A stretch of 36,980 nucleotides of DNA from Pseudomonadota bacterium. GTDB lineage: Bacteria; Pseudomonadota; Gammaproteobacteria; Burkholderiales; JABEVD01. The stretch is from assembly GCA_021848705.1 (NCBI GenBank), contig JAJZTT010000009.1, forward strand, positions 1-36,980. Reading direction: 5' to 3'. This document shows positions 1 to 36,980 of the stretch, in pieces. The translations under genes were made by a program, and so were the position numbers. The notes beneath the pieces are model-generated. The model did no database searches, was not told where the DNA came from, and saw nothing but the letters and a program-made list of their open reading frames with translations. How positions within the stretch are numbered: the stretch's first letter is position 1; the number at the start of each line of letters is the position of its first letter.

Positions 1-1533
1 AGAGAGTCCCTGCGGATAGCCGCTCCCGTCCATCCTTTCGTGATGCTGCAGCGCGATTTCCGCGACCGGCCACGGGAAGCTGACTTCCTTCAGGATTTCG
101 TAACCGACCCTGGGATGCTCCCTGAGGATCAGGATTTCCATTTCTGTGAGATTCGTCGGATTGACGAGCATTTCGGAAGGAACCTGGATTTTTCCGATGT
201 CGTGGATGGTTGCCCCCATCCTGATTCCTTCCATCCTGTGCTCTTCCAGCCCCATTTCTCTGGCGATATTGCAAGCGATATCCGCGACCCGCCTCTGGTG
301 TCCTGCGGTGTAGGGGTCCCTCGCCTCGATCGCCCGCGAAATCGCAGAAATGGTCTGGTGGAGGGTTTCGCGAAGCCTTTCGAGATGTTCGACGCTTTCC
401 TGCATCGCCTGGTTGCGCTCCTCCTCCATTTTCCTGCGCCCGGTGATGTCCATCGAGATGCCGAGAAGATGGGTCGGATTTCCATCCAGATCGTACAGTC
501 CGATCTTGGAGGTGTGCAGCCAGATTTCCTCGCCCGAAGCCTTCCTCACCGGTTCTTCCAGGATTTCGACCGCCTTGCGCCCCTCGAGCACTTCCCGGTC
601 CTTTTTCATGAAGAATTCCGCCTGCTCCTTTGGAAAGAGTTCCAGGTCGCTTTTTCCGAGCAGATCCTCCCTGGAATGGCCGAGGAGCTGTTCTCCCGCC
701 CGGTTGAACAGCTCGAAGCGAAGGTTTTGTGCATTTTTCAGGAACACCATCGAAGGGATGTGTTCCACGATGGAGTCGAGCAGCCTCCTCGACTCTGCAA
801 GCGCCTCACCCGCCCGCTGCTGTCGTCTGCCTCCTGCGTAAAGTCCGAGAAGGCCGAGCCCCCAGATCATGCCGTGTCCCATCCAGAGGGTGCGGGTTTC
901 GCCGTTTTCGATGGCGAGTGGGGCATCTATCGGGATGGAAACGCTGATGCCTCCCCGCACATCCCCGATCCTGTAGCCGGAGTGGCATTTCAGGCAGGAT
1001 TCTTCCATGTACATGGGTTTCATGAAACGAAAATATTCCTTTCCATCCTTCATTTTCACGATGCCCGACTTTTCCTTCGCCCCCTTTTCGAATTGCTTCA
1101 ATGCATCGGCTTCCCAGGGATCGGCCCGGTTTTTCGGGTTGAGCGGCATGAGGCTCGAGATGTGGCCGCGAACCGTTGAATCCTGCCTGTCCATGAGTTC
1201 ATGGACCTGCCTCGTCATGTAGGAGGAATTGAAAAGGGTGAGTTTTTTTCCGGAAGGGGTCGCAATGTCGCGATCGGGAACCTCCTTCAGGAAAGGGTTG
1301 GGTTCTGAATGCTTCGTCACCGGAACATAGATTCCGCCATAACCGATGACCCAGTTCCGGTAGGCGGAGTCCATGGTGTGGATCCCCTCCGCCTGGGCCT
1401 GGATCTCGGAATAAAAGGCCTTTTCGTGCTGGCGAATGCTGAAGGCGAGGGAGAATCCTGTGACGATCGTCCAGGCGAGCATCAGCAGTCGCGTGTGGCG
1501 ACGGATGCGCGGGAGCTGGTCGGGAGATTTCAT
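1..1533 (-). CDS. Heme-binding DUF3365/PAS/HD-GYP sensor, probable c-di-GMP phosphodiesterase (3' end outside window)
   Basis: The reading frame is open from an ATG to the window edge, giving 511 visible residues with the C-terminus missing. In order: a hydrophobic segment (about 17-32); a periplasmic DUF3365-like sensor with a c-type heme motif CLKCH at 180-184; a second membrane segment (about 217-233); a PAS domain (about 246-365); and an HD-GYP domain from about 390. The HD pair is in TIHDIGKIQVP (H444, D445) and the GYP motif in HHERMDGSGYP (497-507). HD-GYP proteins hydrolyse cyclic di-GMP. By inference, a heme-linked redox or gas signal outside the membrane is passed through PAS to c-di-GMP turnover. 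The gene starts 9 bases after the stop of the S4-domain gene, so they probably share a transcript. c-di-GMP often governs exopolysaccharide, but a link to the neighbouring operon is only suggestive. Confidence 0.9.
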   Translation of the reverse strand, partial: MKSPDQLPRIRRHTRLLMLAWTIVTGFSLAFSIRQHEKAFYSEIQAQAEGIHTMDSAYRNWVIGYGGIYVPVTKHSEPNPFLKEVPDRDIATPSGKKLTLFNSSYMTRQVHELMDRQDSTVRGHISSLMPLNPKNRADPWEADALKQFEKGAKEKSGIVKMKDGKEYFRFMKPMYMEESCLKCHSGYRIGDVRGGISVSIPIDAPLAIENGETRTLWMGHGMIWGLGLLGLYAGGRRQQRAGEALAESRRLLDSIVEHIPSMVFLKNAQNLRFELFNRAGEQLLGHSREDLLGKSDLELFPKEQAEFFMKKDREVLEGRKAVEILEEPVRKASGEEIWLHTSKIGLYDLDGNPTHLLGISMDITGRRKMEEERNQAMQESVEHLERLRETLHQTISAISRAIEARDPYTAGHQRRVADIACNIAREMGLEEHRMEGIRMGATIHDIGKIQVPSEMLVNPTNLTEMEILILREHPRVGYEILKEVSFPWPVAEIALQHHERMDGSGYPQGLS

Positions 1534-1542
1534 GGAGGCAGT

Positions 1543-1770
1543 TTAGTCCATCGACGGCAATTCCACGCGGATGAACAGGTCCCCGAACTGGACCGATTGG
1601 CCGGCCCGGATCTTGCGGGATTTGCGGGTTTCGGTCTTTCCGTCGACGAGGACGGCGCCGGAGGCGACCAGCGCCTTGCCCGCGCCGCCGCTGTCGCAGG
1701 CGCCAGCCAGTTTCAGCAGTGCGTGCAATTCGACAAATTCCCGGTTGAGGGTGATCCGGATTTCCTGCAT
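1543..1770 (-). CDS. S4-domain RNA-binding protein, YbcJ-like
   Basis: This 75-residue protein is essentially one S4 RNA-binding domain: the helical part FVELHALLKLAG, then the loop and strand around VASGAVLVDGKTETRKSRKI that usually contacts RNA. The length and layout match the YbcJ family, small ribosome- or RNA-associated proteins of unclear role. It is cytoplasmic with no signal peptide. The start is preceded by AAAGGA, a plausible ribosome-binding site. It heads a two-gene minus-strand unit with the HD-GYP sensor and diverges from the lipoprotein gene. The family call is firm; the biological role is unknown. Confidence 0.85.
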   Translation of the reverse strand: MQEIRITLNREFVELHALLKLAGACDSGGAGKALVASGAVLVDGKTETRKSRKIRAGQSVQFGDLFIRVELPSMD

Positions 1771-1824
1771 GACGCATCCTTTTGAAAATCGATATTGTAA
1801 GTGGGAAAAGGCTTTTGCCGATCC

Positions 1825-1830
1825 TATAAT
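1825..1830 (+). promoter_or_regulatory. Candidate -10 box for the lipoprotein gene
   Basis: A perfect TATAAT lies 31 bases before the lipoprotein start codon in the divergent intergenic gap. No convincing -35 is seen at the usual 16-18 base distance, so this is a weak, composition-based call. Confidence 0.35.
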
Positions 1831-1861
1831 TTTTCAGGAACCCAATTTTGCAGGAGGCGGC

Positions 1862-2359
1862 ATGAAAGGAACGATCCTGGTGATGATTGCGCTTTCGGTT
1901 TCAGCCTGCGGGGGAAGCGAGCTTTACCAGAAGGAAAAATTTTCGAAGGATTCGATCTACCGCAGGGAATATCAGGATTCGGCATCGAAAGTCTGCGAGG
2001 CGGCAGAATCGGTATTGCTCGGGAGCGGCTATCTCCTGGTGCAGCGCGAAGGGGATGCCTTTACTGCTAGAAAGGAATTCCAGCCCGAGAAGGAGTCCAA
2101 CGAGACTATCGAGTTCGGGGTGGTTTGCCGGGACGAAGCAGGGAAATCGGTCCTGTACGCCAATGCGGTCGAGACCCGGAACCAGTTGAAGAAGAGTACG
2201 CAATCGGCGAGCATCGGTCTTCCAGCCGCCGGATCGATTTCCTTTCCCTGGTCGAAAAGCGTGGAGGCGCTCATCAAGGTGGGGGGCAAGACCATCGACG
2301 ACAGGAGGTTCTACGCGCGGTTTTTCGATGCGGTGGAGTCCCTGCTGAAAAAGCGCTAG
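1862..2359 (+). CDS. Lipoprotein, DUF2242-like
   Basis: The 165-residue product begins with a short lipoprotein signal peptide ending in the lipobox LSVSAC, so Cys17 is probably lipidated and the mature protein sits in the cell envelope. The rest (KVCEAAESVLLGSGYLL, then a strand-rich region ending VESLLKKR) resembles DUF2242 lipoproteins, which are typical of betaproteobacteria and have no known function. The start is fixed by a strong AGGAGG six bases upstream and by the signal peptide; the open frame extends further 5' but that extension would bury the signal. Its TAG stop overlaps the folB stop on the other strand. Confidence 0.8.
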   Translation: MKGTILVMIALSVSACGGSELYQKEKFSKDSIYRREYQDSASKVCEAAESVLLGSGYLLVQREGDAFTARKEFQPEKESNETIEFGVVCRDEAGKSVLYANAVETRNQLKKSTQSASIGLPAAGSISFPWSKSVEALIKVGGKTIDDRRFYARFFDAVESLLKKR

Positions 2360-2706
2360 CGGCTCCGCTCGATCCGCACCCCCAATCGCTTCACGCCGTC
2401 CATTGCGTCGATCTTGGCCACCGAAAGCCTCACCCAGGGGGAGCCGAATTCCTCCATGATCATCTGGGCGATGTGTTCGGCGAGCGTCTCCAGCAGGGCG
2501 AAGCTGTGGGAGGCGAGCATTTCGCGTATCCTCAGGACCACCTTGCCGTAGTCGATGGTGTCGGAAATATGGTCGCTTCCGGGGATTCTTCCCTCCGGAA
2601 TGGCCATTTCGATGTCCATTTCGACCGGCTGGGGAAGTTTCCTTTCCCAGTCGTAGATGCCGATCATGGTTTGGGCGCGGAAGGCCTGGATGAAGATCAC
2701 GTCCAT
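2356..2706 (-). CDS. folB: Dihydroneopterin aldolase
   Basis: This is a 116-residue FolB of normal family length. The enzyme cleaves 7,8-dihydroneopterin to 6-hydroxymethyl-7,8-dihydropterin and glycolaldehyde in folate synthesis, in the cytoplasm. Visible family features are the N-terminal segment QTMIGIYDWERK, the central TIDYGKVVLRIRE, the active-site region FALLETLAEHIA with its conserved Glu, and the C-terminal strand VRLSVAKIDAMDGV. It diverges from plsY across about 50 bases and converges on the lipoprotein gene, with which it shares a CTAG at the stop codons. The folB-plsY pairing is common in beta- and gammaproteobacteria. Confidence 0.93.
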   Translation of the reverse strand: MDVIFIQAFRAQTMIGIYDWERKLPQPVEMDIEMAIPEGRIPGSDHISDTIDYGKVVLRIREMLASHSFALLETLAEHIAQMIMEEFGSPWVRLSVAKIDAMDGVKRLGVRIERSR

Positions 2707-2757
2707 TTATCGTCGATAGAAGGTAGAATTGCGGTTCGACATTTTAGAATATTTGGC

Positions 2758-3366
2758 ATGCTCAAGATAGCGATCATCTTATTCTCCTACCTGGCTGGTT
2801 CTGTTTCTTTCGCGGTTCTTTCGAGCAGACTGTTCGGACTTCCCGATCCGAGAAGCTACGGATCCGGAAACCCCGGTGCGACCAATGTGCTCCGGACCGG
2901 GAAGAAGGCTGCGGCGCTCCTCACCCTGATCGGGGACGGGGCGAAGGGTTCGGTTGCGGTGCTGGTGGCCCTGCATTTCTTTTCCGGCGAACCGGCGGTG
3001 ATCGCGGCGGCCGCGCTGGCCGCATTTCTCGGCCACCTTTTCCCGGTTTTTCTCGGATTCAGGGGCGGGAAGGGGGTTGCGACCGCGCTCGGCGTGAGTC
3101 TTGCGCTCGATCCGCTGTTCGGCGCATCCCTTGCGGGAACCTGGGTTCTGGTATTCCTGGCGACCCGGATTTCTTCCCTTTCCGCACTCATTGCATCGGT
3201 CCTCGCCCCGGTTTATGCGCTCCACTTTCTGGGGCACAACATCCTCTCGCTTTCCGTTCTCGCCATGAGCCTTTTGCTCGTCTGGCGGCACAAGTCGAAC
3301 ATCGTGAAACTTGCGAAGGGCGAGGAAGGTTCCTTCAGGAACAAGAAGGATCGGCCAGCTTCCTGA
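2758..3366 (+). CDS. plsY: Acyl-phosphate:glycerol-3-phosphate acyltransferase
   Basis: PlsY transfers an acyl chain from acyl-phosphate to glycerol-3-phosphate, making lysophosphatidic acid for phospholipid synthesis at the inner membrane. The 202-residue protein has the expected length and several hydrophobic helices. It carries the signature loops: GSGNPGATNVLR near residue 40 (acyl-phosphate and catalytic region) and FLGFRGGKGVATALG near residue 100 (glycerol phosphate binding). The start is the ATG directly ahead of the first hydrophobic helix (MLKIAIILFSYLAGS); a much longer upstream extension of the frame lacks any homology and runs through folB antisense. Confidence 0.95.
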   Translation: MLKIAIILFSYLAGSVSFAVLSSRLFGLPDPRSYGSGNPGATNVLRTGKKAAALLTLIGDGAKGSVAVLVALHFFSGEPAVIAAAALAAFLGHLFPVFLGFRGGKGVATALGVSLALDPLFGASLAGTWVLVFLATRISSLSALIASVLAPVYALHFLGHNILSLSVLAMSLLLVWRHKSNIVKLAKGEEGSFRNKKDRPAS

Positions 3367-3383
3367 AGCGAAGCCCCACGGAG

Positions 3384-3412
3384 TGGACCGGAAATCGGGA
3401 AAGGGGTAGAAT
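3384..3412 (+). promoter_or_regulatory. Sigma70-like promoter of the polysaccharide operon
   Basis: A -35-like TGGACC (3384-3389) and a -10-like TAGAAT (3407-3412) are separated by an ideal 17 bases. Transcription would start near 3419, giving a leader of about 20 bases before the regulator's start codon. It is the only good promoter in front of the co-directional genes that follow. Confidence 0.55.
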
Positions 3413-3413
3413 C

Positions 3414-3432
3414 GCGTTCAACGATTGAACGC
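3414..3432. promoter_or_regulatory. Perfect 19-bp palindrome, probable operator
   Basis: GCGTTCAA and its exact reverse complement TTGAACGC flank a 3-base spacer. The palindrome starts one base after the -10 box and covers the predicted transcription start, a classic repressor position. Its size and symmetry fit a dimeric winged-helix MarR-type protein, and the next gene encodes one, so autoregulation is inferred. The alternative reading is a short mRNA hairpin near the ribosome-binding region, but there is no U-tract. Confidence 0.55.
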
Positions 3433-3438
3433 AGTGTC

Positions 3439-3819
3439 ATGCTGAACGACGAATTTCAATACAAAATCATGAAGCGCCTGGAGGAAGATCCGGAGATCAG
3501 CCAGCGGGAACTCGCCCGTGATCTCGGAATCAGCCTCGGCAAGGTCAACTTCTGCCTCAAGGCGCTCGTCGAGAAGGGCTTCGTCAAGGCGGGCAATTTT
3601 CGCAACAGCAGCAACAAGAACGCCTACGCCTACCTGCTCACCCCGCGCGGGATCGAGGAAAAGGCGAGGATCACCCTGGCATTTCTGCGATACAAGCTCT
3701 CGGAATACGAAGCGCTTCAGCAGGAAATCGAAAATCTCAAGCGCGAAGCGGCTGCGCTGCAGCGAGCGGCCCAGTCTTCTTCCCGGGAAGAGCTTCTTCT
3801 TTCTTCACGTGCCGGATAG
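3439..3819 (+). CDS. MarR-family EPS-associated transcriptional regulator
   Basis: This 126-residue DNA-binding protein has an N-terminal winged helix-turn-helix (EISQRELARDLGISLGKVNF, about 20-40), a wing region around NSSNKNAYAYLLT, and a C-terminal coiled-coil-like helix (EYEALQQEIENLKREAAAL) likely used for dimerisation. It matches the small MarR-type regulators found at the start of exopolysaccharide operons. It is the first gene of the polysaccharide run, 24 bases ahead of wbpB, and a palindrome sits over its own promoter, so it probably controls itself and the operon. No clear Shine-Dalgarno is seen before the ATG, so translation may be weak. Confidence 0.85.
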   Translation: MLNDEFQYKIMKRLEEDPEISQRELARDLGISLGKVNFCLKALVEKGFVKAGNFRNSSNKNAYAYLLTPRGIEEKARITLAFLRYKLSEYEALQQEIENLKREAAALQRAAQSSSREELLLSSRAG

Positions 3820-3843
3820 GCATGTCATCCAGCGAGCAATTCC

Positions 3844-4902
3844 ATGCACAATTATCCATCCATCACAGACCGTAAAATCCGCCTGGCACTCGTAGGCTGC
3901 GGGCGCATTTCCGCCAATCATTTCGGGGCGATCGAAAAACATGCCGATCGGGTCGAACTCGTCGACGTTTGCGACGTGGACGGTGTTGCGCTCCAGAAGG
4001 CGGTGGAGCGCAGCGGCGCGAAAGGGCATTCGAATCTTACCGACATGCTGGAACACTCGGAGGCCGATCTCGTGATTCTTTCCACGCCGAGCGGACTGCA
4101 TCCGGAGCAGACCATCCAGATCGCGAAAGCCGGAAAGCACGTGATGACCGAGAAGCCGATGGCCACCCGCTGGAGCGACGGCGTGCGCATGGTGAAAGCG
4201 TGCGACGAGGCGAATGTCCGGCTGTTCGTGGTCAAGCAGAACCGTCGCAATGCCACCTTGCAGATGCTGAAGCAGGCGGTGGAGCAGGGCAGGTTCGGGA
4301 AAATCTATTCCGTTGCCGTGAATGTGTTCTGGACGAGGCCCCAGGAATATTACGACAGCGCCAAATGGCGCGGAACCTGGGAGTTCGACGGGGGCGCGTT
4401 CATGAATCAGGCAAGCCATTATGTGGATTTGCTGGACTGGCTGATCGGCCCGGTCGAAAGCGTGATGGCCTACACGGCGACGCTTGCACGCAATATCGAG
4501 GTCGAGGACAGCGGGGTCGCTGCATTGCGCTGGAGAAGCGGCGCGATGGGTACGCTCAACGTGACCATGCTGACCTATCCGAAGAATCTGGAAGGAAGCA
4601 TCACCATCCTTGGCGAGAAGGGAACGGTAAGGATCGGCGGGGTGGCGGTGAACGAAATCCAGGAATGGAAATTTTCCGAGGCGAGGCCCGAGGACGAGGC
4701 CATCGGCAATGCGAGCTACCAGACCACTTCGGTCTACGGGTTCGGTCATCCGCTTTATTACGACAACGTGATCAGGACCCTGAGGGGCGAGGCGGAGCCG
4801 GAAACGGACGGTCGCGAGGGATTGAAGTCTCTCGAACTTCTGATCGCGATGTACCTTTCGGCAAGGGACGGCCGCCGCGTTGCACTCCCACTGGAATACT
4901 GA
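3844..4902 (+). CDS. wbpB: UDP-GlcNAcA 3-dehydrogenase (WbpB/WlbA type, Gfo/Idh/MocA family)
   Basis: The 352-residue protein has an N-terminal Rossmann fold ([14 protein letters not shown], about 14-27), the family motif EKPMATRW (about 103-110) and a C-terminal substrate domain with [18 protein letters not shown], including the conserved His. WbpB/WlbA oxidises C3 of UDP-N-acetylglucosaminuronate, first step of UDP-2,3-diacetamido uronic acid synthesis. Known members hold NAD tightly and regenerate it by reducing 2-oxoglutarate to 2-hydroxyglutarate. The wbpD and wbpE genes follow directly, confirming the pathway. The 6-dehydrogenase that supplies the substrate (WbpA) is not in the window. 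Confidence 0.92.
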
Positions 4903-4904
4903 GC

Positions 4905-5477
4905 ATGTCCGTGACCATCCATCCTTCAGCGATCGTCGACGAAGGCGCGACGATCGGAGACGGTACCAGAATCTGGCACTGGGTGCACATCTGTTCCGGC
5001 GCGAAAATCGGGGAGCGGTGCTCTTTCGGGCAGAATGTGTTCGTCGGAAACCGGGTCGTCGTCGGCAACAATGTGAAGGTGCAGAACAACGTTTCCATCT
5101 ACGACAACGTGACGCTGGAAGACGACGTGTTCTGCGGACCGAGCATGGTTTTCACCAATGTGTACAATCCCCGTTCGGCGGTTTCCAGAAAGGATGAGTA
5201 TCGCGACACCCGGGTGAAGCGCGGAGCGACGCTGGGCGCGAACTCCACCATCGTGTGCGGGACGACGGTCGGCGAACATGCCTTCATCGGCGCAGGGGCG
5301 GTGGTCAACCGGGATGTTCCGGCCTATGCGTTGATGGTCGGGGTTCCCGCAAAAAGGATCGGCTGGATGTGCAGTTGCGGGGTCAGGCTGGAACAGTCCG
5401 GCGAAGCAGCGAAATGTCCGGCATGCGGCAAACTGTACAGGATCACTTCCAACCTTTGTTCTCCCATCATTGAATGA
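4905..5477 (+). CDS. wbpD: UDP-2-acetamido-3-amino-2,3-dideoxyglucuronate N-acetyltransferase (WbpD/WlbB type)
   Basis: This 190-residue left-handed beta-helix enzyme uses acetyl-CoA to acetylate the 3-amino group made by WbpE. Hexapeptide repeats run through the first 150 residues ([19 protein letters not shown], then [20 protein letters not shown]). The family segment [11 protein letters not shown] is followed by a loop and the coil-closing [10 protein letters not shown]. The C-terminus carries two Cys pairs, CSCG and CPACG, resembling a small zinc ribbon found in only part of the family. The ATG lies two bases after the wbpB stop; the longer upstream frame is antisense-like extension inside wbpB and was discarded. 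Confidence 0.92.
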
Positions 5478-5478
5478 C

Positions 5479-6582
5479 ATGACGATCAATTTCATCGACC
5501 TCAAGGCGCAATACCAACAAATCAAATCGGATGTCGACCGCAGAATCCATGCGGTGCTCGACCACGGGCAATACATCATGGGGCCCGAGGTGTTCGAACT
5601 CGAGGAAAAACTCGCCTCCTACGTCGGCGCGAAGCATTGCATTTCCGCTTCGAGCGGAACCGACACGCTCATGATCGCGATGATGGCCCTGGGGATCGGG
5701 CCGGGGGACGAGGTGATCACCACGCCCTTCACCTTCATCGCAACCGGCGAAATGATCGCGCTCCTCGGTGCGAAACCGGTATTCGTCGACATCGATCCCG
5801 CAACCTGCAACATCGACCCCTCGAAGATCGGTGCGGCGATCACTTCCAGAACGCGCGCGATCATGCCGGTGAGCCTGTACGGACAGTGCGCCGATTTCGA
5901 TGCGATCAATGCGATCGCAGAAAAATACGGGATTCCCGTGATCGAGGACGGCGCGCAATCCTTCGGCGCAACCTACAAGGGGAAGAAATCCTGTTCCCTT
6001 TCCACCATCGGTTCGACGAGCTTCTTCCCGAGCAAGCCGCTCGGCTGTTACGGCGACGGAGGCGCGCTTTTCACGAACGACGACCATCTTGCGAAGGCGA
6101 TGCGCGAAATCCGCGTGCACGGACAGGATCGCCGCTATCATCATCCCAGGATCGGCATCAACGGAAGGCTCGACACCATCCAGGCTGCGGTACTGCTCGC
6201 GAAGATCGAGATTTTTCCTGCGGAAGTGGAATCGAGAGGGGAAATCGGCGCGCGCTACAGCGAACTCCTGTCGAAGATCCCGGGGGTCGTCACCCCCTAC
6301 ATCGAGCCCTTCAACACCAGCGTGTATGCGCAATACACGGTGCAGGTCGAAAACCGCGAGGAAGTGCTGAAGAAGCTCAAGGATGCGGGGATTCCGACCG
6401 CGGTGCACTACCCCGTGCCACTCCATCTTCAGCCCGCATTTTCCGGCCTCGGTCAGGGCGAAGGGAGCTTCCCGGTTGCGGAATCCATGGCGAAGAAGGT
6501 GATGAGCCTGCCGATGTATCCCTTCATGGATGAAGACACCCGAACGAGGATCGTCTCTGCAATGCAGGAAGCGCTGGGGTGA
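5479..6582 (+). CDS. wbpE: UDP-3-oxo-GlcNAcA aminotransferase (WbpE/WlbC type, DegT family)
   Basis: This PLP enzyme transfers the amino group of glutamate to C3 of the WbpB product, releasing 2-oxoglutarate. The 367-residue protein opens with NFIDLKAQYQQIK and carries the WbpE hallmarks: ASSGTDTLMIAMMALGIGPG, VSLYGQCADFDAINAIAEKY, VIEDGAQSFGATYKGK and the PLP-lysine segment FFPSKPLGCYGDGGA. The ATG one base after the wbpD stop fits the family N-terminus; an in-frame TTG nine bases upstream is the alternative. It is translationally close to wbpD and overlaps the next gene. The 2-oxoglutarate it makes is the likely oxidant for WbpB. Confidence 0.92.
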   Translation: MTINFIDLKAQYQQIKSDVDRRIHAVLDHGQYIMGPEVFELEEKLASYVGAKHCISASSGTDTLMIAMMALGIGPGDEVITTPFTFIATGEMIALLGAKPVFVDIDPATCNIDPSKIGAAITSRTRAIMPVSLYGQCADFDAINAIAEKYGIPVIEDGAQSFGATYKGKKSCSLSTIGSTSFFPSKPLGCYGDGGALFTNDDHLAKAMREIRVHGQDRRYHHPRIGINGRLDTIQAAVLLAKIEIFPAEVESRGEIGARYSELLSKIPGVVTPYIEPFNTSVYAQYTVQVENREEVLKKLKDAGIPTAVHYPVPLHLQPAFSGLGQGEGSFPVAESMAKKVMSLPMYPFMDEDTRTRIVSAMQEALG

Positions 6583-7772
6583 AAACAACCGACATCGTCA
6601 TCGTGGGCGCAGGCATAGTCGGGCTTGCAATCGCCCGGGAACTGAAGGCGCGCGACTCCGGACAGAAAATCCTGATCCTCGAAAAGGAGCCGGAACTCGG
6701 GCGCCATTCCAGCGGAAGGAACAGCGGGGTGCTCCATTCCGGGATCTATTACCCGGAAAACTCCATCAAGGCCAGGGTCTGCGCGGAAGGCGCGAAAGAG
6801 ATGGCGGAGTTCTGCAGGGCGCGTTCCCTGCCTATCGAACGCCTCGGCAAGGTGGTCGTTCCGGTGCGGGAAGAAGACGACGGGCTGCTCGATGTGCTTT
6901 TCAGGCGCGGTCAGGCGAACGGCGCAACGGTGGAAATGATCGATGCAAAAACCCTCGCCGAAATCGAACCCGATGCGCGTTCTGCGAGCGGGAGGGCGCT
7001 GTATTCTCCAAACACTTCCGTGGTCGAGCCGAAGGCGATCCTGAAAGCCCTGGCGGATGAACTCGGGAAACAGGGTGTCGAAATCCGGCTCGGCGAGGAA
7101 GTGAGGCACATCGATCCGGAAGGAATCCTCACCACGAATACGGGCCAAATCGGCTTCGGACACCTGTATAATACTGCGGGGCTTTTTGCGGACAAGATCG
7201 CGAGATATTTCGGAATGGGGGAGAAATATACGATCCTGCCTTTCAAGGGGATCTATTATCTTCTCGACGAAAATTCCGGACTGCGAGTCAACGGACTGAT
7301 CTATCCAGTGCCCGACATGAGCGTTCCCTTCCTCGGCGTGCATGTCACGAAAGCGGTCAGCGGCAAGATTTATCTCGGCCCCACCGCCGTACCGGCTTTC
7401 GGCCGGGAAAACTATACCGGCTTCGAGGGTGCGAATCTTTCCGATGCGGCGGGAATCGGCGTCCAGCTTTTCCGTCAATATGCATCCAACAGGATGGGAT
7501 TCAGGAAATTCGCGCACGAGGAAGGCTTGCGTTTTTTCAAGCGCAATTTTGCCGAGGCGGCCGGCGCACTGATGCCGGGTTTGCGGCCCGGGCATTTGTT
7601 GAAATGTTCGAAGGTAGGAATGCGCGCCCAACTTCTCGATCGGGAAAAGGGCGAGCTTGTCATGGATTTCGTCGTGGAAAAGGGGAAAAACTCGACGCAT
7701 ATTCTGAACGCAGTATCGCCTGGATTCACCAGCGCGTTCAGCTTTTCCCGATTCGCATTGGATCATGCTTGA
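6579..7772 (+). CDS. lhgO: L-2-hydroxyglutarate oxidase-like FAD protein
   Basis: The 397-residue protein is a DAO-family flavoprotein with an N-terminal dinucleotide fold (IVIVGAGIVGLAIARELK) followed by GRHSSGRNSGVLHSGIYY, the signature of L-2-hydroxyglutarate oxidase (LhgO/YgaF). The C-terminal HILNAVSPGFTSAFSF also fits. LhgO oxidises L-2-hydroxyglutarate to 2-oxoglutarate and passes electrons to the membrane quinone pool. The GTG start overlaps the wbpE stop (GTGA), so the two are translationally coupled. As WbpB-type enzymes make 2-hydroxyglutarate, this gene plausibly recycles that by-product. The family call is strong; the pathway role is inferred from context. A sugar oxidase role is possible but less likely. 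Confidence 0.85.
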   Translation: MKTTDIVIVGAGIVGLAIARELKARDSGQKILILEKEPELGRHSSGRNSGVLHSGIYYPENSIKARVCAEGAKEMAEFCRARSLPIERLGKVVVPVREEDDGLLDVLFRRGQANGATVEMIDAKTLAEIEPDARSASGRALYSPNTSVVEPKAILKALADELGKQGVEIRLGEEVRHIDPEGILTTNTGQIGFGHLYNTAGLFADKIARYFGMGEKYTILPFKGIYYLLDENSGLRVNGLIYPVPDMSVPFLGVHVTKAVSGKIYLGPTAVPAFGRENYTGFEGANLSDAAGIGVQLFRQYASNRMGFRKFAHEEGLRFFKRNFAEAAGALMPGLRPGHLLKCSKVGMRAQLLDREKGELVMDFVVEKGKNSTHILNAVSPGFTSAFSFSRFALDHA

Positions 7773-7790
7773 TTTATTTGGAGAATATGG

Positions 7791-8789
7791 ATGGATATCA
7801 GAGGAAAGAAACTGCTGGTGATCGGCGGCGCGGGACTGATCGGGTCCCATACGGTGGATGAACTGACGAAGGAAGACGTCGAGGAAATCAGGATTTACGA
7901 CAATTTCTCCCGCGGTCGCGAGGAGAACATCGCCAATGCGCTGAAGGATCCGCGGGTCAAGATCTTCCCTCTGGGCGGGGAACTGATGCACCGCGACATC
8001 CTGAATGAGGCGATGAAGGGAGTCGACGGCGTTTTCCATTTCGCCGCGCTCTGGCTGCTGCACTGCCACGATTTTCCCCGCTCGGCATTCGAGGTGAACA
8101 TCGGCGGAACGTTCAATGTGCTGGAAGCCTGCGTCGCGCAGGGCATCAAGCGTCTGGTCTATTCCTCTTCCGCATCCGTATACGGAGATGCGGTCAGGGA
8201 ACCGATGGACGAGGATCATCCCTTCAACAACCAGAACTTCTACGGCGCCACCAAGATCGCCGGAGAGGCGATGGCGCGTGCCTTTTATTACCGCTACAAG
8301 CTGCCCACCGTGGGACTTCGCTACATGAACGTCTACGGCCCGAGGCAGGATTATCATGGCGCCTACATCGCCGTGATCATGAAGATGCTCGATGCGATCG
8401 ACCGGGGGGAGAGTCCGACCATCATGGGAGACGGAAGCGAGGCGTTCGATTTCGTCGCAGTGGAAGATTGCGGCAAGGCAAACGTCTGCGCAATGAAGGC
8501 CGACACCGCAGACCGTTTCTACAATGTGGGAACCGGAAAGCGCACTTCGCTCAAGGAACTCGCGGAGATGCTGATCGAACTGACCGGATGCGACAAGCCG
8601 ATCAAGTATGCGCCGCGCAGCCAGGCAACGCTGGTCCGCAACCGCATCGGCTGCCCGAAGCGCGCCAGCGCGGAAATCGGCTTCACCGCCGGAATCGACC
8701 TGATGGAAGGATTGAAGCGTCTGATCGAATGGCGTGCCAACCACAAGGCGGAAGTCGAGATGCGCCGTCGCGACGTGGGACTTGCCTGA
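7791..8789 (+). CDS. NAD-dependent sugar epimerase/dehydratase (extended SDR)
   Basis: This is an extended short-chain dehydrogenase of 332 residues acting on a nucleotide sugar. It has the NAD-binding LLVIGGAGLIGSH (about 8-20), the catalytic Ser segment YSSSASVYGD, the YxxxK motif in FYGATKIAGEA, and YMNVYGPRQD near the substrate site. A GGAG ribosome-binding site lies just before the ATG; this is one of the few places in the operon with a real gap (18 bases). It overlaps the downstream aminotransferase by one base, so the pair probably convert one NDP-sugar through a keto intermediate. The exact substrate cannot be told from sequence alone. Confidence 0.85.
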   Translation: MDIRGKKLLVIGGAGLIGSHTVDELTKEDVEEIRIYDNFSRGREENIANALKDPRVKIFPLGGELMHRDILNEAMKGVDGVFHFAALWLLHCHDFPRSAFEVNIGGTFNVLEACVAQGIKRLVYSSSASVYGDAVREPMDEDHPFNNQNFYGATKIAGEAMARAFYYRYKLPTVGLRYMNVYGPRQDYHGAYIAVIMKMLDAIDRGESPTIMGDGSEAFDFVAVEDCGKANVCAMKADTADRFYNVGTGKRTSLKELAEMLIELTGCDKPIKYAPRSQATLVRNRIGCPKRASAEIGFTAGIDLMEGLKRLIEWRANHKAEVEMRRRDVGLA

Positions 8790-9934
8790 TGAGCGAAATT
8801 CGCAAGATCGCAATCTCCCTCCCCTTGACCGGGGAAGAGGAATGGCAGGCGTGTCGCGAGCCGCTCATGTCCGGATGGCTCACCCAGGGGCCGAAAGTGG
8901 CCGCCTTCGAGAAGGCTTTCGCTGCGCGCCATGAAGCGCGTCATGCGCTGGCTGCGACGAGTTGCACGACCGCGCTGCATCTCATTCTGGCCGCGATGGA
9001 GATCGGTCCCGGAGACGAAGTGATCGTTCCCGCCTTCACCTGGGTGGCGACTGCGAACGTCGTTCTTTATTGCGGCGCAACCCCGGTCTTCGTCGATGTC
9101 GAGCGGAATACCTGCAATCTCGATCCTGCAGACCTTGCAGCCAGGATCACGCCGAAGACTCGCGCCATCATCGCGGTGCACCTTTTCGGGCTTTGCGCAG
9201 ACATCGACGCGATCAGGAAGATCGCGCCCGACATCCCGATCATCGAGGATGCCGCCTGCGCGGCGGGAAGCGCCTACAAGGGAAAGCCTGCGGGGACGCT
9301 CGGGCTTGCCGCTGCATTTTCCTTTCATCCCAGGAAATCGATCACCACCGGCGAAGGCGGGATGGTGACGACCAACGACGATGCGCTCGCGGCGAAGATC
9401 GACATGCTGCGCAACCACGGCGCATCGATATCCGAAGAGCAGCGTCACAACGGACCGAGGCCCTATCTGCTCGCCGAATTCAACCTGCTCGGATACAACT
9501 ACAGGATGACCGACCTGCAGGGCGCGGTGGGACTCGTCCAGCTCGGAAAGCTTGATCAGTTCATCGACGAGCGCCAGAAATGGGCGGATTATTATCGTGA
9601 AGCGCTTTCCGGAATCGAGTGGTTGCGTTGCCCCGAGATTCCCGAAGGATACCGGACAGGGTGGCAGGCCTATGTCTGCTACCTCGACGAATCGAAGGCG
9701 CCGATGACGCGCAACCAGATCATGGAGCACCTACAGGAAAAGGGAATCAGCACCCGTCCCGGAACCCATGCGGTGCACATGCTGGGTCTGTATCGCGACA
9801 GGCTGGGATGCCGGCCCGACGATTTTCCGGGGGCGCGCGACTGTGACCGGTACACCATGGCGATTCCGCTGCACAACAGGATGGTCGCGGAAGATTACGC
9901 CTACGTGGTCGAAACACTGAAGGCGATCGGCTGA
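8789..9934 (+). CDS. DegT/DnrJ/EryC1/StrS sugar aminotransferase
   Basis: This 381-residue PLP-dependent aminotransferase is a second, clearly distinct DegT protein from wbpE. It shows ALAATSCTTALHLILAAMEI, IVPAFTWVATANVVLYCGAT, IIEDAACAAGSAYKGK and the PLP-lysine segment FSFHPRKSITTGEGG, which is closer to perosamine- or PseC-like 4-keto sugar aminotransferases than to WbpE. It probably aminates a keto sugar made by the preceding SDR or by the dehydratase far downstream. The ATG shares its A with the SDR stop (TGATG), implying coupled translation; the longer upstream reading frame lies inside the SDR gene and was rejected. Confidence 0.88.
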   Translation: MSEIRKIAISLPLTGEEEWQACREPLMSGWLTQGPKVAAFEKAFAARHEARHALAATSCTTALHLILAAMEIGPGDEVIVPAFTWVATANVVLYCGATPVFVDVERNTCNLDPADLAARITPKTRAIIAVHLFGLCADIDAIRKIAPDIPIIEDAACAAGSAYKGKPAGTLGLAAAFSFHPRKSITTGEGGMVTTNDDALAAKIDMLRNHGASISEEQRHNGPRPYLLAEFNLLGYNYRMTDLQGAVGLVQLGKLDQFIDERQKWADYYREALSGIEWLRCPEIPEGYRTGWQAYVCYLDESKAPMTRNQIMEHLQEKGISTRPGTHAVHMLGLYRDRLGCRPDDFPGARDCDRYTMAIPLHNRMVAEDYAYVVETLKAIG

Positions 9935-9936
9935 AG

Positions 9937-11802
9937 ATGTGCGGGATCGCAGGCATATTCAATCTCGACGGGCAGCCCGCTTCCGCGGTGAGTCTGCGCC
10001 ACATGACCGACGCCATCGCCCATCGGGGGCCTGACGGCGAAGGCTCCTATGTGGACGGGTATCTCGCCCTCGGGCACCGGCGCCTCGCGATCATCGATCT
10101 TTCTCCTGCAGGTCACCAGCCCATGGTGTCCCGCAGCGGCAGATTCATTCTCACCTACAATGGCGAGATCTACAATTTCCAGGAAATCCGCGCAGAACTG
10201 GAAAGAAGGGGGCATCTTTTCGTCTCCAGAACCGATTCCGAAGTGGTGTTGAATGCCTATGCCGAATGGGGCGCCGAATGCGTGAGCCGCTTCAACGGCA
10301 TGTTCGCATTCGCGGTGTGGGACAGGCAGGAGAAAAAACTTTTCCTCGCGCGCGACCGGTACGGAATCAAGCCGCTCTATTACAGTTTCCAGGGAAAAAC
10401 CTTTCTTTTCGGTTCCGAGCAGAAGGCGATCCTCGCGCATCCGGAAGCGAAGCGGAATATCGACCTCGAGGCATTGCTGGAATATTTCACATTCCAGAAC
10501 ATTTTCACCGACAGGACGCTCCTGAAGGAAATCAGGCTGCTGCCTGCCGGTTGCCATGCGACCCTTTCGCCCGGGGGAAAATCGCTTGCCGTCACCCGCT
10601 ACTGGGATTACAACTTCGTCGAGCCGGAAAATCCGGCATCCGACGAGGAATACCGGGAAGAGCTCGACAGGCTTTTCAGGCAGGCCATCAACCGTCAGCT
10701 CGTCACCGACGTTGAGCTCGGCTCCTACCTTTCCGGAGGGATGGACTCGGGGTCGATCACAGCGATCGCAGCGTCCCAGCTTCCCTACATCAAGACCTTC
10801 ACTTGCGGATTCGATCTCAATTCCGCTTCAGGAATCGAGCTCGGCTTCGACGAGCGCAGTCGCGCCGAATACATGTCCTATCTCTTCAAGACCGAGCATT
10901 ACGAGATGGTTCTGAAGGCGGGAGACATGGAAAGGGTGTTGCCGAAGCTCGCATGGCACCTGGAGGAGCCCAGGGTCGGTCAGAGTTATCCCAACTATTA
11001 CGCTGCACAGCTTGCCTCCAAGTTCGTCAAGGTGGTTCTTTCCGGAGCGGGCGGGGACGAGCTTTTCGGCGGCTATCCATGGCGGTATTACCGCGCGGTG
11101 GTGAACGACGATTTCGAGCACTACATCGACAAGTATTACAATTTCTGGCAGCGCCTCATTCCGAACAAACAGATCCACGAGGTGTTCAGGCCGGTGTGGC
11201 CGGAAGTGAGCCATGTCTGGACGAGAGACATCTTCAGGGACGTTTTTCAAAGTCATGCTCCGACGCTCACGAGGCCGGAGGACTACGTCAACCATTCACT
11301 CTATTTCGAGGCGAAGACCTTCCTGCACGGTCTGCTCGTGGTGGAAGACAAGCTCAGCATGGCGCATTCGCTGGAGTCCAGGGTTCCCTTCCTCGACAAC
11401 GATCTCGTGGATTTCTCGATGAAGGTTCCGGTCAGGCTGAAGCTCGACAATCTGCACAACGTGGTGCGGATCAACGAGAACGAGCCCGGGCTCAAGACCA
11501 ACAAGTATTTTGAAAAGAACCGGGACGGAAAGCGCCTGCTTCGGGACGCGATGAAGAAATACATTCCCGACGAAATCACCGGGGCGGAAAAACAGGGATT
11601 CTCCGCTCCGGACGCGTCCTGGTTCAAGGGGGAGAGCATCGATTATGTCAGGCAGACCCTTTTCAATTCCAATGCGAAGATCTATTCCTATCTCGACCGC
11701 GAATCGGTGCAGGGCCTGGTGAACGAGCATCTGGAAGGAAAGCAGAACCGCAGGCTGTTTATCTGGTCGCTGCTCAATGTAGAAACCTGGCTTTCCCGGT
11801 AG
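9937..11802 (+). CDS. asnB: Asparagine synthase-type amidotransferase (copy 1)
   Basis: The 621-residue protein begins MCGIAGIF, so Cys2 is the glutaminase nucleophile once Met is removed. The class II glutaminase domain (about 1-200) has HRGPDGEG, LGHRRLAIIDLS and YNGEIYN. The synthetase domain carries the ATP-binding loop SYLSGGMDSGSITAI (about 265-280) and LSGAGGDELFGGY. AsnB makes asparagine from aspartate and glutamine, but homologues in O-antigen operons convert uronic acid carboxyls to uronamides. Given the wbpB/D/E genes upstream, sugar amidation is the likelier role, although this is inference. A second, divergent copy lies downstream. Confidence 0.9.
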   Translation: MCGIAGIFNLDGQPASAVSLRHMTDAIAHRGPDGEGSYVDGYLALGHRRLAIIDLSPAGHQPMVSRSGRFILTYNGEIYNFQEIRAELERRGHLFVSRTDSEVVLNAYAEWGAECVSRFNGMFAFAVWDRQEKKLFLARDRYGIKPLYYSFQGKTFLFGSEQKAILAHPEAKRNIDLEALLEYFTFQNIFTDRTLLKEIRLLPAGCHATLSPGGKSLAVTRYWDYNFVEPENPASDEEYREELDRLFRQAINRQLVTDVELGSYLSGGMDSGSITAIAASQLPYIKTFTCGFDLNSASGIELGFDERSRAEYMSYLFKTEHYEMVLKAGDMERVLPKLAWHLEEPRVGQSYPNYYAAQLASKFVKVVLSGAGGDELFGGYPWRYYRAVVNDDFEHYIDKYYNFWQRLIPNKQIHEVFRPVWPEVSHVWTRDIFRDVFQSHAPTLTRPEDYVNHSLYFEAKTFLHGLLVVEDKLSMAHSLESRVPFLDNDLVDFSMKVPVRLKLDNLHNVVRINENEPGLKTNKYFEKNRDGKRLLRDAMKKYIPDEITGAEKQGFSAPDASWFKGESIDYVRQTLFNSNAKIYSYLDRESVQGLVNEHLEGKQNRRLFIWSLLNVETWLSR

Positions 11803-11824
11803 CGTTTTGCCAAGGCGGACAGGG

Positions 11825-12535
11825 ATGATTGGCATTCTATCCGATGCGCATGGAAATGGCCCTGCCTTCAGCCTCGCAATCGATATTTTGCGAAAATGCG
11901 GGGCCGACAGATTCGTGTTTCTGGGGGATGCGGTGGGATACATTCCATCCGGTTCGGTCGTCGAATCGATTCAGGAATTGGGCAATTCAATCGAATGCAT
12001 TCGCGGCAACCATGAAGAAATCATGCTGGGCGGAAACTTCGATTCGGCGCGCGAACCAATCTACCAGCATGAGAAAACGCTGGCGAGTCTGACAGAATCC
12101 CAACTGGCGCTCGTGGACAAATGGCCGGCACAGCTGGTTCGGGAATTCGCGGCAGGATCCGCGCTGTTCGTGCATGGCAGTCCGCTGGATCCGACCTGCG
12201 ACTACGTGTATCCCGATACGGACCTGTCCATGTTCGACGTCAGCCACGATTTCGTTTTCATGGGACACAGCCATTATCCCTTCGTCAGAAGGCAGGGGAG
12301 GACATGCTACGTGAATGTGGGAAGTTGCGGCATGCCTCGTGATGACGGGCGGTTTGGTGCGGCAGCAACATTCGAACCAGAAAGCGGAAAAATATGCCTG
12401 ATCAGGTTCGATATCCGGGAGGCTACAAAAGAGGCGTTCGAAAGCCCTCAATCGATTCATGGGTCGGTAAAAGCGGTTTATGAACGCAGAAGCGATGTTC
12501 CATTTGGCGAAATGGTAAATTGGGAAAAGACATGA
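11825..12535 (+). CDS. Calcineurin-like metallophosphoesterase
   Basis: The 236-residue protein has all metal-ligand motifs of a small metallophosphoesterase in order: GILSDAHGNG near the N-terminus, FLGDAVGY, IRGNHEE, FVHGSPLDP and MGHSHYPF. These bind two metal ions and hydrolyse phosphomono- or diesters. No signal peptide is visible, so it is probably cytoplasmic. The ATG is preceded by AAGGCGG at a suitable distance and places the first motif at the usual position; an in-frame TTG six codons upstream is less likely. Such an enzyme is unusual inside a glycan operon. It overlaps the ATP-grasp gene by four bases, so the two may work in sequence. The substrate is unknown. Confidence 0.85.
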   Translation: MIGILSDAHGNGPAFSLAIDILRKCGADRFVFLGDAVGYIPSGSVVESIQELGNSIECIRGNHEEIMLGGNFDSAREPIYQHEKTLASLTESQLALVDKWPAQLVREFAAGSALFVHGSPLDPTCDYVYPDTDLSMFDVSHDFVFMGHSHYPFVRRQGRTCYVNVGSCGMPRDDGRFGAAATFEPESGKICLIRFDIREATKEAFESPQSIHGSVKAVYERRSDVPFGEMVNWEKT

Positions 12536-13608
12536 AGCATGAAAGGATGCCGGTCCTCGTGACCGCGATCGGTGGTGGCGGTCATGGAGAACAGATACTC
12601 AAGGCGCTGCGCCTTGCCGGTGAGGGAAAATATTACATCGTAGGTGCGGATGCAAATCCGGCCAGCCCGCAGTTTTCCATGGTCGATGCGCGGGCATCGC
12701 TGCCGCTGGCGAACGATCCTTCCTACATGGATGCACTTCTGACGCTTTGCCGCAAGCATGGGGTCAGGGCGCTGTTTCACGGTTGCGAACCGGAATTGAA
12801 GCAATTTGCCAGGAATCGCGCTGCGATCGAAAGCGAAGGCATATTCCTGCCGATCAACCCGACCAAGGTGATCGACATGTGCATGAACAAGGAATCCACC
12901 AACCGCGAGCTGGCGGCGCTTGGTTTCGAATCCCCGCGCTTCGCCCATGTCTCGACCAAGGATGAACTGAAGGAAATCGACTGGTTTCCCGTCGTGGTGA
13001 AACCGTCGGTAGGGGGCGGGGGATCGGCGAATGTATACATCGCGCAGAATATGACGGAGCTTCTGGGACTGGCTGATTATCTCGGTCTTGAAACGATGGA
13101 AAACAATTTCCTCATTCAGGAATATGTGGGCACTCCGGAATGCGAATACACGGTCGGGGTATTGCATGACATGGATGGAAATTATCTTAACTCGATCGCC
13201 GTAAGAAGGCTTCTTTCGGGGGGGCTGAATATCCGCATGTCCGTGCCGAACAGGACGGGACGAGCAGAATTTGGCCAGAAACTGGTGATCAGTTCCGGGG
13301 TCAGCCATGGTTACGTCGGCAGATTCAGTGAGGTGACCGAGCAGTGCAAGGAAATTGCGAAGGCCATCGGGGCAAAGGGGCCCGTGAACATACAATGCCG
13401 CTTCGTCGAAGGGAAAGTGTATGTTTTTGAAATCAATCCCAGATTCTCCGGAACGACATCGCTTCGGGCCATGGTGGGATATAACGAACCGGACGTCCTG
13501 GTAAGAAAACACCTGTTTGGCGAAAACATAAAGACTGATTTCGACTACGAAGAGGCTCTCATTCTGAGAAGCTTGGTTGAGAACCGGGTGGGCGGGGTTG
13601 CTCCTTGA
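12532..13608 (+). CDS. ATP-grasp domain ligase, carbamoyl-phosphate-synthase-like
   Basis: This 358-residue ATP-grasp protein has a preATP-grasp Rossmann-like region (VLVTAIGGGGHGEQIL), a central ATP-binding lobe with PVVVKPSVGGGGSANVYI (about 153-170), and the C-terminal metal site FEINPRFSGTTSL with conserved Glu and Asn. ATP-grasp ligases join a carboxylate to an amine or similar nucleophile through an acyl-phosphate. Its likely role here is attaching an amino acid or carboxylate to a sugar, or making its precursor; the substrate cannot be read from sequence. The ATG overlaps the metallophosphoesterase stop (ATGA). Homologues in glycan clusters are often annotated only as carbamoyl-phosphate synthase-like. 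Confidence 0.85.
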   Translation: MKHERMPVLVTAIGGGGHGEQILKALRLAGEGKYYIVGADANPASPQFSMVDARASLPLANDPSYMDALLTLCRKHGVRALFHGCEPELKQFARNRAAIESEGIFLPINPTKVIDMCMNKESTNRELAALGFESPRFAHVSTKDELKEIDWFPVVVKPSVGGGGSANVYIAQNMTELLGLADYLGLETMENNFLIQEYVGTPECEYTVGVLHDMDGNYLNSIAVRRLLSGGLNIRMSVPNRTGRAEFGQKLVISSGVSHGYVGRFSEVTEQCKEIAKAIGAKGPVNIQCRFVEGKVYVFEINPRFSGTTSLRAMVGYNEPDVLVRKHLFGENIKTDFDYEEALILRSLVENRVGGVAP

Positions 13609-14450
13609 TTCTTCTGACTGGCGCATCGGGAGTAATTGGCAGGGCCGTGCGGGATGAGTTGCGTTCTGCAGGAATGGACGTGTTGACGGTGGGCCGCAGT
13701 CCGGAAAATGATATCGTCGCCGATCTTGCGGGAATGAGCGTCGATCGGCTCAAATATGGCGTCGATCGTCTTGACGCAATCGTGCACTGCGCCGCAGCTG
13801 TGCCTGGATCGTCTGTTCAGAATGACGATGCAGAATCGGCCGGCCTTACCGAGATCATGGACCACAACGTGCTGTCTCTGGCTGAACAGAATGAATGCGA
13901 TGTCGTCTATTTGTCGGGATGCAGCCTGTATCATAGAAGCGAGCCACGCTTTCTGGAAGAGTCCGATCTGCTGAATCATGATCTGAAATCGCATTATCTG
14001 CGAGCAAAACTGAAGGGTGACCTTGCATTTTGCGGCTACAGGAGAGGAACCGTGGTACGGGTTTCGACGCCTGTTGGAGTAGGAATTTCCCCGAAATCCG
14101 CACTTGGGCTATTTATCGCGCTCGCGCGTGAGAACAGGGAGATCAAGGTTTACGGGCATGGAAAAAGGGAGCAGGACTACATAGACGTCAGGGATGTCGC
14201 AACCCTCGTTCGCAAATGCATACAGAATCCGCAATACGGAGCGGTCAATGCCGCATCGGGCAAATTTGTCACGATGGCAGACCTCGCAAGTCTGGTCTGC
14301 AAAATGATCGGCAGGGGAAGCGTCAAGCTGTCCGATGTCGAAGATCCGAACGCGGGAATTTACTCCAGGTACAGCATCCAGAGAGCAAAAAAATGCTTCG
14401 ACTGGATACCGTCAATACAACTGCCGGAATCCGTGGGATCCATCATCTAA
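13605..14450 (+). CDS. NAD-dependent epimerase/dehydratase (SDR)
   Basis: The 281-residue extended SDR starts straight into its NAD-binding motif (MILLTGASGVIGRAV), then shows VYLSGCSLYH, a YxxxK motif within SHYLRAKLKGD and the late family segment DYIDVRDVATLV. It probably reduces or epimerises a nucleotide sugar. The start codon is TTG, overlapping the ATP-grasp stop as TTGA; no closer ATG would preserve the nucleotide-binding loop. It is a divergent member of the family, so no reaction is assigned. It sits between an ATP-grasp ligase and a methyltransferase in the decoration module. Confidence 0.8.
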   Translation: MILLTGASGVIGRAVRDELRSAGMDVLTVGRSPENDIVADLAGMSVDRLKYGVDRLDAIVHCAAAVPGSSVQNDDAESAGLTEIMDHNVLSLAEQNECDVVYLSGCSLYHRSEPRFLEESDLLNHDLKSHYLRAKLKGDLAFCGYRRGTVVRVSTPVGVGISPKSALGLFIALARENREIKVYGHGKREQDYIDVRDVATLVRKCIQNPQYGAVNAASGKFVTMADLASLVCKMIGRGSVKLSDVEDPNAGIYSRYSIQRAKKCFDWIPSIQLPESVGSII

Positions 14451-14453
14451 TTC

Positions 14454-15608
14454 ATGGCAAGGACAACGATGTTAAGGCATGCGCTTACCATAAATGATCT
14501 GCCGCTTTTTGTTGAAGTTTCAAAGCGGCCGAATAATCCTGGAAATCTGCCGGACGTGTTCCCGTTTCACCTCGGGATCGAAGACAGCACCTGTTCCATC
14601 AGGCAAATCGGGACGCCGGAACTGACCGCGCTTCTGGGAGAGGTGTACGAATATGGAAGCACCGTGGGCAATGCAATGGATGATTCCGGGGCCGGCCGGA
14701 ATTATGCCGAGGATTTCCTGACATTTGTAAATGAAAGCATTCCACAGGCGAGCAGGGTGCTGGAGATTGGTGCGGGAAGAGGATATCTGGTCAAAAGAAT
14801 GATCGAATCCGGGCATCGCGTGGATGCATTGGAGCCTGGAAAAGCGCAAAGCGGATTCTGGAAGAAATACGGCGTTTCGATCATTCCCGAGATGTTCCCT
14901 TCCGAAAAGGCTCCCGGCCCGTATGATGCCATCGTATTTTATGGCGTCCTCGAGCATATTTCGGAGCTGGACAGCTTCCTTTCCGAAGTTCGCAGTCATC
15001 TGGCCGAGGGCGGGAGGGCCGTTCTGTCCGTTCCGGACAGCAGCATTGAACTGGAGAACGGAGATCCTTCCATCCTGCTCCATGAGCACTTCCAGTATTT
15101 TAGTCAGTCCTCCCTGACGAGGGTACTGAACGCGAACGGGTTACGCGTCGCATCGATGCGCAATTCCGGATTCGGAAGATGCATCTACGCTTCGGTTGTT
15201 CAGGATGATGGCGTTGCCATGTCGCCGGTCGATGGCAGGGAGAGGGAGACTATCGAGATCTATCCTCTTAGGGTAATCGCCGCACGTGAAAGCGTCGGCA
15301 TTCTGGTGGACAAGGTGCAACGAGAAAACAGAACGTTGGGGATCTATTGTCCGGGAAGGGCACTTTCCCTGCTTCCCATGTCCATGACGTACAGATTCTT
15401 CGACGATGCCCCGGAGTTTCTGGGATGCTATTATCCGCCATATGGCGCCTCGATCGAGGACAGGGCAATGCTGGCAAGCAACCCGACGGATGAACTATGG
15501 ATAATGTCCAGGACTTTTGGAGACAAACTGAAGGAACAGATCGTTTCGCTCGGGTTGAGCATGAAAGTAAGAACCATGGATGAAATTCTGGGAAAATCTG
15601 GATCATGA
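14454..15608 (+). CDS. Class I SAM-dependent methyltransferase with extra C-terminal domain
   Basis: The 384-residue protein has a SAM-binding core starting with SRVLEIGAGRGYLVKRM (about 100-116), then AIVFYGVLEHI (motif for the later strand) and GGRAVLSVPDS. A C-terminal region of about 130 residues (from ESVGILVDKVQRENRTLGIY) resembles the second Rossmann-like domain of sugar C-methyltransferases. The N-terminal zinc-binding Cys cluster usual in that group is not visible. It likely methylates a sugar of the repeat unit, though C- versus O-methylation is undecided. It follows the SDR after 3 bases and overlaps the next gene by ATGA. Confidence 0.78.
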   Translation: MARTTMLRHALTINDLPLFVEVSKRPNNPGNLPDVFPFHLGIEDSTCSIRQIGTPELTALLGEVYEYGSTVGNAMDDSGAGRNYAEDFLTFVNESIPQASRVLEIGAGRGYLVKRMIESGHRVDALEPGKAQSGFWKKYGVSIIPEMFPSEKAPGPYDAIVFYGVLEHISELDSFLSEVRSHLAEGGRAVLSVPDSSIELENGDPSILLHEHFQYFSQSSLTRVLNANGLRVASMRNSGFGRCIYASVVQDDGVAMSPVDGRERETIEIYPLRVIAARESVGILVDKVQRENRTLGIYCPGRALSLLPMSMTYRFFDDAPEFLGCYYPPYGASIEDRAMLASNPTDELWIMSRTFGDKLKEQIVSLGLSMKVRTMDEILGKSGS

Positions 15609-16372
15609 ATCCCGGGACTTACCGTTCGGTTTCTGATCCGGGGCAGGACCGGATCTTTATCACCTTTGATATCGACTGGGCTAGCGATCCGGTATTTGCG
15701 GATACGATCGACCTGGTCGAGGGGCATGGCATTCCAGCCACATGGTTTGTTACACACGAAACCGGCTTGCTGGGCAGACTGGAAAGAAATCCCGTGTTCG
15801 AAATCGGGATTCACCCCAACTTCAACGAAATGTTCGAGGGTCGGTCCGAAGAAGGCGGAATGCAGGGCTTGTTGACCAGATACAGGGAACTGGCTCCTTC
15901 TGCCGTCAGCATCCGGTGTCACTCCCTCGCCCAGAACAACAAAATGCTGGATATTTTCATCCGGCTTGGATTCACGCATGATGTAAATCTGTTCATCCCC
16001 GCCCAGAGCAAAATGGAGTTGCAGCCATTTACAAGCTGGGGTGGCCTGATCAGGGTTCCCTATTTCTGGGAAGAAGATGTGCATTGCCTTTTCCTGGAGG
16101 AGGGGAGGGAAAACGACTGGAATCCTGCCAGATTTCTGGATGCGCCCGGTTTGAAGATATTCAATTTCCACCCCATCCATGTGTTCCTGAACACAGAGCA
16201 TCTTTCGCGATATGACAGGACTCGTGCTTACCATAGAGATCGGGAAGCGCTGATCGGTCACAGGAATCCGGATCCGGCCGGTGGAACCCGGTATTTCCTG
16301 GAAACGCTGATTACGGAGGCGAAGAAAAGAAACATGGATTTCGGACTGATCCGGGAAATCGCCGTCGCTTAA
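15605..16372 (+). CDS. Polysaccharide deacetylase-like protein (degenerate CE4), copy 1
   Basis: The 255-residue protein resembles NodB-fold (CE4) deacetylases. It has FITFDIDWASDPVF near residue 18-31, an Asp-x-Asp in place of the usual DDG-type motif, then EIGIHPNFNE, SIRCHSLAQNN and FNFHPIHVF. The standard H-S/T-x-x-H metal motif is reduced to a single His in HPNF, so metal binding may differ or be lost. Such proteins appear in glycan operons and may deacetylate sugars or act on another bond. There is no signal peptide, which suggests cytoplasmic action on a precursor. Start overlaps the preceding stop. Confidence 0.72.
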   Translation: MNPGTYRSVSDPGQDRIFITFDIDWASDPVFADTIDLVEGHGIPATWFVTHETGLLGRLERNPVFEIGIHPNFNEMFEGRSEEGGMQGLLTRYRELAPSAVSIRCHSLAQNNKMLDIFIRLGFTHDVNLFIPAQSKMELQPFTSWGGLIRVPYFWEEDVHCLFLEEGRENDWNPARFLDAPGLKIFNFHPIHVFLNTEHLSRYDRTRAYHRDREALIGHRNPDPAGGTRYFLETLITEAKKRNMDFGLIREIAVA

Positions 16373-16374
16373 CC

Positions 16375-17154
16375 ATGGAAAGAACATTGGATCATACGCT
16401 GGGCAACATGCTCCGAAACGAAATCGACTGGGATGCGTTCGACCTCACGCCCAACACCAAGGCGTTCCTGAAGAGGGTTTATGCATCCGGTCTGGAAAAA
16501 TACGAAAAGAGACTGACCTCTCTGGGGTTTCCCGGAGGGGAACGCGCGCTGGATGCGGGTTGCGGACTCGGGCAATGGTCCGTGGTGTTGAGCGGAATGT
16601 GCAAGGAGGTCAGTGGCATCGACGTTTCGGAGGAGCGTGTCACCGCCTGCACCGCCATTGCGGATGCACTGAAAATCGGCAACACGCAATTTGTGTCCGG
16701 GCCGCTCGAAAAGCTTCCCTATCCGGATGCGCATTTCGACCGCCTGATCTGTTACAGCGTGCTTTATGTGACGGATTATGAAAAGTCCATCGAGGAATTT
16801 GCGCGGGTCACCAGGGCGGGCGGTCTCGTCTACATCAGCACGAACGGAATCGGCCGTTATCTCTTCGACGTGGTGAAGCGCCCCAACCCAGCCCCGGACT
16901 TCGATCCGAGGATATATGGATTGAAAACGTTATGGAACTCCGTGATTGGCAGGCGTAGCGGCCTGTCTTCGAAAAATGGAGCGGTGGCCATGTACATATC
17001 GAGGACCCGTGGGCTTCTTGAGAAAAATGGATTTGAAATAGTGAAGAGCGGAGCGGAAGGGAGTCTTGGTGAAGGAAGCGCGCCTTTTCAGCCGGGGCGT
17101 TATTTCGGTTTTACCGGCGCATTCGACATCCTTGCGCGGAAAAGGGAATCATGA
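16375..17154 (+). CDS. Class I SAM-dependent methyltransferase
   Basis: This 259-residue methyltransferase has the SAM-binding motif RALDAGCGLGQWSVVL (about 57-72), then VSGIDVSEERV, LEKLPYPDAHFDRLIC and the post-motif segment ARVTRAGGLVYIS. The pattern is that of the broad UbiE/Methyltransf_11 group, so substrate class is not revealed. It lies between the two deacetylase-like genes, two bases after the first and overlapping the second by ATGA, which suggests a shared sugar or carboxylate substrate in this module. Confidence 0.82.
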   Translation: MERTLDHTLGNMLRNEIDWDAFDLTPNTKAFLKRVYASGLEKYEKRLTSLGFPGGERALDAGCGLGQWSVVLSGMCKEVSGIDVSEERVTACTAIADALKIGNTQFVSGPLEKLPYPDAHFDRLICYSVLYVTDYEKSIEEFARVTRAGGLVYISTNGIGRYLFDVVKRPNPAPDFDPRIYGLKTLWNSVIGRRSGLSSKNGAVAMYISRTRGLLEKNGFEIVKSGAEGSLGEGSAPFQPGRYFGFTGAFDILARKRES

Positions 17155-17945
17155 ACTATACACCCGAAACCTATGCAGAAATTCTTAACATCCTGAAGGA
17201 ACGGGGATACCGTTTCGCAGGATACGACGAACGTCTCCCGATCATCGATGCGCCGAAAGTCGTCTATCTTCGACATGACATCGATTATTCTCCCGGGTGG
17301 GCGCGAGCTTTCGCCGAAATCAACGCGGAACACGGAGTGACCGGCACATTTTTCTTCCAGACCCGTTCGCCGATCTACAATCTGCTCGCCCATCCCTCGC
17401 TCGATGAAGTGGAAAGGGTCGCAGCGCTTGGACAGCGGATCGGTTTGCATTACACCATCGGAGACCGGGTTGAAGAGAGCAGCCTGCCTGCGCTGGTGGC
17501 CGAAGAATACCGTCGAGCAAGAGAATATTTCCCGGGTATGTCTCCCGTTTTCAGCTGGCACAATCCGAGTCTTGCGCCCCATGTCATGGAAAGCGGGATG
17601 GACATGACTTTTCCCGGAATGACCTGCACCTACAGCCGGTATTTCCTCGACGAAGTAAAATATTATGCCGATTCGAACCTCCGCTACAGCGTGGAAGAAT
17701 TCCGGAACTTCATCGATGCGGGTCATCCCAGGCTACAGCTGCTGTTTCATCCTTTCCAGTGGATGGCGAAAGGGCGGGACATGCAGGAAGTGCTTGCCAG
17801 AACCTGGATCCAGGTGATCCGGGAAAGGGAAGGGGAAATCAGGAAAAACCACATCTATCGGGCGCTTTTTCCCGAAGGGATGCCGGAAGAATGGCTGGAT
17901 ACGCTGGCAGAAAAAATCGACACGTACGGAAGGGTATCAGTATGA
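17151..17945 (+). CDS. Polysaccharide deacetylase-like protein (CE4), copy 2
   Basis: The 264-residue protein is another NodB-fold homologue, better conserved than the first. It shows VYLRHDIDYSPGWA (metal-binding Asp region, about 39-52), FFFQTRSPIYNLL, RIGLHYTIGD with a metal-type His, FSWHNPSL and LLFHPFQWM near the C-terminal third. RHDID-type members are common in O-antigen and exopolysaccharide clusters and are presumed deacetylases, though few have been tested. No signal peptide is present. It overlaps both neighbours by ATGA, so it is translationally linked to the beta-propeller gene downstream. Confidence 0.78.
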   Translation: MNYTPETYAEILNILKERGYRFAGYDERLPIIDAPKVVYLRHDIDYSPGWARAFAEINAEHGVTGTFFFQTRSPIYNLLAHPSLDEVERVAALGQRIGLHYTIGDRVEESSLPALVAEEYRRAREYFPGMSPVFSWHNPSLAPHVMESGMDMTFPGMTCTYSRYFLDEVKYYADSNLRYSVEEFRNFIDAGHPRLQLLFHPFQWMAKGRDMQEVLARTWIQVIREREGEIRKNHIYRALFPEGMPEEWLDTLAEKIDTYGRVSV

Positions 17946-19018
17946 GCGAAAAGATCATCGACGTCTCGACATTCGAAAGAGGGGGAATCGAATTCCGCTC
18001 GCCCCTTCATCTGGTCGTGAAAAGTCTGGATCAGGTCGAAAGAAGGGCGAGGCTGGTTGCTTCCCTGAGGCAGGGAAAGATCGGTCGCATGGAACACAGG
18101 GAAATTTCCACGGGCTTGTGGGTTCAGTGTACGCTGGAAGAAGGGCGGGTTCTCGGAAGGGAAAATAGCCGCACTTTCGAATTCAGGGAGCCGCGCGGAC
18201 TCGCTCCGGTGGGGGACGGGAAATACCTGTTGTCCGATGTGAACCGAGTGCTTCTGGTCGATGCCGATGCGAATATCCTGAAGGAATACAGGCATCCCTT
18301 TTTCGCCTTTCTGCATTCCGTCTCCTATGACAGCAGGACCGGAAAGTTTCTCGTGATTTCATCCGGCTACGACTGCCTGATCGAAATGGACCTGCAAGGG
18401 AACCTTTGCTGGGAATGGTGTGCATGGGAAAACGGATTCAACCCGACGCTGGAAGGTGTCTACCTTTGCCGTTCCGCTGATGAAGCCGAAAAGCTTCGGG
18501 CCGAAGGACGGGAAGTGGTGCATGTCGATCCGCAAAAGCATCAGGAATATGGGTTGATGACCAGCCAGCGCTCCAATCATCCCAATTCCGGGTGTTACCA
18601 TCCTGCTGACGGGAATCTGGTGCTTGCGACCCTTGGCCATTCCGGGGAAGTCGTTGTGATCGACAAGAGGGACGGTTCGTGGAAATCGGTCATATCCGGC
18701 CTCAGGACCATGCCGCATGGAATCCAGCCCCACAAGGGCGGATGGATGGTCACCAATACCCTGATGGGCGAGTTCTGGATTCTCGATCAAAATTTCGAAG
18801 TAACAGAAAAGGTCCTGACAAGAAATCTTCCCGGAAAACCGGAAGAGCTTGGAGAAAACGAGTGGCTGCAGGCTGCCCACCCAGTCTCGGATGGCTGCTT
18901 CATCGGTCTCGATGCAAACCGCGGCCTGATCCTGATCGACATGAATGCGAAAAGGTATGTTGTGTATGCTGCAGACGAATCCTGGTGCATCCATCATCTT
19001 GTTCTGGATGATCGATGA
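17942..19018 (+). CDS. Beta-propeller protein of unknown function with recurring blade histidines
   Basis: I do not recognise a characterised family. The 358-residue protein reads as repeating four-strand units of about 40-45 residues: PRGLAPVGDGKYLLSDVNRV (from 84), LHSVSYDSRTGKFLVISSGY (124), NHPNSG..GNLVLATLGHSGEV (212), PHGIQPHKGGWMVTNTLMGE (258), AAHPVSDGCFIGLDANRG (311) and IHHLVLDD (350), the last likely closing on the N-terminal strand. H125, H213, H259, H313 and H351/H352 fall at matching places near the start of units, as expected for ligands around a propeller channel. There is a faint resemblance to arylsulfotransferase propellers. No signal peptide is present. It overlaps both neighbours (ATGA), tying it to the deacetylase and a glycosyltransferase. 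Confidence 0.7.
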   Translation: MSEKIIDVSTFERGGIEFRSPLHLVVKSLDQVERRARLVASLRQGKIGRMEHREISTGLWVQCTLEEGRVLGRENSRTFEFREPRGLAPVGDGKYLLSDVNRVLLVDADANILKEYRHPFFAFLHSVSYDSRTGKFLVISSGYDCLIEMDLQGNLCWEWCAWENGFNPTLEGVYLCRSADEAEKLRAEGREVVHVDPQKHQEYGLMTSQRSNHPNSGCYHPADGNLVLATLGHSGEVVVIDKRDGSWKSVISGLRTMPHGIQPHKGGWMVTNTLMGEFWILDQNFEVTEKVLTRNLPGKPEELGENEWLQAAHPVSDGCFIGLDANRGLILIDMNAKRYVVYAADESWCIHHLVLDDR

Positions 19019-20325
19019 AAAGTAAGATTCGATATGCCGCATCGGCCTTTCTGATCCCTCCTTTTTTGCTGATTTTGACGATTCTGAGACTGGTTTTGCC
19101 CGCAAAGTTCGTCAGCAGGAGTCTTCCGGAAAGGAAGCCCAGGCTGCTCTGGGGCTGCACACCAATTGCAAATATCAAATATTCCTCCCGGGCGATGTCA
19201 CGCATCGGATACCATTCCAGAACCTTCGTTCCGACATTTTATGCAATAGGGGACAAACAGGACTACGATTTGTACCGGAATGAAATCTTTGCGATGTACA
19301 AGTGGTTGCCGAAGCATTTGGTGGCACTGATCGAGCCTTACCTGTCTTTTCTGTATCTTCTCCGCCATTTCGATATTTTTCATTATTTTTTTGACGGGGG
19401 AATTCTTGCGGGTACGCCCCTGAGGTACCTTGAAATCCAGTTGCTGCACTGCTTCAGGAAAAGGGTGGTAGCCATGCCTTATGGTGCGGACGTACACGAC
19501 CTGCAGGGGATGAGGAATAACGTATACAAGTTCGGGCAGATATATCACTACGGGAGGAGGGCGAGCAAAAACAGAAAATCCATACGGAGCTGGATAGATT
19601 ACTTCAGCACGTATGCCGATTTCTGCTTTACCTCGATCAATTTCGATTCTCTGTACCGATGGGATATATTGCCGGTGAGCTACATATCGGTCGATACGGA
19701 TTACTGGACTCCTTCTGCAGAGCATGCACCGATGCATGATGGAAAAAATGGCCCTGTCCTGATTGCGCATAGCCCAAATCACAGAATCATCAAGGGCACG
19801 GATTACCTGATAGCCGCTATCGAGCGACTCAAGACGGAAGGCTATCAGATAGAATTTTTCCTGCTCGAAAAGATGAAAAACACCGAGGTACGCAGAATCC
19901 TCGAGCAAAGCGACATCCTGGTCGAACTGTTGATCTGTGGATACGGCCTCTCCGGCATGGAGGGGTTGGCTCTTGGCAAGCCGGTGATCAGTAATTTTCA
20001 GACCGACACTTCCGTGCTCAGGTATTATTCCTACATGGATGAATGCCCGATCGTTCAGGCGAGCATCGACACGATTTACGAGAAGCTGAAATGGCTGGTG
20101 GAAAACCCGGAAATCAGGGCAGATATCGGAAAGAAAAGCAGGCGCTATGCCGAAAAGTATCATTCCGGTTTGAGTCAGCAAATCATGTGGGGACAGATCT
20201 ACAAAAAGATATGGCATGGCGAGGACGTGGATCTCATGATGCTCTATCATCCCCTATTGGGGAACTATTCCAGACTTTACGATGAAGCCGTGAACGATGC
20301 ATCGGGCGTCGAGCCGAAATGCTGA
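19015..20325 (+). CDS. Glycosyltransferase, GT-B fold
   Basis: The 436-residue protein has a hydrophobic N-terminal stretch (about 10-30) that may anchor it to the membrane. The C-terminal half carries nucleotide-sugar-site features: IAHSPNHRIIKGTDYLIAAI (about 246-265), DILVELLICGYGLSGMEGLALGKPVI and a closing YAEKYHSG. It closely parallels the transferase encoded at 23527-24663, which has HAPSHKGVKGT and LAGWYGGLAVELMALGKPVI, so they look like paralogues adding different sugars. The donor and linkage are not predictable. Base composition is visibly more AT-rich than in the genes upstream. Confidence 0.78.
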   Translation: MKSKIRYAASAFLIPPFLLILTILRLVLPAKFVSRSLPERKPRLLWGCTPIANIKYSSRAMSRIGYHSRTFVPTFYAIGDKQDYDLYRNEIFAMYKWLPKHLVALIEPYLSFLYLLRHFDIFHYFFDGGILAGTPLRYLEIQLLHCFRKRVVAMPYGADVHDLQGMRNNVYKFGQIYHYGRRASKNRKSIRSWIDYFSTYADFCFTSINFDSLYRWDILPVSYISVDTDYWTPSAEHAPMHDGKNGPVLIAHSPNHRIIKGTDYLIAAIERLKTEGYQIEFFLLEKMKNTEVRRILEQSDILVELLICGYGLSGMEGLALGKPVISNFQTDTSVLRYYSYMDECPIVQASIDTIYEKLKWLVENPEIRADIGKKSRRYAEKYHSGLSQQIMWGQIYKKIWHGEDVDLMMLYHPLLGNYSRLYDEAVNDASGVEPKC

Positions 20326-21761
20326 AAAAGCTCGGCAGGGACGCAGTCATTTACGGAGGTGCCGATTTCCTCTTCAAGGCCATCAGCTTTGCCATACTGC
20401 CAGTCTATGTTCGCTTTTTTTCGGTAGCTGATTTCGGTGTGATGTCCATGCTGAGCGTGACGGTCGGCTTGATCGGCATGCTCGCCAACATGGGCGTGAC
20501 CCAGTCCATACAGAGATTTTACTGGGATCAGGAAACACGGCATGAAGAGCGTTCGGTTCTGGTTTCGACAGGGTTGGTACAGCTTGTTTCCCTGGGCGTC
20601 ATCGCCCTTCTGATTATTCTGGTGCCAGCATATCTCGAGCAGCAGCAAATGCTTGCGCGTTATGGCATCGACTGGCAGCTTGCGCTTCTCGCGCTTTTCA
20701 CTATTATTCCCGATCAGATCGTTCAGTATGTACTGGACACGATCAGGCTGCATTTCTCGCCGATAAAATTCTTCCTGATTTCCTTTTCGAAAAACCTGCT
20801 CGGCGTACTGATTGGATTATGGTTGATCATCGTTTCGCAAAAAGGATTGTACGGCTATTTCGAGGGCATGCTGCTTGCCTCTACGGCAACCGTCCCGCTC
20901 GCGCTCTGGTTCATCAGAAAGGAACTGGTCCTTCAGGTGGATTTACCCATGCTCCGGAAAATTTTTGCATATGGACATCCCTTCGTTTTCGCAGGAATGG
21001 CGTACTGGATATTCGGATCGATGGACAGATGGATGCTTGCCGAACTTGGCAACACGCGAGAAGTCGGCCTTTATAGCGTGGCATTCAAGGTTTCGACGCT
21101 GATCGGTTTTGTTACGGCAGCCTTTTCCCAAGCCTGGAGTCCTTATGTAGTCAAGATGATGAGCGAAGACAAGGAATATCGGAAATCCTTCAGCAGGGTA
21201 TTTTCCCTCTGGTATTTTATCCTCGCAATGATCGGCTTACTGATATCGCTTTTTGCTCGTGAAATTCTGATGCTACTCACACCGAGGGTTTACTGGGATG
21301 CATCGGGTGTGCTATCTGCTGTCACCATGGGGCTGGTTCTGCAGGGAACCACCCAGATTACGGCAATTGGTATTTCATTGGAAAGCAGAACTAGGCTGCT
21401 GACCCACATAGCATGGCTGACGGCGTGTGTAAATTTCGGGTTGAACTATATCCTGATTCCCCGCTTTGGCGCGGAAGGTTCGGCATGGGCGACTCTTGTT
21501 TCCTACGCAATGCTGACATCCATTTTTCTTTTCTGGACCCAGAGACTCCATCCCATTCCACTGGAAAGAAAAAAGTTACTTTACAGTACGTTTCTGGTTG
21601 CAGCAGGTCTTCTTTCTCCTCTCAGCAATTCATGGAACTGGTATTATTCGCCCATTGCCAAATTCGCCCTTCTGATCTTGCTGGTCAAAGGTGCGCATAC
21701 AATGGGTATAATCAACGTTAATGCATTGAGGCAATTACTCGGGAAGAAAAAAAATGCGTAG
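20319..21761 (+). CDS. wzx: Wzx-type lipid-linked oligosaccharide flippase
   Basis: This 480-residue protein is polytopic with about 12 hydrophobic helices, the usual Wzx length, and starts with the family-like AVIYGGADFLFKAISFAILP followed by FFSVADFGVMSM. Wzx moves undecaprenyl-PP-linked repeat units across the inner membrane. Charged residues inside helices and the YWIFGSMDRWMLAELGN segment (helix 7 region) are typical of the MOP/PST superfamily. It overlaps the upstream transferase by seven bases and the downstream SDR by eight. The symbol is functional: Wzx sequences vary widely. Confidence 0.88.
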   Translation: MLKKLGRDAVIYGGADFLFKAISFAILPVYVRFFSVADFGVMSMLSVTVGLIGMLANMGVTQSIQRFYWDQETRHEERSVLVSTGLVQLVSLGVIALLIILVPAYLEQQQMLARYGIDWQLALLALFTIIPDQIVQYVLDTIRLHFSPIKFFLISFSKNLLGVLIGLWLIIVSQKGLYGYFEGMLLASTATVPLALWFIRKELVLQVDLPMLRKIFAYGHPFVFAGMAYWIFGSMDRWMLAELGNTREVGLYSVAFKVSTLIGFVTAAFSQAWSPYVVKMMSEDKEYRKSFSRVFSLWYFILAMIGLLISLFAREILMLLTPRVYWDASGVLSAVTMGLVLQGTTQITAIGISLESRTRLLTHIAWLTACVNFGLNYILIPRFGAEGSAWATLVSYAMLTSIFLFWTQRLHPIPLERKKLLYSTFLVAAGLLSPLSNSWNWYYSPIAKFALLILLVKGAHTMGIINVNALRQLLGKKKNA

Positions 21762-22638
21762 AATCATCGTGACAGGTGCCAGCGGGCTGGTCGGCTCCCA
21801 CCTCATTCCGGCCTTCTGCGAGGATTTCGAGGTTCATGCCTTGTCGAGGAGAATGCACGAGGATTCCGGTTCCAGGGCCATCTGGCATGTCGCCGACCTG
21901 GAAAAGGAAATCGATTATTCTGCCCTGCCGCGAAATGCCGATGCGCTGATCTATCTCGCCCAGTCCGACCACTTCCGCGATTTTCCGGACAGGGCGCTCG
22001 ACATCTTCCAGGTCAACACCATGCAGGTGCTGAAGGCGCTCGATTTCGCACGCACCTCCGGCATCAAGACCTTCATCTATGCATCCAGCGGCGGCGTGTA
22101 CGGCTTCCCGGAAAAGGGCGTATCCGAAGACGTCACCATCCCTGCGAGCGGAAATCTAGGATTCTATCTTTCAAGCAAACTTTGCTCCGAAATACTGGCC
22201 GAGAATTATGCCTCCTTCATGAACATCATCATGCTGAGGTTCTTTTTCGTTTACGGCAGGGGGCAAAAGCGCAGCATGCTGATCCCGAGGCTGGTGGACA
22301 ATGTGGCGGCGGGCAGAACCGTCACGCTGCAGGGGCAGGACGGAATCCGGATCAATCCGGTGCACGTCTCCGATGCGGCTCGCGCGATCCGCGCTGCAAT
22401 CGATCTCGAGGGCTGTCACAGGATCAACGTGGCAGGACCTGATACGCTTTCCCTGCGCGAGATCTGCGAAACCATCGGCAGCAAGGTCGGGAAAGCCCCC
22501 GCTTTCGAGGTCAATGCTGCCGCCTCCACCGGGAACCTGATCGGCGATATCGAAAGCATGAAGAAACTGCTGGTCGAACCGCAAATGCACTTCGCAGAGG
22601 GCGTAATCGACCTGCTGAATCCATCATCCGGGAATTGA
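21754..22638 (+). CDS. NAD-dependent epimerase/dehydratase (extended SDR)
   Basis: The 294-residue extended SDR has NAD-binding IIVTGASGLVGSHLIP, catalytic-strand IYASSGGVYGF, a YxxxK motif in GFYLSSKLCSE and the nucleotide-sugar-side FVYGRGQKRSM. It resembles UDP-glucose 4-epimerase-like reductases and epimerases without a clear subfamily. Start codon ATG lies inside the wzx stop region (overlap of eight bases). It is separated by one base from a methyltransferase, so both may act on the same sugar. Confidence 0.82.
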   Translation: MRRIIVTGASGLVGSHLIPAFCEDFEVHALSRRMHEDSGSRAIWHVADLEKEIDYSALPRNADALIYLAQSDHFRDFPDRALDIFQVNTMQVLKALDFARTSGIKTFIYASSGGVYGFPEKGVSEDVTIPASGNLGFYLSSKLCSEILAENYASFMNIIMLRFFFVYGRGQKRSMLIPRLVDNVAAGRTVTLQGQDGIRINPVHVSDAARAIRAAIDLEGCHRINVAGPDTLSLREICETIGSKVGKAPAFEVNAAASTGNLIGDIESMKKLLVEPQMHFAEGVIDLLNPSSGN

Positions 22639-22639
22639 A

Positions 22640-23530
22640 ATGAGCGAACAGACCAACACCAGACAGAGTTTCAGCGACAAGTGGCACAAGAATGCGGATT
22701 GCGCATTCGAACAGACCATTACCGAGGGAACGGATATCTTCAACTGGATATTGACCCGAAACGGGTTTGCAGACCCGGCCCAGTTGAGCGAGTTCCTTTC
22801 GAAGAAGAAGCGAATCCTCGATGCAGGATGCGGAAATGGCCGGGTCACTGCGCTTCTCAGAAAATATTCCGATGAGAAAACCACCGAGGTCATGGGAATC
22901 GACCTCGTCGCTGCCGACGTCGCGAGGAAAAATCTCGCAGATGCGAAGAACATGCGTTTCGAAACGAAGGATCTGCTCGGAGACCTCACCGATCTCGGAA
23001 AATTCGATTTTATCTACTGCCAGGAAGTGCTGCACCACACCGCAAATCCTGCCGGAGCGTTCGACAATCTGGTCGGGTTGCTCGAGGATGATGGCGAGAT
23101 CGCCATTTACGTCTACAAACAGAAGGCCCCCATCCGCGAATATGTCGACGACTATGTGCGGAACAAAATCGCAGATCTGCCTTACGAGGATGCGTACCGG
23201 GCCTGTGAGCAGATCACCATGCTCGGCAAGGCGCTCGCCGATGCGAAAATCAAAATCGAGGTGCCGGGTGTCGATCTCCTCGAGATCAAGGGCGGCGAAT
23301 ACGATCTGCAGCGATTCGTTTATCATTTCTTCATGAAGTGCTTCTGGAACGACGAACTCAGCATGAACGACAATGTGGTGATCAATTACGACTGGTATCA
23401 TCCCCAGCTCTGCACCCGCCATACCATCGAGGAAGTGCGCGAATGGTTCGGGAGGTGCGGCCTCGAAATCGTCCAGGAATGCGTCGATTTTTACGGAATC
23501 ACGATTCGCGGGAAAAAGGCTGGAAAGTGA
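22640..23530 (+). CDS. Class I SAM-dependent methyltransferase
   Basis: The 296-residue protein has the SAM motif KRILDAGCGNGRVTALL (about 57-73), MGIDLVAADVARKNL, FIYCQEVLHHTANP and DDGEIAIYVYKQKAP. The His-His-Thr stretch and the KAPIREYVDD extension are often seen in methyltransferases of O-antigen clusters. The C-terminal part (NYDWYHPQLCTRHTIEEV) is conserved in this subgroup and may bind substrate. It overlaps the next glycosyltransferase by GTGA. Sugar O- or N-methylation is likely; the exact target is unknown. Confidence 0.82.
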   Translation: MSEQTNTRQSFSDKWHKNADCAFEQTITEGTDIFNWILTRNGFADPAQLSEFLSKKKRILDAGCGNGRVTALLRKYSDEKTTEVMGIDLVAADVARKNLADAKNMRFETKDLLGDLTDLGKFDFIYCQEVLHHTANPAGAFDNLVGLLEDDGEIAIYVYKQKAPIREYVDDYVRNKIADLPYEDAYRACEQITMLGKALADAKIKIEVPGVDLLEIKGGEYDLQRFVYHFFMKCFWNDELSMNDNVVINYDWYHPQLCTRHTIEEVREWFGRCGLEIVQECVDFYGITIRGKKAGK

Positions 23531-24663
23531 GAGTCCTGCACTGCCCTGAAATCGTGGGCGGGAATGCGCAGCAACTGGCGCGGTCGGAACGCGAACTGGG
23601 ACTCGAAAGCAGGGCGGTCGTTTTTCGTCAAAATTACCTGAATTACGAAACCGACCGTGCGTTGCTTCCTGCGAATGGACCGAGATGGAAAGTGGAATTG
23701 GTTCGCTGGAAGCTGTTCTGGAGCGCGCTTTCCTGTGATGTCGTGCACTACAACAGCGGCCAGACCATCATGCCCGCCGCAGTTCATTTCAGGGATTCCC
23801 GCCTGAAGAAGTTGCCGCTACCCATCCGCCTGCTTTTGCACGCCTATACCCATGCGCTCGAACTCCTCGATATGCGTCTGCTGAAAATGCTGGGAAAGGG
23901 AATCGTCATCACCTTCCAGGGGGACGATGCAAGGCAGGGGGAATACTGCCGGAAGCATTTCAGGGTCACTTTTGCAGGGGAAGTCGAAGAAGGATATTAC
24001 AGTCCTGCTTCGGACGAGATGAAGAGAAGAAGGATCGGGAAGATAGCTGCACTGGCCGACAGGATCCATGCAGTCAATCCGGACCTCCTTCACGTATTGC
24101 CTCCTTCTGCGAGATTCCTTCCGTACGGACACATCGACCTGCGCGAGTGGCCGGTCGATACAACGGCGAAATCCGGAGACCGCCCGGTAATCCTGCATGC
24201 GCCGAGCCACAAGGGAGTGAAAGGTACGCGCTTCATTCTGGCTGCCCTGGATCGACTGAAAGCGGAAGGCATTCCATTCGATTTCGTCCTGGTGGAAGGA
24301 ATGTCCAGGGAAGAGGCGAGAAAACAGTATGAGCGTGCGGATCTCCTGGTGGACCAGTTGCTGGCAGGATGGTACGGCGGGCTCGCGGTGGAATTGATGG
24401 CGCTTGGCAAGCCGGTGATCTGCTATATCCGGGATGAGGATCTGCAATACATTCCGGAAGAAATGGCCGAGGAGATTCCGGTGATCCGGGCGGACCCGGA
24501 TACGATCTGCGAGGTGCTGCGTCATCACCTCACGGAGGCGAGGGAAAATCTCCGGGAAATCGGGATGAAAGGGCGCAGGTACGCGGAAAAATGGCACGAC
24601 CCATCCAAAATCGCGGCCCATCTGAAGCAGGAATACGAGGAAATCATGGAAGGGCGGTCCTGA
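23527..24663 (+). CDS. Glycosyltransferase, GT-B fold, paralogue of the 19015-20325 gene
   Basis: This 378-residue transferase begins MRVLHCPEIVGGNAQQLARS, the glycine-rich start of GT-B acceptor domains. The donor-site half has ILHAPSHKGVKGTRFILAAL (about 222-241), ADLLVDQLLAGWYGGLAVEL and ALGKPVICYIRDEDL. GTG is the chosen start because it opens the domain directly and overlaps the preceding stop as GTGA; the frame is open for another 63 codons upstream but those lie within the methyltransferase gene. It shares its motif spacing with the transferase four genes upstream. Unlike that one it has no N-terminal membrane segment. Confidence 0.82.
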   Translation: MRVLHCPEIVGGNAQQLARSERELGLESRAVVFRQNYLNYETDRALLPANGPRWKVELVRWKLFWSALSCDVVHYNSGQTIMPAAVHFRDSRLKKLPLPIRLLLHAYTHALELLDMRLLKMLGKGIVITFQGDDARQGEYCRKHFRVTFAGEVEEGYYSPASDEMKRRRIGKIAALADRIHAVNPDLLHVLPPSARFLPYGHIDLREWPVDTTAKSGDRPVILHAPSHKGVKGTRFILAALDRLKAEGIPFDFVLVEGMSREEARKQYERADLLVDQLLAGWYGGLAVELMALGKPVICYIRDEDLQYIPEEMAEEIPVIRADPDTICEVLRHHLTEARENLREIGMKGRRYAEKWHDPSKIAAHLKQEYEEIMEGRS

Positions 24664-24664
24664 C

Positions 24665-26677
24665 ATGTGCGGAATTTCGGGATATATCGCATTTTCGCCG
24701 CAGCCCGCTTCGCTGATCCGGAAGATGACCGATATCATCGCCCATCGTGGCCCGGACGACGAAGGGTTCGTTCTTTTTTCTGATGCCGAAGCAATTTCTC
24801 TCGGAGGCAAGGACACGCCGGAATCCTCTTATTCGGCCGGGCTCCCCTTTTCGCCATCGGCAGGGATAGCTGAGCATGAAACGAGGGAATTTTCCCTGGC
24901 CCTCGGGCACAGACGCCTGTCCATCGTAGACGTATCCGCAGCAGGACACCAGCCGATGTGCACGCGAGATGGACGATTCTGGATTTCCTACAACGGGGAG
25001 ATTTACAACCATATCGAATTGCGAGCCGAACTGGAAGGGCTGGGTCATTCCTTTCGCTCCCATTCAGACACGGAAGTGATTCTCGCCGCCTACAGGGAAT
25101 GGGGGGAGAAGTGTCTTTCCAGGTTCAACGGCATGTTCGCCATCCTGATCCACGACCGGGAGAGGAAAACCCTTTTCGTCGCGCGCGACCGATTCGGAGT
25201 GAAGCCGCTGTATTATCGCATCACGGGGCAGGGGATTGCCTTCGCTTCCGAAATCAAGCAGTTCACATTGCTTCCGGACTGGAAGTCCGAGATCAACGGG
25301 CAGCGAGCTTACGATTTCCTGGTTTGGGGCGTGATCGATCACACCGACGAAACCCTTTTCTCGAACGTGTATCAGCTTCGCCCGGGACATTATGCGATGC
25401 TGGAGGCAAGTCGGCCTTTCTCCGTTCGGGACGGAAGGTTGACGACCACGCAATGGTACGAATTGCAACCGGTTTCTTTCCAGGGATCATTCGAGGATGC
25501 CGCTGCCGAATTCAGGCGATTGCTGGAAGAATCCGTCAGCCTGAGGCTGCGCGCGGACGTACCGGTTGGTTCATGCCTTTCCGGCGGACTGGACTCCTCT
25601 TCCATCGTCTGTTTGATGAACGAATCGCTGAGAAAACAGGACGCGCATGCGCTCCAAAAAACTTTCTCCGCCTGCTCCGAAGTGGGGCGTTTCGACGAGC
25701 GTTCCTGGATCGACGAGGTGGTCGGAAAAACAGGCGTCGATGCGCATTATGTATATCCTTCCCTTGACCGGTTGTTCGAGGAATCCCCGGAGATCACCTG
25801 GCATCAGGACGAACCTTTCGGATCAACCAGCATTTACGCGCAATGGAATGTTTTCAGGCTGGCTGCAGGAAACGGGGTCAAGGTGATGCTGGACGGGCAG
25901 GGAGCGGACGAACAGCTTGCCGGATATCATGGTTTCTTCTCGCCGAGACTCGCGTCCTTGCTGCGTTCCCTCAAGTGGATTGACCTCGTTCGTGAAGTCT
26001 CGGGCATGAGGCGGCTGCACGGTTATTCGCCGATGAAGGCTGCCCAGTACCTGGCAAACGGCGTTTTTCCACAGGCGCTAAGGGATCTGCTCAGGCGCAC
26101 CCAGGGGTTGACGCATCGCGCCCCGGACTGGCTGAATGCGGATGCGCTCAACTGCATCCCGGCCGACCCTTTTGCAGCACTGGACGGAAAAAAATCCTCG
26201 AGCATCCAGGGATTTTCGAAGGTGCAGTTGACCAGTTCCACATTGCAGATGCTGCTGCACTGGGAAGACCGGGATTCGATGGCCCATTCGATCGAAGCCA
26301 GAGTTCCCTTCCTGGATTACCGCCTGGTGGAATTCGTGCTCGGACTTCCGGACGATTTCAAGCTTGCGGAAGGACTGACCAAGCGCGTGCTGCGCGTCGG
26401 CATGAGCGGTATCCTGCCTGACAGAATTCGCGACCGTGTGGACAAGCTCGGCTTCGTGACTGCTGAAGAGGTATGGATGCGGGAGAAGGCAAGGGATGCT
26501 TTCCGAGCCCGACTCGATGCGGCAATCGATCTTTCGAACGGGATCCTGAAGCCTTCTTCGAGGAACCTGTTCGAGGAAATGGCCGAAGGCATCCGGCCTT
26601 TCAACTTCCAGGTATGGAGAATGATCAGCTTCGGCGAATGGCTGGACAGGTTCGGGATCGGAATCCGGTCCATATGA
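24665..26677 (+). CDS. asnB: Asparagine synthase-type amidotransferase (copy 2)
   Basis: At 670 residues this copy is longer than the first because of an insert in the glutaminase domain (about residues 35-75, between DDEGFVLF and LALGHRRLSIVD). It keeps the catalytic Cys2 (MCGISGYI), HRGPDDEG, YNGEIYN, the ATP loop CLSGGLDSSSIVCLM (about 302-316) and MLDGQGADEQLAGY, where copy 1 has GAGGDELFGGY. It therefore should bind glutamine and ATP, but the difference near the second ATP loop hints at a different substrate. Sugar uronamide formation is a good guess by location. It overlaps the next transferase by ATGA. Confidence 0.88.
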   Translation: MCGISGYIAFSPQPASLIRKMTDIIAHRGPDDEGFVLFSDAEAISLGGKDTPESSYSAGLPFSPSAGIAEHETREFSLALGHRRLSIVDVSAAGHQPMCTRDGRFWISYNGEIYNHIELRAELEGLGHSFRSHSDTEVILAAYREWGEKCLSRFNGMFAILIHDRERKTLFVARDRFGVKPLYYRITGQGIAFASEIKQFTLLPDWKSEINGQRAYDFLVWGVIDHTDETLFSNVYQLRPGHYAMLEASRPFSVRDGRLTTTQWYELQPVSFQGSFEDAAAEFRRLLEESVSLRLRADVPVGSCLSGGLDSSSIVCLMNESLRKQDAHALQKTFSACSEVGRFDERSWIDEVVGKTGVDAHYVYPSLDRLFEESPEITWHQDEPFGSTSIYAQWNVFRLAAGNGVKVMLDGQGADEQLAGYHGFFSPRLASLLRSLKWIDLVREVSGMRRLHGYSPMKAAQYLANGVFPQALRDLLRRTQGLTHRAPDWLNADALNCIPADPFAALDGKKSSSIQGFSKVQLTSSTLQMLLHWEDRDSMAHSIEARVPFLDYRLVEFVLGLPDDFKLAEGLTKRVLRVGMSGILPDRIRDRVDKLGFVTAEEVWMREKARDAFRARLDAAIDLSNGILKPSSRNLFEEMAEGIRPFNFQVWRMISFGEWLDRFGIGIRSI

Positions 26678-27897
26678 AATCCTCGCTGCAGGCCATGAAG
26701 GTGCTGTACCTCCACCCCGCTTCCGCCTTCGGCGGGGCATCCAAAAGCCTGGTCGAGCTTTACCGGGCTTTTCCGGAGAATTCCGTGAAAGCCACGGTGG
26801 TTTGTCCTTCCGGTCAGGCAGCGGAACAGTTCCGCATCGCCGGAATGGAGGTGGTCGAGTGTGCAGGGCTTGCGCAATGGGACAACACGCGCTTCGGCCA
26901 TTACCGGGGAAAGCGCTGGCTGGTGCTGATGAGGGAATGGCTGCTCTGGATTCCTACGGTCCTCACCCTGCTCAGGGTTGCCAGGAGTGGACAGTACGAC
27001 CTGATCCATGCCAACGAGATCACCCTGCTTCCCGCCGCGGTTCTGGCAAGAAAAATCATGCATCTTCCATTGGTGGTGCATGTCCGCTCGTTGCAGCGAA
27101 TGCCGGGGAGCGGAAGGATCACGGACTGGATCAACCGCATGCTTTCGACTGCACAGGTGGTCATCGCGATCGACCGGACCGTGGCGCGTACCCTGCCGGC
27201 AGAATTGAATGTGGAAGTGATACACAACGGCATCAAGGTTCCAGAAAATGTGGAACGCAACGCTGAAACGGACGGTGTTCTTCATGTTGCCATGGTGGGC
27301 GGGTTGCTGCGCATGAAAGGCGTGTACGAATTCGTCGAGGCGGCAAGGCTATGCCGCGACCGGGGACTTTCGGTCAGGTTTCTTTTGGCCGGAGAGAATC
27401 CCAGGAATCTCAAGGGGCTCATGAAATGGCTGGTCGAGTGGACGGATCTCGCCCACGATGTGCGCAGCGACCTGGAAGCCTATGTTGCCCGCAACGATCT
27501 GGGAGAATTCGTAGAGCTGCTGGGTTTCGTCCGCGAGGTGGGGGCGCTTTACAGAAAAATCGATCTGCTCTGCTTCCCGTCCCATCTGGATGCGGCGGGG
27601 CGCCCGGTGTTCGAAGCTGCATTTTACGGCGTACCTTCCCTGGTGGCCGCTGACACTCCAGAACCCGATACCATCGTTGACGGAGAGACCGGCCTCTGCA
27701 TTCCCCCGAGAAACCCGCAAGCCATCGCAGATGCGGTCGAACTGCTGGCAAACCGGCGGGATGAATTGAGGCGCATGGGGCAAAATGCGCGGAAGCTTGC
27801 GATGGAGCATTTCGACATCGAACGAAATGCGCAGAAGGTGCTCGATCTTTATCGGCATCAGGCCGGGTTGCAGGAACAGGATTCCGGAAATGGCTGA
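26674..27897 (+). CDS. GT4-family glycosyltransferase
   Basis: The 407-residue GT-B protein starts with VLYLHPASAFGGASKSLVEL (acceptor-side glycine loop) and contains VIHNGIKVPE and a donor half beginning VAMVGGLLRMKGVYEFVEAA. In the donor-binding stretch the usual E-x7-E motif reads D-x7-E (DAAGRPVFE), followed by AAFYGVPSLVA and TIVDGETGLCIPP, all typical of GT4. Retaining transfer from a nucleotide sugar to a lipid-linked acceptor is expected at the cytoplasmic face of the inner membrane. The ATG overlaps the asnB stop; the much longer upstream frame lies within asnB. Confidence 0.85.
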   Translation: MKSSLQAMKVLYLHPASAFGGASKSLVELYRAFPENSVKATVVCPSGQAAEQFRIAGMEVVECAGLAQWDNTRFGHYRGKRWLVLMREWLLWIPTVLTLLRVARSGQYDLIHANEITLLPAAVLARKIMHLPLVVHVRSLQRMPGSGRITDWINRMLSTAQVVIAIDRTVARTLPAELNVEVIHNGIKVPENVERNAETDGVLHVAMVGGLLRMKGVYEFVEAARLCRDRGLSVRFLLAGENPRNLKGLMKWLVEWTDLAHDVRSDLEAYVARNDLGEFVELLGFVREVGALYRKIDLLCFPSHLDAAGRPVFEAAFYGVPSLVAADTPEPDTIVDGETGLCIPPRNPQAIADAVELLANRRDELRRMGQNARKLAMEHFDIERNAQKVLDLYRHQAGLQEQDSGNG

Positions 27898-30232
27898 AAT
27901 GAGCCTGATCTTTCCCATGGCGTTCATGGCCAACAATTTCGCCATGACCATTCTGCTGATCCTGCTCGGACTTGCAGACAAGTCCGGCACGGCAGCGGAG
28001 ATCGGGATCGTCCAGGGAGTCACGCTCGCCCTTTTCTATGCATTTTCAGCCAATGCCAGGAGCCTGATCCTGAATCCCTCGTCAGGGATTTCTTCTCGTT
28101 CTGTCCTGGCCGCTCGCCTGATGCTGATGGTTCCCCTTTCATTGACCGCCTATGCGGTCAGCATCGTTTCCGTCGGGATCGATCCGGTCCTGGCCGTCGT
28201 GCTGATCCTGAGGCGTTGCGTGGAATGGATCGGAGAGGTGCATCTGAGCGAGATGGAACTGCTGGACGACAGAAAATTCGCCAGAATCTTCCTGATGATG
28301 CAGGCGATCCCGTTTGTGCTGATACTGGGGTGGATGGTCTTCGGGCTATCGCACCTCACGATGATCCTGACGCTGTGGGCGCTTTTGCCGCTTTCATTGA
28401 GTGTCGGCTACCTGAAAGTGAATGCTCCTGCATTTCACGGCACGCTGGTGAAAGTGGGCGGCGCTATCCTGCCCAATCTCGGATCGACAGCCATCATCGG
28501 GATCACGGTCTACCTCTTTCGCCTGCTCATTCTGCTTCATGCAGGAAGGCAGATTGCCGGTGACCTGTTTGCCAGTTTTGCGATCGGCGGGTTGACCGGA
28601 GGGGTATTTGCCAATGCGCTCGGCCCCAGCATCGTGCTCCACGAGCAGCGCAGCGGCAGGAAGCAGTATCCCTTGATGTTGAAGGCTGCGCTTTTTCTCA
28701 GCCTGGCCTGCGGGGTGTTCGTTTTTCTCATCGCAAGAATGGAACCTTCCCTGCTGGTCTGGACACGGAAATCGACCGGATTCTGGGAGGCGGTCGGATT
28801 GTCTCTGATCGGCGGGGTTATCATGGCCCAGGCGCAAAGGATCCGCTTCCGGCTTTTGCAGCACGACGAGGAATTCGGAGTGTTCGGTCCGGATGTCATG
28901 ATGAACGTCATGATCGTTGCGGCCGTGCCCTTCACCTATTACCTGCTGGGAACCGAAGCAATGGGTGGGCTTTACCTGCTGAGCGCTATACTGGCATTGC
29001 TGCTATATTCGAGTGCGAAAAAATGGATGTCGGTCCAGCGCAACATGACCTGGATCATGGCGGGGCTTGCCGCCCTTCTGCTGATGCCGATCTTCGTTCA
29101 AACCGGCAATGGCCTGTTCCTGGACCATACACTGCATTACGATACCGGCGGGAAACTGACGAACTTGCCGCTTCCCTTGTCCGTGGTGGCTTGTTTCGCC
29201 GGAATCATTCTGCTCGGCGAATACGAAGGCGCTTTCCTGTCCTTTTCGTTCATCTTCCTGACGTGTTTGCTCATGGCGTTTGGTGCGATGCTTTCCTCGA
29301 AAGTCGGACCGTTGCAGGAATCCGCCAAGCTGATGCAGATGATCCAGTTCATCCTGCCCATGTTCGCGCTGGTGTTGGGACAATTCTTCGTAGCGCAAAA
29401 TGGAAAGAGTCGCTTCGAAAGGGCTTTTCTTTACCTCCTGGCATTCATCGTGCCGTTGCATCTGCTGGCATCATGGTGGCAGGGTTCGTTGATCCTGTTG
29501 CCATTCGTCGGCCTGTTCAGCATTTATCAGTATATGGAGTATGTCCCGGGCATCCTGATCTGCGCCTACCTGGTTTCCCTGTATTCCCTATGGGATGCTG
29601 CGATCGAACGTAGGATCCTCCTGATCCTGGCGCCGCTGATGGCGGTCTATGCCGCAGCCTCGATGTCTGCGACGGCAATGACGTTGTTGTTGGCCGGATT
29701 CGTTGGATTGGGATATATTCGCTGGCGGCTCCATGCAGAGAAAATCATTCCGGCGGTTCTTCTGGTCGTGACGGCATTGGCAGGGGGCTACCTGCATTTC
29801 GAGAAAATACATGCAGCAACCGTTGGTTACACCGAAAAGGAAATGGCCCTGCCTGTTCCGGCCGGGGGAAGGACGGGCGTGATTTCCGCAACGGACATAT
29901 TTCTGGTGGGGCACGAAGGAATTTCAGAATTGAGGCATTCCGGCGACCGGAGCTATTACCGGGATCTGTTCTACAATTTCGGGCTGCTTGCATCCCTGCC
30001 TGTCGCAGGGCTTCTGGGCTATACCCTTTTCCTGGCTTACAGGCACAGGGCGGCCATATTTTCTTCAACTGCCCTGGCCGGGCTTTGTCTGGTGACGCTA
30101 TTCGAGCTTTTCGTCGACAATTCCATGAAAGCAGGGATGAGGCAGCCCTATCCGGGAATCTTCACCTTCTTTTTATGGGGAATGCTTTTGAGCCAGTTGC
30201 TTGGATTGAAAAAGGCCGGAGAGGCGCAATGA
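27890..30232 (+). CDS. Large polytopic membrane protein, flippase-like and polymerase/ligase-like halves fused
   Basis: This 780-residue protein is nearly twice the length of a usual Wzx or Wzy and is almost wholly hydrophobic, with about 20 or more likely membrane segments. The first ~375 residues look like a Wzx/PST half (for example VLILRRCVEWIGEVHLSEME near 104-123). The second part, from about 383, has the layout of an O-antigen polymerase/ligase: regular helices, a long periplasmic-type loop around 670-720 with HEGISELRHSGDRSYYRDLF, then NFGLLASLPVAGLLGYTLF and FVDNSMKAGMRQPYPGIFTF. This reading is by pattern only. There is no frameshift and the sequence is continuous. It overlaps its neighbours at both ends. 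Confidence 0.72.
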   Translation: MAEMSLIFPMAFMANNFAMTILLILLGLADKSGTAAEIGIVQGVTLALFYAFSANARSLILNPSSGISSRSVLAARLMLMVPLSLTAYAVSIVSVGIDPVLAVVLILRRCVEWIGEVHLSEMELLDDRKFARIFLMMQAIPFVLILGWMVFGLSHLTMILTLWALLPLSLSVGYLKVNAPAFHGTLVKVGGAILPNLGSTAIIGITVYLFRLLILLHAGRQIAGDLFASFAIGGLTGGVFANALGPSIVLHEQRSGRKQYPLMLKAALFLSLACGVFVFLIARMEPSLLVWTRKSTGFWEAVGLSLIGGVIMAQAQRIRFRLLQHDEEFGVFGPDVMMNVMIVAAVPFTYYLLGTEAMGGLYLLSAILALLLYSSAKKWMSVQRNMTWIMAGLAALLLMPIFVQTGNGLFLDHTLHYDTGGKLTNLPLPLSVVACFAGIILLGEYEGAFLSFSFIFLTCLLMAFGAMLSSKVGPLQESAKLMQMIQFILPMFALVLGQFFVAQNGKSRFERAFLYLLAFIVPLHLLASWWQGSLILLPFVGLFSIYQYMEYVPGILICAYLVSLYSLWDAAIERRILLILAPLMAVYAAASMSATAMTLLLAGFVGLGYIRWRLHAEKIIPAVLLVVTALAGGYLHFEKIHAATVGYTEKEMALPVPAGGRTGVISATDIFLVGHEGISELRHSGDRSYYRDLFYNFGLLASLPVAGLLGYTLFLAYRHRAAIFSSTALAGLCLVTLFELFVDNSMKAGMRQPYPGIFTFFLWGMLLSQLLGLKKAGEAQ

Positions 30233-31683
30233 ATTGCGAATTCTGCAGGAAGAACGTCATGATCCGGACGGGGTTGTTTCTGTTCCTTGCGATGGAAGCC
30301 GTTCTGTCGATATGGACCTGCAGGGAATATGCAGGCCACGTTTACATCTATCTGATGTTCACTCTGGTTGCCAACCTCCTGCTGTTTTCCGGGTTCAGGA
30401 AAAAGGCGATTTTCTTCGATGCCTTCATCGGAGCGTTTTTCTGGCTCGGATTCTGGCTGAAGCTGAGCGTCCGCGTTTCATTTTCCGGGGGGATGTTTTT
30501 CGAGGCGGTCGGGCAGTTCGACGGTTCCGGGGCTGCATTCGATCGCGCCCTGCTGGTGGCTACCTGCGGAATGTCAGGGTTTCTCCTGGCGAGCCTCCTG
30601 AGGGAATGGTTTTTCAACTATCCGGAAAGGATCGAAGAGACTTCCCTGGAGGGATTGTCCGGATTCTACCGGGATCATCGAAAGTGGGTGCTTCCGGCAT
30701 TTTTCATCCTGTTCATGCTGGTTGCCGCCAGCAATGTCCATCTGGGCATCTACCAAAGGGGAGGAGTCACGAAAACTTTCCTTCCATTCGGACTCAACGG
30801 GGTCTTCAAATGGCTGCTGCTTTTCGGCCTCGCGTCGATTTCTGCTTTGATCCTGAGATTCGAGCAGGAAGCTGGAAAGGAGACCTCTTATCCGGTGGTG
30901 ATCCTGTGTCTGCTGGAAGGATTCTCATCGAATGTTTCCATGCTGAGCCGGGGGATGATTCTGAATTCCGGTGCCCTGATTTACGGTCTCTTGAGAGGGC
31001 GGAGTCATTACTCGACCGGTGATGGAATCCGTTTTTTTGCGAAAACCACCCTGCTTCTGGGGTTTTTGTTCGCCATTTCCGTTTTCGGCGTCAACTACCT
31101 GAGAAGCTATGTCTATCTTGCGGATGTCCATCCGGTCAGTCAGGGAAGCGCAAAGGCGACGGGCAGGCATCTCGAGGAGGCGAAGGACATGACCACCCCG
31201 CTGTTCGTCGACCGCTGGGTTGGAATGGAAGGCGTGATGGCTGTTTCCAGCTATTCGGGACTCGGCATGGATCTCTGGAAGAAGGCATGGAAGGAATCCT
31301 ACAACGAAAACCAAACCAGCTTCTACGACAGGACCTTGATCCGCTCGCCCTACCTCGATACCGACAAGTCTTTGCATCATTACATCTCCCTTCCCGGGAT
31401 CGTCGCTTTCTTCTTTTATCCCGGTTCCTTCGTGCTGCTGTTTTTCTCGACTTTCGCCTTGGGCATGCTGGCAGCCTTGTTGGAAGTGATGACTTACCTA
31501 TTGGGCGGAAGAAATATTGTGCTGTGCTCGCTGCTTGCAGAAGTGGTCGCCTTCCGGTATGCGAGCTTCGGATATGTTCCTGCGCAGTCCTACCTGTTGT
31601 TCGGAACCATCGTTCTGAACCTGGTCCTGATTCATCTGGCGAACAGGATTTTGACCGGAAGGACGCCGGGATTTGGCAGATGA
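30229..31683 (+). CDS. Polytopic membrane protein, candidate Wzy polymerase
   Basis: The 484-residue product has about ten hydrophobic segments and a large soluble loop (about 345-400: GSAKATGRHLEEAKDMTT through SYNENQTSFYDRTL) between late helices, the general layout of O-antigen repeat-unit polymerases. The loop is rich in Arg, Tyr and Asn as in Wzy periplasmic loops. Wzy sequences diverge so far that family membership can only be inferred. It overlaps the preceding fused protein by ATGA. A Cys pair CEFC at residues 3-6 is unusual for the family. Alternative readings are an O-antigen ligase or an unassigned envelope protein. Confidence 0.62.
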   Translation: MNCEFCRKNVMIRTGLFLFLAMEAVLSIWTCREYAGHVYIYLMFTLVANLLLFSGFRKKAIFFDAFIGAFFWLGFWLKLSVRVSFSGGMFFEAVGQFDGSGAAFDRALLVATCGMSGFLLASLLREWFFNYPERIEETSLEGLSGFYRDHRKWVLPAFFILFMLVAASNVHLGIYQRGGVTKTFLPFGLNGVFKWLLLFGLASISALILRFEQEAGKETSYPVVILCLLEGFSSNVSMLSRGMILNSGALIYGLLRGRSHYSTGDGIRFFAKTTLLLGFLFAISVFGVNYLRSYVYLADVHPVSQGSAKATGRHLEEAKDMTTPLFVDRWVGMEGVMAVSSYSGLGMDLWKKAWKESYNENQTSFYDRTLIRSPYLDTDKSLHHYISLPGIVAFFFYPGSFVLLFFSTFALGMLAALLEVMTYLLGGRNIVLCSLLAEVVAFRYASFGYVPAQSYLLFGTIVLNLVLIHLANRILTGRTPGFGR

Positions 31684-31696
31684 GGAGGGCGCAAGC

Positions 31697-32914
31697 ATGA
31701 GGATTCTGGTCGTCACCCAGTATTTCTGGCCGGAAAATTTCAGGATCAACGATCTCGTGCTGGGATTGCAGCAGCGCGGTCATCGTGTGACGGTGCTCAC
31801 GGGAATCCCCAACTATCCGGGTGGTCGCTTTTTCCCGGGATATGGATTTTTCGCGAAAAGGAAGGAAGATTACCAAGGGGTGAAGGTGCTGAGGGTGCCC
31901 ATGCTGGCCCGCGGAAAGAAGGGGGCCGCCCGCCTTTTCCTGAATTATTTGAGCTTCGCCTTTTCGGCCAGCCTGTTCGCGCCTTTTCTTTGCCGCGACG
32001 AGTACGATGCGATTTTCGTGTACGAGCCTTCCCCCATCACGGTGGGACTCCCGGCGCTGGCATTGAAGAGACTGAAGAAGCTTCCACTCCTGTTCTGGGT
32101 GCAGGATCTTTGGCCGGAAAGCCTTTCCGCAACCGGCGCGGTGAAATCGGCCCGGATCCTGGAAATGGTTGAGAAGCTGGTGCGTCATATTTATCGCCGA
32201 TGCGATTTGATCCTGGTGCAGTCCGAGGCTTTCATTCCTTCGATAGAAAAATTGGGGGTCGGGCGGGATCGAATTGTATACTTCCCCAACAGTGCGGAGG
32301 ATGTCTACCAGTCCGGCGGACTTCCGGAAGATTCCGTCGTGATCCCCGAAGGTTTCAGGGTCATGTTCGCCGGCAACATCGGCGTGGCGCAGGATTTCGG
32401 AACGATTCTGGATGCCGCCGAGAGGCTGAAACCGTATCCGGATATCAAATGGCTGATTCTCGGCGACGGAAGGATGTCTCATTGGGTGAAGGAACAAATC
32501 GGGGCGCGCGGCCTGGAAGATTCGGTCCACCTGCTGGGAAGGCACGATGTCGGGAAAATGCCCTGGTTCTTTTCCAGGGCCGATGTCATGCTGGTCACCC
32601 TGAAAAAGGAGCCGATCTTTGCCCTGACGATACCGTCCAAAGTGCAATCCTACCTTGCCTGCGGCAAACCCATCGTGGCTGCCCTCGACGGGGAGGGTGG
32701 CAGGGTGATCGAAGAGGCGGATGCGGGCGTGGTAGTCGCTTCAGAGGATGCAAAGGGGCTCGCCGATGCGGTGCTTCGCATGTACAGGATGCCTTGCGGC
32801 GAGCGGGAGGCGATGGGAATGAACGGACTTCGATATTTTCAGGCCAATTTCGAAAGGACCATGCTCCTCGACCGACTGGAAGCATGGTTTCATGAAAAGA
32901 GGGAACTAATATGA
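31697..32914 (+). CDS. WbuB-like GT4 glycosyltransferase
   Basis: The 405-residue transferase opens MRILVVTQYFWPENFRIND and then TGIPNYPGG, typical of the WbuB/WcaI-type group that adds amino-6-deoxy sugars in O-antigens. Later motifs include LFWVQDLWPESLSATGA, FPNSAEDVY, MFAGNIGVAQDFGTILDAA and PSKVQSYLACGKPIVAA in the donor domain. WbuB in E. coli O26 adds L-FucNAc; here the neighbouring genes make an L-configured 2-acetamido-6-deoxy sugar, so transferring that sugar is a reasonable inference. A GAGGAGGG ribosome-binding site precedes the ATG, one of the few clear ones in the operon. It overlaps the reductase gene by ATGA. Confidence 0.88.
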   Translation: MRILVVTQYFWPENFRINDLVLGLQQRGHRVTVLTGIPNYPGGRFFPGYGFFAKRKEDYQGVKVLRVPMLARGKKGAARLFLNYLSFAFSASLFAPFLCRDEYDAIFVYEPSPITVGLPALALKRLKKLPLLFWVQDLWPESLSATGAVKSARILEMVEKLVRHIYRRCDLILVQSEAFIPSIEKLGVGRDRIVYFPNSAEDVYQSGGLPEDSVVIPEGFRVMFAGNIGVAQDFGTILDAAERLKPYPDIKWLILGDGRMSHWVKEQIGARGLEDSVHLLGRHDVGKMPWFFSRADVMLVTLKKEPIFALTIPSKVQSYLACGKPIVAALDGEGGRVIEEADAGVVVASEDAKGLADAVLRMYRMPCGEREAMGMNGLRYFQANFERTMLLDRLEAWFHEKRELI

Positions 32915-33777
32915 AAGTGCTGGTTCTGGGGGCGAGCGGAATGCTCGGCAATGCGGTGACCCGCGTTCTCAGCGAAAACAGGGATTGGGAAGTGTTCGGC
33001 ACGCTTCGCTCCTGGGGCGTGGAGAGATTCTTCCCAAGGGAGATAGCGAAGTCGCTGGTCATCGGTGTCGATGTGGATAATCCTGACACGGTGGTCAGGG
33101 CTTTCGACCAGATCCGCCCCGACGTGGTGGTCAACTGCATCGGGCTGGTCAAGCAACTGGCCGATGCAAACGATCCCCTGCTCGCAATCCCGATCAATGC
33201 GCTCCTTCCTCACAGGCTGGCGAGGATTTGCGAACTGTCCGGGGCGAGGCTGATCCACATGAGCACGGACTGCGTTTTCTCGGGCGTAAAGGGTGGGTAT
33301 CGGGAATCCGACCTCGCCGATGCACGTGACCTCTATGGCCTTTCGAAATATCTGGGCGAAGTGCATTATCCACATGCGATCACCTTGCGTACCTCGATCA
33401 TCGGTCACGAATTGTTGAGTGCACACAGCCTGGTCGACTGGTTCCTGTCGCAACAGGGAAAATGCAACGGCTATACCCGGGCGATCTTTTCCGGATTGCC
33501 CACCGTGACGCTGGCAGAAATCATTCGCGATGTCGTGATTCCCAGGCCGGATTTGCAGGGGGTGTATCATGTGGCCGCGAATCCGATTGCCAAATATGAT
33601 CTGCTGAAGCTGATCGCAAAAGTTTATGGAAAAGAGATCGAAATTTTTCCCGACGAACGCCTGGTGATCGATCGTTCCCTGAATGCGGAAAGATTCAGGG
33701 AGGCGACCGGATATGTCGCCCCGGAATGGCCGGAACTGGTTGCGGCCATGCACGAATTCTGGAACCGGAGCAAATGA
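32911..33777 (+). CDS. RmlD-like NDP-sugar reductase (SDR), probable L-QuiNAc/L-RhaNAc pathway
   Basis: The 288-residue protein has VLVLGASGMLGNAV (NAD-binding), STDCVFSGVKGGYRESD and the YxxxK motif YGLSKYLGE, all as in RmlD (dTDP-4-dehydrorhamnose reductase). It lacks the C-terminal cupin domain that WbjC/FnlB/CapF proteins have, and is about 80 residues shorter. In the UDP-L-QuiNAc route (WbvB/WbvR/WbvD type) the reductase is an RmlD homologue, while the L-FucNAc route uses a cupin-fused reductase. With the next two genes it forms the standard three-gene set. Only the UDP-linked keto sugar is inferred as substrate. Confidence 0.85.
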   Translation: MKVLVLGASGMLGNAVTRVLSENRDWEVFGTLRSWGVERFFPREIAKSLVIGVDVDNPDTVVRAFDQIRPDVVVNCIGLVKQLADANDPLLAIPINALLPHRLARICELSGARLIHMSTDCVFSGVKGGYRESDLADARDLYGLSKYLGEVHYPHAITLRTSIIGHELLSAHSLVDWFLSQQGKCNGYTRAIFSGLPTVTLAEIIRDVVIPRPDLQGVYHVAANPIAKYDLLKLIAKVYGKEIEIFPDERLVIDRSLNAERFREATGYVAPEWPELVAAMHEFWNRSK

Positions 33778-34787
33778 TGTTCAAGGACAAGGTACTGATG
33801 ATTACTGGCGGCACGGGTTCCTTCGGGAATACCGTGCTGAAGCGTTTTCTTTCGACGAATGTGAGCGAGATCCGCATCTACAGCCGCGACGAGAAGAAGC
33901 AGGAAGACATGAGGATCGCGCTCAACGACGACAAGCTGAAATTCTATATCGGCGACGTGCGTGATCACGACAGCCTGCATCAGGCGATGAAAGGCGTCGA
34001 TTACGTTTTCCATGCGGCAGCATTGAAGCAGGTTCCTTCCTGCGAGTTCTACCCGATGGAAGCGGTGCGGACCAATGTAATGGGGACGGAAAACGTGCTC
34101 AGTGCGGCGACCGCTAACGGCGTCTCCCGCGTCATCGTGCTCAGCACCGACAAGGCGGTCTATCCCATCAATGCCATGGGGATTTCCAAGGCAATGGCGG
34201 AAAAGCTCATGGTCGCCAAGGCGAGAATGCAGCGCAAGGGCGAGACGGTGTTCTGCGCGACGCGCTACGGAAATGTCATGGCCTCCCGCGGATCGGTCAT
34301 CCCGCTCTTCGTTTCGCAATTGAAGGAAGGCAAGCCCCTCACCGTCACCGATCCGAACATGACCCGGTTTTTGATGTCTCTCGAGGATTCGGTGGATCTC
34401 GTCCTCTACGCCTACGAACACGGGCATCAGGGCGACATTTTCGTGCAGAAGGCGCCGGCTTCCACCATCGCGGTTCTCGCGCAGGCGCTGAAGGAACTCT
34501 TCGGGCGCGACAACGAGATCCGCGTGATCGGCACGAGGCATGGAGAAAAGCTCTACGAATCCCTCATTTCCCGGGAGGAAATGGCCCATGCCCGCGACAT
34601 GGGGGACTATTACCGGATTCCTGCCGACAACCGCGATCTCAATTATGCGAAATATTTCAGCGAAGGCGAGGAAAAAATCTCGAGCCTCGATGATTACACC
34701 TCCCACAATACCAATCGCCTGAACGTGGAAGAAGTCAAGAATCTGTTGCTGAAACTCGATTACATCAGGGAAGAACTCGATGCTTAA
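33774..34787 (+). CDS. wbjB: UDP-GlcNAc 4,6-dehydratase/5-epimerase (WbjB/FnlA/CapE type)
   Basis: The 337-residue SDR converts UDP-GlcNAc to a UDP-2-acetamido-2,6-dideoxy-L-hexos-4-ulose, the first step of L-FucNAc or L-QuiNAc formation. It has MITGGTGSFGNTVL at the N-terminus, FHAAALKQVPSCEFYPMEAV and STDKAVYPINAMGISKAMAE, where the usual YxxxK is MxxxK (MGISK), a hallmark of this subgroup. TRYGNVMASRGSVIPLF follows. The ATG overlaps the reductase stop (ATGATG; the second ATG is equally possible). It overlaps the 2-epimerase gene by eight bases. Confidence 0.95.
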   Translation: MMFKDKVLMITGGTGSFGNTVLKRFLSTNVSEIRIYSRDEKKQEDMRIALNDDKLKFYIGDVRDHDSLHQAMKGVDYVFHAAALKQVPSCEFYPMEAVRTNVMGTENVLSAATANGVSRVIVLSTDKAVYPINAMGISKAMAEKLMVAKARMQRKGETVFCATRYGNVMASRGSVIPLFVSQLKEGKPLTVTDPNMTRFLMSLEDSVDLVLYAYEHGHQGDIFVQKAPASTIAVLAQALKELFGRDNEIRVIGTRHGEKLYESLISREEMAHARDMGDYYRIPADNRDLNYAKYFSEGEEKISSLDDYTSHNTNRLNVEEVKNLLLKLDYIREELDA

Positions 34788-35904
34788 GGTCATGACCATC
34801 GTGGGTACCCGCCCCGAACTCATCAAGATGAGCAGGGTGATCGCAGAATTCGATGTGCACACCCACCATGTACTGGTGCACACCGGGCAGAATTACGATT
34901 ACGAACTCAACCAGGTCTTCTTCGAAGACCTGGGGATCAGAAAACCCGATCATTTTCTGGAAGCGGTGGGAGAAAACGCGGCGCAGACGATCGCACGGGT
35001 GATCGAAAAATCGGATGCGGTGATGGAGAAGGAAAATCCGGATGCTGTGATGCTGTACGGCGACACCAATTCCTGCCTTGCCGTGATTTCCGCGAAACGC
35101 CGCAAGATCGCGGTTTTTCACATGGAAGCGGGAAACCGATGCTTCGACCAGCGTGTGCCCGAAGAGCTGAACCGCAAGGTTCTCGATCATCTCTCCGACA
35201 TCAACCTGGTGCTCACCGAGCATGCGAGAAGATACCTCGTCGCCGAAGGAATTCGCCCCGAGACCATCATCAAGACCGGCTCGCACATGCGCGAGGTGCT
35301 GGACCATTACATGCCGAAGATCGAAGCTTCGGACGTGCTCGATCGGATGGAACTCGAAACAGGAAAATTTTTCATCGTGAGCGCGCACCGGGAAGAGAAC
35401 GTCGATTCTCCGCAGAATGTAACGGACATGATCGAAACCTTGAATGCGCTTGCAGCCGAATACCGTGTTCCAGTTATCGTTTCCACCCATCCGAGAACCC
35501 GCAAGCGCCTCGACTCGATGGAACTCGGTTCCCTCGATCCGTTCATCCGGTTCATGAAACCCTTCGGCTTCTGCGATTATGTCAGGCTGCAGATGGAAGC
35601 GCTTTGCGTGGTTTCAGACAGCGGCACCATCACCGAGGAGGCCTCCCTCCTCAATCTTCCTGCGATCACCATTCGCAATGCCCATGAGCGCCCGGAGGGG
35701 ATGGATGTCGGGACGCTCATCATGAGCGGGTTGAAGAAGGGGCGGGTGCTCGATGCGGTGAAGGTGACCTTGTCGCAATACGATCGGGAGAGGCGCGTGA
35801 TGCAGCCTGTGGCCGATTACGAGGCGACTTCGGTTTCGAAGCAGGTGCTCAGGGTGGTGATGAGCTACACCGATTACGTCAGGCGCACCGTATGGTCCAT
35901 GTGA
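34780..35904 (+). CDS. wbjD: UDP-2-acetamido-2,6-dideoxy-L-hexose 2-epimerase (WbjD/WbvD type)
   Basis: The 374-residue non-hydrolysing 2-epimerase resembles WecB. Family motifs are GTRPELIKMS near the N-terminus, VHTGQNYDYELNQVFF, HMEAGNRCFDQRVPEE with catalytic acidic residues, VSAHREENVDSP and SDSGTITEEASLLNLP. It inverts C2 of the L-sugar made by the two genes before it, yielding UDP-L-QuiNAc or L-FucNAc depending on the reductase. CFDQRVPEE, where WecB has a TGD-type motif, matches the WbjD group. It has no upstream gap and overlaps the previous gene. Confidence 0.93.
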   Translation: MLKVMTIVGTRPELIKMSRVIAEFDVHTHHVLVHTGQNYDYELNQVFFEDLGIRKPDHFLEAVGENAAQTIARVIEKSDAVMEKENPDAVMLYGDTNSCLAVISAKRRKIAVFHMEAGNRCFDQRVPEELNRKVLDHLSDINLVLTEHARRYLVAEGIRPETIIKTGSHMREVLDHYMPKIEASDVLDRMELETGKFFIVSAHREENVDSPQNVTDMIETLNALAAEYRVPVIVSTHPRTRKRLDSMELGSLDPFIRFMKPFGFCDYVRLQMEALCVVSDSGTITEEASLLNLPAITIRNAHERPEGMDVGTLIMSGLKKGRVLDAVKVTLSQYDRERRVMQPVADYEATSVSKQVLRVVMSYTDYVRRTVWSM

Positions 35905-36851
35905 TGCTCGTCACCGGGGCGAACGGCTTCGTCGGACGCGTGCTTTGCAGCAGCCTCGCCGAAAGGGGATTTTCCGTGAAGGGGGCGGTGCGAAGTGAAA
36001 AGGCACAGCTTTCGCAAGGAATCGAAAAAGCGGTCGTCGGAGATATCGACTCAAAAACGGACTGGTCGGATGCATTGCGAGGAATCGACTGCGTGATCCA
36101 TCTCGCCGCCCGCGTCCATGTCATGCAGGAAGAGAGCGCCGATCCGCTTGCGGAATTCAGGAAAGTGAATGTCGCGGGAACGAGGAAACTCGCCGAGGCT
36201 GCGGTAGCTGCAGGCGTGAAGCGCCTCGTCTATGTCAGTTCGATCAAGGTGAACGGCGAGAAGACGGAAGGGAAACCCTTCACGGAAGCGGACAGCCCTG
36301 ATCCTCAGGATCCCTACGGAATTTCGAAACGGGAGGCGGAGGATGCGCTTCGTGAAATTTCGCAAAGAACCGGGCTCGAAGTGGTGGTCGTGCGGCCCCC
36401 GCTCGTCTATGGCCCGGGAGTGGGCGGAAACTATCTCAGGATGCTCGGCCTCGTGAAGAAGGGGATTCCCCTGCCGTTTGCCTCGATCGATAATCGGCGC
36501 AGCATGATCCATGTCGGCAATCTCGCAGACGCCCTGATTCTCTGCGCAATCCATCCGGATGCCGGGGGAGAAACCTTTCTCGTGAGCGACGATGTTCCGG
36601 TTTCGACGTCCGATCTTTTGAAAAGTCTCGCCAGGGCGATGGGAAAGAAACCTGCCCTCTGGCGCTGCCCTGTATCCATACTTGCTCTTCTGGGCAAGAT
36701 TGCAGGAAAATCGGCGGAAATCGACCGTCTTTCCGGTTCCCTCGAAGTCGATTCCTCCCATATCCGCAAAAAACTCGGATGGAAGCCCCCTCATCCCCTG
36801 GAAGACGGGCTGATCGAAACGGTTCACTGGTTTCATACAGTAAGCCGCTGA
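35892..36851 (+). CDS. WbpV-like NDP-sugar 4-reductase/epimerase (SDR)
   Basis: The 319-residue extended SDR has LVTGANGFVGRVLCSSL, LVYVSSIKVNGEKTEG, YxxxK in DPYGISKREAE, VVVRPPLVYGPGVGGNYLRM and SIDNRRSMIHVGNLADALI. It matches the WbpV/WbjF group, which reduces the C4 keto group of UDP-4-keto-6-deoxy-GlcNAc in D-QuiNAc/D-FucNAc formation and often lies beside a WbpL-type transferase. A GTG at 35901 overlapping the previous stop as GTGA is an alternative start that trims three residues. It is the last plus-strand gene before the insertion-like sequence; the transferase that normally follows is not visible. Confidence 0.85.
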   Translation: MVHVMLVTGANGFVGRVLCSSLAERGFSVKGAVRSEKAQLSQGIEKAVVGDIDSKTDWSDALRGIDCVIHLAARVHVMQEESADPLAEFRKVNVAGTRKLAEAAVAAGVKRLVYVSSIKVNGEKTEGKPFTEADSPDPQDPYGISKREAEDALREISQRTGLEVVVVRPPLVYGPGVGGNYLRMLGLVKKGIPLPFASIDNRRSMIHVGNLADALILCAIHPDAGGETFLVSDDVPVSTSDLLKSLARAMGKKPALWRCPVSILALLGKIAGKSAEIDRLSGSLEVDSSHIRKKLGWKPPHPLEDGLIETVHWFHTVSR

Positions 36852-36856
36852 GATGT

Positions 36857-36884
36857 TAGCAACAAATAGAACTGTCCGGTTTTG
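36857..36884. repeat. IS terminal repeat-like unit 1
   Basis: A 28-base unit starting TAGCAAC and ending CTGTCCGGTTTTG. It aligns with the unit immediately downstream, sharing the TAGCAA start and TGTCCG..TTTTG end, but is four bases longer. Tandem copies like these are typical transposase-binding sites at IS ends. Confidence 0.5.
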
Positions 36885-36908
36885 TAGCAAATGAATTGTC
36901 CGCTTTTG
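36885..36908. repeat. IS terminal repeat-like unit 2
   Basis: A 24-base unit starting TAGCAAATG and ending TTGTCCGCTTTTG, directly adjoining unit 1. Over the last 18 bases the two units match at 14 positions. Confidence 0.5.
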
Positions 36909-36932
36909 GCAGCCTAATCCTTACATCTGGAT

Positions 36933-36980
36933 TCAGGCTGTTGCCGTGCGGCGGACAGGCGCACCGGCTGTGGTTTCTTC
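36933..36980 (-). CDS. Possible C-terminus of a transposase-related protein (partial)
   Basis: A minus-strand frame enters from the right edge and stops at a TGA after 15 visible residues ending APVRRTATA. Its stop lies about 80 bases from the proposed IS end, as expected for the last gene of such an element. Fifteen residues are too few to name a family, and chance cannot be excluded. Confidence 0.25.
   Translation of the reverse strand, partial: EETTAGAPVRRTATA

Follow-up and report, generated by a model that had tools for sequence, protein, structure and literature searches.

A continuous gene joining a Wzx-like flippase domain to a WaaL/Wzy-like domain in an O-antigen gene context

The stretch of DNA analysed here, which we call the window (36,980 nucleotides from a draft 2.8-Mb assembly in 263 contigs), carries a plus-strand gene of 780 codons (27890-30232) that opens with an ATG at 27890, closes with a TGA ending at 30232, and has zero internal stops. 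A sequence-only reading had described a flippase-like and a polymerase/ligase-like half in one membrane protein with no stop or frameshift between them, and the frame is indeed open from end to end, with coding-type base composition and intact across all 780 codons. Because homologue alignments to the fusion protein begin at Met4, the start may instead lie at 27899, which would give 777 residues and is the choice that the homologues favor. The start is overlapped by the stop of the group 1 glycosyltransferase gene directly upstream (26473-27897, counted from the first ATG of its frame, the true start probably being later), and the following gene begins at 30229 via an ATGA overlap. That gene (30229-31683) encodes a polytopic membrane protein of 484 residues, p484, a possible second polymerase that tracks the fusion across genomes. 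Next on the same strand come genes for a WbuB-like group 1 glycosyltransferase (31673-32914, true start probably 31697), an FnlB/RmlD-like reductase of the L-FucNAc/L-QuiNAc pathway (32911-33777), an FnlA-like UDP-GlcNAc dehydratase/epimerase (33726-34787), an FnlC-like UDP-sugar 2-epimerase (34780-35904), and an NAD-dependent epimerase/dehydratase (35892-36851). The first four of these are conserved neighbors: across loci the fusion adjoins a WbuB-like glycosyltransferase and FnlB/FnlA/FnlC, often with the epimerase, WbpL and WbpM too. Gene content thus suggests an O-antigen module with a sugar of the L-FucNAc or L-QuiNAc type. The same locus of the window holds a separate canonical Wzx flippase (20319-21761, plus strand; PF13440/PF01943). 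It also holds two asparagine-synthase-like proteins (9937-11802 and 24665-26677), which suggest amidated sugars.

We built one AlphaFold2 model of the full-length protein on a 37-row alignment (pLDDT 89.2, pTM 0.91), and in it each half gives its expected fold. The match to the MOP superfamily stops at about residue 383 and the match to WaaL begins at residue 380, which places the domain boundary where it had been proposed from the letters (about 375/383). Twelve predicted helices span residues 7-377 and, in the model, would return the chain to the cytoplasmic side ahead of a linker of about 8 residues that leads into the C-half. Foldseek gives the model no E-value better than 0.018, which is weak, yet its top-ranking matches belong to the same families. 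A sequence search of the PDB gave nothing relevant, a viral structure library gave no useful match, and the fusion was unmatched in a plasmid collection.

The N-half (residues 1-380, 27890-29029) has the features of a MOP-superfamily, Wzx-like flippase of twelve helices, as had been supposed for the first 375 or so residues. In VIA-align comparisons, residues 1-383 match the MATE structure 5y50 (Z 22.2), WzxE 9g9n (Z 20.2) and MurJ 6nc6 (Z 18.3), and across the WzxE/MATE/MurJ comparisons Z is mostly 15-22 over about 330-370 residues. Against a canonical Wzx profile the N-half aligns over its full length (hhalign E 1.9e-5), and a second Wzx set gives E 2.3e-5; control comparisons (cross-matches between the halves and an MraY-type control) give E 0.1 or more. 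No Pfam flippase family recognises it: when the halves were searched with Pfam and NCBIfam, the N-half had no match, and the matches of the C-half were weak and family-dependent. Within the fusion family Asn55/Arg57 and Arg211 are invariant. Arg211 is aligned with WzxE Arg239, and Arg57 sits in an AN-x-R motif like that at WzxE Asn42/Arg44, the profile alignment not pairing the two; Arg44 and Arg239 are the Arg pair at the periplasmic end of WzxE, and WzxE Arg44 is essential (PMC11706664). The N-half is a putative flippase for units linked to Und-PP.

The C-half (residues 381-780, 29030-30229) looks like a GT-C/SEDS-type O-antigen polymerase/ligase of the WaaL/Wzy_C fold, again as had been suggested. 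Residues 380-776 align with WaaL 7tpg_B over 318 residues (VIA-align Z 21.2, rmsd 4.6), and profile comparisons give E 1.5e-6 over the full length with WaaL-type proteins including E. coli WaaL, and E 3.6e-4 with a Wzy_C set. Neither half matches the family of the other in cross-comparison. Pfam Wzy_C (PF04932) is detected in 16 of 39 homologous C-halves, with a best value of 2.2e-9, scores lying under the Pfam curated cut-off in both cases for which they were shown; the window copy's own C-half has no Pfam Wzy_C match. In the majority of homologues the sequence reads ...R..YW...PSAHNYYLD..., which aligns to the Arg and His-Asn motifs of E. coli WaaL. WaaL and Wzy have a common fold, and the fold is for that reason compatible with either a polymerase or a ligase role.

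How widespread is this arrangement? An alignment-based scan of 84,980 species, one genome per species, returned 43 loci; a single-sequence query of the same species genomes gave no match. Nearly all 43 loci encode the two halves without a break in the reading frame, giving about 40 fused homologues with the halves in the same order. They come from Methylophilaceae, Herbaspirillum, Hydrogenophaga, Pseudomonas, other Proteobacteria, Mariprofundus, and MAGs labelled Planctomycetes, Verrucomicrobia and Elusimicrobia, with 32-49% full-length identity to the window protein. Closer to the source the fusion is matched in 5 of 399 genomes of its own order and 7 of 369 of its class, 4 of the latter full-length or nearly so. 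These homologues indicate that the fusion family is old and widely distributed. In some members a GT2 domain is added at the N terminus (1233 aa; L003/L078 and L077, with L080 cut by the contig end), and in one a GT4 domain at the C terminus (L084, 1208 aa). In the GT2-Wzx-Wzy chains of L003/L078 and L080 the periplasmic loop of the C-half has well over 100 extra residues between the last helices. The expectation that the halves might also occur as separate genes held for the C-half, which stands alone in four loci (L013 2100-3539, L089 5878-7317, L158 12931-14235 and L160 11220-12506) in genes that begin near the domain boundary; the N-half was not seen alone among the homologue loci recovered, a provisional absence.

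Several loci show further rearrangements. Pseudomonas L082 (1989-4459 and 5842-8517) has a second fusion copy, which breaks into two frames before the active-site region is reached, and Pseudomonas L088 has an intact fusion plus a partial second copy, an N-terminal fragment at 5944-6405. In L047 of genome G742, a locus with an ordinary Wzx, a stretch just before wbuB (7097-7153) corresponds to the final 19 residues of the fusion at E of about 1e-4 and is possibly the scar of a lost fusion gene. Two deltaproteobacterial loci with the Wzx-Wzy fusion encode other fused membrane proteins of 971 and 976 aa (L158 2477-5392 and L160 16891-19821), whose N-terminal portion is polytopic (possibly GT-C/PMT-like, unmatched in Pfam) and leads into a flippase of the MurJ family (Pfam MurJ E 3e-47 and 3e-53).

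Whether the fusion has competitors for its putative roles varies among genomes. Judging by gene content it is not always the sole flippase, as a canonical Wzx lies in or near the same locus in the window, in most Pseudomonas and in some other genomes; G089 has a strong Wzx match on a different contig. A 27-row Wzx profile detected no other Wzx in G044, G767, G771, G782, G783 and G786, and in G631 the sole match outside the fusion is MurJ-type. Herbaspirillum sp. Sphag64 (L055) is one strain with no other Wzx detected. These absences are provisional because first-look filters can miss a divergent Wzx: a PF13440 search overlooked the copy in G053, which hmmscan and the Wzx profile then picked up. 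Separate ligase-type Wzy_C genes are present in G044, G053, G089 and G096, and G000 has further Wzy_C genes. With the fusion as the only Wzx candidate in several genomes and a separate ligase besides, the C-half is best read as a polymerase.

The other candidate for the Wzy role is p484, which we regard as a possible competitor. It has no Pfam family, and its model (pLDDT 77) shows no clear fold match, with Z only 5.5 to WaaL. Strong p484 matches occur in exactly the 4 fusion-bearing genomes of the 369-genome class sample, with distant relatives in only two others, a co-occurrence somewhat biased by a profile built from fusion-adjacent copies. It is next to the fusion in many genomes, and at least 13 genomes have the fusion without a p484 match.

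It is conceivable, if unlikely, that the flippase is joined instead to a ligase or to a glycosyltransferase that adds only once. The C-half would then transfer a flipped glycan a single time, to lipid A-core or as a branch, without polymerisation, leaving p484 as the true Wzy. Among solved folds the ligase WaaL is indeed nearest to the C-half, whose His and Arg motifs fall at the WaaL positions, and this reading would also accommodate both the adjacency of p484, with its co-occurrence in 4 of 4 sampled genomes, and the additional canonical Wzx of many loci. But the fold is one that Wzy has in common with WaaL, the fusion loci that we pursued in more detail have in addition a Wzy_C ligase-type gene that is separate and scores better, and the genomes without p484 would be left with no other Wzy candidate among the genes seen.

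The window copy itself departs from the family in one place. The model confirms the large loop that had been noticed ahead of the final helices (about residues 646-690); this loop has the lowest pLDDT and by helix counting is probably periplasmic. The active-site loop as a whole (residues 646-700, 29825-29989) is remodelled in alignment with homologues and WaaL: where most homologues read PSAHNYYLD the window copy reads SGDRSYYRD, so that Arg replaces the catalytic-type His (WaaL His338), and the R...YW (Arg-Trp) block is absent. His338 has been proposed as the base in WaaL, with Asp262 as the equivalent residue in RodA (PMC10449877). With N-half divergence corrected for, the window copy's loop has diverged further than that of any other among 37 sequences. 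The His is kept in 30 of 39 aligned C-halves; several other lineages have a different residue there, and the N-half tree implies about six independent changes. Replacement is seen in 8 of 24 members that bear p484 versus 0 of 15 without a close p484 (Fisher 0.015, relatedness uncorrected), which is suggestive of p484 relieving the C-half of catalysis. The window C-half may therefore no longer catalyse, and because of the lost His and Arg-Trp block together with the p484-linked replacements, an altered C-half acting with p484 seems more likely here than a normal polymerase.

One might go further and see the window fusion as a remnant that is decaying or has only a structural part left to play, its C-half dead and the gene being lost. 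The Arg for His, the missing Arg-Trp block, the exceptional divergence of the loop, and the frameshifted or truncated second copies elsewhere (L082, L088) are all compatible with decay. We nonetheless find this quite improbable, as the frame is intact and coding-type in composition over its 780 codons, the C-half outside the loop is conserved to an ordinary degree, like other members, and the other lineages with a replaced His have intact frames. That an assembly or gene-calling artefact, or a frameshift, joined two adjacent genes, as one might fear of a draft in 263 contigs, we reject as having practically no chance, given that some 40 homologues share the join across different assemblies and phyla.

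We therefore think it fairly probable that the gene is a natural single-polypeptide Wzx-Wzy whose C-half, in this genome with its altered polymerase site, more likely serves as a partner or docking domain, with p484 supplying or replacing the polymerase step. The N-terminal MOP domain (1-380) would bring a repeat unit linked to undecaprenyl-PP, its sugars probably including L-FucNAc or L-QuiNAc, to the periplasmic side, and the C-terminal GT-C/SEDS-type domain (381-780) of the same chain would take the flipped unit for polymerisation, the direct hand-over that the sequence-only reading had proposed; ligation to lipid A-core would probably fall to a separate WaaL. The bolder version, in which a widespread one-chain Wzx-Wzy family with some GT-Wzx-Wzy members includes a window lineage that ceded its polymerase site to p484 and retained a flippase plus docking domain, we hold to have an even chance.

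Why might such a protein matter? In a 2015 analysis only the Wzy-Wzz interaction was confirmed among Wzx, Wzy, Wzz and WaaL, and physical coupling of Wzx to Wzy was proposed and unproven (PMC4863624); a natural flippase-polymerase fusion makes that coupling directly testable. Plant-associated Pseudomonas have been reported without Wzx and Wzy despite heteropolymer O-chains, that of P. cichorii containing L-FucNAc/D-QuiNAc (PMC6804347). As Pfam assigns the N-half no family, the fusion could have been missed in Pseudomonas, and lying there beside L-FucNAc-type genes it may fill the reported gap. If so, a one-chain Wzx-Wzy family would explain strains thought to lack both proteins, and the O-antigen pathway would have a flippase and polymerase that are covalently joined in nature. 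The individual domains belong to well-known families, and the natural fusion of the two appears undescribed: we found no description of one in the open-access literature searched.

Flippase and polymerase of the O-antigen pathway are normally separate proteins. The N-half resembles Wzx/PST flippases (E. coli WzxE, PDB 9G9N) in the twelve helices of its MOP fold (residues 1-383, Z 20.2), in an invariant Arg that lines up with WzxE Arg239, and in an AN-x-R motif similar to that at WzxE Asn42/Arg44; unlike them it has no Pfam Wzx family, shows about 12-15% identity, and is always fused to a second domain in the set seen. The C-half shares its fold with WaaL/Wzy_C (PF04932, PDB 7TPG) and Wzy/SEDS polymerases, and the R...W and HN motifs of most homologues align to E. 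coli WaaL. It differs from WaaL in being fused behind a flippase, in the window copy's loss of the His and Arg-Trp block, and in having separate ligase-type genes in the fusion loci checked. As in a standard Wzx/Wzy-dependent O-antigen cluster, related fusion loci have glycosyltransferases, nucleotide-sugar genes, WbpL/WbpM-type genes and a WaaL-type ligase nearby, whereas here one gene would cover flippase and polymerase, some genomes have no second Wzx detected, and a GT2 or GT4 domain is fused in a few. The closest parallel in pairing is MurJ with FtsW/RodA in peptidoglycan synthesis, where a MOP flippase and a GT-C/SEDS polymerase likewise act in sequence on Und-PP substrates; those are separate proteins, whereas in the fusion the two are covalently joined, apparently for O-antigen-type repeat units.
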